Part shown: positions 1-64,000 of the stretch, piece by piece | How the letters are laid out: every line of letters starts with the position of its first letter | Numbering within the stretch: position 1 is the first letter of the stretch | Source of the DNA: Halobacteriovorax sp. | Lineage (GTDB): Bacteria > Bdellovibrionota > Bacteriovoracia > Bacteriovoracales > Bacteriovoracaceae | Direction of reading: 5' to 3' | DNA length: 64,000 bases | Assembly (NCBI GenBank): GCA_002720865.1 | Contig: PBIO01000031.1 | Location: forward strand, 248,001-312,000 | Position numbers and translations under genes: made by a program | The notes under the pieces: generated by a model | Seen by the model: the letters and a program-made list of their open reading frames with translations, nothing else | What the model was told of the DNA's origin: nothing | Database searches by the model: none

Positions 1-1362
1 AAAAAACTACGTGAAGAAACTGAAATCTTACGAGATTGGTTTAAGAAAAAAGCTTTTCTCGATAGAAGTGATCATTGTGGTCTTGAGCTTGAAGGTTGGA
101 TTCTAGATAAAGAAGGAAATCCATATCCTGAAAATCAAAAACTTATTCCAGGAGTCAACGATCCCCAAGTGGTTCCAGAGATTTCTAAATTTAATTTTGA
201 AATTAACTCTCGTCCTCAAAAGCTAGAGGGAAAATTTCTTTTGGCCTTAGAAGAAGATCTTCGCGGTGTTTGGAATAAATGCCAAAGCGAAGCGCAGAAG
301 ATGAATCTTGATGTGGCGGCCATTGGTATTTTACCAACAGTAAACGACGATCACTTGCAGATGAAAAATATGTCGGCCATGACTCGTTATCAGGCCTTGA
401 ATGCTGAATGCCTAAAGCACCGCGGGCATAAACCCTTTGAGATCGATATTAAAGGGGACGAAGAACTAAAACTTTCTAAAGACGATGTGATGATGGAGGC
501 CGCAGCAACTTCTCTTCAAGTGCATCTACAAACTACTCAAGAAGAGGCGGCCGATCTATATAACTTAAGTCTGATTTTGAGCGCCCCCATGGTGGCCGTT
601 TCAGCAAATGCGCCAACTCTTTATGGAAAAAAACTTTGGCAAGAAACGCGTATCCCAATCTTTGAGCAAAGCGTTCAGCTTCCGGCCTTTAAAGGCATCG
701 ACGGAGATATGATTGAAAGAGTAACTTTTGGGAATGGTTATATAAACGAGATGATGGATCTTTTTGAAGAGAACTTAAAGTTTCCTGTCCTTCTTCCTTA
801 TGTTTGTGACAAAGACCCCAGCTGGCTCAGCCATCTTCGTCTTCATAATGGAAATATCTGGCGCTGGAATAGACCCATCATCGGACTTGAAAGCGGAACG
901 CCGCATCTTAGGATTGAGCATAGAGTAAATTCAGCGGGACCAAGTATTATAGACGTGGTGGCTAATGTTGGTCTTTATATCGGAATGAGTAAGGCCCTAC
1001 TTCCAAAGGCATCGGAGCTGGTTAAACAAATTGATTTTAAAACGGCCAAAGAAAATTTTTATAAGGCCTCCAAAGACGGACTAAACGCTACCCTTAAATG
1101 GAAAGGCGAAGAGGTGAGCACCAAGGACCTCCTTTTAAATGAGCTCATCCCCTTAGCAAAAGAAGCCCTAAAAGAACTTGGCTGCGATGATAAAACTATT
1201 GCGACGTATTTTGACGACGTGCTTATTCCAAGAACCGAGACGGGGAAAAATGGAGCTGCATGGCAAAGTGAATTTCTTGCGCAAAATGGCAATGACTATA
1301 AAAAACTCATGCAGGCCTATTTAGGAAAACAAAAATCTCATAAACCGGTGCACCTCTGGTAG
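1..1362 (+). CDS. Glutamate-cysteine ligase, GCS2-type family (5' end missing)
   Basis: The frame is open from the first base, so the true start lies outside the window; a GTG at 169 is internal because the upstream codons read as family sequence (GLELEGWIL). About 450 residues are present. Recognisable stretches include NMSAMTRYQALN, MMEAAATSLQVHLQ, SANAPTLYGKKLWQETR and a late PHLRIEHRVNSAGP block, which match the GCS2 glutamate-cysteine ligase family. Known members join glutamate and cysteine with ATP, the first step of glutathione or gamma-glutamylcysteine synthesis in the cytoplasm. The next gene begins 10 bases after the stop, so the two are probably cotranscribed. Family assignment is fairly sure; the exact thiol product is inferred. 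Confidence 0.8.
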   Translation, partial: KKLREETEILRDWFKKKAFLDRSDHCGLELEGWILDKEGNPYPENQKLIPGVNDPQVVPEISKFNFEINSRPQKLEGKFLLALEEDLRGVWNKCQSEAQKMNLDVAAIGILPTVNDDHLQMKNMSAMTRYQALNAECLKHRGHKPFEIDIKGDEELKLSKDDVMMEAAATSLQVHLQTTQEEAADLYNLSLILSAPMVAVSANAPTLYGKKLWQETRIPIFEQSVQLPAFKGIDGDMIERVTFGNGYINEMMDLFEENLKFPVLLPYVCDKDPSWLSHLRLHNGNIWRWNRPIIGLESGTPHLRIEHRVNSAGPSIIDVVANVGLYIGMSKALLPKASELVKQIDFKTAKENFYKASKDGLNATLKWKGEEVSTKDLLLNELIPLAKEALKELGCDDKTIATYFDDVLIPRTETGKNGAAWQSEFLAQNGNDYKKLMQAYLGKQKSHKPVHLW

Positions 1363-1372
1363 TATAGAGTCC

Positions 1373-2365
1373 ATGTTAGAGATACTTGATGAGATCCCGG
1401 AAGGTCTATTTGACCATGGACCAACTGAGCTTCATAAAATTCTTAAGGGACCAACCCTTATTCATCTAAAAGGCGAAAAAGAAGATCCACTTTTTGTCTC
1501 CACACTTTTGCATGGAAATGAAACTTCAGGTTACTTTGCTCTTCAAAAATTTTTTCAAAAATATGATCAAAAAAACTTACCAAGAAGTCTAACCATTCTT
1601 CTTGGCAATATCCCTGCGGCCACAAAAGGTCTTAGGAAATTAGAGTTTCAAGAAGACTTTAATCGTATTTGGGCCGGAGGGAAATCCGAGGCCGAGCAAA
1701 TGGCCAGCTCTATCATTAAAGAAATGAAAAAAAGAAAAGTTTTTGCGGCCATTGATATTCACAATAATACGGGGAAAAATCCATTTTACGGCTGCGTGAA
1801 TAGGCTGCTTCCAGAGTTTGTAACTCTTGGTTCTCTTTTTTCTAAAACACTTGTTTATTTTATCGAACCCCATGAGGCCTTAAGCATGGCCTTCTCTAAA
1901 TTTTGTCCCTCTACTACCATCGAATGCGGTAAACCTGGGGAAGGGGTAACGGAAGTTTGTAATTTTATCGAAGAAGTTTATCTTCTTGATGAAATCCCAA
2001 GAAAGCGCGCCCATGAACTTGATATGCAAATTTATCACACCCTCGCCCGCATCATGGTGCCGGTCGGGGCCACAGTTACATTTGATCAAGAAGATAAAAG
2101 CAAAGACTTTTGTTTTATCAAAGATTTTGACGATCTCAATTTCGAAGAGCTCGCTCCCGGTACCTTGCTCGGTCATCGCTATAGCGGAAACTACGAAATC
2201 ATGGTCAACGATGAAACCGGAGTTGATATTAGCGATCAAATTATTTCCTACGAAGGAGATAAAATCCTAGCTAAGACCACTATCATTCCATCCATGTTCA
2301 CAAAAGACATTAAAGTCATTCACCAAGATTGCCTTGGCTATCTTATGGAAAAGCTCGAACTTTAG
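1373..2365 (+). CDS. Succinylglutamate desuccinylase/aspartoacylase-family zinc hydrolase
   Basis: The 330-residue protein has the metal-binding pattern of the M14-like aspartoacylase/AstE family: LLHGNETSGY near residues 45-54 (His and Glu ligands), AIDIHNNTG near 127-135 (third His) and IECGKPGEG near 185 (catalytic Glu region). Such enzymes remove acyl groups from N-acyl amino acids or act as carboxypeptidases. No signal peptide is visible, so it is cytoplasmic. It follows the glutamate-cysteine ligase with a 10-base gap, suggesting an operon concerned with amino-acid or gamma-glutamyl metabolism. The substrate cannot be read from the sequence. Confidence 0.8.
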   Translation: MLEILDEIPEGLFDHGPTELHKILKGPTLIHLKGEKEDPLFVSTLLHGNETSGYFALQKFFQKYDQKNLPRSLTILLGNIPAATKGLRKLEFQEDFNRIWAGGKSEAEQMASSIIKEMKKRKVFAAIDIHNNTGKNPFYGCVNRLLPEFVTLGSLFSKTLVYFIEPHEALSMAFSKFCPSTTIECGKPGEGVTEVCNFIEEVYLLDEIPRKRAHELDMQIYHTLARIMVPVGATVTFDQEDKSKDFCFIKDFDDLNFEELAPGTLLGHRYSGNYEIMVNDETGVDISDQIISYEGDKILAKTTIIPSMFTKDIKVIHQDCLGYLMEKLEL

Positions 2366-2371
2366 AACTTT

Positions 2372-2400
2372 AGGTACCTGGTTACTTGCTAAAATGAAAA
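2372..2400 (-). repeat. Dispersed 29-bp repeat, copy 1
   Basis: Read on the minus strand, this stretch matches 27 of 29 bases of the stretch at 9535-9563. It starts 7 bases after a stop codon. The core AGTAACCAGGTACCT is a near-dyad centred on the A between AACC and GGT. Confidence 0.7.
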
Positions 2401-2416
2401 AACGGGAGACTCTTAA

Positions 2417-2449
2417 ACGGAAGTAATTTCCGTGCATATTAATTATGCA
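2417..2449. promoter_or_regulatory. Two adjacent short hairpins before the outer-membrane-like gene
   Basis: ACGGAA (2417-2422) pairs with TTCCGT (2428-2433), and TGCATA (2433-2438) pairs with TATGCA (2444-2449). Each has a 5-base loop. They lie 35-70 bases upstream of the start at 2484. They could be operator dyads or leader hairpins; function unknown. Confidence 0.35.
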
Positions 2450-2483
2450 AAAATACATTACAATAAGTTTTATAGGAGATTTT

Positions 2484-3230
2484 ATGAAGAAGTTCATTGT
2501 AATGATTTGCATTACCTTAAGTCCTTTTGCCTTTTCCCAAGAAAAAGAAAAAAAGGTGGAAGAAAAAAAAGAAGTTAAAGAAAAGAAAAAGCCAAATATG
2601 GGACTTAAGGAGCAGAGTAAGTCTGAGAGAACAGCTCCATGGAATTATAATGGATTAATTCTGAATTTATCTGGAGGACTTGGACTAGGTTATGCAGATC
2701 AAAGTTTTACAGGTGTAAATCATACGAGTACAGGCGATACTGATGCACTATTAATTGAATTGTCAGGAAACGCTCAAGGCGGGTGGATGGTTAAAGGCTT
2801 TTATATCGCTGGCGATTTTAGAGTCGACTATGGGTCCCATGAAGAAATGAAGTACGATGGTCTTGCTTCAATAACAAATAAAGACACTGCGACCTCTGTT
2901 GGTTTTGGACTTGGGGCGGTAGTAGGATATGAATTCAATTTTGGTTTTAAGTTTTTTGCGGGTTTTTCACCGCTAGAGACTCTTAGCCTTGCTAGTAAAG
3001 CTGGGGCCAGTACAAACTATGATGGGAAAGGGTTCAAATTTGGACTAGATTACTTAACCGACCGAGGCATCGGTTTTGGAATTCAATATATTTCAGTGAC
3101 CTATGATGAAAGAGAAGGGAAGAAATTCCCGCAAGTTCTTACAGAAGGAACTAAAACTTTTCGAGTAACTGATTATGAAGTTGGAAAAGTTGTTCTCTAT
3201 ATGCATTTTCCAATGCAGTTATCAAAGTAG
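2484..3230 (+). CDS. Exported outer-membrane-barrel-like protein of unknown function
   Basis: I chose the ATG at 2484 because it follows a clear AGGAG box and opens a good Sec signal peptide (MKKFIVMICITLSPFAFS); an upstream in-frame ATG at 2445 would bury that signal. The mature part begins with a Lys/Glu-rich stretch of about 35 residues. It then has alternating hydrophobic and Gly/aromatic-rich segments (LSGGLGLGYADQSF, VGFGLGAVVGYEFNFGFKFFAGF) and ends in a short strand, MHFPMQLSK. This fits a small beta-barrel in the outer membrane. It is flanked by repeats and hairpins and appears monocistronic. No specific family was recognised. Confidence 0.6.
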   Translation: MKKFIVMICITLSPFAFSQEKEKKVEEKKEVKEKKKPNMGLKEQSKSERTAPWNYNGLILNLSGGLGLGYADQSFTGVNHTSTGDTDALLIELSGNAQGGWMVKGFYIAGDFRVDYGSHEEMKYDGLASITNKDTATSVGFGLGAVVGYEFNFGFKFFAGFSPLETLSLASKAGASTNYDGKGFKFGLDYLTDRGIGFGIQYISVTYDEREGKKFPQVLTEGTKTFRVTDYEVGKVVLYMHFPMQLSK

Positions 3231-3240
3231 GGAATAAGTA

Positions 3241-3257
3241 AGGTCCGCTCCGGACTT
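3241..3257. terminator. Hairpin between convergent genes, terminator candidate
   Basis: GTCCG and CGGAC pair around a 3-base loop, extended by A-T and G-T pairs outside. It lies 10 bases past the stop of the barrel-like gene and before the convergent FHA gene. There is no good T run, so terminator function is tentative. Confidence 0.4.
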
Positions 3258-3297
3258 CATTTATTCAAGTAAGCCTGTCCCGGCCGGCCAGGTACCT
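3257..3297 (+). repeat. Dispersed repeat, copy 3, split by a 15-base GC-rich insert
   Basis: TTCATTTATTCAAGTAA (left half) and CCAGGTACCT (right half) match the other two copies. They are separated by 15 extra bases at 3273-3287, which are very GC-rich and contain CCGGCCGG. The right end runs up to the stop of the FHA gene. Confidence 0.5.
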
Positions 3298-3814
3298 ATT
3301 CGGCTTTTTTCTTTTTGGCCTTGGCGAGTTCTGAGATTTTTGGTTTTGCGATGCCGGTGATATTGGTGAGCTCGTTAAAGCCATGACGTCTTTTATCATC
3401 GCTTACGAGTTTTTCTTTATTTTTTTGAGAACGGCTTAGATCGGGGATTGTAAGTTGACCGGCCGATTGATCCACAACGGTGCGGCGGTTTCTAAAAGTT
3501 TCTTTTTCAATAGTGGTTAGGGAATCAGTATGAAGCTCAATATAAGAATCTCCAATTTGAATAATATCGTCCACGTAAAGACGGTCCCGAGTGATCTTCT
3601 TATTGTTTAGGATTGTTCCGTTTTTGCTATCAAGATCTTTGATAGTTATTTGATTGGTCTTAAGTGTGAGTTCAAGATGATTGCCACTGCAGCCATCGTC
3701 ATCAAGTGTATAGTCACAGCTTTCACTTCTTCCAAAGGATAGGGGCTTAAGGGATTTAGTTATGTCTAAATACTTATGTGAGCTATCGCTGGTAATTCTT
3801 AGGACAATCGCCAT
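3296..3814 (-). CDS. FHA-domain protein
   Basis: The 172-residue protein carries one forkhead-associated domain over about residues 5-95: LSFGRSESCDY with the phosphothreonine-binding GRS, then SGNHLEL in place of the usual SxxH, then LDSKNGTILNN. FHA domains bind phosphothreonine peptides and usually link to Ser/Thr kinase signalling or secretion machines. The remaining 75 residues are charged and likely disordered, ending in a Lys-rich tail. It is transcribed alone, convergent with the barrel-like gene. The partner is not evident nearby. Confidence 0.85.
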   Translation of the reverse strand: MAIVLRITSDSSHKYLDITKSLKPLSFGRSESCDYTLDDDGCSGNHLELTLKTNQITIKDLDSKNGTILNNKKITRDRLYVDDIIQIGDSYIELHTDSLTTIEKETFRNRRTVVDQSAGQLTIPDLSRSQKNKEKLVSDDKRRHGFNELTNITGIAKPKISELAKAKKKKAE

Positions 3815-3920
3815 TTAGGTTAACCTCTTTGATTTTTTTCTTAACCTTATTTTAAACCCAAATGCTAGTGGTTAGAACCCTAAAAATTATTTACCTAATA
3901 ACTGATATGATTAGGCAGGT

Positions 3921-5084
3921 TTAGAACTGAATTTTGGTATTGGGGCAAACGAACTCTTCAAGCCTTTTAGCGTAATCTGCCTCAAATTCTTCTCTAGTGA
4001 CTTTTGAGAGCTCCATAAAGGGAGAGCTTTTGATTTCGGCCAGAAGATCAAAGGGTAGGTACTGCTCAAGTGTGGAGAGTCCCTGGTCAAGTTCCTTAGT
4101 AAGGGCCCTAAAAGCTCTGATGTATCCAAAGGCCTGATCTTGTCTTTTATAACCTTCATAAAAGGCCGCTACGATTTCAGCTTTTTCACTATCATCTAAA
4201 AGTTCTGACTGACCGAGGGTTTTTCCCCAGTCATCCGTAAAGGGACCAACGGGAATTAAAAACTTAGAAGATTTTCTAAGACATTTTGGTTGGCGCATGG
4301 ACATATGCCGATGATTTTCTTTTGAGCTAAATTCTTTATTCACCTTTCCTGTATAAACAAGAATGGGATCATAGCTAGAGTTTAATTCATGGCCAAGTTT
4401 AAAGACCTCTTTAAAAAAGGGATCGCTTCCATCCATATTCCACTGAATCATCACTCGATCAAGATCCCCAAAATTATGGGCCATTAGTGGAGCGGCTCTT
4501 AAAAAGTTTATATGATCGCGGTCCTCTCTTAGCTGAAGTAATAAGGCTTCTTCTTTTCTTGCCTCGGCTATAATAAGTTCGGCCATTTCAGAGGCGAGGT
4601 CAGCTCTTTTGTTTTTAACCAGGGCGCAGTAGCCACCAATGGCCACACTTAACCAGGTGCCCTCATGGGTGCTCATGACTTCGTTATTAATGCGGTTATA
4701 GGACTTTCTATTGGTGACCTGAGAGTAATCCCATTTCCAGGATTCCATGGTGAGCTTGGCCATCTTATCTATATATTTAAGAATGGAGTCTTGTTTCCAA
4801 AGACTTTCGCGAATTTGATTATCCACATCCGTTGGTACAAAAGTTCCGGCCGTGCTCCAGTGGGCGCAAAGACAAATATGAAAGTACTCGGGCAGGTCGA
4901 TATTATTTAAAAGCTTTAAGTTCTTTTTATAAAAACGCAGCTTTTCAATAAATTCTGTTCCAGGGGACTTGCTGTCGAGCTCCCCTTGAAAGAGAAACGG
5001 CGCAGTACTTTCAACATGTTTTAAAAGTATATTCGGGGCAATTCCCCGCCGATCATTTCCCTTTTTTGAGCCTTTCTTTCCCAT
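3921..5084 (-). CDS. Conserved-looking protein of unknown function, 387 aa
   Basis: No family was recognised. The protein begins with a basic stretch ([14 protein letters not shown]), has no signal peptide or membrane segment, and looks soluble and mostly helical. It contains scattered Cys and His ([19 protein letters not shown]) that could bind metal but form no known motif. It is divergent from the pseudouridine synthase gene, with about 70 bases between the starts. Codon use is like its neighbours, so it is probably a real, non-recent gene. Confidence 0.6.
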
Positions 5085-5153
5085 ATAGACCTCATATCAT
5101 GTGAAGCACAAAAAGACCTTCTATTTTTGCCTTTTCCGAGTTACCAATATTCC

Positions 5154-6011
5154 ATGATTAAGAAAGATCCCGTCCGGATTAATAAATATATTAGCCATAG
5201 TGGACTTTGCTCTAGACGTGAGGCGGACCGCTTTGTTGAAGAGGGCAAGGTCACCATAAATGGTAAAAAGGCCCGCTTTGATGATTATGTGGCTCCCGGT
5301 GACAAGGTCACCGTTAATAATAAGCTCATCGAGGCCAAGGATGAAGAGCGCCATATCTTTATCGCTCTAAATAAGCCCGTGGGAATTGTTAGCACCACGG
5401 AGGGAAGCGAGAGTCGTAATATTGTGGATTTTGTCGGTCATCCCACGCGAATTTTTCCCATCGGTCGTCTCGATAAAGATTCAGAGGGCCTGATTTTTTT
5501 AACGAGCAATGGGGATATTGTTAATAAAATTTTAAGGGCCGGAAATAATCACGAAAAAGAATACTTGGTAACCGTTAATAAACCGATTACGGAAAACTTT
5601 ATTAAAGGCATGTCCGGGGGCGTTCCCATTTTAGGACAGGTGACCAAGGGCTGTAAGGTCGAGCAGGTTTCACAAAATATTTTTAAGATCATTCTTATTC
5701 AGGGACTCAATAGACAGATTCGCCGCATGTGTGAGTATTTTGATTATGAAGTCACAAAGCTAGAGCGAACTCGGATTATGAATATTGATTTAGGAAATCT
5801 TCCCACTGGTGATTGGCGGGATCTAGAAGAAAAAGAGCTCATCACACTGTTTAAATTAATTGAAGGCTCAAGCTCAGAAGCGGCACCTAAAAATAAACCA
5901 AAGAAAAAGGCCCCCAAGAAGCCTCAAAAACAGGCCAAGAAAAAGAAGTACGATATTATTCCTCCAGAGGAAGATAGACGCTTTTCTAAAAAGGGAAAAC
6001 GTCGTAGGTAG
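5154..6011 (+). CDS. RNA pseudouridine synthase, RluF/RluB-like
   Basis: The ATG at 5154 is preferred over an upstream TTG at 5127 because the S4 RNA-binding domain begins right after it ([25 protein letters not shown] is split here only by family convention). The catalytic part follows: [11 protein letters not shown], then [18 protein letters not shown] with the catalytic Asp, then [13 protein letters not shown]. These mark the RsuA/RluB/E/F family, which isomerises uridines in rRNA; the [10 protein letters not shown] form is closest to RluF. About 45 Lys/Arg/Pro-rich residues at the C-terminus are a likely RNA-binding tail. It is cytoplasmic and apparently monocistronic. Confidence 0.88.
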
Positions 6012-6055
6012 GCCGTATTCTTTACAATAAGCTTGCGATTTTTTTAGGTTTTGCT

Positions 6056-6970
6056 ATGACTAAGTTGCCTATGACAAAAACTCTACTTATTCTTTCAGTC
6101 TTTCTTTTCTCTCTAACCGGTATGGCCGAAACCTGTGAAACCTTAAGGTCTTCAGCACTGGCCCAAAATAAATCCGTTAATATTGTTTTAGTGCCATCAA
6201 ATTTTGAAGGTGATTTAAAGCTTTTTAAAAAAGAGGCCAAAAAGATTGTGGAGAAGTTTGAGTCTTATAAGCCTTTTTCAAAAGATAATAAATTTATTAA
6301 TTTCTTTCTTTCAACTAAAGAAGCTAAGAAAAATAGCTTTTGTAAGTACGGCTGCTCAGGCATAGATCGCCTTTTATGTTGTGATAGGGGAGATGCTAAA
6401 AAACTGGCCAAGGTCTGTGATAACTCAAAAGAAAGACAGATCCTCGTGGTTCATAACGACACAAAGTATGGAGGGGCCGGGTATATTAACGATAATATCG
6501 CCACCACTTCCATAAATAGATCAGCCCCAAAAGTGGCCGTTCACGAAATTGGGCATAGTCTTTTTGATCTCGCAGACGAGTACACCATTTCCACTGGGAC
6601 CCGCGGGCTTAGAAACTGCGCTAAAAGCGATTGCCAAGAATGGAAAGACCTAATTGATATAGATTTTAAAGGGGCCGAATGCACCCCCAATGGTTGTGCT
6701 GGGGGAGAGTATTTCACCTGCGGCGAAACTATTATGAAAAAGCTTAGCCTCAAGTTTGGACCTAATAACGAAAGACTGGCCTGCTGCAAGTATAAAGAAA
6801 TCACGGGACAGTACCCAAGCTTTTGCTCTCCTTATCAAAAAGCAGGTATTGGTCTTGAGAGTTTTTGTAGCTCTAAAAGCTTATCCATACCTAGCGACTT
6901 TGGTGAAGATGAAGTAGAGTATTTTGATCCTGACTCAAAGAAGTCTGGATTTTATAAGATCAAACACTAA
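6056..6970 (+). CDS. Secreted M64-like zinc metallopeptidase
   Basis: A Sec signal (TLLILSVFLFSLTGMA) is followed by a Cys-rich domain with the motif VHEIGHSLFDLADEY near residues 162-176. This is the HExxHxxxxxxDEY signature of the M64 (IgA peptidase-like) group. The two His and the Asp would hold zinc and the Glu is catalytic. At 304 residues it is short for the family, with about fourteen Cys suggesting disulfides outside the cytoplasm. Two starts are possible, 6056 and 6071; both keep the signal. It is followed after 8 bases by the RlmM-like gene, so the pair is probably one transcript. Confidence 0.75.
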   Translation: MTKLPMTKTLLILSVFLFSLTGMAETCETLRSSALAQNKSVNIVLVPSNFEGDLKLFKKEAKKIVEKFESYKPFSKDNKFINFFLSTKEAKKNSFCKYGCSGIDRLLCCDRGDAKKLAKVCDNSKERQILVVHNDTKYGGAGYINDNIATTSINRSAPKVAVHEIGHSLFDLADEYTISTGTRGLRNCAKSDCQEWKDLIDIDFKGAECTPNGCAGGEYFTCGETIMKKLSLKFGPNNERLACCKYKEITGQYPSFCSPYQKAGIGLESFCSSKSLSIPSDFGEDEVEYFDPDSKKSGFYKIKH

Positions 6971-6978
6971 GGCAGTTC

Positions 6979-7992
6979 ATGCACTATATTCTCTGCAAAG
7001 ATAAAAACTGGGTAAGTGCACTTACTGAAGAAATAAAAAGAGACCTTAGCACGGACCCTGAAGTTCTTAAGGGTTTTCCACTGCTCACCATTAACTCAAG
7101 TATTGATTTAAAAAATAAGTTCTTAGGCTTTTCTACCACGGCCCTAATTAATTCAATCCCAATCAAAGAAGAGTCCGTTGGTAAGCAGGCCCTTGAGATC
7201 ATGGACCTGGTTAAATCTAAAATCAATGGTAAGGCCAAGATTAACTGCCATGTCTTTGCTCTTACGGAAAAGTACGGCATCTTAGATTCTGGGCGGGCAG
7301 ATATTCTTAAAACAAAACTGATCTCTCATTTTAAAAAGAATGAGATCTTTAGCTTAAGAAAAGACTTTGATCGCTCCCTTGCTTTTTTGCAGGTGATGAT
7401 CCTGCCAGATAGATCAGTTGTGGCCTCATTTTTAGATGAAAATGAAATAAAAGACTATCACTCCCTAATCTCTCCTTTTGTGGGGGGCTTTAATAATGTG
7501 GAAGATGATAAAAAGGCCCCTTCAAGGGCCTATAGAAAAATTGTAGAAGCTCAAATCATCCTCGGTAAATCCTTCTTAGAAAATCAAACGGTAGTAGACC
7601 TTGGGGCCTGTCCTGGAGGCTGGACTTATATCGCTAGAAAAAATGGCGCTAAAGTAATCGCCCTTGATCGCTCGCCACTTGATGAAAGCCTAATGAATGA
7701 TCCCAAGGTGAGCTTCTTAAAAACCGATGCCTTTAAGTACCGCCCAGAAGAGAAAATCGACTGGGCCATTTCCGATATTATCTGCGCCCCGGAGCGTATC
7801 CTTGAACTAATAGACTTTTGGGTCCTAGAAAAGGCCTGTGAGAACTTTGTTTTCACGATCAAATTTCAGGGGGATAAGGACTATCATATCCTTAGCAAGT
7901 TTAAAGAAATCGCCCTTAGAACAGGCTTTACTATGATTATAAAGCAGTTAAACGCCAATAAGAACGAAGTCACGGTTATGGGTCATGAATAG
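6979..7992 (+). CDS. RlmM-like 23S rRNA 2'-O-ribose methyltransferase
   Basis: The C-terminal half holds a Rossmann SAM domain of the FtsJ/RrmJ kind: VVDLGACPGGWTYIA near residues 196-210, then IALDRSP, a DWAISDI block and VFTIKFQG, which supply the catalytic Lys-Asp-Lys set. The N-terminal half is a THUMP-like RNA-binding region. This layout matches RlmM (YgdE), which methylates a cytidine of 23S rRNA. The length, 337 residues, is a little shorter than the E. coli protein. The exact target nucleotide is inferred. Confidence 0.8.
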   Translation: MHYILCKDKNWVSALTEEIKRDLSTDPEVLKGFPLLTINSSIDLKNKFLGFSTTALINSIPIKEESVGKQALEIMDLVKSKINGKAKINCHVFALTEKYGILDSGRADILKTKLISHFKKNEIFSLRKDFDRSLAFLQVMILPDRSVVASFLDENEIKDYHSLISPFVGGFNNVEDDKKAPSRAYRKIVEAQIILGKSFLENQTVVDLGACPGGWTYIARKNGAKVIALDRSPLDESLMNDPKVSFLKTDAFKYRPEEKIDWAISDIICAPERILELIDFWVLEKACENFVFTIKFQGDKDYHILSKFKEIALRTGFTMIIKQLNANKNEVTVMGHE

Positions 7993-8040
7993 TTTACATT
8001 AAGCTCTTAATATCCTTAGGCTTCCTATATAGTCCGGAAC

Positions 8041-8904
8041 ATGAAATACCTGCTGATTCTATTTTTTGCCCTAAGCTTTGGGCTTCAAGCGAAGACCTTA
8101 CTGGTCTCCCATAAAGGTATTTGGAAAAATCATATCTACGCTCAAAACACCTTTGAGGCCCTTGATCAGGCCTTAAAAAATGGCTTTAAAGGAGTCGAGT
8201 TTGATGTCCTCTTAACCAAAGATCAAAGACTGGTCCTGGCCCATGATGCCTCCTTAAAAAGAGTGAGCAACTGTAAAGGAAAAATTCAAGAGAAGAATCT
8301 ATCTGAGCTTTTAAAATGTAAGGTCACCCATAATACAAAACTTCCTTTAACTCAGATCCTAGTTAAAAAAGTTAAAAAGCCTACGCATTTTACTTCCTTA
8401 AAAAATATCATCGATGAACTTTTGGCCCGCCCAAATTTAGAATTTGTTTGGATTGACCTTAAAGATAAAAAGCCTGGTCTAGCACTGGCCTTACAAACGG
8501 CCCTTGAAGATATCGATGACCGCTCTCTTCTAAAGAAGATTATGGTCAATAGCACGGACTCAAAAATCCTTATGGAAGTTAAAGACCTCTTTCCAGAGAT
8601 TAGAACCAGCCTAGAAGGAAAGTGGGGAAGCGAGCCCCTAAGCGATTTTCAAAAATACTTTGGAGGAATAGGCTCCACTCATGACGCCATCTCCCTCAAC
8701 CTCGGCTTCCCCCTAGGGCACCGAGGTAGCCTTAATCCTCTTTTTCGTAAAAAGCGTTTTTGGAAACTCGTAAACAAGTACCTGGCCGAGGCCAAAAAAC
8801 GCTCTGTCACCACCGTGGGCTGGACCGTCAATAAGAAGAAAAAGATTAGTAAACTTGTTAGTCTTGAAATAGAATATCTTCTAACTGACCTTATAAACCC
8901 CTAG
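8041..8904 (+). CDS. Exported glycerophosphodiester phosphodiesterase
   Basis: A Sec signal peptide (YLLILFFALSFGLQAK) precedes a GDPD TIM-barrel. Motifs in order are VSHKG (usually HRG), NTFEALDQAL, GVEFDVLLTKDQ and LVLAHDASL, which carry the metal-binding Glu/Asp and catalytic His. Near the end, TTVGWTVNKKKK matches the usual family WTVN block. The enzyme hydrolyses glycerophosphodiesters to glycerol-3-phosphate and an alcohol, probably in the periplasm, as part of lipid salvage. MarC follows 9 bases later. Confidence 0.88.
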   Translation: MKYLLILFFALSFGLQAKTLLVSHKGIWKNHIYAQNTFEALDQALKNGFKGVEFDVLLTKDQRLVLAHDASLKRVSNCKGKIQEKNLSELLKCKVTHNTKLPLTQILVKKVKKPTHFTSLKNIIDELLARPNLEFVWIDLKDKKPGLALALQTALEDIDDRSLLKKIMVNSTDSKILMEVKDLFPEIRTSLEGKWGSEPLSDFQKYFGGIGSTHDAISLNLGFPLGHRGSLNPLFRKKRFWKLVNKYLAEAKKRSVTTVGWTVNKKKKISKLVSLEIEYLLTDLINP

Positions 8905-8913
8905 GGATTCGAT

Positions 8914-9531
8914 TTGATCGATTTTGAAAGTCTTATTAGCAGCTTTATCGTCCTTTGGGCGGTTATTGATCCTATTGGAACAATTCCGGTTTTTATTGCG
9001 GTAACCAAAAATTACAAAGAAGAAGAAAAAAAGAGAATAGCTCTTGTGGCCTCTTCCGTGGCCTTTCTTATCTTGCTTTTCTTTCTTGTTATTGGAGAGA
9101 TCCTCCTTAGAAAAATGGGAGTGCCTCTTCCGGCCTTTCAGGTTTCGGGTGGAGTTATCCTTCTCATTTTCGCAATTGATATGATTTTTGGAGATAGTAA
9201 ACCAGAAGGGGAGCTTGAACTTTTAAAATCAGCTCAGGAAACGGCCATCTTTCCCTTGGCCATTCCTTCTATCGCAGGACCCGGTGCCATCCTCGCAATT
9301 ATCCTTCTAACAGATAACTCGCGCCACTCCATCGTGGACCAAATCATCACCGCCTCCATGATGCTTCTCGTGATCGTAATCACCTATATCTTTATGCGCA
9401 TCTCAGGCCCCATCAACAAAAAGATCGGCCGCTCCGGCGCCATCGTCATCTCAAAAGTCATGGGCCTAATCCTAGCCTCCATCGCCGCCACAAATATCCT
9501 CATCGGTATTAAAGAGTTTTTTAAGCTTTAG
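8914..9531 (+). CDS. MarC-family integral membrane protein
   Basis: The 205-residue protein has about six membrane segments and the family motifs AVIDPIGTIPVF near the start and FPLAIPSIAGPGAI in the middle. MarC proteins are inner-membrane proteins of unsettled function, once wrongly linked to multidrug resistance. The start is a TTG at 8914, with AGGGA overlapping the stop of the phosphodiesterase gene, so translation is likely coupled. The last 150 bases are unusually rich in ATC and GCC codons. Confidence 0.88.
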   Translation: MIDFESLISSFIVLWAVIDPIGTIPVFIAVTKNYKEEEKKRIALVASSVAFLILLFFLVIGEILLRKMGVPLPAFQVSGGVILLIFAIDMIFGDSKPEGELELLKSAQETAIFPLAIPSIAGPGAILAIILLTDNSRHSIVDQIITASMMLLVIVITYIFMRISGPINKKIGRSGAIVISKVMGLILASIAATNILIGIKEFFKL

Positions 9532-9534
9532 AAT

Positions 9535-9563
9535 TTTTCACTTTAGCAAGTAACCAGGTTCCT
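9535..9563 (+). repeat. Dispersed 29-bp repeat, copy 2
   Basis: This copy starts 4 bases after the marC stop and matches the reverse complement of 2372-2400 at 27 of 29 positions. Its core AGTAACCAGGTTCCT is one base from a perfect odd dyad. Confidence 0.7.
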
Positions 9564-9625
9564 AATCGCCTAATCGATTGGACAAGTTCAGGTGAAGTAT
9601 TTACTATTCCAGGAGGATGTAATTT

Positions 9626-10069
9626 TTGAAATTTAAAAATAAGTTATTTATTCTATTGTCATTTGCTATCTGTTCTGTTGTTTATCAACTAAATAAACGA
9701 CCAGTACTTGGTTGTTTTGAGAAATCGAGAAACTCATTGGTTGATAAGCATAATTTCAGTACGGTAGATGGCGAATTTAATGAAAAACTAAATCATATTT
9801 GGGTTGTCTCTACTCATTCTGTAAATATAGATTCATTGAAGGAAATTGATGAATTGAACGCAATTGTGATTGATACATTTATCGAAAACTGTGAAAACTA
9901 TTTTATAGATGCTGACCATACTCGTGATACAAAATTCTTTTATCGGTCCTCCATACTAACTTTAGATAAGAAGAGAGGTGGTCGATATATGTTAAAATCG
10001 AAAAGGGATAAAAAATATTTTACTAAGGATTCGGAGACTAATTTATTAAAAGCATATAATAGAGAGTAA
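9626..10069 (+). CDS. Small membrane-anchored or secreted orphan protein
   Basis: A full AGGAGG at 9611-9616 sets the start at the TTG at 9626; the ATG at 9617 runs straight into a stop. The 147-residue product begins with a hydrophobic segment (FILLSFAICSVVYQL) that is a signal or anchor. It continues with a polar domain containing a few Cys (LGCFEKS, IENCENYF). No family was recognised. The gene is markedly more AT-rich than its upstream neighbours. Confidence 0.5.
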   Translation: MKFKNKLFILLSFAICSVVYQLNKRPVLGCFEKSRNSLVDKHNFSTVDGEFNEKLNHIWVVSTHSVNIDSLKEIDELNAIVIDTFIENCENYFIDADHTRDTKFFYRSSILTLDKKRGGRYMLKSKRDKKYFTKDSETNLLKAYNRE

Positions 10070-10258
10070 ACTAAAACGGTTTTATCAGTATGAAAGTTCA
10101 CTCAGTTTAGATATCTACTCTTAAAGTTGTGAATGTATAAAGTTTTTTATGATGTATTGTTTATAAAAACTTTTACCGTAATCCCTAGAGTACTGAAATA
10201 TAGATTATGAAATTCCAATCTGAAAAAATTGTCCAAAGCTTATTTTGCGTAGTGAAGG

Positions 10259-11314
10259 CTAGATTGAACATGCATTTGCGTGAAACTTATTTTTAGAGAA
10301 GATTGCACTATTGATGATAGAATGATCAATAATATCTATCGGCAAGTCTGGAAAAAAAATATCTAAACGAGTTCCATATTCTGACTGCTCTATTTTTATA
10401 TATGAAAGAGACTCTTCTTTTTTAATTTGATAATAGCCATTCTTCCAGTCCTTTGAAATCAATTGTGCACATACATCAGGTTTGTCTGTGTTAAATGCTT
10501 TTTTAAGAGTCCTAGCAATAGCCTTTGCCGAAACTTCTTCTAACTTATAGTATAGCTTCCCTTCAATGTGCTTGAATTCACTATCCTTAATCATTAACTT
10601 AGAGCTTGGAGACTTGTTATTAAATTCACACAATGCGCTGCTTTTTGCCAATTGATTATTAGTTAGATTGCAAAAAGCAATATTTAGGAAAAAGTATTTT
10701 ATTTTGTTAATTATTGTATTTGATTTGAGATTATCTAAATATGAATATTTGTATTCTCTTAAAAATGCCTCTGACCTAATAGTATTTAGATTCTCCCTTA
10801 GACATGATCCAGTAATGCAATATAACTCATGATCTGGAGAACCGTTTCGTTTTGCTAGAAGAAAGGTGTCTCCCTTAGAGATATTGTAGTCGGGTTTCTC
10901 AGGATGATCGGGATTAAAAACAAAATATCTCTTATCCCTTGTATAATTATAATAATCAAGATCCTTCCACTTAGGCTTGTCTGAAATCAAATCAACGACA
11001 AGTTTAAACAGGCCATATCTGTTATACGAAAAAGGGTTGTCTGGTTCATGTCCTTTTATTTCTTTTAGTAATTTATACTTAGGAATTATTAAATTGAACT
11101 GGTTATTTTTAATATAGTTGTAAAGAACCTCACCATGTTTCGTTCTATTCAAAAACTCAGAAAAATGATGATCTTCTTTGATTTTTTTTGATATAAAATC
11201 TTCAATTTGAATTATTGATACATGGCTATAAAGATTTAAATTAACAACTTCACCAACTTTCCCATGAGAAAAGGAAAGGGTCAAAAAAAAGATGTCGATG
11301 AGTATTTTTAGCAT
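10259..11314 (-). CDS. Secreted orphan protein, 351 aa
   Basis: A short signal peptide (MLKILIDIFFLTLSFSHG) is followed by a polar, Lys/Asn/Tyr-rich protein with paired Cys (YCITGSCL, AFCNLTN). No family was recognised. It lies alone in the AT-rich stretch, with about 190 bases downstream and 270 upstream in which I see no gene. It may belong to the fast-evolving secreted repertoire seen in predatory or host-associated bacteria; that is only an inference. Confidence 0.5.
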   Translation of the reverse strand: MLKILIDIFFLTLSFSHGKVGEVVNLNLYSHVSIIQIEDFISKKIKEDHHFSEFLNRTKHGEVLYNYIKNNQFNLIIPKYKLLKEIKGHEPDNPFSYNRYGLFKLVVDLISDKPKWKDLDYYNYTRDKRYFVFNPDHPEKPDYNISKGDTFLLAKRNGSPDHELYCITGSCLRENLNTIRSEAFLREYKYSYLDNLKSNTIINKIKYFFLNIAFCNLTNNQLAKSSALCEFNNKSPSSKLMIKDSEFKHIEGKLYYKLEEVSAKAIARTLKKAFNTDKPDVCAQLISKDWKNGYYQIKKEESLSYIKIEQSEYGTRLDIFFPDLPIDIIDHSIINSAIFSKNKFHANACSI

Positions 11315-11584
11315 AGTAATTAATATTATCCACTAGAATTATGTCCATATCAATATGATTAGCTATGTATAAATAGTTTGTAATCGGATTTATAGCTCAT
11401 TTAAGTAGGTTTTCAAGTTACACTCATGAGTTACAAGCTAAAGAGTTCAGAGCATTTTTTCACATCGTTATGGAGAAGAATACTATTAAGAACAAAGGGC
11501 TTACCCATTGTCTCCTGTCTCAACTATTGCCCCCCAACGAGAATAGTAATTGTAGAAATTTTAAATAAGACATAAAATTAAAAT

Positions 11585-12661
11585 ATGTTAATTATTCTTA
11601 CAAACCTATTTTTGTCATTGAACGCCAACGCTTGTACTAAAGCGGTGATCACTGAGTATATAGAGTGTAGGGTATCTAAAAAGGTAACATCAGATAAGTT
11701 AGAATATCACAAAACAGGATTTGTTAGGTCACGTATAAGAAATGGTGAAACATTAAATTTATTAAACAAGGTCTGCAAACTAGATTTGTCAGATGAACTA
11801 ATACGAAAAATAAAAAAAGAGATACGTAATCGCGAAGGCCATCTTTTAGGGTTCTATGATGGAATAAATTTTGAATCCGGTCACTTAGAGCCTGAGAGTA
11901 AGTGCATCTCCTTTGAATTCAGGAAGTTTGGTAAACTTCAGTCCGTTAGAAAAATCTTCAATGAAAGGGAGTGTATAAAAACCAAGGTGGACGGTTGTAG
12001 TTCTAAATGGATTCCGGACCCAGATAGAAAAAAGTATCCTCATAGAGAAATATATAAGTTAACTGGTTGGAAATCTCCACCATCTCAATGGAAGGTAAAT
12101 TGGGGGTTGTTAGAGCTATACAAATTATCAGGAAAGAAATGTATGAGCCTAGGGGGGAGTCCGGATATTTGCTTAAGAAAAGGATTAGAAGCCGAAAAGG
12201 TCGGCAATATTTCAGAAGCTAGAGAGTATTTCAGAACGGCCTGCAGAGAAGTATTTTTCAGAGAGCACTTATTTGAGTTATACAATTCTAAGTGTTCAGA
12301 TTATATCAGACTTAGTCTTGATTTTTTTAGTGATCAGGCTAAAACGCATGCAATGAATTTAAATAGACGTTATTGCAAGCGTTTTAAAGATAAATGTAAG
12401 CTTGTCTGGGTTAAAGGAAGATTTTATTCAACACTTTCCGAATCAATGTGCTCTAAGGTTTCGAATACGTGGTGTAAAAAAGCTCTCATTTCTTGGATAC
12501 CATATTCAATTGATAAATCAAAAGAACTTTTAAAAATGTACTGTAAAGGGGTAGAAAAGAAAGAATGTGAAATAGCTAGAAATCAATTACTGAAGGAAGC
12601 AAAAGAGCACGGGCTTATTCTTAATGAAAGTGATTTGAAACTTCCTAGCCCTAACCTATAA
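11585..12661 (+). CDS. Secreted Cys-rich orphan protein with a TPR/Sel1-like segment
   Basis: A signal peptide (IILTNLFLSLNANA) precedes a protein with about twenty Cys. Over residues 195-340 there are helical stretches that look like tetratricopeptide or Sel1 repeats (CLRKGLEAEKVGNISEAREY, CKKALIS, KELLKMYCKG), each with Cys at helix edges. Cys-braced Sel1-like solenoids are usually extracytoplasmic protein-binding scaffolds. No RBS stands out. Like its two neighbours it is AT-rich and has no recognised relatives. Confidence 0.55.
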   Translation: MLIILTNLFLSLNANACTKAVITEYIECRVSKKVTSDKLEYHKTGFVRSRIRNGETLNLLNKVCKLDLSDELIRKIKKEIRNREGHLLGFYDGINFESGHLEPESKCISFEFRKFGKLQSVRKIFNERECIKTKVDGCSSKWIPDPDRKKYPHREIYKLTGWKSPPSQWKVNWGLLELYKLSGKKCMSLGGSPDICLRKGLEAEKVGNISEAREYFRTACREVFFREHLFELYNSKCSDYIRLSLDFFSDQAKTHAMNLNRRYCKRFKDKCKLVWVKGRFYSTLSESMCSKVSNTWCKKALISWIPYSIDKSKELLKMYCKGVEKKECEIARNQLLKEAKEHGLILNESDLKLPSPNL

Positions 12662-12763
12662 AATAATCCACCAAAACAAAGTCTTATTAGAAGTGTCTGT
12701 TAGACTTGGTGTTATATAATATATTTGGAATTAAAATACAGAAGTAGTTACCATCAATAATTT

Positions 12764-14878
12764 TTAATCATCGTAAAAACTTTCATCTAAGGAAGTTATA
12801 TTACGGGGGGCCTTGAAGCGGGGTCCGTATTTTTCTTCGAGTTCATTGCAGTCGGTGCGGAAATTGTGGGGGCCGCGCCATTCTACGTAGCTGAGGGAGC
12901 CGCCGGTGTAGGGGGGGAAGCCCCAGCCGAGGATGGAGCCGATGTCGGCGTCTCGGGGGTGAGTTAGGATTTTTTCTTCGAGGCAACGGGCCGTCTCTAG
13001 GGTTTGGATAGTGAGAAAACGGCGCTTAAGATGTTCTAGGCTTGGCTGGTCTTCTTTTACAGGAAAAAGTTTTGAAAGTATGGGACTTAAATGCTTTGGC
13101 CCGTCTTCTGGGTAATCATAAAAGCCTTGCTTGTTTTTTCTTCCAAGCCTTTTTAATTCAGTCACAAACTTGGTAGCGACTTTATAGGTATTGGGCTCAA
13201 CTTGATCTTCTCCAAGGTCTTCTGCGGTTTGTTTTAGGATATGGTAGATAAGATCAATGGATACTTCATCGGCGATGGATAATGGACCCACAGGCATACC
13301 AGCGGCTTTACCGGCCATTTCGATTAGGGAAGGGTTTACGCCTTCAGTTAGGGCGCAGATGCCTTCGATAATATAGGTGGTAAAACAGCGAGAAGTATAA
13401 AAACCGCGCCCGTCATTTACGACTATGGGAGTTTTTTTAATTTGTCTTGTGTAATCAATACAAGCGGCCAGGGCCTCGGGGGAGGATTGTTCTCCCATAA
13501 TAATTTCAACCAAGGGCATTTTATCTACAGGTGAGAAAAAATGTAGCCCAATAAAATTTTGAGGGCGAGCGGAAGCCTTAGCTAATCCGGTAATGGGAAG
13601 AGTGGAGGTGTTGGATGCAAAAATTGAATTTTCACTAGTGACTGCTTCGGTTTCTTTTGTGACAGCAGCTTTTATATCTCTATCTTCGATGACCGCTTCG
13701 ATGACAAGATCGCAGTCTTTGACTGCCGCCGGGTCACAGGTGGGCGTGATTAAGGAGAGATGCTTTTCTTTATCTTCTAGAGTGGCCCGGCCTTTTTCAA
13801 TGGCCTTATCTAAGAGGGAGGCAGAATAGGCCTTTCCTTTCTCGGCCGTTTCTTGGCTAATGTCTTTTAGGATAACTTCGATACCGGCCTTAGCGGAGGA
13901 GTAGGCGATACCCGCTCCCATCATTCCGGCCCCTAGGATGCCGACTTTTTTAATAGGGGAAACTTTTACGTCTGGTCTAGCGGCGCCTTTATTACATTCA
14001 TTCATGCTGTAAAAAAGGGAGCGAATCATAAGACGCGATTCTTTTGATAGGACGGCCTTAGCAAAATGACGGGCCTCTACTTTTAAGGAGAGATCAAAGG
14101 GCACTTGCAGGCCTTCGTAAAGGCAGCGAAGAATTAACTTGGCCGCGGGAAAATTCCCAAAGGTTTTTTCCGTAAGCATGGCCGTGGCCGCAGGGAGAAC
14201 TTGATAGCCTTTAGGGGACTGAACTTCTCCTCCTGGAAGGCGAAATTTCTTATCATCCCAAGGCTGAGTTGGCTTTGGATTTTCAATGATCCAGGCCTTG
14301 GCCTTACTTATCATCTCTTCTTTTGTTTGAGCTATGTCGTCTACAAGCCCGGCCTTTAAGGCCTTTTCAGGGGAGAGAGTTTTTCCTTGAAGAAGGAAGG
14401 GAAGTGAATTTTGTAGGCCAAGCATACGAGAAAGCCTTTGGGTTCCCCCGCCCCCGGGAAGAAGACCAAGAGTGACTTCTGGTAATCCAATTTTTGTTTT
14501 TGAGCTTTGTAGGGCAACTCGGTAGTGGCAAGCAAGGGCCACTTCATAACCTCCACCAAGGGCAGTGCCATTGATGGCCGCCACAAAAGGGATGCCCGAG
14601 GTTTCAAGTTTTCTAAAGAGCTTATGAAAGCGATCTGTTAGGGCGTAACATTCTTTAGCGTCTTTTATTTTAGTGATCAGCTCTAGGTCAGCCCCGGCAA
14701 TAAACTCAGGTCGATTGGAGGTGATAATAACACCAGAAGTGTTTTGATTTGAGATGGCACCTTTAATGGCGTCAGAAAATTCATTAAGAAAATGCTCATT
14801 CACCACATTCATAGGTTTGTCGGTGACTTCAAAGCTGATAACGGCAATATTTTGTGAATCAGTATCTACTTTTATCAT
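12764..14878 (-). CDS. fadJ: Fatty-acid oxidation alpha subunit: enoyl-CoA hydratase/3-hydroxyacyl-CoA dehydrogenase
   Basis: The 704-residue protein has the two-part layout of FadJ/FadB. Residues 1-190 are a crotonase-fold hydratase (AGADLELI, NGTALGGGYEVALACHYR, GLPEVTLGLLPGGGGTQRL). Residues 305-700 are an NAD-dependent dehydrogenase (VGILGAGMMGAGIAYSSAKA, FASNTSTLPIT, GLHFFSPVDKMPLVEI). It catalyses hydration of trans-2-enoyl-CoA and oxidation of 3-hydroxyacyl-CoA. The thiolase gene lies just upstream in the operon, its stop overlapping this start (TAATG), which means coupled translation of a two-subunit complex. Whether it behaves as FadB or FadJ cannot be told from sequence alone. Confidence 0.92.
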   Translation of the reverse strand: MIKVDTDSQNIAVISFEVTDKPMNVVNEHFLNEFSDAIKGAISNQNTSGVIITSNRPEFIAGADLELITKIKDAKECYALTDRFHKLFRKLETSGIPFVAAINGTALGGGYEVALACHYRVALQSSKTKIGLPEVTLGLLPGGGGTQRLSRMLGLQNSLPFLLQGKTLSPEKALKAGLVDDIAQTKEEMISKAKAWIIENPKPTQPWDDKKFRLPGGEVQSPKGYQVLPAATAMLTEKTFGNFPAAKLILRCLYEGLQVPFDLSLKVEARHFAKAVLSKESRLMIRSLFYSMNECNKGAARPDVKVSPIKKVGILGAGMMGAGIAYSSAKAGIEVILKDISQETAEKGKAYSASLLDKAIEKGRATLEDKEKHLSLITPTCDPAAVKDCDLVIEAVIEDRDIKAAVTKETEAVTSENSIFASNTSTLPITGLAKASARPQNFIGLHFFSPVDKMPLVEIIMGEQSSPEALAACIDYTRQIKKTPIVVNDGRGFYTSRCFTTYIIEGICALTEGVNPSLIEMAGKAAGMPVGPLSIADEVSIDLIYHILKQTAEDLGEDQVEPNTYKVATKFVTELKRLGRKNKQGFYDYPEDGPKHLSPILSKLFPVKEDQPSLEHLKRRFLTIQTLETARCLEEKILTHPRDADIGSILGWGFPPYTGGSLSYVEWRGPHNFRTDCNELEEKYGPRFKAPRNITSLDESFYDD

Positions 14879-16089
14879 TATTCTGCCCTCTCAATAATAG
14901 TGGCGATTCCCATACCGCCTCCGATGCATAGGGTGACAAGCCCATATTTTTTCTTTTGTCTTTCAAGTTCATCAAGGCAGGTCCCAAGAATCATGGCACC
15001 GGTTGCCCCAAGGGGATGGCCCATGGCGATGGCGCCCCCGTTTGGATTTACTTTTTGAGGATCGCAGCCCATCTCGTCTATAAAGCGAAGGACCACGGAG
15101 GCAAAGGCCTCGTTAATTTCTATAACGTCTATGTCTTCTATGGTGAGCCCGGCTTTTTCTAAGGCCATTTTAGAGGCCGGGGCCGGTCCCGTTAACATGA
15201 TGGTGGGTTCGGTGGAAGTTAAGGCCATGGATTTAATATAGCCTCTTGTTTTTAGATTTAATTTCTTTCCTATTTCAGCAGAGCCCATTAGAACCGCGGC
15301 CGCTCCGTCCACGATGGCCGAAGAATTTCCCGCGTGGTGGAGATGATCAATTCTTTCAAGGCTTGGGTATTTTTGAAGGGCCACAGAATCAAAGCCGTAC
15401 TTTGTTCCCATTTCAAGGAAGGCCGGTTTTAAGGAGCCAAGTTTTTCAAGACTCGTCTCCCTTCTAATCATCTCGTCTTTTTCAAGGATCAACTCACCGT
15501 TTTCATCATGAATAGGAATGATGGAGTCTTTAAAACGCCCGTCTTCTTCCGCGTCTGCGGCCAGGCAATGGGAGCGTAGGGCGAATTTATCTAAATCTAT
15601 ACGGCTGTATTTCGCTAGGCTAGCGATAAGATCCGCTGAAATCCCCTGGGGGACAAAGGAAGTTTTAGAGGCCACATCTGGATCAATCATCCAGGCTCCG
15701 CCGTCTGAGCCCATAGGCACTCGGCTCATGGATTCAACTCCGCCGGCGATCATAAGATCAAAATAGCCGCTCAAAATATTACAGGCGGCCCGGTTAATGG
15801 CCTCTAGTCCACTTCCGCAAAATCGGTTTAGGGTGACACCGCTAACAGATTCATCATAACCGGCGTAAAGGGCAGCACTTTTAGCAATACAGCCCCCTTG
15901 CTCTGAAACTTGGGTAACACAGCCAAGGACCACGTCGTCTATATATTTTGTTTCTAGTTCATTTCTTTTTTGAAGGGCCTTAAGGACCGTGGCCGTAAGT
16001 TCGATTGGTCTAATGGAATGTAGGCTTCCGTCTTTTTTTCCTTTGGCCCGAGGGGTTCGAACAGCATCGAAGAGGCAGACTTTTTTCAT
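14878..16089 (-). CDS. fadI: Acetyl-CoA C-acyltransferase (3-ketoacyl-CoA thiolase)
   Basis: The 403-residue thiolase shows the nucleophilic Cys in NRFCGSGLEAIN (near residue 90), GHPLGATGAM with the catalytic His, and the second Cys in LCIGGGMGIA close to the C-terminus. It cleaves 3-ketoacyl-CoA with CoA, the last step of beta-oxidation. It is the first gene of the pair with the hydratase/dehydrogenase and overlaps it by one base. The mgtE gene ends 21 bases upstream on the same strand, so some readthrough is possible. Confidence 0.92.
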   Translation of the reverse strand: MKKVCLFDAVRTPRAKGKKDGSLHSIRPIELTATVLKALQKRNELETKYIDDVVLGCVTQVSEQGGCIAKSAALYAGYDESVSGVTLNRFCGSGLEAINRAACNILSGYFDLMIAGGVESMSRVPMGSDGGAWMIDPDVASKTSFVPQGISADLIASLAKYSRIDLDKFALRSHCLAADAEEDGRFKDSIIPIHDENGELILEKDEMIRRETSLEKLGSLKPAFLEMGTKYGFDSVALQKYPSLERIDHLHHAGNSSAIVDGAAAVLMGSAEIGKKLNLKTRGYIKSMALTSTEPTIMLTGPAPASKMALEKAGLTIEDIDVIEINEAFASVVLRFIDEMGCDPQKVNPNGGAIAMGHPLGATGAMILGTCLDELERQKKKYGLVTLCIGGGMGIATIIERAE

Positions 16090-16110
16090 GAAAGATTCCT
16101 TTATTTATTC

Positions 16111-17493
16111 TTAGCTCATAAAAGCTTTAGCGAGACCTAAGAAACTTAAAAATCCCGCGATATCGGTTATGGTTGTAAGTAAAACGGAGCTTGCTACGGC
16201 CGGGTCAATATCGATTTTCTCAAGAAAGAGAGGAATCATGGCCCCGAAGAAACCGGCAAGAAAAAGATTTATGATTGTTGAAGCTGCGATAACAAATCCA
16301 AGCTCTGGAATTTGAAACCAAAAATAAGAAGTTAGGCCAATTATAACGGAGTAAAATAAACCATTCATAAGCGATAGAAGAACTTCTTTTTTAATAGTCT
16401 CATAGGCATCATCAAAGCCGATATCACCGGTTGAGAGTTTTCTTACTGTAACAGTTAAACTTTGCGTGCCGGCGTTTCCTCCCATTGAAGCCACTATGGG
16501 CATAAGGATGGCGAGGGAGACAAAGGATTGAATTGTTGAATCAAAAAGTGCGATGACCACGGATGCAGCAATCGCTGTAAAAAGATTTATGCCGAGCCAA
16601 AAACCACGTTTCTTAGCAACTTTAAAAATATTGTCGGTTTCTTCTGCTTCAGCATTTACCCCAGCAAGACCAAACATTTCATCAGTGGCCTGATTTTCAA
16701 TAAGGTCATAGATATCATCAGAAGTAATTCTGCCTAACAAAATTCCTCTTTCATCTATAACGGGAATAACTGATAGATTATAATCACTAACTTTTTCGAC
16801 GACATCTTTAATTTCATCAAAATGATTGGCCGATGCTTCAAATCTTTTAACGTCATTGTTCTTAAGAATTGTTTGAAATTGATAGCTAGGAGGTAATAAA
16901 ATTAGCTCTTCAAGACCTACTGAGCAAATATATTCCCCTGAATCTTTAACGATAAAAACCTTAGAGACACTATCGATTTCACCATCTTTTTTCATCTCTC
17001 TTAGACGATTGATTGCCTTGTCTATGGTCTCACTCTCTTTGACCGAGAAGAGCTCACTTTGCATATAGGCCCCGGCTACATCTTCTTCGTAGGAGATAAG
17101 GGATCTAATAACTTTTTGATCTTCAGGGTTAATTTTCTCTAAGATGTTCTCGGCTTTTTCTGTGTCTTTTTCCCCAATATTTTGTAAAAAGTCAGCCGCA
17201 TCATCCGTATCCATCTCTGTAGCAATTTTCGCTAACTTCCTGACCCCAATATGATGTGAAGTCTCTTCTTGAATATGAGAGGGGAGTTCGGCCATAACCT
17301 CGGCCAAAAGCTCGTTGGGTAATCTTTTTAAATTATTAAAATACTCTTCTTCGTTTAGATCCCTAATTTCTAGAAGAGTCTCTTTAATATCGAAGGGATG
17401 AACAGTTCCATTATCTTGACGATACTTGTCGATCATTTCCATCATTTTAGAAACATGCTGGTTTAAATCAATTTCGATATCGACTGGATTCAC
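16111..17493 (-). CDS. mgtE: MgtE-type magnesium transporter
   Basis: The 460-residue protein follows the MgtE plan. An N-terminal superhelical domain (about 1-130) is followed by two CBS domains (about 135-265, with SVIPVIDERGILLGRITSDD) and a C-terminal pore of five membrane helices containing PIVASMGGNAGTQSLTV and SVLLTTITDIAGF. MgtE is a Mg2+-gated channel in the inner membrane; the CBS domains sense cytoplasmic Mg2+. No M-box-like leader is evident in the 150-base upstream gap shared with a divergent gene. Confidence 0.93.
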   Translation of the reverse strand: MNPVDIEIDLNQHVSKMMEMIDKYRQDNGTVHPFDIKETLLEIRDLNEEEYFNNLKRLPNELLAEVMAELPSHIQEETSHHIGVRKLAKIATEMDTDDAADFLQNIGEKDTEKAENILEKINPEDQKVIRSLISYEEDVAGAYMQSELFSVKESETIDKAINRLREMKKDGEIDSVSKVFIVKDSGEYICSVGLEELILLPPSYQFQTILKNNDVKRFEASANHFDEIKDVVEKVSDYNLSVIPVIDERGILLGRITSDDIYDLIENQATDEMFGLAGVNAEAEETDNIFKVAKKRGFWLGINLFTAIAASVVIALFDSTIQSFVSLAILMPIVASMGGNAGTQSLTVTVRKLSTGDIGFDDAYETIKKEVLLSLMNGLFYSVIIGLTSYFWFQIPELGFVIAASTIINLFLAGFFGAMIPLFLEKIDIDPAVASSVLLTTITDIAGFLSFLGLAKAFMS

Positions 17494-17563
17494 TAAATGA
17501 CCCTTAAATGGTTGTTTTAATTATATATTTTCTTGGTTTAAAGATACAGAAGCAGATTATTCC

Positions 17564-17576
17564 ATGGGGGTATGTA
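17564..17576. promoter_or_regulatory. Possible CsoR-type half-site
   Basis: ATGGGGGTATGTA resembles the right half of the palindromes found upstream of copper genes at 47-60 kb. The left half (TATTCC) is degenerate. It lies about 75 bases before a small secreted protein gene. Confidence 0.3.
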
Positions 17577-17646
17577 ATTCCTTCAACAGTAATTATTTAA
17601 AATGCTGCGATGTGGTATGATTCTCGCGAACTAAACAGAGGTTTTT

Positions 17647-18144
17647 ATGAAAGGACCAGTATTAGCATTTTTATGCCTTTTCATAGGGTTAAGTACTAAT
17701 GCACTTGCCATGGATAAGGTGATCAAAATTGAAAAGTATATGGGTGCCTGTGAAGTGAGCAAGTCAGAGAAATGGGCCCATTTAACTTATGTATCTGAAT
17801 CTGGATATGAGGATGGCTTTACGGATAAGGGAATCGTTGTTGAATTCTCTGATGGTAAGGGAAAACTTGTTAGGTTAAATGAGAAAGTCTCTCGTTTGGC
17901 CCTGTCTGGATTTGCCCACGAGGTTAAGGTTAAGAATAAATGGAATAAATTCTCCGTTGAAAAAGACGGCAATATGTTCGGCGGCGCTGAAGGTACTTTA
18001 GAGATCAATAAGATTAGAAAATCTGGTGAGATCGAGTATGAGTACAAATGTTATAACGGTACTAACTGCGGTGAGTACGAAGTTGAGCTAAAGCTTAAGA
18101 ACTGTGATCTTGATTTTACTTTAAATGGAAAGAAGATAAAGTAG
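17647..18144 (+). CDS. Small secreted protein of unknown function
   Basis: A clear Sec signal (LAFLCLFIGLSTNALA) precedes a mature domain of about 145 residues with four Cys (GACEVS, KCYNGTNCGEYE, KNCDLD), probably in disulfides. The chain alternates charged and hydrophobic residues, suggesting a beta-sandwich. No family was recognised. A possible copper-box half-site lies upstream. The last 24 bases overlap the convergent esterase gene. Confidence 0.6.
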   Translation: MKGPVLAFLCLFIGLSTNALAMDKVIKIEKYMGACEVSKSEKWAHLTYVSESGYEDGFTDKGIVVEFSDGKGKLVRLNEKVSRLALSGFAHEVKVKNKWNKFSVEKDGNMFGGAEGTLEINKIRKSGEIEYEYKCYNGTNCGEYEVELKLKNCDLDFTLNGKKIK

Positions 18145-19233
18145 AGGTTTTTCTACTCTTCGCGCCCAATCTAGCTCCGTATGATCGGCATAGGGAGCTA
18201 CTTCATACTTAATACTCTTTTTAGGTAATCCTTTTTTTTCTAATACTCTTAAAAGTCTATGCACATGTTCTAGGTAAGAGCCGTCCTGACCATGGGTTCC
18301 GTGATCAATATAAAACTGAACTGGATTCTTTGGAAGGTTTTGCTTTTTTAACCATTTAAAAAGAGTGTCGTCGTGAGCAAAGGGAGGAAGTGAGATGGCC
18401 CCGGCCTTTGAAAAAACCTCGCTATGTTTATAAAGAATGGTAAAGGAGATTAGGGCCCCCATGCTTGAGCCCATAAGATAAGTGTTCTTCCTATCTGTTT
18501 TAGTGCGGTAGTTTGAATCGATATAAGGCTTAAGGGTCTTAATTAAAAAGTCCGCATATAGATGACCTTGCCTATTATAAGTGTATTCCCCGTTTCGATT
18601 ACTGCCACTTTGAATGGCCACCACAATGGCCTCTTTAATTTTTTTCTCTTTAATTAGAGCTGTCATCACCTCATCGACGGACCACTCATTTCCAAAGCCA
18701 GAGGTTTTCGGATCAAAAACATTTTGCCCGTCATGCATATAAAGAACGGGGTAGGTTTTCTTACTTGAATCATATGAAGGGGGAAGCCAGATCCATAAGG
18801 TCTTTTTCTCTTTCAGAGGAGAGGGAAGAAAGTTTTTAACCGTAATAAGTTTTCCGGTTACCCCATGGGCCTTTTTATCTGACCAGTTAGCGATATTTAA
18901 TACGAGCTTTGTATAATCTTCTTTAAGTTTAATAGTTCTATTGGGATAGATACGACCAGAGCTAGAGGCGGCTTCCGTTTCCCAGCTTCCGCGAGTGATC
19001 TTAAAATCAAATTCATTATGATCTTTAAGCTCAAGAACTTTTCTAAAGGTTTTATCAAAAATCTTTTCTAGCTTGAGGCATTTTACCTGCCACTGGCAAT
19101 GCCCCGGAATATTTCCCGTAAGATAGAGCTCTTCCTTTTCCTCTGTATTAAAAGGAGCGTTGACGATAAGCTCTACGGTCCCGGCATTTACGGCCAAGGG
19201 TAAAAAGAGAAAAAAGAATTTTAATAGACCCAC
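18121..19233 (-). CDS. Secreted alpha/beta-hydrolase, esterase D family
   Basis: A signal peptide (LKFFFLFLPLAVNAG) is followed by an N-terminal beta domain (about residues 20-115) that resembles a starch-binding or E-set module. A PF00756-type esterase domain then shows LWIWLPPSYD, YPVLYMHDGQNVF, the nucleophile in MGSSMGALIS (near residue 245), IDHGTHGQDGSY and a late PYADHTELDWARR with the catalytic His. Relatives act as enterochelin, acyl or carbohydrate esterases. It is the last gene of a four-gene membrane/envelope operon, starting at the stop of the GT-C-like gene. Confidence 0.82.
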   Translation of the reverse strand: MGLLKFFFLFLPLAVNAGTVELIVNAPFNTEEKEELYLTGNIPGHCQWQVKCLKLEKIFDKTFRKVLELKDHNEFDFKITRGSWETEAASSSGRIYPNRTIKLKEDYTKLVLNIANWSDKKAHGVTGKLITVKNFLPSPLKEKKTLWIWLPPSYDSSKKTYPVLYMHDGQNVFDPKTSGFGNEWSVDEVMTALIKEKKIKEAIVVAIQSGSNRNGEYTYNRQGHLYADFLIKTLKPYIDSNYRTKTDRKNTYLMGSSMGALISFTILYKHSEVFSKAGAISLPPFAHDDTLFKWLKKQNLPKNPVQFYIDHGTHGQDGSYLEHVHRLLRVLEKKGLPKKSIKYEVAPYADHTELDWARRVEKPLLYLLSI

Positions 19234-20696
19234 TATTCTTCCTTAAGCAGATAAAGCTTATAATTAAAAACCTTATGCAAAAGTTTGCCCTTCTTTCTTA
19301 TCAAGTCATAGCAGGGATTTTCAAGAGATCTTTCGATAATAGCGTAAGTATAGGGACTTAGCTCATGAACATCATCTTCACTGCAGCGGTAGAGGAACTC
19401 CGCCTCTCTACTTTCCGTATAGTTATGCATTCTAACCCCGGAAGGGGCATAAAAAATCTCAGAGGCGCGGTCTGAAATAATATAGCTATTTGGCTTCACA
19501 TGATCCCAAAACTCCGTGAATTTTGAGATCTTTCTGACAATCTCACGCTCATCTTTGGCCTTGGCATAGAGCTTAAAAGTTTTAATGGTTTTAGTGATGC
19601 CATAATCAACCCTTCCATCCGCAAGGATAAGGGCGATTAAAAGGGGCACGGCCCAAATCTTAAGCTCATATTGAGTTAGGGATTTAATAATAAAAAAGGA
19701 GAGCCAAAAGTAGCAGACAAAATAATAGCGATCAAAGATCCAGCCCCCATTAAGGCCCGCGTAGAAAAACATATACAAAAGAACTAAAGCAAAAAAAGAG
19801 TTTCCTGATTTTTTAAACTTTAGATTTAAAACAAAAAGAATCGGAGCAGATAAAAAGAGCACCTTTCCCATAAAGGCCGCTTTAAAATGGGCCAGCACTT
19901 CCATAAAACCGGTGGAGGCGTTTAGGGAGTTGGTTAAGTAAGCAATCATCCCCGGTGTTAAGTTTCCTGGAAACTTATTTAAGAGACCTGGGAAGATAGG
20001 GGTCTCTAGATAAATATAATTTCGAATTAAAATAGGGGACCAGGCCAAGAGGGCCAGCACTCCCACCAAAAGTATTTCCTTATAGGCCTTTTTATTATGA
20101 TAGATAAAAAGGAGCCCTAGGGCGGCGGAGGCAAAAAGCCCGTACATCTTTACCGCCGGAAGTAGTCCTAAGAGAATTCCAATACAAAAAACGCGTGAAA
20201 GATTTTTTAGATTTGGAAGAAAGTCTTTTTCTATAATGAGTAGGGCCGCAAGAAGTCCAAGTGAGGCCACCACCCCATCATTTTTTGCGTATAAGAAAAA
20301 ATCCTGGCTTCTTGAAATAGTTAGAACCAAAAGCGGAGCTATATAGGCCCACTTTGATCCCTTAAAGTATTTAAAAAGAATCAAGGCCCCAAGTCCCATG
20401 GAAAAAAGAAAATGCATATTTTGACCAGCTAGCTGAGTCAAAAGAGTGGGACCAAAGATAAAATTTGGGATCACATAGAGATAATCAAAAAGGCCGGCCA
20501 AAAAGAAAGGATGAAAGCTTTCGGTCATCTCTAATAGAGAGGTCTCAACCCAGTAGCGACCACCAACTAAATGATAATAAAGTGAATCCCCATGCTTAAG
20601 CATACAAAGGCTTTGAAAAAAGCGAACGGCGAAAACAAAGATAAAGAGACCTTTTAAAAAGCCTAGGGAGTTTATTTTTTCAAAGACCTTATTCAT
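19233..20696 (-). CDS. Multi-spanning membrane protein, GT-C glycosyltransferase-like
   Basis: The 487-residue protein has about ten membrane helices and a polar C-terminal domain of about 120 residues. Near the first helix it carries KHGDSLYYHLVGGRYW, an acidic residue in the first outer loop where GT-C lipid-linked sugar transferases have their catalytic Asp. It also has ISRSQDFFLYAKNDG in a later loop. I infer that it moves a sugar from a polyprenyl carrier onto lipid or protein in the envelope; the donor and acceptor are unknown. It sits 8 bases after a small membrane protein gene and abuts the secreted esterase. Confidence 0.6.
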   Translation of the reverse strand: MNKVFEKINSLGFLKGLFIFVFAVRFFQSLCMLKHGDSLYYHLVGGRYWVETSLLEMTESFHPFFLAGLFDYLYVIPNFIFGPTLLTQLAGQNMHFLFSMGLGALILFKYFKGSKWAYIAPLLVLTISRSQDFFLYAKNDGVVASLGLLAALLIIEKDFLPNLKNLSRVFCIGILLGLLPAVKMYGLFASAALGLLFIYHNKKAYKEILLVGVLALLAWSPILIRNYIYLETPIFPGLLNKFPGNLTPGMIAYLTNSLNASTGFMEVLAHFKAAFMGKVLFLSAPILFVLNLKFKKSGNSFFALVLLYMFFYAGLNGGWIFDRYYFVCYFWLSFFIIKSLTQYELKIWAVPLLIALILADGRVDYGITKTIKTFKLYAKAKDEREIVRKISKFTEFWDHVKPNSYIISDRASEIFYAPSGVRMHNYTESREAEFLYRCSEDDVHELSPYTYAIIERSLENPCYDLIRKKGKLLHKVFNYKLYLLKEE

Positions 20697-20704
20697 TTTA
20701 TTTC

Positions 20705-21202
20705 CTACGACTTCATATTAAAGATTTTTCTAAGCATAAAGATAATCCCGAGCATAAACTGGGCCTTACTGGTTAGTTTAATCTGATCATCATTTTTTAT
20801 TATAAATTCATTTAGGGCCAAGGAATCTAGGCGAGTATTTAATCCATCTTCCTCATTAAAGAATTTATTAAAAGCTTCTTTAGGAAGGACCCCAGAGCTC
20901 TCTTGTCCTAGGGCCTCTAACATTTTAAGAGTCACGGAGTTTAAGAGATTTATAAAAAGCATAAGATAGGCCAGCCATCCAGTACCTAATAAATAAATGG
21001 CCACAAGATCAAAATTATTTTTGTAAATTAAAAATATGATTAAACCAAGATTGGCCACAATCCCAAGAACCAATCCCTTTAGCATGAACTTTTTAGTTCC
21101 CGTAAGATGACAAAGAATTATATGAATTAAAACCGCCGGAAGAAAAAACTGAATGGATAGAAGAAGTGATTGATCCATACTTATAGCCGCTTTAAGTTCC
21201 AA
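20705..21202 (-). CDS. Small three-helix membrane protein with C-terminal winged-helix-like segment
   Basis: The 165-residue protein has three membrane helices (SLLLSIQFFLPAVLIHIILC, GLVLGIVANLGLIIFLIY, AIYLLGTGWLAYLMLFINLL). A cytosolic tail of about 70 residues follows (NKFFNEEDGLNTRLDSLALN, DQIKLTSKAQFMLG). The layout and the end, IFNMKS, parallel the product of the upstream overlapping gene, which ends IWNLKRL, so the two are likely divergent paralogues. No family was recognised. It overlaps the upstream gene by 22 bases, implying coupled synthesis. Confidence 0.55.
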   Translation of the reverse strand: MELKAAISMDQSLLLSIQFFLPAVLIHIILCHLTGTKKFMLKGLVLGIVANLGLIIFLIYKNNFDLVAIYLLGTGWLAYLMLFINLLNSVTLKMLEALGQESSGVLPKEAFNKFFNEEDGLNTRLDSLALNEFIIKNDDQIKLTSKAQFMLGIIFMLRKIFNMKS

Positions 21203-21714
21203 ATCTTAAGGACTGTATTTCCCATTTGATTAAAAAGTTTTCCCTTTGGGGTAAGATGATACTGACCGTTCTCAAGTTTTGCCCAATTTAAAAGTTCCAT
21301 CTGTCTAAGACGGTTCTCCCTAATATAATCAAGCCCGTTTTCTTCCTTATTCATAAATTCGCAAAGGGCCTTCACGGAGGAATTTTCCCCATCTGAAGAG
21401 AGGTTTTTGATATTGGCCAAGATATTTATAGAAATACTTTTTTTAGAGATTCCCACCAGTGAAAAAAGATAAACATAATGAAGGCTTAAAAAGATAAAGC
21501 TTCCGACAATAAAGCTGATAAAGGGAAATTGATTAAGCTCACCTAAATAAAAGGAATAGGTAAAAGCGCCCAGGATATAGATAAAAAAGATTTTCTTATG
21601 CAGCTTATTCATTTTTGAATAGCAGTCCTCACCGGCCGCTAATTTAAAAATCAGAACCAGTAAGACAAAAATAAGAAAGAACCCGAGGGCCCCAAAAAGA
21701 AGATAGTTCTCCAA
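21181..21714 (-). CDS. Small three-helix membrane protein, paralogue of next gene
   Basis: The 177-residue protein has three membrane helices (LLFGALGFFLIFVLLVLIF, FFIYILGAFTYSFYLG, FISFIVGSFIFLSLHYVYLF). The cytosolic tail is like a winged helix: ALCEFMNKEENGLDYIRENR, then LLNWAKLENGQYHLTPKGKL, which resembles the wing of DNA-binding or MarR-like folds. It is the first gene of a four-gene operon with its sister protein, a GT-C-like protein and a secreted esterase. A role in controlling or assembling an envelope glycan is a guess from context. Confidence 0.55.
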   Translation of the reverse strand: MENYLLFGALGFFLIFVLLVLIFKLAAGEDCYSKMNKLHKKIFFIYILGAFTYSFYLGELNQFPFISFIVGSFIFLSLHYVYLFSLVGISKKSISINILANIKNLSSDGENSSVKALCEFMNKEENGLDYIRENRLRQMELLNWAKLENGQYHLTPKGKLFNQMGNTVLKIWNLKRL

Positions 21715-21751
21715 AATTCAATTCCTTAGAGAGAAAATTTAACATGTTAGG

Positions 21752-21805
21752 CCCCTCATGCAAAGCGGTACAAAACCTGTAAGGCAACTGCTAGGCTAGG
21801 GGATG
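21752..21805 (+). promoter_or_regulatory. Structured leader enclosing the adenosine deaminase start
   Basis: CCCCT (21752-21756) pairs with AGGGG (21798-21802), directly before the ATG at 21803. Nested inside, AGCGGT (21764-21769) pairs with ACTGCT (21787-21792), and CCT pairs with AGG. CATGCAAA and GATGCAAA flank the element as direct repeats. Closing the outer stem would hide the AGGGG that is the only RBS-like sequence. Confidence 0.4.
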
Positions 21806-22708
21806 CAAAATCGCGCGGATCTACATAGGCATTTAGACGGCTCCCTTAGAGAGAGTACGGCCATGGAGCTGGCCACTGAATTAAATATTTCAGTTCCAAA
21901 GAATTTATACTTCAAGCCCCATATGGATTTAGGTACCGCCCTCAGTCATTTTGAATTCACTTTAAGCCTCTTACAAAATACCAAAAATATCGCCCGGGTT
22001 GGAAAAGAGATCTGTGAAGACGCTAATGCTGATGGAGTGGAGCTTTTAGAGATTCGCTTTGGTCCCCATCTTCACCAAAGAGAAGGATTAAGATTAGAGG
22101 AAATCATCGACGCTGCCCTAGAGGGAGTGGATGGCAAGGCCGGACTTATTTTATGCGGTCTTTACGGGGATGATCCAAAGCTTATTAAGTCTTTTGTGGA
22201 AATTGCCAAAGATCGATTAGGTGTCGTGGGTCTTGATCTTGCCGGGGGACCGGACTCTTCGCAAGAGTTTAAACTAGAGGACTATAGTGAGGCCTTCTCA
22301 CTGGCCGCTGAGTACGGCATGGGTAGAACGGTTCACGCCTCAGAAGGAAGAAGCCCAGAAGAAATTATAACTGCTGTGACTAAGCTTCAGGCCCAGAGAA
22401 TTGGGCATGGGGTTACACTTTTAGAAAACCCCAAGGCCCTTGAGCTGGTGCTTGAAAACGATATTGTTATCGAGGCCTGTCCCACTTCAAATCTTCAATG
22501 CGGAGTGATACCAAGTTTTCAAGAGCATCCCATAGGTAAGTGGTTAGACCTTGGAGTTAAGGCCTGCCTCAATACAGATAATACTTTTTTCTCCCAAGTA
22601 AGCTCTTCTTCAGAGCATCAAAATGCTCTCTCAATAAATGGTATGGACGAGCAAAAGCTTTCTAAGGCCATAGAAAACGGTTTGGCGGCCGGTTTCACTC
22701 GCCGGTAA
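21803..22708 (+). CDS. add: Adenosine deaminase
   Basis: The 301-residue protein has the metal ligands and catalytic residues of the family in order: DLHRHLDGSLR (HxH), HASEG near residue 173, RIGHGVTLL, CPTSNLQCGV and LNTDNTFFS with the final Asp. It converts adenosine to inosine in purine salvage. It is somewhat shorter than E. coli Add. It could instead favour another purine, as adenine deaminase-like relatives do, but the HASEG form supports adenosine. The start codon lies at the base of a possible leader hairpin. Confidence 0.88.
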   Translation: MQNRADLHRHLDGSLRESTAMELATELNISVPKNLYFKPHMDLGTALSHFEFTLSLLQNTKNIARVGKEICEDANADGVELLEIRFGPHLHQREGLRLEEIIDAALEGVDGKAGLILCGLYGDDPKLIKSFVEIAKDRLGVVGLDLAGGPDSSQEFKLEDYSEAFSLAAEYGMGRTVHASEGRSPEEIITAVTKLQAQRIGHGVTLLENPKALELVLENDIVIEACPTSNLQCGVIPSFQEHPIGKWLDLGVKACLNTDNTFFSQVSSSSEHQNALSINGMDEQKLSKAIENGLAAGFTRR

Positions 22709-22778
22709 ACCTTGTGACAATCCAGTAAATTTGATAATAATTGAGGCGAAAATTGCCTTATTTAAAAGAGAGAAGACT

Positions 22779-23870
22779 ATGAAACCAGGACTTGATGCCG
22801 CTAAAAATATAATTGCTGTTGCCTCCGGAAAAGGAGGAGTTGGAAAATCAACGGTCACCACGAACTTGGCCTTTGCCTTAAAAGAAAAGGGTTACTCAGT
22901 TGGTGTAATTGACGGTGATATTTATGGACCAAGTCAGCCAGGTCTTCTTGGTTCAAACGAGCGCCCAAAAGCAGAAGGCGGATTTATTCTACCCATTGAA
23001 AAAGACGGAGTTAAGTTTATCTCCATGGGTGTAATGAACACTTCTGGCAAGGCCATGATCATGCGTGCGCCTCTTGCCATTCGCGCTCTATCTCAGTTTT
23101 TATCAGGGGTGCTTTGGGGCGAGCTTGATTATCTTCTTATCGACCTTCCTCCAGGAACCGGCGATATTCAATTAACACTAGCTCAGCAGGCCCGTCTTAC
23201 TGGTGCTATCGTTGTGACAACTCCTCAAAGAGTTGCTCTTGAGATTTCAAGAAACGGCGTTGATATGTTTAGAACTGTAAATGTTCCCATTCTTGGAGTG
23301 GTAGAAAATATGAGCGGCTTTTCTTGTAAGAGCTGCGGGGAGACCACGCCAATTTTTAAAACTGGCGGCGGAGAAAAACTGGCGAAAAATGAAAATGTTG
23401 CTTACTTAGGGGCCATCCCACTTGATCCAGAAATTATGGCCAGTGGGGATGAAGGGGTTAATCTTATCTCTCATCATAAGGGCATAGGACCTGCTAAGGC
23501 CTTTATGGATTTAGCTGATACCGTCGTAAAAGGACAAGAAGCGGCTAAGTCTGATACGGCCGAGCCACATTCAATTGAAGTTGTTAACGGAAAAGTTCAA
23601 GTTGAGTGGGAAGCGGGAAATCCTGTGACTTATGAAACCTTTGACCTTCGTTTTGCTTGCCCATGTGCTAACTGTGTTGATGAAAACACAGGAGTTCAAA
23701 TCCTAAAGGCAGAGCAGATCGCTACTGATATTTCTGTAACTCGTCACCAGCTGGTTGGACGTTACGGAATGGCCATTCATTTTAGCGATGGTCACAATAC
23801 GGGAATTTATAAATTTTCAAAACTTAAGGAGATGGAAAGTGGTTCTAGACAAGATTCGTTCAGCGTTTAA
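22779..23870 (+). CDS. Mrp/ApbC-type iron-sulfur carrier ATPase with C-terminal DUF971 domain
   Basis: The ATG at 22779 follows AGAGAGAAG and starts the protein 12 residues before the deviant Walker A (ASGKGGVGKSTV), so an upstream TTG start is rejected. The MinD-like ATPase part includes DYLLIDLPPGTGD and a CKSCGE metal-binding pair, which bridges an Fe-S cluster in Mrp dimers. The last 95 residues form a DUF971 domain (LRFACPCANCVDE, HFSDGHNTGIYKF). The protein probably transfers [4Fe-4S] clusters to apoproteins. The Nfu gene overlaps its 3' end, so the two are coupled. Confidence 0.92.
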   Translation: MKPGLDAAKNIIAVASGKGGVGKSTVTTNLAFALKEKGYSVGVIDGDIYGPSQPGLLGSNERPKAEGGFILPIEKDGVKFISMGVMNTSGKAMIMRAPLAIRALSQFLSGVLWGELDYLLIDLPPGTGDIQLTLAQQARLTGAIVVTTPQRVALEISRNGVDMFRTVNVPILGVVENMSGFSCKSCGETTPIFKTGGGEKLAKNENVAYLGAIPLDPEIMASGDEGVNLISHHKGIGPAKAFMDLADTVVKGQEAAKSDTAEPHSIEVVNGKVQVEWEAGNPVTYETFDLRFACPCANCVDENTGVQILKAEQIATDISVTRHQLVGRYGMAIHFSDGHNTGIYKFSKLKEMESGSRQDSFSV

Positions 23871-24507
23871 AAAAGATTCTCCTGATAAAAGAGAAGAGCT
23901 AAAGATTCAGGCCACTCTTGCTTCAAGCAATATGGTGCTTTTTTCTCTTTCTGAGACCATCCTTAAAGAAAATAAAACTCTTTGCCAAACAAAGCAGCAG
24001 GCCATTGGCGCTCCATTACTTGAAAAAGTTTTTGAACTTGATTCAGTAGAAGAGATTTTTGTAAATGAAGACTCTATGCGAGTAAAATTCAAAGAGGGAG
24101 CCGACCTAAAAGAAGCGGCCGGTGAAGTTGGAAAAAGAACCAGAGAGCTTTGGATGTCTGGCTCTGAAATGATACCAAGTACCTATGTTTGGGCCTCGGG
24201 TCCTAAAAAAGAAGAAGAGCTTTTTATCTCAGAAGCGGCCCAGTCCGAAATCGGCCAAGAGATCAATAAAGTTCTAACCGATACTATCACTCCTTCATTG
24301 GCATCCCACGGAGGCCATGTCACTTTAGTTGACCTAAAAGACGGCTTTATCCACCTAAGTTTTGGTGGTGGTTGCCAAGGTTGCTCTCAAGTTTCAACAA
24401 CGGTGAAAGACGGCGTAGAAAAAATTCTTCTCGACCAGTTCCCAGAATTCAAAGGGGTCATGGACGTAACAAACCATGCTGTAGGTGAAAACCCTTACTA
24501 CCGTTAG
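23839..24507 (+). CDS. Nfu/NifU-type iron-sulfur scaffold protein
   Basis: TAAGGAGAT at 23825-23833 places the start at the GTG at 23839, inside the end of the mrp gene. About 222 residues result. The N-terminal part matches the Nfu N-domain (IGAPLLEKVFELDSVEEIFV); the C-terminal part is the NifU domain with the CxxC in FGGGCQGCSQVS, which assembles a cluster across a dimer. Together with the Mrp-type ATPase it forms an Fe-S delivery pair, cytoplasmic. The 32-base overlap indicates coupled translation. Confidence 0.88.
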   Translation: MVLDKIRSAFKKDSPDKREELKIQATLASSNMVLFSLSETILKENKTLCQTKQQAIGAPLLEKVFELDSVEEIFVNEDSMRVKFKEGADLKEAAGEVGKRTRELWMSGSEMIPSTYVWASGPKKEEELFISEAAQSEIGQEINKVLTDTITPSLASHGGHVTLVDLKDGFIHLSFGGGCQGCSQVSTTVKDGVEKILLDQFPEFKGVMDVTNHAVGENPYYR

Positions 24508-24512
24508 GGATC

Positions 24513-24788
24513 ATGAGTAGAAAGGAAGATATAGAATCGCTTGTATTAGAGGTTCTCTCCTTTTATGAGCCCATGTCTTTTGAGCTTATCCTCTTAGATA
24601 TCCCTGATGAGCGAATTGCCCAGATCCCAGATTTTTGTAGGGCAGACCTTGAAGAGGCCTTAAAGCTACTTGAAAAAAAGAAAAAAGTGAAATTATCTTT
24701 AGAAAATGAAAAGAAAGAGAAGTTTTGGATTAAAGTATTCCCAAAAAAGAGTATTTTGAGTCAAATTTTTTCTTATTTTCGAAGGTAA
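24513..24788 (+). CDS. Small soluble protein, winged-helix-like, unknown function
   Basis: The 91-residue product is predicted mostly helical with a short beta wing: DIESLVLEVLSFYEPMSFEL, CRADLEEALKLLEKKKKVKL, then a charged end. This is the shape of a small winged helix, but no family was recognised. It follows the Nfu gene after 5 bases and is probably the third gene of that operon, so a link to Fe-S metabolism is possible but unproven. Confidence 0.55.
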   Translation: MSRKEDIESLVLEVLSFYEPMSFELILLDIPDERIAQIPDFCRADLEEALKLLEKKKKVKLSLENEKKEKFWIKVFPKKSILSQIFSYFRR

Positions 24789-24792
24789 TAAT

Positions 24793-24815
24793 AAAAAAAC
24801 GGCTCCGAAGAGCCG
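24793..24815 (-). terminator. Intrinsic terminator of the DUF2089/pentapeptide operon
   Basis: CGGCTC and GAGCCG pair around a CGAA (minus strand TTCG) tetraloop, followed on the minus strand by a run of seven T. It lies 8 bases past the stop of the repeat protein. Confidence 0.85.
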
Positions 24816-24822
24816 CCCAAGT

Positions 24823-25719
24823 TTATCTTGTTAATTCTAAGAATTCTTCTGTGCTGTTGATAGTTTTTCCTTCAAGATTTACGGATCTAATTCGAAGTTC
24901 GCTTAAGTCCACATTTGAGATCTGGCAGTCAATAAGCTTTATATCGCTCCACTCACATTCAGATAAAGTGATATTATTAAGCTTACTGCCTTTAAAAGAG
25001 CAGCCCTTAAATTTAGTATCAGTAAAATTTGAATTACTTATTTCAGAAGTACTTACGGAAAGCCCTTGGAAATGTGTATCCGCCATTTGACTGTCTTTAA
25101 TCAGAAGGGCCTTAACTGAAGCCCCTTGAAAATGCACATCCATAAGCTTGCTGCCTTCAAAGTCGGTCTTAGAAATTTTAGTTCCTTGAAAATGAACGTC
25201 TTCTAGTTTTGATCCATTTAAGCGAAGTGAGTCAGCGGAGGAGCCTTGAAATTGAGTGTCTAGCAGATGACCGCCAGTAACCTTTAGACCAGAGATATTA
25301 GAGGCCTGAAATTTATTATCACAGAATTGGCAGTCGTTTAATTCAAGACCAGTAACATTACTTACGTGAAACTTATTATCTTCGAAGATAAATCCGCTTC
25401 CCGTTGGGGGAGTGGTTTTTGAAAGACCGCTTACGCCTGATTTGTTAAAGGAGCCTTTTACATCTTTAATGGCCCCTCGCACTTCGTCCATGGCCCCTTC
25501 AAGGCTTACATTTACAAGTTCACTAACGAGACCACCAAGTTCAGACAGATCAAAAGCGCCATCCCTTTTAGGTCTTTCCCGTGTTTGTTCTTTTTGCTCT
25601 TTTTGTTCTCTTGGCTCCGTATCTTCTGCCTTTAAAGCAGAGAGAAGTTCAGCGGCTTGTTCGTCGCTGATGGTTCCTTTTTTATTCATATCCATTATTT
25701 TTAAGATTTCTTCTTTCAT
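24823..25719 (-). CDS. Pentapeptide-repeat-like protein with SHOCT/YvlB-like N-terminus
   Basis: The first 30 residues (ILKIMDMNKKGTISDEQAAE) form a two-helix motif like those opening YvlB/LiaX-type proteins. A charged linker and an amphipathic segment (LGGLVSELVNVSLEGAMDEV) follow. From about residue 115 to 285 there are 20-residue repeats, each with a pair such as DTQFQG, DVHFQG, DTHFQG or DTKFKG, which are pentapeptide-repeat-like turns likely to form a right-handed beta helix. There is no signal peptide. The start overlaps the stop of the DUF2089 regulator gene (ATGA), so the two proteins are made together and probably act in one pathway, perhaps envelope stress. Confidence 0.7.
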   Translation of the reverse strand: MKEEILKIMDMNKKGTISDEQAAELLSALKAEDTEPREQKEQKEQTRERPKRDGAFDLSELGGLVSELVNVSLEGAMDEVRGAIKDVKGSFNKSGVSGLSKTTPPTGSGFIFEDNKFHVSNVTGLELNDCQFCDNKFQASNISGLKVTGGHLLDTQFQGSSADSLRLNGSKLEDVHFQGTKISKTDFEGSKLMDVHFQGASVKALLIKDSQMADTHFQGLSVSTSEISNSNFTDTKFKGCSFKGSKLNNITLSECEWSDIKLIDCQISNVDLSELRIRSVNLEGKTINSTEEFLELTR

Positions 25720-26111
25720 TGTTTTTCCTTTAGCTTTTTAACTTTGTTCATAACTTCTTCATAGCCCATCTCTCCGGACTCAAGCTTAGCGAGAAGATCG
25801 ATGACCTGATTTTCAGGAGTCTCTTCTTTTGTAATTTCATCTAGAAAGAGGAGGCTTTGAAGTTTAGAAAGCTTTGCTTTAACCGTGGGGTAGCTAATCC
25901 CAAGAGCCTTTTCCACATCACCGATTTTTCCTCCACTGTGGATGAACACCATTAAGAAATGGGTCATTTCACTGTCGAGTTTGGCCAAGGGCGAGAGGCT
26001 AATGGCACCCTTAACTTCGCAGCCACAACGATCGCAACCTAAGGCCTTTAGGCTAAGTTCACTCTGGCAAGCGGGACAAGGGGTATTTAAGCTAAGATTT
26101 CCTGTTTTCAT
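25716..26111 (-). CDS. DUF2089-family regulator with zinc ribbon
   Basis: I place the start at the ATG at 26111 rather than 20 codons upstream, because the DUF2089 domain begins there: TPCPACQSELSLKALGCDRCGC supplies two CxxC pairs (given here as CPAC and CDRC). A helix-turn-helix then reads IHSGGKIGDVEKALGISYPTV. The last 40 residues (VIDLLAKLESGEMGYEEVM) repeat the two-helix motif seen at the start of the partner protein, suggesting that the two bind each other. In other bacteria DUF2089 genes sit beside YvlB/LiaX-like genes. It is probably a transcription factor of its own operon. Confidence 0.8.
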   Translation of the reverse strand: MKTGNLSLNTPCPACQSELSLKALGCDRCGCEVKGAISLSPLAKLDSEMTHFLMVFIHSGGKIGDVEKALGISYPTVKAKLSKLQSLLFLDEITKEETPENQVIDLLAKLESGEMGYEEVMNKVKKLKEKQ

Positions 26112-26362
26112 GGGTCGATAATTAAATATTTTAATATTTATGTCAAATAAAATTAAAAAAATTAATTTCATAAAGTGTTTCAGATAATGATGCAGTGGGG
26201 CATCGCTGCGGTGTCGCTTTGCGTTGTGGAAGGTGTTTTATTATCAGCCAGCCTGCCTAGGTTTTAGACATGAAACCGGGGCTAAGTAGCAGTAATTACT
26301 ATGAAATTTTGGCGAATCCTTTGCACTCTTAGACTTACTTACTTAATTGGACAGGAGAGTGG

Positions 26363-27898
26363 ATGCATTTACCAAAGATCGTTCTTTTTATTTTAGCCTC
26401 ATTCTTTTTTCACCTTTCGGTGAATGCCAGCACCCATAAATCATTATCTGAACTGGACTCAGAACTTAGAGGGCTTAATGCTCGCTTTGTTAGAGACTTT
26501 GTCATTCCGGCCCAAAAGAAATCTTTGAAGGATCGCCTAACTTTAACCAGGGCAGAACGAGATGCTTTAGTTGAGTCCCTTGGGAAATTTAAAACGGTTT
26601 TTGATGAGCTAGAGAAAAAAGCTGGTTCTGATTTTTTTCGAATGGGCTCTTCAAGAATTGAAGTTCAAAAAAGAGTTATCGCCAGAATCATGATTAATGC
26701 CCATGGAGCTAAACTATTTAAAGAAGTCTTGGCCTATCCTGCGGCCCTTGGGGTGATCAATGAGCATATTACTGTAGGAAATCTTCCGCCAGATTATTTG
26801 CATAAGTTTATTATGAAGATTGCGAGGGATTCTCATCAGAAGATTAGGCAAAGCAATCAAAATTCTTTTTTAAAGGTTGTTCGTCCCCGTATGTCGGATT
26901 TTTTAAGTTACCCAAAAGAATTTTCAAGATGGGTCTCAAAGTTTGATCTTCCTAAAGAGTATAAATATTTGGTTCCAGTTTTAATGGAAGAATATATTGT
27001 GAACTTAAAAGAATTTAGTCGGCGCCAGCAAGAGCTAATGAATTATAGAGTTTTTACTAAGTACCTTTATAAGATCAAGGTGAGCACTCTTCGTTGGTTA
27101 AGCACGCTTCAGCTTCCGGACAAGAATACTTTTACTAAGGAATACCTGGATAAAATGGAAGCTCAGCTTATGCCTGGGGATATTGGGGTTATCAACCAAG
27201 ATGGAAGGCTTTCTAATTTGGTTTTTACGGGAACCTGGTCCCATGGACTTTTATATCTAGGTCCTTATACCCAGATGAAAGAAGTTTTTGAGGCCGATGA
27301 ACCTACTAATAAATTATACTCTAAAAAATGTGCAGATTTAAAATTAGAATGTTCTGATTTTATTTCATACATGCTTCTAAAGTTTCCCCTGGCCTTTAAA
27401 AAATATAAGGATAGCTCTAAAACTAAAGATGAGCTTACGATTATTGAGTCAGTCTCTTATGGAGTTCAGCTTTCTACTACTAAAGAGGGGCTTTCTTTTA
27501 ATCGGGCCGCAACTTTTAGACCTACGCTAGATCTAAAGGATAAGGCCATGGCCATTGAAGAAGCTTTTAATAATTATGGTAAGCCCTATGATTTTAATTT
27601 TGATAGCAGAACCTACGGGCGTCTAGTTTGTACGGAGCTGGTTTTTTATGCCTACTCCCCGGATGAAAGGATTGGAAAGGATGGGCTCGATTGGTTTATG
27701 ACAGTAGTAGGCGGGGCCCCGGCCATGTACGGATATGATGTGGTGGAAACTTATTTTGAACTTCCGGAGTCTAGGAGAAGATTAGAGTTTATCTTTTATT
27801 ATGAGTCCCCAAGAAATGGTGATGGCAGCGTTCGTGAAATGAGCGAAGCTGACTTAAGAGGAACAGTTGAACCAGATATGAACCGCTTTAAGGAGTAA
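26363..27898 (+). CDS. Secreted YiiX-like permuted papain-fold amidase
   Basis: A signal peptide (PKIVLFILASFFFHLSVNAS) is followed by a helical region of about 240 residues with no recognised family. A permuted NlpC/P60-type domain of the YiiX/YaeF group comes next. Its markers are MPGDIGVINQDG, then TWSHGLLYLG with the catalytic His, and GKPYDFNFDSRTYGRLVCTE with the Cys (split across the 20-residue limit, Cys near 429). Such enzymes hydrolyse amide or ester bonds in lipids or cell wall. AGGAGAG precedes the start. The 3' end overlaps a convergent gene by 11 bases. Confidence 0.75.
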   Translation: MHLPKIVLFILASFFFHLSVNASTHKSLSELDSELRGLNARFVRDFVIPAQKKSLKDRLTLTRAERDALVESLGKFKTVFDELEKKAGSDFFRMGSSRIEVQKRVIARIMINAHGAKLFKEVLAYPAALGVINEHITVGNLPPDYLHKFIMKIARDSHQKIRQSNQNSFLKVVRPRMSDFLSYPKEFSRWVSKFDLPKEYKYLVPVLMEEYIVNLKEFSRRQQELMNYRVFTKYLYKIKVSTLRWLSTLQLPDKNTFTKEYLDKMEAQLMPGDIGVINQDGRLSNLVFTGTWSHGLLYLGPYTQMKEVFEADEPTNKLYSKKCADLKLECSDFISYMLLKFPLAFKKYKDSSKTKDELTIIESVSYGVQLSTTKEGLSFNRAATFRPTLDLKDKAMAIEEAFNNYGKPYDFNFDSRTYGRLVCTELVFYAYSPDERIGKDGLDWFMTVVGGAPAMYGYDVVETYFELPESRRRLEFIFYYESPRNGDGSVREMSEADLRGTVEPDMNRFKE

Positions 27899-29279
27899 GC
27901 TCTCTTACTAAAAAGCGCAGAACTTTCGTGTGATTATTAAGGCATTGAGGGTTCTTATCAGTGGTTAAGGCCATTTGGGCATGGGTTAAAAATTTAGAGG
28001 AAATCTCAAAATTCCAAGAGGAGTCTTCTAATAAAAAACTCTTGGCGCGAAGGACTTCTAGATCTGTGATGATTCTTCGGTATTTAAAATAGCCAATATC
28101 AAAAGTCTCCGAGTACCTTGGAAGAAGAATATTTCTCCAGATCCCTTCAACTTCAGAAACGTCCACCCAATCAGGAATTTCATTTAGACCTTTTTTCACA
28201 TCTTCCCAGTCTGTTAGCTCCGACATTTTCTTGGTCCAAGAGCGCATACCACTCCAGCTAGTGCTTTGGTTAAGGGTGATAAAGCTGGAGGAGAATTTTT
28301 CTTTAAAGGCGAATTGGGTTTCTTCATCTAAGACGGAGAACATATGATTAAGTATAAGAGCGACTTTTGCTTTTTGATTAAGGGGACTTTTTCTTACAGA
28401 GGTAAGATATGGGTTATCAATATTATTGGACTTTAAAAAATTATTCACATTAAAGTAATTAACGGCCCCATCTTTAAGCCCGGCCTTTCGTATAAGAGAT
28501 TTCCAACCAAGCTTAGTTTCTGAGTCCATTTTCCAAAGGACTTTTTCCCAAAGAGTTCTTTTATTGATGACGACGGTGGAGATTTCTCCGTCGGCCGTTT
28601 GAAGGGGAACAATATAGCGGTCAAAATTCTTTTTTTGAAAAGTATCTCCAAGAGTTTTTCTAAACTCCATATATTCTTTATATTTCTCAGGACTCCCAAG
28701 GGCCTTGGTTAAACGTTTTTTCATATTAAGTCTGGCAAAGGTCATTTGTCCCGAAATCCAGATGACATTATAGGGAATAGAAAGGGTGATGCTTAGAAGC
28801 CAAGGGTTAATAGTCCAGGCCACAAGATCAAAAATGGCCTCGTTGATGATCCCGCACATAAGGGCCAGCCAAAATCCGGCACCCCGTTTTTTTAGGCTTA
28901 GCTTCATATTCTTAAAAATATTTTTAAAGTCAGCAATAAGGGTTTTATAGTGAACCGCTTGGTAGGCATCTTTAAAGAACTTAAGCTTACTTGGCTCTAG
29001 CTCAAGTCTTCGCTCATATAGCTCAATATAACTTTCAAAAACTTCTCTTAGATGTTTTTCTAGTTCTAGATTATCAAGTTCCTCTAGAGAGCGGTTTCCA
29101 ATTTTTCTATTGAGCACATGCCCTTTTTGAACGGTGACGGAAGTATAATCGAGGGCAAAATCGATCTCTTTGGCAAACTCATTCATATCGTAGAAATCTA
29201 ATTGCACTCCCGGCTCGGCCCTTAAGGGAGTCGAGTGGCATAAAACCAAAGAAAGTAGGGTAATTAATATTGCTCTCAC
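27888..29279 (-). CDS. Exported or membrane protein of unknown function, 463 aa
   Basis: A signal peptide (AILITLLSLVLCHSTPLRA) opens the protein. Residues 130-185 hold one or two hydrophobic helices (FWLALMCGIINEAIFDLVAW, NPWLLSITLSIPYNVIWISG), flanked by long charged helices. No family was recognised. It is convergent with the amidase gene and shares 11 bases of coding DNA with it, so their ends have evolved together. It appears monocistronic. Confidence 0.55.
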   Translation of the reverse strand: MRAILITLLSLVLCHSTPLRAEPGVQLDFYDMNEFAKEIDFALDYTSVTVQKGHVLNRKIGNRSLEELDNLELEKHLREVFESYIELYERRLELEPSKLKFFKDAYQAVHYKTLIADFKNIFKNMKLSLKKRGAGFWLALMCGIINEAIFDLVAWTINPWLLSITLSIPYNVIWISGQMTFARLNMKKRLTKALGSPEKYKEYMEFRKTLGDTFQKKNFDRYIVPLQTADGEISTVVINKRTLWEKVLWKMDSETKLGWKSLIRKAGLKDGAVNYFNVNNFLKSNNIDNPYLTSVRKSPLNQKAKVALILNHMFSVLDEETQFAFKEKFSSSFITLNQSTSWSGMRSWTKKMSELTDWEDVKKGLNEIPDWVDVSEVEGIWRNILLPRYSETFDIGYFKYRRIITDLEVLRAKSFLLEDSSWNFEISSKFLTHAQMALTTDKNPQCLNNHTKVLRFLVRELTP

Positions 29280-29373
29280 CGAGTAACTTTTCGGTACATA
29301 TAAAGAGGATAATTAGAACCCGAGTCTTCTAGGCCGGTACTTAAGTTTCCGTTTAATGGCTCGATAAGAAGGG

Positions 29374-29754
29374 GTGAAGAAAATAATTATCACTTCAATT
29401 CTTATTTTATTTTATGGCTGTGCTGCCCATAAAGTGAGCGATCGCTCCCCAAGTTCGGCCATAAGTAATAATGCTTGTACGGAAGGAATCAAGGCCTTCT
29501 TTGATGAAAATGCCAAGCTTGAGATTGGTCTTTTATCTGAAGCGAGACTGGTGGATCAGGGGCTTTTAAGAAGCACGGATGTCCAGGCCATAAAGAATGA
29601 CCCCGTTTATAAGCATATTCTTTTAGGGGAAGATGAGCATTTAAGGGATGATACGGCCAAGATTATTGGGCTTATTCGTAAGTACAGACCAGAAATGCAG
29701 CCCTCTAAAGTGGCCGATTTCTACCATGAGCTCTTTCACTCCTGTAAATTGTAA
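29374..29754 (+). CDS. Small lipoprotein of unknown function
   Basis: The GTG start at 29374 is preceded by AAGAAGGGG. The lipobox LFYGC near residues 12-16 gives a mature lipoprotein of about 110 residues with two further Cys (NNACTEG, FHSCKL). The body is helical and charged. Residue +2 after the lipid Cys is Ala, which in the E. coli rule favours the outer membrane. No family was recognised. Confidence 0.6.
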   Translation: MKKIIITSILILFYGCAAHKVSDRSPSSAISNNACTEGIKAFFDENAKLEIGLLSEARLVDQGLLRSTDVQAIKNDPVYKHILLGEDEHLRDDTAKIIGLIRKYRPEMQPSKVADFYHELFHSCKL

Positions 29755-29771
29755 ATGACTGACTGCGTCTT

Positions 29772-29803
29772 AAATAGGGATTGCTGACCTGCTATACCTA
29801 TTT
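29772..29803 (+). promoter_or_regulatory. Hairpin between lipoprotein gene and queE
   Basis: AAATAGG (29772-29778) and CCTATTT (29797-29803) are perfect arms around an 18-base loop that contains TTGCTG and TATACC. The right arm ends 6 bases before the queE ATG. It does not fit a preQ1 riboswitch consensus I know. Confidence 0.3.
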
Positions 29804-29808
29804 CTCAA

Positions 29809-30516
29809 ATGAAGGATTTTCTTATTAACTCTATTTATAGGGCCACCGAAGGTGAAGGCGTCAATATTGGACAGTCGCAGATCTTCGTTCGCTTTCAAGG
29901 CTGCGCTGTAGGTTGTTTAAACTGCGATAGCATGGATACTTGGGACTTTGATCCTTCAACTGTGATGACTCTTAAAGAAGTTATGGCCGCGGTTGAGTAC
30001 CAAGGACATATTGGAAAAATTAAAAGAGTCTCAATTACTGGAGGCGATCCACTTCATCCAAAACATACGCCAAGAGTTTTAGAGCTTGTAAAAGAGCTCA
30101 AGCAAAAAGGCTATTGGATTAATATTGAAGCGGCCGGAACCCGCGTGGTAGACGAGCTATTCGACCTTATTGATTTTATCTCCTTTGATTTTAAAACTCC
30201 TTCTACTGGAGTGGCCACTAACCCAAATCTCTTAAGAAGAGTTATCGAGCAGTATGGTAACCGAGCACAGATTAAATCTGTGGTTGAAAATAAAGCAGAT
30301 TTTTCTTCAGCTCTTTTTGCTCATCAATGGCTTCTTGAGAATACGGATCTCTATTTAACTCCATGGGTTGTAACTCCGGCTTATAATTTAGGAGAAGAGT
30401 TTCCTGAAAAGAGATTTCAAGATATCATTGCCTGGAATGAAGAAGTGGGCGCGCCTTTTAGAGTTATCGGGCAACAACATAAATGGATCTTTGGACCAGA
30501 TAAGAAACAGGTTTAA
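29809..30516 (+). CDS. queE: 7-carboxy-7-deazaguanine synthase (radical SAM)
   Basis: The 235-residue protein has the QueE start INSIYRATEGEGVNIGQSQI, the radical-SAM CxxxCxxC motif in GCAVGCLNCDSMDTW (Cys near 32, 36 and 39) and SITGGDPL. QueE converts 6-carboxytetrahydropterin to 7-carboxy-7-deazaguanine in queuosine synthesis, using SAM and a [4Fe-4S] cluster. No other queuosine gene is in the window. The phosphopantetheinyl transferase starts 2 bases after its stop, an odd partnership that is probably only cotranscription. Confidence 0.9.
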   Translation: MKDFLINSIYRATEGEGVNIGQSQIFVRFQGCAVGCLNCDSMDTWDFDPSTVMTLKEVMAAVEYQGHIGKIKRVSITGGDPLHPKHTPRVLELVKELKQKGYWINIEAAGTRVVDELFDLIDFISFDFKTPSTGVATNPNLLRRVIEQYGNRAQIKSVVENKADFSSALFAHQWLLENTDLYLTPWVVTPAYNLGEEFPEKRFQDIIAWNEEVGAPFRVIGQQHKWIFGPDKKQV

Positions 30517-30518
30517 GT

Positions 30519-31178
30519 ATGGAGCTTGAATTCGGAGCTCTTCACTCTATCGATTTACCAATAGAAAATGATCTTATTGAGAAATATTCTTTCTTGTTAA
30601 ACTCTCATATTGAAAAGGCCGTTGGCCCGCGAGTGAATGAGTTTTTAGGGGGAAGAATTTGTGCTCACCGTGCTGCTGCAAGTTTAGGAGTTGAGTTAAA
30701 AGAACTTTTGGCCGGGGAAAAAAGAGAGCCCCTTTGGCCTAGGAATCTTGTGGGAAGTATTACTCATACTAAAAAAATGGCCATGGCCCTAGTTGATTTA
30801 AAAACGTCTTCCAAGTCAGTAGGAATTGATGCGGAAGAAATTATTGGGGAAGAAAAAATTGAGACCATTGAAAAGATGGTGGCCACAAAAAAAGATTTGG
30901 CCTTCCTTAGATTATTTAGCGAAAAGCTTACGGCCTATACGGTTCTCTTTTGCGCTAAAGAGGCACTATATAAATTAGTCTATCCTCTTTGCGAAGAATT
31001 CTTTGGTTTTGAAGAAGCAGAACTTAAGGCCCTTGATCTTGAGAGCGGAGAATTTATCTTAAAACTTGATTCAAAAAAGCCGGCCCTTTCAAAATTTTTA
31101 GGAAATTATAGGGGGCAGTTTTACAGAAAAAATGGACATATTATCTCGGTCATTCGCTTAGCTAGTGATTCTCATTAG
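30519..31178 (+). CDS. 4'-phosphopantetheinyl transferase, EntD-like
   Basis: The 219-residue protein shows the family signatures: RICAHRAAASLG, GSITHTKKMAMALV, VGIDAEE with the Mg-binding Asp, and LFCAKEALYK. These enzymes attach the CoA phosphopantetheine arm to carrier domains. The NRPS-PKS genes that start 120 bases downstream contain four carrier domains, so this enzyme is the obvious activator of that assembly line. It overlaps none of its neighbours, but follows queE after 2 bases. Confidence 0.9.
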   Translation: MELEFGALHSIDLPIENDLIEKYSFLLNSHIEKAVGPRVNEFLGGRICAHRAAASLGVELKELLAGEKREPLWPRNLVGSITHTKKMAMALVDLKTSSKSVGIDAEEIIGEEKIETIEKMVATKKDLAFLRLFSEKLTAYTVLFCAKEALYKLVYPLCEEFFGFEEAELKALDLESGEFILKLDSKKPALSKFLGNYRGQFYRKNGHIISVIRLASDSH

Positions 31179-31212
31179 TTACTCAGGTTAATTTTCAAAT
31201 TTTTTACTCTTG

Positions 31213-31225
31213 TTTAGGGCCTAAA
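31213..31225. promoter_or_regulatory. Short dyad in the region before the NRPS-PKS genes
   Basis: TTTAGGGCCTAAA is a perfect 13-base odd palindrome in the 121-base gap upstream of the assembly-line genes. It may be an operator. No confident promoter was seen; the RBS of the first large gene is weak (GGAT). Confidence 0.25.
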
Positions 31226-31299
31226 AACTAAGTGGAATTAGGCACTTAACCGATAAGAAACTAAGCAATTATTATTAGTTTTGAAATTGGATCGCTCTA

Positions 31300-34200
31300 A
31301 TGAAGAACAAGCTGCATTTTCTTTTTGAAGAATATGTAAATTCCCATCCCGACGAAGTGGCCCTTATCTTTGGTGATAGGAAGCTGACTTATTCAGAGCT
31401 AAACCAAAAGGCCAATCAATTAGCCCGTAAATTAATTGAAGAGGGAGTCACTCCAGAGGACCGAGTTGGAATCTGTCTTGAACGTTCATTTGACTTGATA
31501 GCCTCAATTCTCGCTGTCCTAAAAACTGGTGCTTCCTATCTTCCCCTTGATCCTGAGTACCCAAAAGATCGTCTTGAATATATGATCGCCCACGCGGGAC
31601 CTAAAGTTCTTCTCCATCATAAAAAACTTTTAAACTCTCTTCCAAAGCTTGGTGAGGGAGCTCTTTGTTTTGACGAACTAGAGCTTGGTAGTTTTGAAAA
31701 TAAGAATTTAGAAATAAGTGAAGGAAGCCTTTGTTATATTATTTATACTAGCGGCTCCACAGGAACCCCTAAAGGGGTGGCCATGGGAGATAAGGCCCTC
31801 TTTAATTTAATCAAATGGCAAAATAAGCAGTCAGCAATTCTTAGCTCACCAGTGACTCTTCAATTTACTCCCGTTAGTTTTGACGTGCATTTTCAGGAAA
31901 TCTTTTCAACTCTTACAATGGGTGGAACTCTGGTTCTGGTTAGTGAAGAGGAAAGACTAGATAGCTTAAAGCTATTAGACATTATTGATTCAAAAAAAGT
32001 GGAAAGACTTTTTCTTCCGTTTGTGGCCTTAAATCATTTAAGCGAAATGGCCCAGCATTATAATAAAATCCCCAAGCATCTAAAAGAAGTGACCACGGCC
32101 GGAGAGCAGCTTAAGATCACCGAGGGGATTCGCCATCTCTTTTCAAACCTAGAAGGTGCCAGACTCCATAATCATTATGGGCCCAGCGAAACCCATGTGG
32201 TAACTAGTTATACCCTTGAGGGGGATTCAAAAGACTGGGAAGACCTTCCTTCCATTGGAAAACCTATTCTCAATGTGTCCTGTTATTTTTTAGATGAAAA
32301 TTTAAAAGAGACAAAAGATGAAGGAGAGCTTTACTTTGGTGGAGAGTGCCTAGCAGAAGGTTATCTTTTTCAAGAAGAGCTTACCCGTGAGCGCTTTATC
32401 GAAACAAAAGAATTTGGAAGGCTTTATAAAACCGGAGATCTTGGAAAATTAAATCAAAACCATGATATCGATTTTTTAGGTCGCCTAGATGGTCAGGTTA
32501 AGATTAGGGGTTACCGTATTGAGACCGGAGAAATTGAAGTCTGTATGCAAAAAATCTCTGGGGTTGAAGCAGCTGCGGTCAAAGTTTTTGAAGAGGGGAC
32601 AGAGAAATATCTTGTGGGCTATATCACAGGTAATGAAAAACCTCTTGATGTAAAAAATAAAATTAGTGAAAGCTTACCTGATTATATGATTCCTAGTCAT
32701 ATCGTAATGCTGACTTCCATGCCTCTTACCCCAAGTGGTAAGGTTGATAAAAAATCACTTCCAAAGCCTGGCTCTAAAAGACCGGAGCTAAATATTGAGT
32801 ACCTCGCTCCTAGCGGAGAAAAAGAAGAGCTTTTAGCTGGTCTTTGGGGTCGTCACTTAAAGATTGATAAGGTTGGGGTCCTGGATAGCTTTTTTGATCT
32901 TGGAGGCAACTCCCTTTTGGCCCTTCGAATTTTAGCGGAGCTTAAAGAAAAGCATCAGATTAATATTTCTGTGGTGAAGATGTTTCAGTATCCCACAATT
33001 AAGGCCCAGGTTGACTCCCTTGAAGGGGATGATGACTCTGAGTTAAGAGGCCGACTTGAGACTTTTAAAAATAAGCAAGGAAATCAAAAAAATAAAGATA
33101 TCGCCGTTATTGCCATGAACGGCCGCTTCCCGGGAGCCGATTCCGTGGAAAAACTTTGGGAAAATCTATTGGGGGGAGTGAACTCGATTTCACCAATTCC
33201 AAAAGATCAACTCGACCCAAGTATTCCTGATGAATTAAAAAATGATCCAAACTATGTAAGCGCTCGGGGAATTATGCCGGACTTTGATAAGTTTGATTCA
33301 AGCTTTTTTGGGATGACTCCAAGAGAAGCAGAGCTTATGGACCCGCAACAAAGGGTCTTTTTAGAGCTGGCCTTTGAAAGTTTAGAAAAAGCCGGCTACA
33401 CCTCTTCAAAGTATCAAGGCTCCATTGGGGTCTTTGCTGGCATGGCCAATAATACTTACTATCAAAAAGTTTTAAAGCAAAAAGATAAGGTGAACTCCGT
33501 AGGCGAGTTCAATGTGATGCTTGGAAATGAAAAAGATTATATCGCCACAAGGGTTTCCCATAAGCTTAACTTAAAGGGACCAAGCCTAAGTTTACATACC
33601 GGTTGCTCAACCTCTTTGGTTGCCATTATTCAAGCGGTGCAGTCCCTAAGAAATGGGGAATGCGATATGGCCTTGGCCGGGGGAATTTCTATTCAAGGCT
33701 CTCCCTATAGTGGCTATCTCTACCAAGAAGGAGGAATCTTTTCTAAAGATGGAAAGTGTAGACCTTTTGATAGTGAGGCCAGTGGAACTGTTTTTAATGA
33801 TGGGGGTGCTCTCGTTGTTTTAAAACCCTTGGAAGAAGCGATTGTGGCCGGTGATGAAATTCATGGAATTATTAAAGGGGTAGCTCTAAATAATGACGGT
33901 GCTGATAAGATGAGCTTTACGGCCCCATCAGTAAGTGGACAGGCCGAAGCTATTTCTCGTGCCCTAATCGATGGAGAAGTCGAGGCCAAAGATTTAAATT
34001 ATATTGAGGCCCATGGTACCGCCACCCCAGTGGGGGATCCGGTTGAGGTTGAAGGTCTTTGTAAGGCCTTTGGGCAAATGGATAAAAAAGAGTTTTGCGC
34101 TCTAGGATCCATAAAAAGTAATATTGGTCATCTTACCAGTGCCGCCGGAGTCACGGGCTTTATTAAGGCCTTACTTGTGGCCAAGACCGGTGAGGTTCCT

Positions 34201-37200
34201 GGTACCTTGCATTTTAGGAAAGCGAATACTGCTATAGATTTTTCGGCCACACCTTTTATTTTGAGCTCTGAAAAATCAGTGATTAATTCTTCTGAAAAAA
34301 TAAAGACAGGGGTTTCCTCCTTTGGAGTGGGGGGAACTAATGCCCATGTCGTCATTGAAGAATATAAAAATGAAGATAAAGACGAGTTAAGTCATGAGGT
34401 TCATCTTTACCGCTTCTCAGCTAAATCAAAAGAGGCTCTAGAGGAGCTTACGAAAAAACAATTGGCCTTAATTAATAGCCTTGAACCTAAAGATAAAACA
34501 AGGGCGGCCTATACTTTAGATGTGGGAAGGACGGACTACGCCTTTAGACAAGTCGTTGTGGGCGGTAATGAGTCCATCGAAAAATTAGTCCCTGCCAATA
34601 GCGCAAAAGATAAATTCAAGAATAAGAAAAAGCTATACTTTATGTTCCCGGGACAAGGCTCCCAGTACATCAATATGGGTAAAGGCCTTATGAAGCATAA
34701 GGTCTTTAAAGAAAGTTTTGATCGTTGCTGCGACCTTCTTGTAAAATATCAGGACCGAGATTTAAGAGAAATTATTTACCCAAGTATTGAGAATGAAGAA
34801 TCGGCCTATGAGGCCCTAAAAAATACTTATTATACTCAGCCGGCCATTTTTTGTTTTGAGTACTCTTTAGCAAATCTTCTGATAAGCTGGGGGATTACTC
34901 CAGACGGTCTAGTTGGCCATAGTGTTGGGGAATTTGTGGCCGCGACACTTTCGGGAATCTTTACCTTAGAAGAGGGACTGGCCTTAATCGCTAAACGAGG
35001 GGAGCTAATGAAGTCTCTTCCCGGTGGCTCCATGCTTTCGGTTCGCCTTGGACAAGAGGAAGTCATTCCTTTTCTTAATGAGGATATTCAATTGGCCGCG
35101 GTTAACGCCCCTGGCTTAGTGGTGGTTGCGGGACCAACGGATAAGATTAAGCTCTTTCAGGAGAGTTTAGAAAAAAGAGATATTGTCTGCCGCTTTTTAC
35201 ATACAAGTCATGCCTTTCATTCAGCCATGATGGATCCCATCGTTCCTAAGTACGAAGAGTTTGTAAAAAGTTTTACTTTAAAAGAAGCGCAGATTCCTAT
35301 TTTTTCAACGGTTGAAAAGGATGCAGATTTAAGTCAAAGCTCCTATTGGGCCAATCATTTACGGGCCCCCGTAAAGTTTTCACCATGTATTGAAAATCTT
35401 ATTAAAGAAGAGGATGCCATCTACCTAGAGATCGGTCCGCGAAATACTTTGGCTACTCTTAGTAAAAAGGTTTTCTTAAAGGAAGATAGAAAAGATTTAG
35501 TTTCTATAGCTTCGGTTAGTGATGATCCAGAGCTAGAAGAGAGAAGCTTATTAAAGGCCCTAGGTCAGCTTTGGATTCAGGGGATCTCCACAGATAGGGA
35601 GCTCTTTTATGGAAATAAAAAACCAAGACGAATCGCCCTTGAGACAATGCCTTTTAAAAGAAAACGAACTTGGATTGATGAAGTTACAACATATAAAGAA
35701 GAATTACATATTGAAAAGGAAGTAAAGATGACAGCCACAAATGATGGATTAAGATCTAAATTAACCGAAGTCTTTGAAGAGGCCAGCGGAATGGACATCT
35801 CTGAATTTGATTCCGATACCAGCTTTATGGAAATGGGAATGGATTCATTGTTCTTAACTCAGGTCGCCTTAAACTTGAAGAAAGTTTTTAAAGTTGAAAT
35901 TGGCTTTAGGCAATTAATGGAAGAGCTATCTACAGTAAATGAGCTTTGCTCTTTTCTAAAGGCAAATTCCTCTGTCAGCTTTGAAGAGGAAGTGACTCCT
36001 GAAGTGGCGGTTTCGGCTCCAGCACCTGCACCTGCACCTGCACCAGCACCTGCACCAGCACCTGCTCCCGTATCCGCACCAGCTCCAGTCGTAGCGGCTG
36101 CTCCGATTCAATTATCTTCAGGATCAAACCTAGAAACGATAGTGGCCAAACAATTAGACTTAATGTCTCAGCAAATGCAGCTTCTTTCTGGTCAGGCCGT
36201 GGTTTCAGCTCCTACGGCCCTCGCCCCACAGGCGCAGGCCCAGGCACAAGTGGCCCCTTCAGCGCCAGCGGCAAGTCCAGCACCAGCGCCCGCTGCTAAA
36301 GAGACTAAGGAAGTTAAAAAAGTAGATGTTAATAATGCCAAAAAGGCCTTTGGTGCCATAGCTAGGATTAATACTCAAAAGAATACTGAGCTTACAGCTG
36401 AGCAAGTTTCTTATATTGATCAGCTCACAAGCGAATATAATAAAAAAACCAAGGGCTCTAAAGAGTTTACTCAAAAGTATAGAAAGTCCCATGCGGACCC
36501 AAGAGTTGTGACTGGTTTTAGACCTGAAGTAAAAGAGCTTATTTATCCACTTGTTATTAATAAGTCCCATAGTCAAACTCTTTGGGATGTAGACGGAAAC
36601 AAGTATATTGATATGCTTTGTGGTTTTGGTTCCAACTTCTTTGGAAATGGAAATGAAAAAATTAAAAAGTATATCTTAGAGCAAATTGAAAACGGTTATG
36701 AGATTGGACCTCAGCATGAGCTAACAGGTGAAGTAAGCCGTCTTGTCTGCGAGCTAACCAACTCAGACCGAGCAGGTTTTTGTAATACCGGCTCAGAAGC
36801 AGTCCTTGGGGCCATGCGCGTGGCCCGAACCGTAACTGGAAGAGATACAATTATTGCCTTTGAAGGCTCTTATCATGGAATTAATGATGAGGTGATTGTA
36901 AGGGGAACAAAGTCTGGAAAATCTCTGCCGGCGGCGCCAGGAATTAATAAAGACGCTGTGAAAAATATGGTGATCTTAGAATATGGAACAGAAGAGTCCC
37001 TTGAAAAAATAAGAGAGCTCTCTAAAGATGCCGCTGCGGTTTTAGTTGAGCCAGTTCAAAGTAGAAGAAGTGACTTTCATCCAAAAGAGTTTCTACAAGA
37101 AGTGAGGAAGATTACCCTTGAAAATGATTGCGCTCTTATTTTTGATGAGGTTATTACTGGTTTTAGAATTCACCCCGGTGGCGCTCAGGCCTATTTTGAT

Positions 37201-37869
37201 GTGAAGGCCGATCTTGCCACTTACGGAAAAATTGTGGGCGGGGGAATTTCTATTGGAATTATCGCCGGTAAAGAAAAATATATGGATGCCCTTGACGGTG
37301 GACATTGGCAATTTGGTGATGCCTCTACCCCAACAGTGGGGGTAACCTATTTTGCGGGAACCTTTGTCCGCCACCCCATGGCCTTGGCCGCTGCAAAAGG
37401 GGCCCTTGAGATTATTAAAGAAGGGGGCGTTAAGCAGCTTCAAGACTTAACAGAAAAGGCTGATCACTTTGCCGATGAGATTAATCTTTATTGTCAGCAA
37501 GTTGGTCTACCTTTAAAGATGGATAATTTTGGCTCCTTAATGAAGCCAAAATGGAAAGAAGATGTTCAAAATGGGGATTTACTTTTTACACTGATGAGAT
37601 TTTATGGAGTTCATTGTTATGACGGTTTCCCATGGTTTGTTAACTTGGCCCATACAGATGAAGAACTCCAAACGGTTATCTCCATCTTTAAAAAATCAGT
37701 GAGGGCCCTACAAAAAGTGGGACTGCTACCTGGTATTGCCGGAGCAGAGCCTAAATTTGATATTCCGCCAATGGACGGGGCCATTCTAGGTAAAGACGCC
37801 CTTGGGAATCCTGCTTGGTTTATAAAAGATCCAGATAATCCAGATGAATATCTGGAGATTGAGGCCTAA
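31300..37869 (+). CDS. Hybrid NRPS-PKS, domains A-T-KS-AT-ACP-aminotransferase
   Basis: The 2189-residue protein starts without a condensation domain, so it loads the first unit. Adenylation domain (about 1-500): YIIYTSGSTGTPKG, HYGPSETHVV, VDKKSLP; the ten pocket residues read D V Q F T A H V V K, close to published proline codes. Carrier Ser about 534. Ketosynthase (598-1020): Cys769, His905, His944. Acyltransferase (1110-1415): GHSVGEF with Ser1208, and HAFH, typical of malonyl-CoA. ACP Ser1516 in GMDSLFLTQ. An Ala-Pro repeat linker (1567-1665) leads to a class III aminotransferase with PLP Lys1977 in TYGKIVGGG. No ketoreductase is present. It should convert a starter aminoacyl unit plus malonate into a beta-amino acyl chain. 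Confidence 0.93.
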   Translation: MKNKLHFLFEEYVNSHPDEVALIFGDRKLTYSELNQKANQLARKLIEEGVTPEDRVGICLERSFDLIASILAVLKTGASYLPLDPEYPKDRLEYMIAHAGPKVLLHHKKLLNSLPKLGEGALCFDELELGSFENKNLEISEGSLCYIIYTSGSTGTPKGVAMGDKALFNLIKWQNKQSAILSSPVTLQFTPVSFDVHFQEIFSTLTMGGTLVLVSEEERLDSLKLLDIIDSKKVERLFLPFVALNHLSEMAQHYNKIPKHLKEVTTAGEQLKITEGIRHLFSNLEGARLHNHYGPSETHVVTSYTLEGDSKDWEDLPSIGKPILNVSCYFLDENLKETKDEGELYFGGECLAEGYLFQEELTRERFIETKEFGRLYKTGDLGKLNQNHDIDFLGRLDGQVKIRGYRIETGEIEVCMQKISGVEAAAVKVFEEGTEKYLVGYITGNEKPLDVKNKISESLPDYMIPSHIVMLTSMPLTPSGKVDKKSLPKPGSKRPELNIEYLAPSGEKEELLAGLWGRHLKIDKVGVLDSFFDLGGNSLLALRILAELKEKHQINISVVKMFQYPTIKAQVDSLEGDDDSELRGRLETFKNKQGNQKNKDIAVIAMNGRFPGADSVEKLWENLLGGVNSISPIPKDQLDPSIPDELKNDPNYVSARGIMPDFDKFDSSFFGMTPREAELMDPQQRVFLELAFESLEKAGYTSSKYQGSIGVFAGMANNTYYQKVLKQKDKVNSVGEFNVMLGNEKDYIATRVSHKLNLKGPSLSLHTGCSTSLVAIIQAVQSLRNGECDMALAGGISIQGSPYSGYLYQEGGIFSKDGKCRPFDSEASGTVFNDGGALVVLKPLEEAIVAGDEIHGIIKGVALNNDGADKMSFTAPSVSGQAEAISRALIDGEVEAKDLNYIEAHGTATPVGDPVEVEGLCKAFGQMDKKEFCALGSIKSNIGHLTSAAGVTGFIKALLVAKTGEVPGTLHFRKANTAIDFSATPFILSSEKSVINSSEKIKTGVSSFGVGGTNAHVVIEEYKNEDKDELSHEVHLYRFSAKSKEALEELTKKQLALINSLEPKDKTRAAYTLDVGRTDYAFRQVVVGGNESIEKLVPANSAKDKFKNKKKLYFMFPGQGSQYINMGKGLMKHKVFKESFDRCCDLLVKYQDRDLREIIYPSIENEESAYEALKNTYYTQPAIFCFEYSLANLLISWGITPDGLVGHSVGEFVAATLSGIFTLEEGLALIAKRGELMKSLPGGSMLSVRLGQEEVIPFLNEDIQLAAVNAPGLVVVAGPTDKIKLFQESLEKRDIVCRFLHTSHAFHSAMMDPIVPKYEEFVKSFTLKEAQIPIFSTVEKDADLSQSSYWANHLRAPVKFSPCIENLIKEEDAIYLEIGPRNTLATLSKKVFLKEDRKDLVSIASVSDDPELEERSLLKALGQLWIQGISTDRELFYGNKKPRRIALETMPFKRKRTWIDEVTTYKEELHIEKEVKMTATNDGLRSKLTEVFEEASGMDISEFDSDTSFMEMGMDSLFLTQVALNLKKVFKVEIGFRQLMEELSTVNELCSFLKANSSVSFEEEVTPEVAVSAPAPAPAPAPAPAPAPAPVSAPAPVVAAAPIQLSSGSNLETIVAKQLDLMSQQMQLLSGQAVVSAPTALAPQAQAQAQVAPSAPAASPAPAPAAKETKEVKKVDVNNAKKAFGAIARINTQKNTELTAEQVSYIDQLTSEYNKKTKGSKEFTQKYRKSHADPRVVTGFRPEVKELIYPLVINKSHSQTLWDVDGNKYIDMLCGFGSNFFGNGNEKIKKYILEQIENGYEIGPQHELTGEVSRLVCELTNSDRAGFCNTGSEAVLGAMRVARTVTGRDTIIAFEGSYHGINDEVIVRGTKSGKSLPAAPGINKDAVKNMVILEYGTEESLEKIRELSKDAAAVLVEPVQSRRSDFHPKEFLQEVRKITLENDCALIFDEVITGFRIHPGGAQAYFDVKADLATYGKIVGGGISIGIIAGKEKYMDALDGGHWQFGDASTPTVGVTYFAGTFVRHPMALAAAKGALEIIKEGGVKQLQDLTEKADHFADEINLYCQQVGLPLKMDNFGSLMKPKWKEDVQNGDLLFTLMRFYGVHCYDGFPWFVNLAHTDEELQTVISIFKKSVRALQKVGLLPGIAGAEPKFDIPPMDGAILGKDALGNPAWFIKDPDNPDEYLEIEA

Positions 37870-37871
37870 GA

Positions 37872-40800
37872 GTGGGAAAGAAGGCCAAGAAAATAACTCA
37901 TAACCCTTTTGAAGGGGGAGAGATCATTCTTAGTGTGCCCACAACGGAATCTCAGCGAGAGATGTGGGCCACAGTAGAAATGCTTCCTGAAGCAACTCTT
38001 TGTTATAACGAATCCCTTAGGGTGAGTTTAAAAGGGGAGCTTTGTCTTAGAAGCTTTCAACGTGCCTTTCAAGAAATGATTAGACGCCACGATGCCATGA
38101 GGTCTAGTTTTACCTCCGATGGTAAGTGGCTTTTGGTGAGCGATAAGTTTAACTACCTCTATGAATTTATGGATTGGTCTGAAACTTCAGATCGTTCTGA
38201 GCTGCTTAAAAAAGAAATTGAAAAGGCTACTAAACATAAATTCAACTTAGTTAAAGGTCCACCTTTTAAGGCCAGTCTAATTAAACTGGATAAAGACGAG
38301 CATCTCTTTTTTATTACCGCTCATCATATTATTTGTGATGGCTGGTCCATGGCGATTATGGTCTCTGAACTTTCTAAACTTTATTCTGACTTTTTAGAAG
38401 ATAAAAGAAATCAGCTTTCATGGCCTATTCAATTTAGTCAGTACGCCATTAGAGAAAACAAAGGTGAGATCACTAAAGATTGTGATATTCAGTACTGGAA
38501 AAATGAATTCAAGACGATTCCTAAACCCTTAGATCTTCCCCAGGATTTTAAAAGACCTGATTTTAGAACTTATGATTCTAAGAGAATTGACTTAGAAGTG
38601 CCGCCGGAGCTTGTTCAAAAAATTAAAAAACTCGGTGGAAAGCTTGGCATGAGCTATTACACCACTTTAATGACGGGATTTGAAATACTTTTACATAGAT
38701 TAACCAAAAGGGAAGACCTAGTGGTCGGTGTCTCGGCCGCGGCCCAATCTATCCTTGGAGAGTACGATCTTTGTGGTCATTTGGTTAACCTTCTTCCAAT
38801 AAGAGCGAAGATTGATCCTAATGGAAGTTTTGAATCCCTTGGTAAGGAACTTAAGACCAAAATGCTTGATGCTTTTGATCATCAGACTTATACCTTTGGA
38901 AGTTTATTAAAAGAGTTAAAATTAAAAAGAGATCCCTCTCGAATTCCGCTGGTAAATATTATCTTTAATGTCGATCAGCAGTATTTTGGACAGGGCCTTG
39001 AGTTTAAAAAGATAAAGGCCTCTTATACTTCTAATCCTAGGCATTTTGAAAATTTTGAGATTTTTATTAATGCTACGGCCTGTGGTGATGAGCTGGTGTT
39101 AGAATGTCAGTACAATACCAATCTTTTTAAACATGAGACGATTCTAAATTGGCTTGAACAATATATTTCAATTATGGAACAGGCCTGCATCTCTTCTTCA
39201 GTTAAGCATAAGGATCTTATGCTAAATAATCTAATCCTACCTGCATTTGAAGAAAGCTCAGATAGCGAGGCTAAACTAGTGGAGGAGGAAACACCTCCTT
39301 CTAAAGAAGAGCCTCGTGTTTTAAAAATCTGGGAAGAAGTTCTTCAGATGCAAGGTATTCCAAGAGATATGGACTTCTTCGCCCTAGGAGGGCATTCACT
39401 ACTGGCCAATGAAGTTTTAACCAAGGTCATAGCTGAATTTGGAGTAAAGCTTAGCTTAAAAGATTTCTTTATGGCCCCTACCATAATGCAATTTGCTAGG
39501 CTGCTTGATAGTGGTGAAACTGAAAAGGCCGAAACGAAAACTATTCAGGGAGGACAGGCACCGCTTTTTGGAGAAGTTGATGTCAGTGTGAATCAGCTGA
39601 GAACCTGGTATCTCGAGCAATTTAATCCTGAAACCACCATGCACTTTCTTCCGGCCAGCTTTCGCGTAAAAGCAAAGATAGATGTTTTGGCCCTAGAGAA
39701 AAGTTTAAACTATTTAATAGAGCGACATAGCGCTCTTCGAACATGCTTTAAGGCCGTGGATGGAATTCCAAAACAAGTTATTCAAGAGAATTTAAATTTT
39801 AAGCTAGAACTTGAAAACTGCAAGGAAGAGGATATTGTCAAAGTCTTAAATAAAGACGCCGAACTTCCCATGAGTCTTGAAAAAGCACCGCTTTTTAGAT
39901 CTAAACTCTATAAACTTGGAAAAGAGGATTTTGTTTTTTACTTTAATGTGCATCATATAATTTGGGATGGCTGGTGCTTTGATATCTTTTTTGACGAGTT
40001 AAGCCGCTCCTATGCTGCCTTTGCAAAGGGAGAGTCACCTTCACTAGAAAAGCTCCCGGATATTACATATGGGGACTTTGCTCTTTATAATAAAGAGGTC
40101 AATGAGTCCGCTTTCTTTAAAAATGAAATTAAATTTTGGAAAGAAAATCTTTCACAAATTCCAGTTCTAGAATTACCGACGGATTTTCCAAGACCTCCTC
40201 AAATGTCAAATGAGGGGGAGGCCCTTCCCTTTCAAATTGATATGAAGCTAGCTCAAAAACTAAAAGATCTAGCGGGTGAAAATAGCTCTTCACTTTTTAA
40301 TGTGTTTTTAACCGCCTTTAAAATGGCCGTAAGCCTTCATTCTGGTAGTACAGACCTCGTAGTGGGAACGCCCGTTAGAGGAAGAAGCACTAAAGAGCTA
40401 GAGAAAATTATTGGCTACTTTGTAAATACGGTTTCACTTAGATCAAGATTAGATTTTCAAAAAAGTTTTGCTGCTAATTTGGAAGTCGTCACCCATGGAT
40501 CACTAGATGCATTTTCGAATCAAAGCTTGGCCTTTGAGACCATTTTAGAGCATGTAAACTGGGAGAGAGATCCGAGCCGCACGGCCATATATCAAATATT
40601 TTTCTCATACCAGGATGTAAGTAATAGAGAAGGGCATTTAGGCGGGCATCCCTATTCACAGATCAATATTGATAAAGCATCCACCCATACAGATCTTGAT
40701 ATGTGGATTAAGACTGGAAAAAACAAAGTCGAAGGTGCCTTTGAGTATCGAATCGATCTCTTTAAAAAAGAAACCATCTCCATTATCATGGAGACTTTTA

Positions 40801-43478
40801 AGCATATACTTACCTTAGCGGCAGATTCAGCAAAGACTTCTTTAAGTGAACTTGAACTGATTGCTCCGACGCAAAAAGATCTTCTTATAAATAAATTAAA
40901 TGATACTTGGATAGATTTTGGGAGTGAGGAATCCTTCCATGAACTCTTTGAGCAAAGAGTTCAAAAAGCCCCTTCAAGCCCCGCGGTTCATGATGAGAAG
41001 GGAAGTTTAACTTATGAAGAACTTGATAATAAGGCAAATGCATGGGCCAATGATCTTATCTCTAAAGGTGTAGTCCCAGGAGATTTAGTAGGACTGTCTG
41101 TTCATCGTCATAAGGAAATGCTTGTGGCCCTACTCGCAATCTTAAAGGCCGGGGCAGGTTATGTTCCCCTTGATCCGGGATTTCCCCAAGACCGTCTTGA
41201 TTATATGATTGAAAGCTCAAAGCTAAAGCTTATGATCGTAGAGGATAGCCTTCTTTCTCGCTTTAAAAATGATTCAGCTAAAAAACTTCTCCTAAGTGAG
41301 ATGTCTGAAGAAAATAATCAAAAACCTCTTAGCACTTATAATGGAAGTAGTACGGCCTATGTGATTTATACCTCTGGTTCCACAGGTAAACCTAAAGGGG
41401 TTCAATTGCCCCATAGGGCGGTAATTAATTTTTTAAGGTCCATGGCCGTGGCACCGGGTATGAAAGATAAAGATCGCCTTCTTGCGGTAACCACCTTAAG
41501 TTTTGATATTGCTGTGCTAGAGCTTTATCTTCCCTTAATCACCGGAGGGAGCGTCTATATTGCTACTAAACAAGATGCTATGGACGGAGAGAGCTTAAAG
41601 AAGATAATTGAAAAAGAAAAAATCACCATGATGCAGGCAACTCCCTCCACCTGGCGACTGCTTCTAGCTTCAGGCTGGAAAGGATCAGAAGACTTTAAAC
41701 TACTTTGCGGTGGGGAGCCTTTCCCAAAAGACTTGAATCAAAAGCTTATTCCCTTAGTTGAAAGTGTTTGGAATATGTACGGTCCAACGGAAACGACCGT
41801 TTGGTCTACTATTGAAAAGTTAACGGACCCGATGGCCCCTATTTTAATAGGTAAGCCCATCGCCAATACGAGCTGTTATATTTTAGATGAAGAGCAAAAG
41901 CTTCTTCCTTTTGGAAGAACCGGTGAGCTTTATATTGGAGGCCATGGTCTAGCCGATGGTTATAAGGGCCGAGAAGATTTAACCCTTGAGCGATTTGTGC
42001 CTAATCCCTTTAGATCTGGGGAGAAAATGTATAATACGGGAGATCTGGCCCGTTATCATAGTGATGGCCGGCTTGAATGCCTTGGTAGAAATGATGGACA
42101 AGTTAAAGTCAGAGGCTACCGGATAGAGCTCGGGGAAATTGAATCTGTTCTTAGTCAATTCCCAGGAATTGAAAGCTCAGTGGTTATCACAAGGGAAGAT
42201 CAGCCCGGAGATGTAAGGCTTGTTGGATATTATATAAATTCCGGTGGGCCATTAGATCTTTTTAAGCTAAGGGCCTTTCTAGGGGAGAAAATCCCAAGCT
42301 ATATGATTCCTTCCCATTTTATGGAGCTAAAAGAATTTCCTAAAACTCTTAATGAAAAAATTGATAAGAAAAATCTTCCTGCACCAGTGGCCGCAGCGGT
42401 TAAAATGGAAGAGGTTATTACTGAAGAAAAACCAAAGGCCAATAAAAAGCACCAGTCCTTAGATTCGACGGAATCTAAGCTAAAGGCCATTTGGATTGAG
42501 CTTTTAGGGCATGATGAGATTGAGCGTGAGAGTAACTTTTTTGATGTGGGTGGGCATTCTCTTTTATCAGTTCAGCTTTTTTCAAAAATAGAAAAAGAAT
42601 TTAATCTAAGTCTAGGGCTTGCCACTTTATTTGAGGCCTCAAGCTTAGGGGGACTCTCAGATTTAATAGACTCTAAACTTGGACCTAGTGAACCCAATAG
42701 AGATGTGAGTACAGAAGTCTCTAGCTTACTTCATTCAGTTGTTGAGATTAAAAAAGGACAAAAGGAGCCCATCTTTTGTTTTCATGGAGTAGGGGGGAAT
42801 GTCTTAAACTATATGGCCCTTGTTCCAGGGCTTGACGAGGGACGAGGTCTTTATGGAATGCAAAGCTACGGGGTAGATGGAAACTCAGAGACTTTAAACA
42901 CAATAGAAGAAATGGCCGAAGTCTATTATAAAGAAATGAGATCTGTTCAGCCGAGGGGCCCGTACTTTTTAGCTGGCGGCTCTATGGGTGGATACTTGGC
43001 CTTAGAAGTAGCAAGACTCTTACAAATGGCCGGAGAAGAAGTTGCAGAGCTAATTATGTTTGATACTTTTGGGCCAGATATAGATTTAAAATCTTATGGT
43101 AATCAGACTCATGGGTTCATTGAAAATCAAAAGATTATGATTCCCTACCGCTTTAAAAAGTATTCTTATAAACTTCGCGTGGCCTTTTTAAAGCTCTTTG
43201 GGCTACCCATTCCCCATGAGATAAGACATTTCTTTATTGAGGCCAAGAACTATAGCGCCCTTTATAAATATGAAGTTAAACCTTTTAAAGGGAATATCAC
43301 TCTCTTTAGAAGCCCAATTGCTAGTACTGGTTTTTATTCCGATCCAAATTTAGGTTGGGGCAGCTCTCTTGATGGTGAGCTAACGCTTATCGAAGTAGAC
43401 GGTGATCATGAAAAAATTGTGGAGGCCCTTGGTCTTCCAAAGGCCTTAAAAGACTATTTATCTAATTCTAAAACGTAA
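37872..43478 (+). CDS. NRPS, domains C-T-C-A-T-thioesterase
   Basis: A GTG 2 bases after the previous stop begins 1868 residues. Condensation 1 has HHIICDG (His151, His152, Asp156). A carrier follows directly (Ser509 in GGHSLL), so this module lacks its own adenylation domain. Condensation 2 has HHIIWDG (His694, His695). Adenylation (1030-1510) shows YVIYTSGSTGKPKG, and pocket residues D I L Q L G M V W K, close to the glycine code. Carrier 2 Ser1563. The C-terminal thioesterase has GGSMGG with Ser1704 and His1846 in VDGDHEKI, and releases the product. The second carrier must be charged in trans or by the downstream A domain. The 3' end overlaps a convergent peptidase gene by 25 bases. Confidence 0.93.
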   Translation: MGKKAKKITHNPFEGGEIILSVPTTESQREMWATVEMLPEATLCYNESLRVSLKGELCLRSFQRAFQEMIRRHDAMRSSFTSDGKWLLVSDKFNYLYEFMDWSETSDRSELLKKEIEKATKHKFNLVKGPPFKASLIKLDKDEHLFFITAHHIICDGWSMAIMVSELSKLYSDFLEDKRNQLSWPIQFSQYAIRENKGEITKDCDIQYWKNEFKTIPKPLDLPQDFKRPDFRTYDSKRIDLEVPPELVQKIKKLGGKLGMSYYTTLMTGFEILLHRLTKREDLVVGVSAAAQSILGEYDLCGHLVNLLPIRAKIDPNGSFESLGKELKTKMLDAFDHQTYTFGSLLKELKLKRDPSRIPLVNIIFNVDQQYFGQGLEFKKIKASYTSNPRHFENFEIFINATACGDELVLECQYNTNLFKHETILNWLEQYISIMEQACISSSVKHKDLMLNNLILPAFEESSDSEAKLVEEETPPSKEEPRVLKIWEEVLQMQGIPRDMDFFALGGHSLLANEVLTKVIAEFGVKLSLKDFFMAPTIMQFARLLDSGETEKAETKTIQGGQAPLFGEVDVSVNQLRTWYLEQFNPETTMHFLPASFRVKAKIDVLALEKSLNYLIERHSALRTCFKAVDGIPKQVIQENLNFKLELENCKEEDIVKVLNKDAELPMSLEKAPLFRSKLYKLGKEDFVFYFNVHHIIWDGWCFDIFFDELSRSYAAFAKGESPSLEKLPDITYGDFALYNKEVNESAFFKNEIKFWKENLSQIPVLELPTDFPRPPQMSNEGEALPFQIDMKLAQKLKDLAGENSSSLFNVFLTAFKMAVSLHSGSTDLVVGTPVRGRSTKELEKIIGYFVNTVSLRSRLDFQKSFAANLEVVTHGSLDAFSNQSLAFETILEHVNWERDPSRTAIYQIFFSYQDVSNREGHLGGHPYSQINIDKASTHTDLDMWIKTGKNKVEGAFEYRIDLFKKETISIIMETFKHILTLAADSAKTSLSELELIAPTQKDLLINKLNDTWIDFGSEESFHELFEQRVQKAPSSPAVHDEKGSLTYEELDNKANAWANDLISKGVVPGDLVGLSVHRHKEMLVALLAILKAGAGYVPLDPGFPQDRLDYMIESSKLKLMIVEDSLLSRFKNDSAKKLLLSEMSEENNQKPLSTYNGSSTAYVIYTSGSTGKPKGVQLPHRAVINFLRSMAVAPGMKDKDRLLAVTTLSFDIAVLELYLPLITGGSVYIATKQDAMDGESLKKIIEKEKITMMQATPSTWRLLLASGWKGSEDFKLLCGGEPFPKDLNQKLIPLVESVWNMYGPTETTVWSTIEKLTDPMAPILIGKPIANTSCYILDEEQKLLPFGRTGELYIGGHGLADGYKGREDLTLERFVPNPFRSGEKMYNTGDLARYHSDGRLECLGRNDGQVKVRGYRIELGEIESVLSQFPGIESSVVITREDQPGDVRLVGYYINSGGPLDLFKLRAFLGEKIPSYMIPSHFMELKEFPKTLNEKIDKKNLPAPVAAAVKMEEVITEEKPKANKKHQSLDSTESKLKAIWIELLGHDEIERESNFFDVGGHSLLSVQLFSKIEKEFNLSLGLATLFEASSLGGLSDLIDSKLGPSEPNRDVSTEVSSLLHSVVEIKKGQKEPIFCFHGVGGNVLNYMALVPGLDEGRGLYGMQSYGVDGNSETLNTIEEMAEVYYKEMRSVQPRGPYFLAGGSMGGYLALEVARLLQMAGEEVAELIMFDTFGPDIDLKSYGNQTHGFIENQKIMIPYRFKKYSYKLRVAFLKLFGLPIPHEIRHFFIEAKNYSALYKYEVKPFKGNITLFRSPIASTGFYSDPNLGWGSSLDGELTLIEVDGDHEKIVEALGLPKALKDYLSNSKT

Positions 43479-44608
43479 GAAAGTCCCAATTTTGCAAAGA
43501 TAACAGAATGGGCAGCAGAGCCGTTCATTACATCTAAGGTATCATCTGCCGTATGAATTCTAGGATTCTCTTCTGCCACTCTCGATTCATAAATAAAAGA
43601 AGAGCGAAAGTTTCTATAGCTAAAAGAATAATGATCGCTACAAGCGTAATTACACTTATCATATCCCCATGGAACTCCCAGGTATTTATCAACTAGAGTT
43701 CCTAAAAATTGATTTTGCTCTTTATCAGTTTCATCTGAAATAATACTTAAATTGATATCCTCGCTTCCTTTAAAGTTGGTGCCATCAATATTAAGCATGC
43801 CTCTAATCTTTTTTACCTTTTCATCATACCTCTTAGAAATATCCATACTTCCACGCAGGCCCACTTCCTCAGCGGCAAAGGCCATAAATTGAAGGTTATG
43901 ATGAGGCTTATAATTTGATTCAATAAGTACACGGATAATTTCAGTGATAACCGCTATACCAGAAGCATTGTCATCTAGACCCGGTGAGTGAGAATGGGGA
44001 CCTTCATCATCCGAGTTAATACTATCACCGTGGCCGCCAACAATAATATTTTCATCCGTTGAACCTTTAATAGTTAAGACAACAGACTTTTGTTTCCATT
44101 CTTTATGATCAATTAGTTCAACTTTGACATCAGATCTATTTTCAGTAAGTTTCGACCAGTTCTTAGCTAGGTCTTCCATGGCCTTTATTCCCTCAGGGGA
44201 AGAGTAGTACCTGGTCTTATAGCTTGAAAACCATGCCATTAAAGAGAGAAGTCTAGATTCCTGTACATTTTCTAGTAGAGGTTTTACGAGTGTTTCTTTA
44301 GTTACTCTATAGTCAACGGTGTATCTATTATCGTCCCACCCTTTTAAGAGCTTTTTCTTTTTATTCTTCTCTACACTTTTTGTAACAAAGCCACCGCATC
44401 TTCCGGTATGGGCATGTAGGGCGGCAGATAGAGAGTTAAGCTCAGCTTCCTTAAGTCTAAGTTCAACCTTTTTTCCAAAGTTTTGAACTTTATATTTAAG
44501 GCCTCTCGAAATAAGCTCTTTATAGGAATTCAGAGGAAGTTCAACAGAAACCTCTTTTGAATAAAGCGATGTGGAAAGGAGAAGTAAAAGGATCGAAAAA
44601 GCTTTCAT
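43454..44608 (-). CDS. Secreted M28-family zinc aminopeptidase
   Basis: A signal peptide (FSILLLLLSTSLYS) and an N-terminal propeptide-like region of about 150 residues precede an M28 domain. Di-zinc ligands are visible in order: VGGHGDSIN, PGLDDNASG, AAEEVGLRGS (catalytic Glu), NIDGTN, and a late NPRIHTADDTLD. It resembles the Vibrio-type leucyl aminopeptidase and should remove N-terminal residues from peptides outside the cytoplasm. Convergent with the NRPS gene; it could act on the peptide product, but secretion and general nutrition is the simpler reading. Confidence 0.85.
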   Translation of the reverse strand: MKAFSILLLLLSTSLYSKEVSVELPLNSYKELISRGLKYKVQNFGKKVELRLKEAELNSLSAALHAHTGRCGGFVTKSVEKNKKKKLLKGWDDNRYTVDYRVTKETLVKPLLENVQESRLLSLMAWFSSYKTRYYSSPEGIKAMEDLAKNWSKLTENRSDVKVELIDHKEWKQKSVVLTIKGSTDENIIVGGHGDSINSDDEGPHSHSPGLDDNASGIAVITEIIRVLIESNYKPHHNLQFMAFAAEEVGLRGSMDISKRYDEKVKKIRGMLNIDGTNFKGSEDINLSIISDETDKEQNQFLGTLVDKYLGVPWGYDKCNYACSDHYSFSYRNFRSSFIYESRVAEENPRIHTADDTLDVMNGSAAHSVIFAKLGLSYVLELDK

Positions 44609-44729
44609 GATTTCTTATAGCCTATAAAAAAAATAAAATCTTCTAATTGTAATTTTTCACAGATTTAATAATATATTCTTCACAAATATGGCATAGGGGG
44701 GTAGGGTATAGTCTTTTCAGGAGAAGGTG

Positions 44730-45512
44730 ATGTTAAATCTAGTAAAGAATAATCCTCTTATTTTGATTTTAAGAAAAATTAAGTATGAGAGAAAGTTTCG
44801 TAATAATAAGGACTTAAACCTCTTTAAAGGGGTTTTCTCCTCTTATCAAAGTGCTTTTGACTCAATTCCAAGCGAGCTTCTTAACTCTTATGACAATGAA
44901 AGTTCAGCAAAAATGTATAAACACCTATGTTCGGAAGTTTTTCCTTCTGATTACGCAAATATGTTTTGGTTAAGTCAGCTAATAAGGGACGAATCAAAAG
45001 TTTTTGATTTAGGAGGTCATATTGGGGTTAAATATTATAGCTATCAACAATATTTCAATTTCCCAGAAAGCATAAACTGGACAGTGTTTGATACTTCTTC
45101 GGCAATTGAAGAAGGAAAGAAGTTTGCTAATCAAAAAGGTGAACATAGGCTTAAATTTTCTGAGAAAATTGATGAATTTGACGACCACGATATTCTTTTT
45201 GTCTCTGGTGCTCTTCAGTATATAGATATTAATTTATCAGACATAATTTCAAAAAAGGCTTCAAAACCCAAATTTGTCCTAATAACTCTTCCTCTTACTC
45301 AGCACGAAAGTTTTTATACTATTAATAATTTAGGAACAGCATGTTGCGTCTATATTGTTCGAAATGAAAACGAATTTATTAAGAGTTTTGAAGATATTGG
45401 CTACGAAAAAAAGGACGACTGGAATATTCCCGCAAAGTATTGTGAGATTCCTTTTTTCGAAAAATATTCTCTAGAAAACTACAGAGGTCTTTTGTTTGAA
45501 TTTACTGATTGA
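44730..45512 (+). CDS. TIGR04325-family putative methyltransferase
   Basis: The ATG at 44730 (a GTG at 44727 is also possible) follows AGGAGAAGG. The protein matches the TIGR04325 SAM-methyltransferase family: FKGVFSSYQSAFDSIP near the start, VFDLGGHIGVKYYSY as the SAM-binding loop, then FVSGALQYID and FVLITLPLTQ. Members occur in surface polysaccharide and secondary-metabolite clusters. The neighbouring NRPS-PKS could supply its substrate, but a divergently placed peptidase separates them. The upstream region has a G-rich run (GGGGGGTAGGGTAT) vaguely like the copper boxes. Confidence 0.75.
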   Translation: MLNLVKNNPLILILRKIKYERKFRNNKDLNLFKGVFSSYQSAFDSIPSELLNSYDNESSAKMYKHLCSEVFPSDYANMFWLSQLIRDESKVFDLGGHIGVKYYSYQQYFNFPESINWTVFDTSSAIEEGKKFANQKGEHRLKFSEKIDEFDDHDILFVSGALQYIDINLSDIISKKASKPKFVLITLPLTQHESFYTINNLGTACCVYIVRNENEFIKSFEDIGYEKKDDWNIPAKYCEIPFFEKYSLENYRGLLFEFTD

Positions 45513-46545
45513 GTAAATATGAGATTAAAACGATTTGTGGAATCGTCAAAGCAGGTAAAATTAAGGTACAAAGCCATGATTTTGTTGTGTCTTTTAATGA
45601 CATGATTTCAGTATAATCGGTAGAGACGCCGGTCATTAGAAATGCAAAGGCATTTCCAGGTGCCTTGGCCCTCGTAACCAAGTCAGCGGCGAGGGGTGTT
45701 GAGCCCTCTGAACAAACCTCTAAAACCGTAGCGACAAATAAAGTGATACCCATTCCTCCCATTGTCGGTCCAACATATTCCTGAAGAATTTCAGGGGAGG
45801 CTACTAGGCGAACAGCTGAGGTTAGAACAGCGCCAAAAAAGATCCATCTTAGAACCATTTGCCCGTCCCTAAATCCATTTACTGCCAGTTCTTTATAAAA
45901 TAATACAGTGAAGAACTTACCTTTAAATGAGGCTTTGAGGTTTGGCCAAACCTGATAATCACTAGGAAGTTCAGTTTGGTTTATATTATTAGGAATGAGC
46001 TTTTTTAAGAGTAGTACTCTAACAATGAGGCCCGTGATAATGGCAATAATTCCAGAAAGAACTATAAAGCTTATGGTTAGTTTTGCTCCTACAAGCGTAA
46101 ATAAAATAAAAGTTAATGAAATTGAGTTCCAGGGACTAGCAATCAAAAAGGCCATAACCTGAGCGAGGCTAGCGCCACGCTCGTAAAGTTTCATTCCAAC
46201 CATAAGAATACCATGGCTACAGAGGTCTAGTAGTAGCCCAGCCGCTGTTGCCTTAAAGATTCCTTTAATAGACGTTGGGGAACCGACAGCACTAATGACA
46301 ACCTCTCTTGGAATAAAACTCAAAAGCCCCACAAACACGAGACCTAGGAGTATTCCAGGGGCCATTGTGTTCATTAGTTCTACAATCGAATGACTAAAAT
46401 GAAGTTGTATGCCCGGAAGAAAAAAATGTTGAAAATAGGATAGGCCTATAATTAAACTTGATCCAATAAGTAGCCAATCACGCTTTTTAGTACTCGTTCC
46501 ATGGCAGCTAGTTTCAACTTTTACTTCTTGTGGGCAACAACTCAT
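45502..46545 (-). CDS. Heavy-metal permease, SO_0444/ArsP-2-like
   Basis: The 347-residue protein starts with a Cys/His-rich tail (MSCCPQEVKVETSCHG) suited to bind soft metals. About eight to nine membrane helices follow, with GILLGLVFVGLLSFIPREVV, DLCSHGILMVGM and ASPWNSISLTFIL. This fits the DUF318-derived permease group whose SO_0444 members export Cu or Zn. It is the last gene of a three-gene operon with a small exported protein and a haem-motif lipoprotein. The operon promoter region holds a CsoR-type box. It converges on, and overlaps by 11 bases, the methyltransferase gene. Confidence 0.8.
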   Translation of the reverse strand: MSCCPQEVKVETSCHGTSTKKRDWLLIGSSLIIGLSYFQHFFLPGIQLHFSHSIVELMNTMAPGILLGLVFVGLLSFIPREVVISAVGSPTSIKGIFKATAAGLLLDLCSHGILMVGMKLYERGASLAQVMAFLIASPWNSISLTFILFTLVGAKLTISFIVLSGIIAIITGLIVRVLLLKKLIPNNINQTELPSDYQVWPNLKASFKGKFFTVLFYKELAVNGFRDGQMVLRWIFFGAVLTSAVRLVASPEILQEYVGPTMGGMGITLFVATVLEVCSEGSTPLAADLVTRAKAPGNAFAFLMTGVSTDYTEIMSLKDTTKSWLCTLILPALTIPQIVLISYLLNQ

Positions 46546-46558
46546 TTCTTATCCAATC

Positions 46559-46828
46559 TTAGTTGTGGTGACATTCAAAAGGCTCATTTGCACTATGTCT
46601 ATGGCAACCAAACTTCATTTTTGATCCAGAGTTTAGATAAACAGTTACCGATACTCCGTGATCATTTGGCGAAGCTTTTACTCCTTTAAAGTCAGCAATA
46701 GTGTCTTCATCATGACTTTCTTCAAAGAGCCTGATCGTTTCAGTAACAGCTTCTGCTGTATCCGAAGCTCCGGAAGCAAATAAGTTAAAAGAAACTAGTA
46801 ATGTTAGGGTAAGCAAAATCGATTTCAT
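46559..46828 (-). CDS. Small exported protein, possible metal binder
   Basis: The 89-residue product has a Sec signal (LLTLTLLVSFNLFASG) and a mature domain of about 70 residues. It ends in FGCHRHSANEPFECHHN, with two Cys and four His in the last 17 residues, a plausible soft-metal site. No family was recognised. It sits between the haem-motif lipoprotein (15 bases) and the metal permease (13 bases), supporting a role in delivering or capturing copper in the periplasm. Confidence 0.6.
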   Translation of the reverse strand: MKSILLTLTLLVSFNLFASGASDTAEAVTETIRLFEESHDEDTIADFKGVKASPNDHGVSVTVYLNSGSKMKFGCHRHSANEPFECHHN

Positions 46829-46843
46829 ATTCTCTCCTTTTAG

Positions 46844-47359
46844 TTAGAATTCATCATTATCAAAATCGTCTTCTATATCATCGTCAAAATCATCATCATC
46901 ATCATCATCATCTTCTTCGCAGTTTTTTGGTAGTTCCGTAATTTCCTCGTTAGGGGCGCAGGCCCTAATCCACTTCGCGATAAAGTCTATTTCTTTTTGA
47001 TGAAGTCTTTCTTTAATCGGCATATTGCCATTATCCACCTCTTCCCAAAGCCTACTTTTTTTAGGATGGCCTTTTATCAATAAAGGAATAAACTTCTTTT
47101 CCATAGTCGTTTCGTAGGTATCAAAATTGATAGGATCAAACTCTGGCTCCGCTCTTCCTAATAATTCTGAATGGCAGGAAAGGCACTTAGGTTTGAGTAT
47201 AAATTCATGTAAGGACTTAAAACTAAGTGGTGCCTTCCCTTGAATTAAGGCATTGCCTTCAAAAGGAAGCGTTGAATCTTTAAATTCAAGGGGACCTTTT
47301 TGCGGCTTGCACGCTATTAATAATAGGAGTGCTATGGGGAAAAGCAGTACCGTTCTCAT
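46844..47359 (-). CDS. Lipoprotein with a cytochrome c motif and poly-acidic tail
   Basis: A lipobox (LLLLIACK) gives a lipid-anchored protein. KCLSCHSEL near residue 60 is a haem c attachment motif, and NMPIKE downstream may give the Met ligand, as in small membrane-anchored cytochromes. The last 25 residues are almost all Asp and Glu, a likely metal-binding tail. It is the first gene of the permease operon. The copper box at 47397-47412 lies about 40 bases upstream of its start. Confidence 0.65.
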   Translation of the reverse strand: MRTVLLFPIALLLLIACKPQKGPLEFKDSTLPFEGNALIQGKAPLSFKSLHEFILKPKCLSCHSELLGRAEPEFDPINFDTYETTMEKKFIPLLIKGHPKKSRLWEEVDNGNMPIKERLHQKEIDFIAKWIRACAPNEEITELPKNCEEDDDDDDDDFDDDIEDDFDNDEF

Positions 47360-47396
47360 TGTTTATAGGTACCCTTAAATTTTTGAAAGATCAAGT

Positions 47397-47412
47397 ACCC
47401 CCATGGGGTATG
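47397..47412. promoter_or_regulatory. CsoR-type operator, permease operon
   Basis: TACCCCATGGGGTATG is a near-perfect dyad just upstream of the minus-strand lipoprotein-permease operon. It matches the inverted-repeat form bound by copper-sensing CsoR repressors. Confidence 0.65.
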
Positions 47413-47483
47413 TAAAAAAGTAATTAAAATTGTAAATATTTCCAGACATAACGAAGTTCTAGCCGTTTTCTTGGGTTCTTTGT

Positions 47484-47500
47484 ATATACCCCCTATACGT
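47484..47500. promoter_or_regulatory. CsoR-type operator, oxidase-csoR operon
   Basis: TATACCCCCTATACGTA keeps a strong left half but a degenerate right half. It lies 15-31 bases before the start of the multicopper oxidase gene, overlapping the expected promoter. Confidence 0.5.
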
Positions 47501-47514
47501 ATTTTGGAGAATAT

Positions 47515-49698
47515 ATGAAAAACCTTTGTTTATTGGCCTTGAGCTTCCTTCTTTCTTTTACTTTATTTGCTGAGGAGAGGCGATATGAGCTTAATGTAGA
47601 GCATGTGACCAAAAATATTACTGGAGTTGATGTGACTCATGCTTTGGCCATTAACGGTCAAATGCCAGCTCCGACGCTTAGGTTCAAAATAGGCGATACG
47701 GCGGTCATCGTTGTAAATAATAAAACGACCGAGCCTACAACTCTACATTGGCATGGACTTCTTCTTCCTTGGGATCAAGACGGACCTTCCTTTTCAAATA
47801 CAAAGTTAATTCTTCCAGGGACGTCCCATACCTTTAAATTCCCCATTATTCACTCTGGTACTTTTTGGTATCACTCGCATACTGAACTTCAGGAGCAAAG
47901 AGGACTTTATGGGGCCATCGTTATAGAAGATGAAAAGGAGATTGCTAAAGTTGATCACGATTTAGTTTTTGTTATGAGTGATTGGGTAAATGAGCACCCA
48001 ATGCAGGTTCTTAAAAACTTGAAAAAAGATGGTCATTACTATTCTTTTAAAAAGAAGTTTCTTCCATCGATTCTCGGCGCTATTCGCGCTGGAGCAATAT
48101 GGGATTATATCAAAGGCGAGTGGACTCGAATGGGGCCTATGGACCTTAGTGACGTCGCCTATGATGCCTATTTAGTAAATGGTAAGCAAAAAGAAATGCT
48201 TAAAAATATAAAGCATGGTGAAAAAATACGTCTTCGAATTATTAATGCTTCTGCTTCGACTTATTTTTATTTTAATATTGGGAACCTAAGAAATTTCAAA
48301 GTCATTACAAAAGACGGAATAGAAGTTATGCCAGTAAAGGTAAATGAGCTTCAGGTTGCTGTCGCCGAAACCTACGATATTGTCTTTGAAATGCCTCATT
48401 CCATGAAAACATTTGAGTTTAAGGCCACAGCACAAGATATTACTGGTTCAGCTAGCTGGATGGTTGGTAATGGACCCATGGAGCATGTTCCAATGAAAAT
48501 GAAACCATCTCCTTATGGAATGGATCATGGCGATCATGGTGGTGGGCACGGTGACCATGGTGGTGGAAATGATGACGATGATGACGGCCATGGAGATTGG
48601 AATGATGACGAATTTAAAAGTCGTCAAGCAGTAGAATCGGAAATGGAAGATGATCTAATGTTTGCAGAGCTAGAGAACGGCCACGATCATGGCGATATGC
48701 CAATGCCGTCTATGAGTAAAACAAAAAGATTAAACTACGATATGCTTATGGCCAAAAAAATTACGGCCTTTGATCCAGAACTACCAAGAAGAGAAATCAC
48801 TTTAGAGCTTTCCGGAGATATGGAAAGGTATACCTGGTATATCAATGGCAAACCATTTTCAGAAGAAAAACATATTATGATCAAGTACGGAGAAGTGGTT
48901 CGTATTAAATTTGTTAATACAACAATGATGCATCATCCGATGCACTTACATGGTCACTTTTTTCGAGTGATAAATAAGATGGGAAAAAAGTCACCCCTCA
49001 TGCATACGGTTGATGTCTCTCCCATGAATACTGTTGAGATAGAGTTTTATGCCAATGAGCCTGGGATTTGGTTTTTACACTGTCATAATCTTTATCATAT
49101 GAAGATGGGGATGGCTCGATTGGTTAAATATGAAGGTTTCAAGAGGCCGGATGATCTTGTTGAGCAAGAAAGAGTTTGGGGACCAGAGCTTACTCATGAC
49201 AATGATGCTTTCAGTAGAGGAGAGGTTTATTTAGGCACAAATAATGTTGAAGTTGAACTTGGAATTAATGCTGGCCGATACGAAGTAGAAATGTCCATTG
49301 AGATGGAAGACTACGATATTGATAATTTAGAAGCGGACCTTCTTTTTAAAAGGTACTTTAGTCGTTTTCTATCTGCAGTAGTTGGAGCTGAGTATGACGA
49401 AAATAGTATTTATGGATTATTAGGTATTCAGTATATGCTTCCCCTAAATGTTGAAATGCTTGGGTATGTAAGGACTGATGGAAAAGTAATTGTAAAACTT
49501 AAAAAAGAAATTCCGATCACGTCAAGGTTAGCTCTAGAGTTGGAACCAACAATTGAGTACTTGAACAATGAAGTAGACTTTGAAATGGAAGCTGGTCTAA
49601 ACTACGTTATTAATGAAAGATGGGAAGCTGGTGTGACTTATGGCTATGACCAGCATGATGGACACAGGATTGGCTTTGGGATTCGATTCAAATTCTAG
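47515..49698 (+). CDS. Multicopper oxidase fused to a CopB-like outer-membrane barrel
   Basis: A Sec signal (LLALSFLLSFTLFAEE) is followed by three cupredoxin domains. Copper ligands: TLHWHGLLL, FWYHSHTEL, HHPMHLHGHF (near residue 472) and WFLHCHNLYHMKMGM (near 522). A His/Asp/Gly loop at about 338-372 (repeated DHGGGHGD) probably binds extra copper. The oxidase ends near residue 540. The last 170 residues alternate as beta strands (GEVYLGTNNVEVELGIN, EPTIEYLNNEV, HRIGFGIRFKF) and end in Phe, like the CopB outer-membrane barrel. CopA and CopB are separate proteins elsewhere, so this is a fusion. The csoR gene follows 9 bases later. Confidence 0.85.
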   Translation: MKNLCLLALSFLLSFTLFAEERRYELNVEHVTKNITGVDVTHALAINGQMPAPTLRFKIGDTAVIVVNNKTTEPTTLHWHGLLLPWDQDGPSFSNTKLILPGTSHTFKFPIIHSGTFWYHSHTELQEQRGLYGAIVIEDEKEIAKVDHDLVFVMSDWVNEHPMQVLKNLKKDGHYYSFKKKFLPSILGAIRAGAIWDYIKGEWTRMGPMDLSDVAYDAYLVNGKQKEMLKNIKHGEKIRLRIINASASTYFYFNIGNLRNFKVITKDGIEVMPVKVNELQVAVAETYDIVFEMPHSMKTFEFKATAQDITGSASWMVGNGPMEHVPMKMKPSPYGMDHGDHGGGHGDHGGGNDDDDDGHGDWNDDEFKSRQAVESEMEDDLMFAELENGHDHGDMPMPSMSKTKRLNYDMLMAKKITAFDPELPRREITLELSGDMERYTWYINGKPFSEEKHIMIKYGEVVRIKFVNTTMMHHPMHLHGHFFRVINKMGKKSPLMHTVDVSPMNTVEIEFYANEPGIWFLHCHNLYHMKMGMARLVKYEGFKRPDDLVEQERVWGPELTHDNDAFSRGEVYLGTNNVEVELGINAGRYEVEMSIEMEDYDIDNLEADLLFKRYFSRFLSAVVGAEYDENSIYGLLGIQYMLPLNVEMLGYVRTDGKVIVKLKKEIPITSRLALELEPTIEYLNNEVDFEMEAGLNYVINERWEAGVTYGYDQHDGHRIGFGIRFKF

Positions 49699-49707
49699 GA
49701 TAGTAAA

Positions 49708-49992
49708 ATGAGTAAGAAAGGCGCAGATCATAAAAAACAATTGAGCCGTGTAAACCGTATTGAAGGTCAGGTACGGGGAATTGGTAAAATGATCGAAGAG
49801 GAGAAGTACTGTATCGATATTCTTACCCAGATCAAGGCCGTTCGCTCTGCCATGAAATCTCTTGAGTTAGAAATGCTTGAGTCTCACCTGAATTGCTGCT
49901 TAAAAGGTGCTGTTCAATCTGAGTCTAAAGAACAGATGAATGAGAAGATAGAGGAGATTCTAACGCTGATTAAAAGGGTTAGTAAGTCCTAG
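49708..49992 (+). CDS. csoR: CsoR-family copper-sensing repressor
   Basis: The 94-residue protein matches the DUF156/CsoR fold: LSRVNRIEGQVRGIGKMIEE, then Cys35, His60 and Cys64. This Cys-His-Cys set is the Cu(I) site of true CsoR proteins, as opposed to RcnR or FrmR relatives. Apo-CsoR binds GC-rich dyads and releases them on binding Cu(I). It shares an operon with the multicopper oxidase and likely represses its own operon and the other box-bearing units nearby. Confidence 0.88.
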   Translation: MSKKGADHKKQLSRVNRIEGQVRGIGKMIEEEKYCIDILTQIKAVRSAMKSLELEMLESHLNCCLKGAVQSESKEQMNEKIEEILTLIKRVSKS

Positions 49993-49993
49993 C

Positions 49994-50018
49994 GGCAAGT
50001 TTTGCCAGAAATTTTTTC
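49994..50018 (+). terminator. Terminator candidate after csoR
   Basis: GGCAA and TTGCC pair around a 3-base loop just after the csoR stop, followed within 4 bases by a run of six T. Confidence 0.6.
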
Positions 50019-50032
50019 GTAGAGTTTTTAAA

Positions 50033-50049
50033 TCCCCCTCAGGGGTATT
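50033..50049. promoter_or_regulatory. CsoR-type operator, subtilisin-like protease
   Basis: TCCCCCTCAGGGGTATT shares the box layout. It lies about 40 bases before the start of the protease gene, beyond the csoR terminator. Confidence 0.6.
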
Positions 50050-50089
50050 CCCTCCGATAGGTTGGTAACGACTTATTCAGGAGGAATTT

Positions 50090-51388
50090 ATGAGAGAAAG
50101 GAATTCTCTAACCTTGGCCTTGCTAGGGTTAATATTATCTACAGGTGTGGTCGCATCAGAGCACAAGCTTATTGTTAAATGGAATGGAACGAAAGATCAC
50201 AAGGGCTGTCGCGTTGGTGAAGTTGTATTTGAAGCATTACAACTCTATGAAGCTAAGTGCGATGATGATGGATTTAAAAGGCTAAAGCGCTCAAGGGCCG
50301 ATAACTATATTTTGAACGCTCCAATATCAAGAAGGAATCGACCAAGTGATCCAAGATTTAATGAACTTTGGAATCTTAATCCCCAAGGAAATACTGCTCA
50401 TATTGATGCTATATCTGCATGGAAAAGGAGTGTAGGGACTCGCTTTGGCGTAGGTGCTCCAGTAGTGGCAGTTATTGATGGTGGAGTTGATGTTTCTCAT
50501 GTGGATTTAGAAGCGAATATATGGAGAAATGAAAATGAGATACCGGGAAATGGGATTGATGATGATAAAAATGGATATGTAGATGACTACTTTGGATGGA
50601 ATGCCTATAGAGGCAACGGGGAAGTTGATGCAGATTTTCATGGAACCCATGTTGCCGGTATTATCGGAGCTGAAGGGGACAATGGAATTGGTGTTGTGGG
50701 AGTCAATTGGAAAACTAAGATTATGTCTATTAGTGGTTCTTCTGGTGATACCGCAACTGTACTTAAGGCCTATAATTACGTACTAAAACAGAAGAAAACT
50801 TACCTTAATTCAAACGGAAAAAGAGGAGCGAATGTAGTCTCAACAAACTCTAGCTTCGGAGTCGATCTGGCGGATTGTAAAACGAAGGATTACCGTTTAT
50901 GGAATGATGTTTACAATGAACTTGGAAAAGCTGGAATTTTGAATGCAGCTGCTACGATTAATGACGAGATCAATGTCGATAATGATGGAGATGTTCCAAC
51001 AGGATGCACTAGTGACTTTTTAATTACGGTAACGAATACGAATGTTCAAAACTCAAAATATAAATATGCAGGCTTTGGATCGAAAAGTATTGACCTTGGT
51101 GCACCAGGGACAGATATTCTATCTACAGTCCCTGATAGTGGATATGACTTTTTGACTGGGACGTCGATGGCAACTCCCCACGTGGCCGGAGCAGTAGCCT
51201 TTCTTTACAGCTTAGGTAATAAGGAGTTTCAAAGATTAAGCTCTTCAGACCCTGCTCAAGGTGCACTGACAGTGAAGAGGATGATCCTCGAGTCAACCGA
51301 AGCTTTACCTAGCCTAAAGGGAAGAACAGTTTCAGGGGGAAAACTAAATTTAGAAAAAGCTTCCCAAGTGATGTCGAATCATAAGTAA
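50090..51388 (+). CDS. Secreted subtilisin-like serine protease (S8)
   Basis: AGGAGG precedes the ATG. A signal peptide (LTLALLGLILSTGVVAS) and a short propeptide lead to an S8 domain with the triad in VVAVIDGGVD (Asp near 129), FHGTHVAGIIG (His near 186) and LTGTSMATPHVAG (Ser near 360). It is a secreted endopeptidase of about 432 residues. It stands alone between csoR and a haem-binding-domain gene, each with its own copper box. This suggests copper-induced expression, unusual for such a protease; it may degrade damaged periplasmic proteins. Confidence 0.9.
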   Translation: MRERNSLTLALLGLILSTGVVASEHKLIVKWNGTKDHKGCRVGEVVFEALQLYEAKCDDDGFKRLKRSRADNYILNAPISRRNRPSDPRFNELWNLNPQGNTAHIDAISAWKRSVGTRFGVGAPVVAVIDGGVDVSHVDLEANIWRNENEIPGNGIDDDKNGYVDDYFGWNAYRGNGEVDADFHGTHVAGIIGAEGDNGIGVVGVNWKTKIMSISGSSGDTATVLKAYNYVLKQKKTYLNSNGKRGANVVSTNSSFGVDLADCKTKDYRLWNDVYNELGKAGILNAAATINDEINVDNDGDVPTGCTSDFLITVTNTNVQNSKYKYAGFGSKSIDLGAPGTDILSTVPDSGYDFLTGTSMATPHVAGAVAFLYSLGNKEFQRLSSSDPAQGALTVKRMILESTEALPSLKGRTVSGGKLNLEKASQVMSNHK

Positions 51389-51408
51389 TTTATGCTCGTC
51401 TGTTGACA

Positions 51409-51425
51409 TACCCCCATGGGGTATG
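51409..51425. promoter_or_regulatory. CsoR-type operator, haem-binding-domain gene
   Basis: TACCCCCATGGGGTATG is the clearest box in the window. It lies about 13 bases before the ATG at 51438. Confidence 0.65.
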
Positions 51426-51437
51426 TTATGGAGAGTT

Positions 51438-51947
51438 ATGAAAATTATTCTTTTTTTAGTATTTACTCACTTTTATTCAACAGCTTGGGGCCATGGTGGG
51501 ATTGATCACTCAAAAGGGGATTCTCATGCTCCTGTGAAGATGCCACCAATAGGGAATCGAAACTCACAAATTCATCAAAGAATAAATGAAAGCTATAAAT
51601 TGAATGTCAGACCTATCTTTGAAAGATCTTGTTTTGACTGTCATAGCAGTACTACCCAGTATCCTTGGTACTACAAAGTTCCAGGTGTTAAGCAGCTGAT
51701 CGATTCAGATATAAAAGAGGCTAGAAGCCACCTTGACTTTAGTCATGATTTTCCGTTTATAAGCCATGATTCTCCAGAAAATGACTTAAAGTCTATTCAG
51801 AAGTCAGTGGAGGAAGAAAATATGCCTCCATTTAAATACTTGATATTACACAGTAATTCTGATCTTTCAGACATTGAGGTTAAGACAATAAGTGATTGGA
51901 CCCAAACATCCTTAAATATGCTGAAAAATGAACCGAAAAGTAGATAA
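51438..51947 (+). CDS. Exported haem-binding-domain protein
   Basis: The ATG at 51438 follows GGAG and opens a signal peptide (IILFLVFTHFYSTAWG); an ATG at 51423 falls inside the operator. The mature protein starts with His-rich residues (GHGGIDHSKGDSHAP). A domain like the Haem_bd family follows: RPIFERSCFDCHSSTTQYPW with a CxxCH haem c motif, then EENMPPFKYLILH. It is probably a periplasmic c-type haem protein, here under a copper box. A role in electron transfer from copper oxidation is plausible but unproven. Confidence 0.75.
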   Translation: MKIILFLVFTHFYSTAWGHGGIDHSKGDSHAPVKMPPIGNRNSQIHQRINESYKLNVRPIFERSCFDCHSSTTQYPWYYKVPGVKQLIDSDIKEARSHLDFSHDFPFISHDSPENDLKSIQKSVEEENMPPFKYLILHSNSDLSDIEVKTISDWTQTSLNMLKNEPKSR

Positions 51948-51948
51948 A

Positions 51949-51980
51949 TTGACTCTTAGTTAACACTAATTAACTATAAA
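51949..51980 (+). promoter_or_regulatory. Long-spacer promoter with internal dyad (MerR-type layout)
   Basis: TTGACT (51949-51954) and TATAAA (51975-51980) are separated by 20 bases. Inside lies AGTTAACACTAATTAACT, with perfect 6-base arms and a 6-base centre. MerR-family activators such as CueR bind dyads within over-long spacers. It drives the cus-like operon. Confidence 0.5.
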
Positions 51981-51998
51981 AGGTGATAGATTACTTAT

Positions 51999-52337
51999 AT
52001 GAGATTGATTGCCGTTTTAATCACATTTATTCTTACGGTCCAACTGGTTTACGCCAATGCGACGGTTTGTGAGAACTTTGGAACCTGTGGACAAAAGATC
52101 GAGTCAGAGCAGTCTACAATGAAAGATTGCCCCCACCATTCAAATCAAAAGTCAGAAGATAAGAAAGGTAAAAACCAGCCAGAGATTCAATGTAAATGCT
52201 GTGCGGTTTTAACTCTAGAGACTTCTTTTGAATCAAGACCCAACTTTGAATCAGTTTTAAGCTTTATCGAGTTTCAATACCAGGAATCGGCCTTTGCCGC
52301 TCCTTCTTCAGTTTTTCTTAGACCTCCCATTGTTTAG
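51999..52337 (+). CDS. Small exported Cys-rich protein leading the cus-like operon
   Basis: A signal peptide (LIAVLITFILTVQLVYANA) precedes a 90-residue mature protein with Cys clusters (VCENFGTCGQ, DCPHHSN, QCKCCAVL) that could bind copper. The second half is hydrophobic and ends FLRPPIV. No family was recognised, though similar small proteins precede copper efflux operons. It is followed after 46 bases by the CusC-like gene. Confidence 0.6.
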   Translation: MRLIAVLITFILTVQLVYANATVCENFGTCGQKIESEQSTMKDCPHHSNQKSEDKKGKNQPEIQCKCCAVLTLETSFESRPNFESVLSFIEFQYQESAFAAPSSVFLRPPIV

Positions 52338-52383
52338 CTTCTAAAATTAAATTGAGTTCAAATTAATTTTTTAGGAGTTAGTT

Positions 52384-53589
52384 GTGAAAACACTCGTTAT
52401 GGTGAGCACCTTTATATTGGTGAGCTCACAGGCCTTCGGATATAGTTTTTCTGAAGCTGTTAAAAGAATAGAAACCCACGAGGCGGTTGAATCTCTCAAC
52501 CAAATGGCCGGGGCGTTGACAGAGAAAGGTTCCGTGAATGGATCTTGGGGAGATCCCATGATTAAATTGGCGGCCAAGAACTTCCCAAAGGATTCATTGA
52601 AAGATGATGAAACCCCTATGACGGGAATTGAAGTGGGGCTTTCTCAAAAGGTAGCCTTGACCACGAAATATGGGAACACCCAGGACGCTTTTGAGTCCCT
52701 CGGTCAGGCGAAACGTCATGAGGCCGGTGATAAAAAGAAGAGTTTAGTTGTTTCCTTTTGGAAAATTGTTATTGAACAAAAAAGACTTGGAGAGGAAATC
52801 CAAATTTTCAGTGAAAACTTGGCTTGGGTTACTAAAATCTTGAAAGTTTCCAAAAAGCTCTACTCTAATGGAAAAATTTCCCAACAGGCCCTCCTCGATA
52901 TTCAAATTAGAAAGTCAGAGATTGAGGCTGGACTATCTAATAAAGAATTTGAACTGAAAGAAAGCCAGTCCCGACTGGGATACCTCCTGGATTTAGAAGG
53001 TGAGCTTGACTTACAGACAGTACCCTGGAGACTTGTTGAAGGACCTAATACTGAAAAAATAGATCTAAAAGAGCTTTCACTTGAGTCCAAACTTAAGGCC
53101 AGTAAGCATATGGTGACAGCGGCTAAGCAATCCTTTGTTCCTGATATGACTTTTTCCGTGGGGTACACCAAAAGAAGTAATATTGATAACCGAGGAGACT
53201 TTGTTTCTGCTGCCGTCGTCTTTCCGCTTCCGATTTCCGGGAAAAAATATGCGGGTCATTCTAAGGCCGTTCATGAACGTGCCGCTGCTGAGTCCTTACT
53301 TCGCAATTACAGAAGAATGAAAAACTCCAGAGAAAGGGCCTTAGAACACTCCATCTCTAGAATTGAAAATGAACTCAAAATTCTTAATCAAAAGACAATT
53401 AAGTTCGCTGAAAATTCAAGGAAAGTTACGTCGAAATCCTATGGATACGGCCGCTCTAGCTATGTGGAGCTTTTACAGTCAGAGTTAAAGCTTCAAAGCT
53501 TGCTTCTTAAAAGAAGTCGTTTGGATGCAAACTTAATTATAAAAAAACTTGAAAAGAGATACTTGGTAGGGGAGAGGCTCTATGAATAA
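52384..53589 (+). CDS. CusC-like outer-membrane efflux protein (TolC family)
   Basis: The GTG at 52384 follows AGGAG. The 401-residue protein has a signal peptide (LVMVSTFILVSSQAFGYS) and the long coiled-coil helices of outer-membrane efflux channels, with repeated Lys/Glu-rich heptads and an internal duplication typical of TolC/CusC (KLYSNGKISQQALLDIQIRK and a matching KSYGYGRSSYVELLQSELKL). It forms the outer-membrane tunnel of the efflux pump. The next gene starts within its last codons. Confidence 0.82.
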   Translation: MKTLVMVSTFILVSSQAFGYSFSEAVKRIETHEAVESLNQMAGALTEKGSVNGSWGDPMIKLAAKNFPKDSLKDDETPMTGIEVGLSQKVALTTKYGNTQDAFESLGQAKRHEAGDKKKSLVVSFWKIVIEQKRLGEEIQIFSENLAWVTKILKVSKKLYSNGKISQQALLDIQIRKSEIEAGLSNKEFELKESQSRLGYLLDLEGELDLQTVPWRLVEGPNTEKIDLKELSLESKLKASKHMVTAAKQSFVPDMTFSVGYTKRSNIDNRGDFVSAAVVFPLPISGKKYAGHSKAVHERAAAESLLRNYRRMKNSRERALEHSISRIENELKILNQKTIKFAENSRKVTSKSYGYGRSSYVELLQSELKLQSLLLKRSRLDANLIIKKLEKRYLVGERLYE

Positions 53590-54946
53590 GATACTATTAA
53601 TTTTTTTACTTGGCTTGCTTGTTTCTTGTGATGGGGTTTTCAAAAAAGAGAACTCCGAAGAAGGGCATAATCATTCGACCATCAAAAGTTATTATACTTG
53701 TTCGATGCATCCTCAGATAAAACAAGACAAACCCGGCAAATGTCCAATCTGCCATATGAATTTAACTAAAGTGGAAGTAGATGAGGCGGATGATGTTCCG
53801 GCTACTACTCAGGTTGAGAAGCCTAAATGGGCCTGTAAGGATTTTCCTGACGTTACAAGTGAAGTGGAAGACGTTTGCCCTATGGATGGCTCACCTATGG
53901 TTAAGGTTAAGTCTAACAAAGCCGGAAAAGTGATAGGCAAAGTTAAACTTCGTAAATCTCAACTCAGTCACTTTAAACCAGACTTCTTTCCTGTCACTGG
54001 GATGATGATGAAAAAGAAGATTAGACTTTTAGGAAGTGTTCTTCAATCAGAGGACAAAGAAAGTAATATCCCTGCCAGAATTGGAGGACGTATTGAAAAG
54101 GTTTATGTGAAGTCAACTGGTAGTTTTATTTCCCTTGGTGAACCTGTCATTGATCTTTATTCTCCTCAGCTGATAACCGCAGGAGAGGAATACCTAATTG
54201 CCAGAAAAAGTTTTGAAAAAGATGGGACTGCTGAGTTTAAAGATATGCTTAAGCAAAGTGAAGAAAGACTTAAGCTTTGGGGAATTAAGAGGTTTCAATT
54301 TGAGCGATGGTTTAAAAGAGGAAGAATTCCTAGAAAGATTGTTATCTATTCACCTGCTACGGGAATTGTCCAAAAAAGAAATGCAGTCGTAGGTAAATAT
54401 TTTAAAGAGGGGCAGAACTTCTTTGAACTTTCAGACCTTTCTGACATTTGGGTTGAAATGGATGTGTATGAGCAAGATGCCAGTTTGGTAAAAATCGGGC
54501 AAAGGGTAAAAATGGAATTCACATCTCTTCCAGGTGAAGTATTAGAGGGCGAAATCGACTTTATCAATCCTGTATTAAATTCAAAATCAAGAACATTAAA
54601 AGTAAGAACTACGGTAGCTAATACATCCGGTAAATTGAAACCTGGCATGGTTTCTGAAGCTACATTAGAAATTCAACTTCCCGGTACGCCGTTAGTTGTA
54701 CCTAGAACCGCTATTATTGATACAGGTAAAAGAAAAGTGGTTTGGACAAAAGTTTCAGGGAAACAGTTTCAAGCAAAAACCATTCATTCCGGATATGAGT
54801 CGGAAGGCTATGTTGAGATTAAACACGGTCTTATGGAAGGGGAAGAAGTTGTCATCGAAGGTAACTTTCTTCTCGACGCCCAGGCCCAACTATTTGGTGG
54901 ATATGAAGATATGGAAAACTCTGGTTCCTCCGGACATAACCATTAA
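53582..54946 (+). CDS. CusB-like periplasmic adaptor with two metal-binding modules
   Basis: The start overlaps the CusC-like gene by 8 bases. A lipobox (LLGLLVSCDG) anchors the protein. Residues 37-65 form a heavy-metal-binding domain with Cys40, CSMHP, Cys54 and Cys57; a second, degenerate copy (Cys85, Cys99, CPMDGSPM) follows. The rest is the HlyD/CusB adaptor: RIGGRIEKVYVKSTGSF, a helical hairpin, IYSPATGIVQKRNAV and LSDIWVEMDVYEQDA. It links the inner-membrane pump with the outer channel and may hand copper to the pump. Confidence 0.9.
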   Translation: MNKILLIFLLGLLVSCDGVFKKENSEEGHNHSTIKSYYTCSMHPQIKQDKPGKCPICHMNLTKVEVDEADDVPATTQVEKPKWACKDFPDVTSEVEDVCPMDGSPMVKVKSNKAGKVIGKVKLRKSQLSHFKPDFFPVTGMMMKKKIRLLGSVLQSEDKESNIPARIGGRIEKVYVKSTGSFISLGEPVIDLYSPQLITAGEEYLIARKSFEKDGTAEFKDMLKQSEERLKLWGIKRFQFERWFKRGRIPRKIVIYSPATGIVQKRNAVVGKYFKEGQNFFELSDLSDIWVEMDVYEQDASLVKIGQRVKMEFTSLPGEVLEGEIDFINPVLNSKSRTLKVRTTVANTSGKLKPGMVSEATLEIQLPGTPLVVPRTAIIDTGKRKVVWTKVSGKQFQAKTIHSGYESEGYVEIKHGLMEGEEVVIEGNFLLDAQAQLFGGYEDMENSGSSGHNH

Positions 54947-54960
54947 GGCTGGATAGTATT

Positions 54961-57900
54961 ATGATTCAAAAAATAATTGAACAATCCATTCGAAATCGAG
55001 CCTTTGTCGTAGTGATGTTTGTATTGATTGGCTTAATGGCCGCCTTTAGTATCAAGACGGCTAAGATTGATGCCATTCCAGACATTGGAGAGAACCAACA
55101 GATTGTTTTTACTGAATGGCCCGGTCGTTCCCCTAAAGATATTGAAGAACAGGTAACTTATCCACTGAGTATCATGCTTCAAGGGATTCCCGGAGTTAAA
55201 AATATTAGAGGGATTTCCGCTTTTGGTTTTTCTACCATTTATGTGATTTTTAAGGACGATGTAGATTTCTATTGGAGTCGCTCGAGAGTTCTTGAAAAAC
55301 TGTCCACAGCAGGAAGCGTCGTCCCTAAAGGAGTTAGCCCTCAGATGGGTCCTGATGCAACCGGATTAGGTCAAATTTATTGGTACACCATTGAGAATGA
55401 AGAAAATTCACTTCACCCTAAATCCATGGCCGAGCTTCGGTCTATTCAAGACTTTTATGTTCGCTACTTATTGCAAGGAGTAGAGGGGGTAAGTGAAGTC
55501 GCTAGTATTGGTGGATTTGTTAAGGAATATCAAATCGATGTAGATCCTAAAAAACTCTTTGCTTACAACGTACATTTTTCAAAACTCATTAAAGCAATCC
55601 AAGACAGCAATGTTGATGTGGGTGCTGAAGTTGTTGAGGATGGAGATCGTGAATTTATCGTAAGAGGAAAAGGCTTTTTTAAATCTCTAAGTGATATAGA
55701 AAATGTTGTTATTGCGATCAAGGACAAGACACCAATTAGAGTTAAGGATGTGGCAACGGTTGGTTTTGGACCAGGCTTTCGAAGAGGGGCCCTCGATAAA
55801 AATGGCAATGAGGCAGTTGGTGGGGTGGTGACTATGCGATTTGGTGAGAATCCAAAGCTAGTTATCGATCGAGTAAAAGATCGTTTAAAAGTTGTTGAAG
55901 CAGGTCTTCCTAAAGGAGTCAAAATTGTTCCATTTTACGATCGCACAGAATTAATTGAAGATACGATTGGAACCGTTTATACAGCTCTGGCTGAAGAAGT
56001 GGTCATTACGGTTATAGTGATCCTACTTTTCTTATTGCACTTCAACTCCTCAATACTCGTTTCGCTTACATTACCTTTTGGTGTGGGAATAAGTTTTATT
56101 CTCATGAAGCTATTAGATATTGATTCGAATGTGATGAGCTTATCTGGAATGGTGATCGCTATTGGTTCCATGGTGGATATGGGTATTATCATGACCGAAA
56201 ATATTTATTCTCATTTGGCTGAAAAGCCAAAAGCAGATAAAAGTGAGAGGATAGAGATAATTGTTCGTTCTGCCCGTGAGGTTGGACCGGCGATTTTAAC
56301 AGCAGTAATGACGACAATTGTAACCTTCCTCCCAGTCTTTGGCTTGGAGGGGAGTGAAGGAAAGCTTTTTGGACCACTAGCATGGGCGAAAACTCTAGCT
56401 ATGTTTGGTTCTGTTGTTGTTGCCATTATTTTAGTACCTGCACTTTCCGCATATTTATTAAAAGGAGAATTAAGACCCATAAAGAAAAATAAAGTTAGCC
56501 TTTTTATTCTTAATAAGTATCGTCCTCTTCTTTCATGGGTTTTAGAGCATAGGAAAACATTTCTTATTGCACCTATAATTTTACTCCTATTGGGAGGATT
56601 TGCTTTTACAAAGCTTGGTAAAGAATTTATGCCTTCATTAAATGAAGGAGACATTCTCTATATGCCTGTCACTACCCCAGATGTGGGAATGACTAAGGCA
56701 CGTGAACTCTTGGCCTATACAGATAAAGTCTTAAATGATCATCCTCTCGTTGAGTACGCGGTAGGGAAATTAGGTAGGGCGAACTCAGCTATTGATCCCG
56801 CTCCGGTGGCAATGTTCGAGACAGTTGTTAAACTTGTGCCAAAAGAACAATGGCCTCCTGGTAAATCCATTTATGAAGTTATGCAGGATCTGGACCAATC
56901 CTTACAGGTACCTGGACTTGTAAACTCCTGGGATTTTCCCATACAAACTCGAATAGGAATGATTTCCACCGGGATCAAAACTCAAATTGGAATCAAAATA
57001 TTTGGTAGTGATCTGAAAAAGCTAGAGTCTATTGCCTCCAAAGTAGGTAAAGAAGTTGAAAAAATCAAAGGAGCATATGGAGTTTACGCGGAACAAATTA
57101 CAGGAAAGCCTTATATAGAGTTTGATATTGACCGAATTGCAGCTTCTCGATACGGAGTCAACACGGGGACAATTAATAAGATTCTTCAAACTGCTGTGGG
57201 AGGAATGCCCATTGGCCAGTTTTATGATGGGAGAGAACGCTATCCTATAAGAGTCCGTTATAAAAAAGAACTTCGCGATAGAATTGATGAACTTCGAAGA
57301 GTTCTTATTCCAAGCCCTTTAGGTCAACATATTCCTTTGGAGCAACTTGCCAAAATTGAAGTTGTGACGGGACCTTCCGCCATCCAGTCAGAAAATGGAC
57401 TACTTAGATCTGTTGTACTTTTAAATGTAAAAGATCGAGACTTAATTGGCTTTGTTGAAGAAGCAAAAAAGCATATTGAAAAGACAGTAGAAATTCCAAA
57501 AGGATATTCAATTGTTTGGGCAGGACAGTATGAAAATCAAGTACGAGCTAATAATAGATTAATGATGCTGGTTCCTTTGGCACTAATCATAAATCTAATT
57601 ATTATATTCTTAGGTATAAAAAACTTCAGAAACTCTGCCATCATTTTTTCAGCTGTTCCCATTGCTTTTGCCGGGGGGCTAATCTTACTTTGGATGGGAG
57701 GGTTCAATACATCAGTTGCAGTCTGGGTAGGATTTATCGCTTTATTCGGGATAGCAGTTGATGACGGTGTGGTTATGATGACTTACCTGCAGGAAGCTAT
57801 AAAATCTCATCAACCAAAAAATTGGGAGCAATTAAAGAATTGTATTATGGAAGCAGGAACTAGAAGAATACGGCCCTTGGTAATGACCACAACGACAACA

Positions 57901-58080
57901 GTTGTGGCCCTATTGCCTGTGATTTGGTCGACTTCTACGGGGAGTGAAGTTATTAAACCCATGGCGATTCCAACTTTAGGAGGAATGGGAATTGAACTCA
58001 TCACACTCTTTATGGTTCCAGTTACATTTTCATATTTTGAACAGAAACGAATTAACAAGGAGAATTTAAATGAAATTTAA
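54961..58080 (+). CDS. CusA-like RND heavy-metal efflux pump
   Basis: The 1039-residue protein has the RND layout of twelve membrane helices and two large periplasmic loops. Diagnostic points: the proton-relay Asp in AIGSMVDMGIIMTEN, ILYMPVTTPDVGMT, PAPVAMFETVVKLVPKEQW and RIGMISTGIKTQIGIK, in which the Met residues match the Cu(I)/Ag(I) relay of CusA. It pumps copper or silver out using protons, with the CusB and CusC partners encoded just upstream. The DUF3347 gene overlaps its end by 11 bases. The metal is inferred from Met positions and context. Confidence 0.93.
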   Translation: MIQKIIEQSIRNRAFVVVMFVLIGLMAAFSIKTAKIDAIPDIGENQQIVFTEWPGRSPKDIEEQVTYPLSIMLQGIPGVKNIRGISAFGFSTIYVIFKDDVDFYWSRSRVLEKLSTAGSVVPKGVSPQMGPDATGLGQIYWYTIENEENSLHPKSMAELRSIQDFYVRYLLQGVEGVSEVASIGGFVKEYQIDVDPKKLFAYNVHFSKLIKAIQDSNVDVGAEVVEDGDREFIVRGKGFFKSLSDIENVVIAIKDKTPIRVKDVATVGFGPGFRRGALDKNGNEAVGGVVTMRFGENPKLVIDRVKDRLKVVEAGLPKGVKIVPFYDRTELIEDTIGTVYTALAEEVVITVIVILLFLLHFNSSILVSLTLPFGVGISFILMKLLDIDSNVMSLSGMVIAIGSMVDMGIIMTENIYSHLAEKPKADKSERIEIIVRSAREVGPAILTAVMTTIVTFLPVFGLEGSEGKLFGPLAWAKTLAMFGSVVVAIILVPALSAYLLKGELRPIKKNKVSLFILNKYRPLLSWVLEHRKTFLIAPIILLLLGGFAFTKLGKEFMPSLNEGDILYMPVTTPDVGMTKARELLAYTDKVLNDHPLVEYAVGKLGRANSAIDPAPVAMFETVVKLVPKEQWPPGKSIYEVMQDLDQSLQVPGLVNSWDFPIQTRIGMISTGIKTQIGIKIFGSDLKKLESIASKVGKEVEKIKGAYGVYAEQITGKPYIEFDIDRIAASRYGVNTGTINKILQTAVGGMPIGQFYDGRERYPIRVRYKKELRDRIDELRRVLIPSPLGQHIPLEQLAKIEVVTGPSAIQSENGLLRSVVLLNVKDRDLIGFVEEAKKHIEKTVEIPKGYSIVWAGQYENQVRANNRLMMLVPLALIINLIIIFLGIKNFRNSAIIFSAVPIAFAGGLILLWMGGFNTSVAVWVGFIALFGIAVDDGVVMMTYLQEAIKSHQPKNWEQLKNCIMEAGTRRIRPLVMTTTTTVVALLPVIWSTSTGSEVIKPMAIPTLGGMGIELITLFMVPVTFSYFEQKRINKENLNEI

Positions 58081-58609
58081 AAACACATTATTAGTCTTAT
58101 CACTTCTTTTTTCTTTTTCGGGTTTTACGTCAGATAGCACACACGCAAATCACGGGAGTAAGTCTGATATGAAGATGAAAATGAAGAGAAAAACTCTAGA
58201 TGATAAAACAAAAGCACAAGTTGTTAAGGCTTTGGAAGCAAACGAAAAGCTGCATTCATCTTTTTTTAAGTATGATGGAAAAAAAGTAGAGTTATCGGCT
58301 AGAGAGTTGAAGATGGCATTAGAAAAAGTTTCAGACCCAGAACTTTCAAAACTTTTAACTTTTTCAAAAAAGAAACTAGGAGAAATTAAGGGAACAAATG
58401 ATAGAAAAGATAACAATCAATCTTATCATTTGGTTTCAATGGCCCTAATACATGTGGTGAACAAGTATGATGTGGGGAAAAAATACAATGCCTATTCTTG
58501 TCCCATGGTAAAAAAGAAGTGGGTGCAAAACAGTAAAACAATGGCAAAGGTGCATAATCCTTACGCCCCTGAGATGCCTCACTGTGGCCAACAGGATTCT
58601 CATCATTAA
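58070..58609 (+). CDS. Exported DUF3347-domain protein
   Basis: A signal peptide (LLVLSLLFSFSGFTSDS) is followed by a His/Met/Lys-rich stretch (HANHGSKSDMKMKMK) and a DUF3347 domain. This ends in the family block SCPMVKKKWVQ, HNPYAPEMPHCG, with Cys, Met and His suited to Cu(I). DUF3347 is often fused to or encoded beside CusB-type adaptors. It is the last gene of the cus-like operon and probably a periplasmic metal carrier. Confidence 0.85.
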   Translation: MKFKNTLLVLSLLFSFSGFTSDSTHANHGSKSDMKMKMKRKTLDDKTKAQVVKALEANEKLHSSFFKYDGKKVELSARELKMALEKVSDPELSKLLTFSKKKLGEIKGTNDRKDNNQSYHLVSMALIHVVNKYDVGKKYNAYSCPMVKKKWVQNSKTMAKVHNPYAPEMPHCGQQDSHH

Positions 58610-58619
58610 ATAATTCGTC

Positions 58620-58650
58620 GCGTGGTGCACTTTTTTTGGTTGCACCACGC
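58620..58650 (+). terminator. Strong hairpin after the cus-like operon
   Basis: GCGTGGTGCA (58620-58629) and TGCACCACGC (58641-58650) are perfect arms. The loop of 11 bases is mostly T, and no T run follows, so it is an unusual terminator or an mRNA 3' stabiliser. Confidence 0.55.
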
Positions 58651-58784
58651 ACCTTGCGTTGTGTTGAGTTATTAACTTTCAATAACTTATTCTTACTTAA
58701 GGACAGTTCGTCACCAAAATTCTTGGCATCTTCTTTGCTCCACTTAAACACAAAGACAAACAATTAATTTCTGAGGAGAGAGAG

Positions 58785-59249
58785 ATGAATCTTTTAAAAT
58801 CTACGGTAGTTATCCTTGCTGCCTTTTTATCACTTAATGTATTGGCCAATGATTGGAATCTTGGTTGTCGAAATTCCCATGATATTTCATGGGCCGCTCA
58901 CGACCTCGATCGTGCTGCTCAACACTTTCATAGAGTTGTTCATAGAATCAGTGGGTACTCCCACCTTTCTAGTGACGCCCATCGTTTAGCTAGTGAAGCA
59001 AGGCACTTACATCGTCTTGCAGACCGTGGTTCGAGAAGCTGTGGGCATTTAAGAGCTGATTTTGCTAGTGTTTCTAATGCTTTTAGACATTTGAGAGTGG
59101 AATTTAGACATGCCCATGACTCTCATCATAATCATCATGTCATTCATGATTGGAGAGAACTTCAAATGTCATTTCGTCAGTTAAGAATGGCCATGCGTCG
59201 CGGACACGGTGGTGGACATGGTGGTGGACACGGAGGCGGTCACCACTAG
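58785..59249 (+). CDS. Secreted histidine-rich protein
   Basis: A GAGGAGAG box precedes the ATG. After a signal peptide (VVILAAFLSLNVLAN) the 130-residue mature protein has 23 His in all, spread along predicted amphipathic helices (HRLASEARHLHRLA, FRHLRVEFRHAHDSHHNHH). It ends in a GHGG repeat with a terminal HH. Two Cys may form a disulfide. No family was recognised. Position between the cus operon and the Tat oxidase suggests copper sequestration in the periplasm. The promoter has no visible copper box. Confidence 0.7.
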   Translation: MNLLKSTVVILAAFLSLNVLANDWNLGCRNSHDISWAAHDLDRAAQHFHRVVHRISGYSHLSSDAHRLASEARHLHRLADRGSRSCGHLRADFASVSNAFRHLRVEFRHAHDSHHNHHVIHDWRELQMSFRQLRMAMRRGHGGGHGGGHGGGHH

Positions 59250-59263
59250 TAAGACTTATAAAG

Positions 59264-59287
59264 GTCAGGCCCTTCCTCGGGCCTGAC
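59264..59287. terminator. Bidirectional terminator between convergent genes
   Basis: GTCAGGCCC and GGGCCTGAC form a 9-base stem with a 6-base loop between the His-rich gene and the convergent lipoprotein gene. Confidence 0.75.
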
Positions 59288-59296
59288 TCTCTTAAA

Positions 59297-59638
59297 TTAC
59301 ATCTTTTGAATTAAAGTTCCCTTTGAAAACTTGAAACTTCCGTCAGTAGTAACTTCTGAATAATGGTTGTTGAAAGTTCTAGTAATCTTTCCAGTTCCAA
59401 TTTGCTCAAGAGTACATAGTCCTTTTAGACCTGGATCTTCAGGGTCAGGGCGGTCACAAGACTGATAATAAAAGCTAATTTTATCTCCTTTTTTAACCTC
59501 GTTCTCTCCGAGGCAAACATGAGCGGTTTTATTGTCAACTTTCATAGCTACAGTTCCTCGCATAAATTTGTGACGCATTGCACTTGAACATGAAGAAAGA
59601 ACGAGTGCCAATGTTGTAAACGTGATTAATTTTTTCAT
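59297..59638 (-). CDS. Small lipoprotein of unknown function
   Basis: The lipobox VLSSCSS near residues 13-19 gives a lipid-anchored mature protein of about 95 residues. The domain has a paired-Cys arrangement (HVCLGE, SCDRPD, GLCTLE) and looks like a small beta barrel (KGDKISFYYQSCD, GTGKITRTFNNHYSEV). No family was recognised. It is convergent with the His-rich gene, sharing a terminator, and divergent from the Tat oxidase. Confidence 0.6.
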   Translation of the reverse strand: MKKLITFTTLALVLSSCSSAMRHKFMRGTVAMKVDNKTAHVCLGENEVKKGDKISFYYQSCDRPDPEDPGLKGLCTLEQIGTGKITRTFNNHYSEVTTDGSFKFSKGTLIQKM

Positions 59639-59710
59639 AATAGTCTCCTTTGTTTATAGATTCATTCTGTCCTATGATTCTTGCGACGATAATTAGCTAT
59701 ATTTTTAAAT

Positions 59711-59730
59711 TTCCTGATTTTTATCAGGAA
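59711..59730. promoter_or_regulatory. Perfect 8-base inverted repeat beside a copper box
   Basis: TTCCTGAT and ATCAGGAA flank a TTTT loop, ending one base before the CsoR-type box at 59732. It may be a second operator or a hairpin limiting readthrough from upstream. Confidence 0.4.
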
Positions 59731-59731
59731 G

Positions 59732-59748
59732 TACCCCCGAGGGGTATG
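59732..59748. promoter_or_regulatory. CsoR-type operator, Tat oxidase
   Basis: TACCCCCGAGGGGTATG has near-complete arms. It lies about 30 bases before the start of the Tat-exported oxidase. Confidence 0.65.
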
Positions 59749-59778
59749 GTAAGGTTTCTGTTAAATGGGGAGATTTTA

Positions 59779-61218
59779 ATGACAAACTTATCTAGAAGAG
59801 ATTTTTTCGGAAAAACTACTGTCGGCATTGGAGCTGGCTTAGCTTTTAGTAATAGCTGGGCGAGGGTCTTGGCACCTAAAAAGTTTTCTAAAGCAGAAGC
59901 TGACGTCTTTATTGAGCTAAAGGCTTTAAAGAAGAATCTTGAAATTCTCTCTGGAAAGAAAACAACCTTCTGGAGTTATTCTGGAAAATTAATAAAAGGA
60001 CCTTCTCATACTTTAACCTCTCTAGCGGGAGGTTACTTAGGTCCTACCATCGAAGTTAAAACCGGTGACCGGGTGAAAATTATTTTTAAAAATGCTGTTG
60101 ATGAAAAATCCATTGTGCATTGGCACGGGCTTGATGTGAGCCACGAAAATGATGGTCATCCTCATTTTGCTGTTGAATCTGGTAAGTCTTACGAATATGA
60201 CTTTGAGGTTGTGAACCGTGCGGGAATGTACTGGTATCACCCACATCCTCATGGAAGAACAGGCTTTCAAGTTTACCAAGGAATGGCAGGACTCTTTGTT
60301 GTAAGAGACAGAGAGGAAGCTATTCTTAATCTTCCTTCGGGAGAATTTGAAAAAAGATTTGTCATTCAAGATAGGCTTTTTAAAGAAAGTGGAGAACTTG
60401 ATTATAGACCCAGTATGATGGGGGCCTTCGGGGACACCTTAATGATTAACGGTGAGAAAAAGCCTGAGGTCATTAAAGTTAAGCGAGGAACTTATCGTTT
60501 TCGTTTTCTCAACGGATGTAATGCCCGCATTTTTAACCTGGCCCTAAGCTCTAAAGACTCATTCACTCAAATTGGAAGTGATGGTGGACTACTTGAGAAG
60601 CCGGTTAACCTGAAGAGGTTTTACTACGGTCCCGCTGAAAGATTTGATTGTCTTATGGATTTTTCTAAGTTTTCAGTTGGTGAAACTGTGGAACTTGAAG
60701 GACTTCCTCTAGTTGAAGGGCGAGGTGAAAAATATACAGTTCTAAAATTTGAAATTGTAGAAGGGAAAGCCTCAATTTTTGAAGCTCCAACTACTCTTAG
60801 CCATTACGATATTATTCCTGAAGCTGAAGCGGTGAATGCCGGTAACCCAAAAAAGTTTGAGCTTATTCCAAAAAGGGGAGTTGGCTGGACCATTAGTGGG
60901 CGCGCATACACTCATAATGAGTTTCATGAAGATGAAGTGATAAAATTTGGAGATACGGAAGTTTGGGAATTCTATAACCCAACCGGAATGCCTCATCCGA
61001 TGCATGTTCATGGGACTCAATTTCAAATTCTAAAGCGTGAAGTAGGAAGGCTCGATGGTTGTCTTAATGAAGGATGGAAAGATGTTGTTCTCGTTATGCC
61101 TGGAGATCGAATTCAGGTTTTAAAACGTTTTAATACTTTTAAAGGTCTTTTTATATATCATTGTCATAATTTAGAACACGAAGATATGAGTATGATGAGA
61201 AACTATAAAATTCTTTAA
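59779..61218 (+). CDS. Tat-exported multicopper oxidase, CopA/CueO-like
   Basis: The ATG at 59779 follows GGGGAGA and opens a twin-arginine signal (LSRRDFFGKTTVGIGAGLAF), so an upstream start at 59650 is rejected. The 479-residue protein has cupredoxin domains with VHWHGLDV, YWYHPHPHG, PHPMHVHGTQF and IYHCHNLEHEDMSMM, a full set of type 1, 2 and 3 copper ligands. Such enzymes oxidise Cu(I) to less toxic Cu(II) in the periplasm. Tat export implies folding with copper in the cytoplasm, unlike the Sec-exported fused oxidase at 47515. It is monocistronic, ending in a hairpin. Confidence 0.9.
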   Translation: MTNLSRRDFFGKTTVGIGAGLAFSNSWARVLAPKKFSKAEADVFIELKALKKNLEILSGKKTTFWSYSGKLIKGPSHTLTSLAGGYLGPTIEVKTGDRVKIIFKNAVDEKSIVHWHGLDVSHENDGHPHFAVESGKSYEYDFEVVNRAGMYWYHPHPHGRTGFQVYQGMAGLFVVRDREEAILNLPSGEFEKRFVIQDRLFKESGELDYRPSMMGAFGDTLMINGEKKPEVIKVKRGTYRFRFLNGCNARIFNLALSSKDSFTQIGSDGGLLEKPVNLKRFYYGPAERFDCLMDFSKFSVGETVELEGLPLVEGRGEKYTVLKFEIVEGKASIFEAPTTLSHYDIIPEAEAVNAGNPKKFELIPKRGVGWTISGRAYTHNEFHEDEVIKFGDTEVWEFYNPTGMPHPMHVHGTQFQILKREVGRLDGCLNEGWKDVVLVMPGDRIQVLKRFNTFKGLFIYHCHNLEHEDMSMMRNYKIL

Positions 61219-61228
61219 TTTCCTGATA

Positions 61229-61249
61229 GCCGTCATGTTTTATGGCGGC
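61229..61249 (+). terminator. Terminator candidate after the Tat oxidase
   Basis: GCCGTCAT and ATGGCGGC pair (one G-T) around a GTTTT loop, then a T/C-rich stretch. Confidence 0.6.
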
Positions 61250-61294
61250 CTTCTCTTCTAGAATAAATATGTATTAGCTTTTCTAGGGGATTAA

Positions 61295-62473
61295 ATGAAA
61301 AAAGTATTAACGGGCTTCTTGATGGTTGGAATGATTCTTTCTATGGGAGCTGGCAAAAAGAATCAGCAAACGGCCAAGAAAACCATGAATTCAGTTTTTA
61401 GGGGCTTTCTTGGACTTGTTCCCTTTATGAATAGCCAAATGAAGTTTAAAGACCTGGCCAATAAGGAAGAGATTCATACTCACTTAACGACCCTAAAAAA
61501 TGCCTTTGAAAATGCTAAGCATATTAAAACTTTTGAAATGCCAGGATTTAACCCAAGCTTTGAGCAGGCCAAAACCCATCTCAAAGAAACTCTAGAAGCC
61601 TTTGAGGGTGGGCAGCCCGATTTTGCAAGAGTAAGGTTAAGGGCCACGGGACAGCTTTGTATTTCCTGTCATACCCAGCTTAAGGGAAACCGCGGAAGTT
61701 TTGGACCATTAAATACCTTAAGCCGCAGTGACTTTTCATCTGATTACGAATTCGCTGAATTTCTCTTTCTAATTAGAAACTATAGAAAGGCAGAAAGGTA
61801 TTTTGAAAAAGAAATCAATGAGGCTTTTGAAAAATCACGTAAACTTTCAAAGGTGAATAAAGTAAATAGCTTCGCTTACCGCGGGAACAAAATTGAGAGA
61901 TCTCTTGAAAAGACTTTAACAATTCATACAAAAGTAAAGTATGCGCCGGAAAAAGTACTTCCCATTATTCAGAAATATTCTAGAAATAAGTATATTGATT
62001 CGGAACTTAAAGGAAAAATGGAAGGATGGATCGCTTCCCTTAAAAAATGGAAAAAATCTGATTACGAAGGAAGAATCAAAAATGCAAATGAGCTTCGTAG
62101 CTTTATTGATAAAAATTTAAGTAAGTATGCTGATAGCTTCTCTTCATTTGATGGGAGAAATGATGTGGATCTATTGGTGGCCTCGGGAGCTCTATATCAA
62201 TACCTCTATAAGAAACCTCGCTCAAAAGATACTCCAGAAGTTCTTTTTTGGCTTTCTAAAGTTGATGAGCACCTAAACAATAGTTTTCTCTTCTCACTAT
62301 CGGAGCTTTATCTTAAACGCTGTATTACCGACTACGGTAAAACCAAGTGGGGACCAAAATGTTACCGAACTTACAGAGATAAAATCTCCCATGGCTATAC
62401 TGGTTCTGCCGGAGTCTTTATCCCCAAAGATGAAGTGGATGAGCTAAAACGCTTAAAGAGTTTTTTAAACTGA
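61295..62473 (+). CDS. Exported protein with one haem c motif, unknown function
   Basis: A weak signal peptide (VLTGFLMVGMILSMGAG) opens the 392-residue protein. The motif QLCISCHTQLKG near residue 125 is a haem c attachment site. The remainder is helical with TPR-like character (YRKAERYFEKEINEAFEKS). The haem could be real, but no clear distal ligand was identified. It follows the copper region but has no copper box. The 3' end overlaps the convergent AlkC-like gene by 9 bases. Confidence 0.55.
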   Translation: MKKVLTGFLMVGMILSMGAGKKNQQTAKKTMNSVFRGFLGLVPFMNSQMKFKDLANKEEIHTHLTTLKNAFENAKHIKTFEMPGFNPSFEQAKTHLKETLEAFEGGQPDFARVRLRATGQLCISCHTQLKGNRGSFGPLNTLSRSDFSSDYEFAEFLFLIRNYRKAERYFEKEINEAFEKSRKLSKVNKVNSFAYRGNKIERSLEKTLTIHTKVKYAPEKVLPIIQKYSRNKYIDSELKGKMEGWIASLKKWKKSDYEGRIKNANELRSFIDKNLSKYADSFSSFDGRNDVDLLVASGALYQYLYKKPRSKDTPEVLFWLSKVDEHLNNSFLFSLSELYLKRCITDYGKTKWGPKCYRTYRDKISHGYTGSAGVFIPKDEVDELKRLKSFLN

Positions 62474-63571
62474 TAGCTTAAATAAGAGCTCACCAAACTC
62501 TTGGCCATTTATTAATAATGAAATTTTATGAACGCCAGGGTAGTGAACCCTGGTGGTAACTTTTTTAAACTTTATCGTTTTTAAGAGGGGTTCACTTGTA
62601 TTAGGAGCAAGATAGCTATCTTTAAAACGAAAGGCCTTCTTTGAATATGAACCATCTTTTTTTAGGTAATGAATAATATAATCCATAAGGACTTTTTCTT
62701 TTTTCTTAGAATTATTTTTAACTTCAAAGCTAAAGTCTATTGAGTCGCCTTCTTTAATTTTTTTCTTAGATAATTTTAACTTGTTAATACTAAGGTTGAT
62801 CTTGGGATTATAACCATGAAGTTTTAGAGCTCTAGGATGTCCTTTTTTTAGAAGAGTTCTAGTTGAATGGCGAATAAGCCATTTTAAATCGTCGTTAGGC
62901 TTTCCTTTATTCCAGGCACAAACAGTATCTAGCATAAGTTTTTCATCTAAGTGAGAAATATCATTTAAATGATTGGCCACACTTCGTCGGACATATTCCT
63001 CGGGGTCATTCCTTAAGGATTCGATAAATTTAATATTTCTTTTTAAATCTTTATGAATCGAAGGCACCTTCATTCCCCAAGGAAGATGCGGTCTAATGCC
63101 CTCAGAGCAAAGTCTTCTAATATGGTGGTTCTTATCTTTTTTCCATTTTTCTAGGATCTTAAATACTTTTTTATCATCAGCAATAAGAAAAGGGCGAATC
63201 GCAAATTCTGCAGAAAATCTTTTGGTCATCTCGTACATGGCCTTGAAAGAAGTCTCAAAATCTTCTCGACCATAATCCTCAACATACTGAAGAAGAGGCC
63301 AGGCTAAAAAACCAGTTATTCCAGTTTCTTCTCCTTCCTTTGCTAATGACTTGATAAGAATGTCGATATTCTTTTTATAGCTTAAAGTTAAGCTTGAATT
63401 CAATTCATCGGAAATAAGCCTCACTCTATCTTTTAGCTCTAATTTTGATAAACGAGGAAGCACAGCTTTTAGAAACGGCTCTTTTTTAAAGTTTTTCTTA
63501 GCTGCCTTTTGTATTTGAGTGGCGATTAAGTTAACTGAGTCTTTATTGAAGATATTTTTAAAGGGTTCCAT
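62465..63571 (-). CDS. AlkC-like DNA alkylation repair glycosylase
   Basis: The 368-residue protein begins with EPFKNIFNKDSVNLIA, then shows HEAT-like helical repeats over residues 1-255 (GFLAWPLLQYVEDYG, EYVRRSVANHLNDIS, DLKWLIRHSTRTLLKKGHPR), the PF08713-type alkylation repair fold. Residues 260-368 form an Ig-like beta domain (DSIDFSFEVKNNSKK, HKISLLINGQEFGEL), as in the AlkC branch. AlkC removes alkylated bases without flipping them. The start overlaps the stop of the upstream DUF2914 gene, so the two are coupled. Confidence 0.82.
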   Translation of the reverse strand: MEPFKNIFNKDSVNLIATQIQKAAKKNFKKEPFLKAVLPRLSKLELKDRVRLISDELNSSLTLSYKKNIDILIKSLAKEGEETGITGFLAWPLLQYVEDYGREDFETSFKAMYEMTKRFSAEFAIRPFLIADDKKVFKILEKWKKDKNHHIRRLCSEGIRPHLPWGMKVPSIHKDLKRNIKFIESLRNDPEEYVRRSVANHLNDISHLDEKLMLDTVCAWNKGKPNDDLKWLIRHSTRTLLKKGHPRALKLHGYNPKINLSINKLKLSKKKIKEGDSIDFSFEVKNNSKKKEKVLMDYIIHYLKKDGSYSKKAFRFKDSYLAPNTSEPLLKTIKFKKVTTRVHYPGVHKISLLINGQEFGELLFKLSV

Positions 63572-64000
63572 TAATGTACTTCCGTTTTAAAGACTCTTTG
63601 GGTCTCTTGAATAATTTCTACGGTAAAACTAATTCTTCCGATTTCAAGTCCATTTGCCGTTTCAATCTGTACTTTCCAATCTCCAGGAGAGTAATTGGAC
63701 TTATAGGCAAAACCTCTAAAGCCTTTTCCTCTTCCCCCAGTTATGGGAAGAGGAATCTTATCTGAAGTTTTATAGCCGTCCTCCGTTTTATAGAGAAAAT
63801 GAAGAAAAATCTTATCGTCGAATCCAGCCGGAGCGAAGACTCTTGTGAAAATATAGATCTTATCTCCTGGGGCCGCTTTGAAATCTTGGTCTCCAGTATG
63901 CCAAATTTTCCACCAGGGCTTTTCATGACTTACTTTATACTCAGGGTAGTTCTTTTCTACATTGTGGTAGACCCCTATATGCTGAGTTGAAAGGGGAATT
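63571..64000 (-). CDS. DUF2914-domain protein, C-terminal part only
   Basis: On the minus strand an open frame runs from the window edge to a TAA at 63571-63573. The 142 residues present match DUF2914: VEKNYPEYKVSHEKPWWKIW, DKIPLPITGGRGKGFRGFAY, YSPGDWKVQIETANGLEIGR and a final ISFTVEI. DUF2914 proteins are often membrane or exported proteins of unknown role. Its stop overlaps the ATG of the AlkC-like gene (TAATG). The N-terminus lies beyond the window. Confidence 0.8.
   Translation of the reverse strand, partial: IPLSTQHIGVYHNVEKNYPEYKVSHEKPWWKIWHTGDQDFKAAPGDKIYIFTRVFAPAGFDDKIFLHFLYKTEDGYKTSDKIPLPITGGRGKGFRGFAYKSNYSPGDWKVQIETANGLEIGRISFTVEIIQETQRVFKTEVH

Follow-up and report, generated by a model that had tools for sequence, protein, structure and literature searches.

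Assembly lines are usually taken to be producers of free, secreted metabolites. The mycosubtilin/iturin synthetase MycA is a lipopeptide producer that has an acyl ligase at its start, and in the microcystin/nodularin lines of the McyE type a PKS module with an aminotransferase (AMT) domain is followed by NRPS modules. The genes investigated here, which lie in a 64,000-nucleotide stretch of DNA (the window), are a dedicated and conserved NRPS-PKS assembly line whose component parts are of known kinds and whose AMT groups with that of MycA. We found no published description of this line in the literature, and the features that we did not find there are its short order with a predicted proline start, the apparent sharing of one glycine A domain and its tie to a specific polysaccharide. 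Our literature search likewise turned up nothing relevant on NRPS or PKS genes in exopolysaccharide, capsule or exosortase loci. Nonribosomal peptide-polyketide and polyketide-saccharide clusters have been reported in bulk for the Bdellovibrionota, in the one related paper that the search brought up, whose main text gives no details of them (PMC8067016).

Domains of the line and their known counterparts

Two ORFs on the + strand, uninterrupted throughout and separated by a gap of 2 bp, encode the line. ORF A (31300..37869, 2189 aa) reads A-T-KS-AT-ACP-AMT, with an A domain (A1, 31315..32799), a carrier (T1, 32812..33024), a ketosynthase (KS, 33094..34569), an acyltransferase with the HAFH motif of malonyl-type domains (AT, 34639..35535), an ACP (35758..35958) that is followed by an Ala/Pro-rich linker, and a class III aminotransferase (AMT, 36544..37710); the corresponding Pfam matches are AMP-binding (5.7e-70), PP-binding, ketoacyl-synt N/C (1.7e-69), Acyl_transf_1 (1.3e-47), a further PP-binding and Aminotran_3 (7.6e-47). 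ORF B (37872..43478, 1868 aa) reads C-T-C-A-T-TE, with a condensation domain (C1, 37914..39266), the carrier of a module that has no A domain (T2, 39309..39521), a second condensation domain (C2, 39576..40901), an A domain (A2, 40947..42371), a carrier (T3, 42477..42668) and a type I thioesterase for release (TE, 42768..43475), matched by Pfam as Condensation twice (4.5e-168), AMP-binding (4.7e-83), PP-binding twice and Thioesterase (1.7e-23). Pfam and motif alignment together bear out the domain order given in the preliminary description, as well as its free A-T start, the N-terminal domain being an amino-acid A domain. Broken domains, a possibility which that description had raised, were not found on alignment: every active-site motif is intact in the window's line, and nearly all are also conserved among its relatives. 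These are the KS Cys/His/His, the AT GHSxGE and HAFH, the carrier Ser and the AMT Lys in TYGK in ORF A, and HHxxxDG in C1 and C2, the carrier Ser and the TE GGSxGG (conserved as GGSMGG) in ORF B. The line therefore has what defines a type I modular NRPS-PKS hybrid, namely A/T, KS-AT-ACP and C-A-T modules whose catalytic residues are intact, together with an available phosphopantetheinyl transferase (PPTase), and no ketoreductase could be read among its domains. The PPTase, of the Sfp type (30519..31178, + strand; Pfam 4PPT_N 1.5e-21, ACPS 4e-11), ends 121 bp upstream of ORF A and has a homologue immediately upstream of the line in most relatives' loci. It is predicted to activate the carrier domains, and as a dedicated, directly adjacent helper gene it corrects the earlier view, which had noted none.

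The closest solved relative of the AMT, and the closest of those tested, is that of MycA (6kfm, E 4e-112), which agrees with the suspected kinship to the iturin/mycosubtilin pathways and suggests the same conversion of a beta-keto to a beta-amino group on the ACP ahead of a C domain. The likeness ends there; the N-terminal acyl ligase of the iturin/mycosubtilin type is absent although its AMT is present, and the line opens with a proline-type amino-acid A domain and uses no fatty acid. Lines of the McyE type are larger, multi-protein systems with reducing and methylating domains, a distinction that we draw by description only. The specificity region of A1 resembles the proline A domains of the gramicidin S and tyrocidine synthetases (GrsB, TycB), which sit in internal elongation modules, whereas A1 starts the chain. 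The preliminary description knew of no match to this order. No published counterpart emerged from the literature and the rest of the line is indeed unlike the iturin and microcystin types, but the order is shared by relatives.

Spread of the line and its tie to a polysaccharide locus

The nearest named records of the window are a Halobacteriovorax MAG, at 77% identity over the best segment, and, at 51%, a Bacteriovoracaceae MAG, which fits the suspected predatory-type host as far as sequence can indicate it. A strong match to ORF A occurs in 24/129 genomes of the family (f1), one of which, G073, holds a different AMT-PKS; with G073 left out and the window's genome counted, the line is present in 23 Bacteriovoracaceae-like genomes from 10 genera. 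Phylum-wide, the same first protein occurs outside f1 in G353 and G327 (f26), G365 (f29) and G174 (f3), and the loci of f26 and f29 hold homologous variants of the line. The order C-T-C-A-T-TE is kept in G174 and in those f1 loci that have a complete second protein. Two f1 loci depart from the usual form of the line. The second protein is present as two ORFs (565 and 1225 aa) at L037:1092-6565 in G079, through decay or assembly error, and the first protein at L051:6389-11353 in G019 has lost A1 and starts at the carrier, with Wza just upstream. A 7.5 kb contig of G357 (L088) encodes a T-KS-AT-ACP protein, a PPTase and a formyltransferase-like protein together with a polysaccharide deacetylase and a weak match to GH123.

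The preliminary description, which missed this wide spread, had regarded the genes as an isolated compact cluster and proposed a synteny search of related genomes. Such a search overturns the isolation and reveals a conserved line, in most relatives a cassette inside a locus for exopolysaccharide (EPS) biosynthesis and export. In 16 f1 genomes the line adjoins Wza/Wzx/Wzy EPS genes, and its neighbour there is usually F3, a GH123-like protein. Nine of these 16 show the complete series Wza, PPTase, ORF A, ORF B, F3, with GT4 glycosyltransferases, a Wzx flippase, another glycosyltransferase, Wzy and Wzc nearby. Like other Wzx/Wzy-dependent EPS loci, those of the relatives hold a priming transferase, glycosyltransferases, Wzx, Wzy, Wzc, Wza and a deacetylase; unlike them, they have an NRPS-PKS cassette and a GH123-like protein built in. 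F3 (roughly 850-1100 aa) has a profile match to the GH123 structures 5l7v/5l7r (E 8e-6) and an invariant S-D-E, and its match to GH123_cat is borderline, at E <= 0.1 in 6/12 members, and over the cut-off in several genomes; F3 is probably a GH123-related glycosidase. Outside f1, EPS genes are adjacent to the line in G353, where two flanking proteins match GH123 models, and near it in G365, and in G327 a GH123 gene lies on the same contig as the line.

Linkage is not universal. The line and the EPS locus are apart in G011, in G174 and throughout the window's genus: in the window's genome the line occupies 279.3-291.5 kb of contig G000:C31 and the homologous EPS locus about 364-381 kb of the same contig, with Wza at 374.5 kb, about 83 kb beyond the line, an arrangement repeated in G038, another member of the genus; and in G174 some 150-165 kb separate the line from a full EPS locus that includes GH123. 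The Wza-F3 site of G011 holds a PPTase while the line lies elsewhere, and in G013 Wza is followed directly by F3 with no line between. The line nevertheless co-occurs with F3 across the 129 family genomes (22 genomes have both, 1 has the line alone, 2 have F3 alone and 104 have neither), and the numbers for Wzy are identical (22/1/2/104), with a Fisher p of 1.7e-21 that overstates independence because the genomes share ancestry. In genus g4 the two are found together in 6 genomes, the polysaccharide system by itself in 2, and neither one in 6. The system occurs without the line in G013, G014 and apparently also G322, and the line is therefore not essential to it. As a negative control, a second AMT-PKS family of the phylum (T-KS-AT-ACP-AMT-C; G073, G204, G193, G237 and G362) has no EPS neighbours. 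The loci of this second family (L053, L097, L098, L099 and L101) have conserved neighbours of their own, F63, F64, F66, F70 and an AMP-ligase-like protein. The window's genome also encodes a second NRPS, with the order C-A-T-TE (L015:9142-12960; G000:C31 about 229.1-233.0 kb), which does not lie within an EPS locus; it has a glycine-type code identical to that of A2, DILQLGMVWK, and a fatty acid desaturase and an AMP-binding enzyme nearby.

We read the line as dedicated to this one Wzx/Wzy polysaccharide, with its GH123-like protein and often a deacetylase, and its product as most likely a cationic decoration, where we infer the last step; we give this reading a probability of about 0.42. A serious rival, and a real possibility that still falls short of an even chance, is that the product is a free secreted small metabolite, such as a signal, a metal ligand or a weapon against competitors, that is merely co-produced with the coat or shares the export machinery of the polysaccharide. 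In its favour are the terminal TE, typical of lines whose products are set free, a homologue of an ABC exporter (F42) that adjoins the line in G353 and lies close to it in L042, and the break in EPS linkage within the window's genus. Against it, the co-occurrence with the specific GH123/Wzy system holds even where the two are unlinked, and most loci have no conserved receptor, regulator or exporter next to the line. A siderophore was set aside as a candidate product, no receptor or uptake genes being conserved near the line.

Predicted product and the proposed use of one A domain for two carriers

The pocket code of A1, obtained by alignment to GrsA, is DVQFTAHVVK, of the proline type, and the best PDB matches of its specificity region, far above the rest, are gramicidin S synthase 2 (8p5o) and tyrocidine synthase 2 (9bfd_B), domains that activate proline; codes like DVQFTAHVVK denote this amino acid. 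Proline-type codes are found in most relatives (DVQYIAHVVK in G353, DVQFIAHVVK in L048 and L049). Two points tell against the reading: position 299 is Thr, not Ile, in many members, and the codes of five relatives differ, with DPMSNAQVVK or DPLFNGQIVK in L046, L050 and L052, and DFWNIGAIIK and DFWNIGGIFK in G327 and G365. The A2 code, DILQLGMVWK, is of the glycine type and is the same or near-identical in nearly all members. The predicted substrates are proline for A1 and glycine for A2. On these codes, a plausible course begins with conversion of the carriers to their holo form by the PPTase and the loading of proline onto T1 by A1, after which KS and AT would extend it by a single malonyl unit. 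With no ketoreductase in the line, the resulting beta-ketone would be left for the AMT to convert to an amine, giving 3-amino-3-(pyrrolidin-2-yl)propanoyl-ACP. C1 would then join this ACP-bound unit to glycine on T2, C2 would pass the chain on to glycine on T3, A2 would charge both of these carriers, and the TE would release a small dibasic pseudopeptide. The predicted product is 3-amino-3-(pyrrolidin-2-yl)propanoyl-Gly-Gly, with two basic nitrogens; the computed [M+H]+ of the linear acid (C11H20N4O4) is 273.156 and that of the form less one water 255.145. No known product with a proline-derived vicinal diamine was found in the literature.

The charging of T2 deserves closer attention. The first NRPS module is genuinely C-T, an arrangement common to all 18/18 second proteins aligned (the window's included), and in all of them the carrier Ser is kept, within an intact GGHS in the window. 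In G353 the second protein is instead C-A-T-C-A-T, with DILQLGMVWK in both A domains, whereas in G327 and G365 it is C-A-T-C-T, keeping the first glycine A domain, and in the window's clade C-T-C-A-T, keeping the second. In a tree of C domains, C1 from all three bacterial families falls into a single clade (support 100/100) and C2 likewise into another (100/100), and the positions are therefore homologous across the families. The alternate retention of the glycine A domain, with both kept in G353 and one in the others, suggests that one A domain probably loads both carriers, so that the simplest reading is a single glycine A domain serving T2 and T3; the A-domain tree is too weak to tell the loss of an A domain from its move. 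Modules without an A domain are loaded in trans in other systems, and T2 might likewise be charged by a free-standing A domain with another amino acid, in which case the product would not contain Gly-Gly. We consider this unlikely: other AMP-binding enzymes are present in the window's genome, but in G353 an A domain with the glycine code occupies exactly the position of the T2 module, and the genes conserved alongside the line include no free-standing A domain. The glycine A domains, kept at different positions, provide a natural experiment in serving two carriers with one A domain.

The release step also varies. G353 and G365 have no TE but separate TIGR03100- and TIGR03101-like hydrolases, and in G327 (L082:6750-12335) the NRPS carries a TIGR03101-like domain as a C-terminal fusion, all of these matches being below the curated cutoffs. 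Homologues of the XrtA/exosortase A-associated hydrolases thus take the place of the TE in these three genomes, although none lies beside the line in the window's clade. The G327 fusion suggests a release (thioesterase) role for these orphan exosortase-associated hydrolases.

Possible use of the product and genes flanking the line

If the line serves the polysaccharide, its product could be a covalent decoration or building block of the surface polymer, giving these predatory bacteria a peptide-modified, polycationic coat. We put this forward tentatively and with some doubt; a cationic decoration is plausible because the GH123 and deacetylase neighbours hint at a polysaccharide of amino sugars, and no enzyme joining peptide to sugar was identified. 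It is very improbable that the glycosyltransferases and the line together make one small glycosylated peptide and modify no polymer, since several glycosyltransferases and a methyltransferase do adjoin the line but the locus holds a polymer set (priming transferase, Wzx, Wzy, Wzc, Wza), and G013 has the locus but not the line. What gives a decorative role its significance is that, in several families of a predatory phylum, co-occurrence ties the line to one specific polysaccharide system. Were the link functional, it would represent a route for building non-sugar, non-ribosomal groups into a bacterial surface coat, and may bear on the attachment of predator to prey.

Two neighbours of the line are possible, unproven members of the gene set. 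An M28 aminopeptidase (F9; 43454..44608, - strand, convergent with the line; Peptidase_M28 5.3e-32) has homologues near the EPS loci of G004, G011 and G016 and adjoining the line in G365. A methyltransferase of the TIGR04325 family (F105; 44727..45512, + strand; 2.2e-52, above cutoff) has homologues adjoining the line in G327 and G365, and is not beside the line in G038. No Rfam families were found in the window. Further downstream, positions 45502-61218 form a probable copper/heavy-metal handling region, with an SO_0444-like permease, a CopA-like multicopper oxidase (47515-49698), a 94-aa regulator-like ORF, a CusCBA-like efflux set (52384-58080) and a multicopper-oxidase-like protein (59650-61218).
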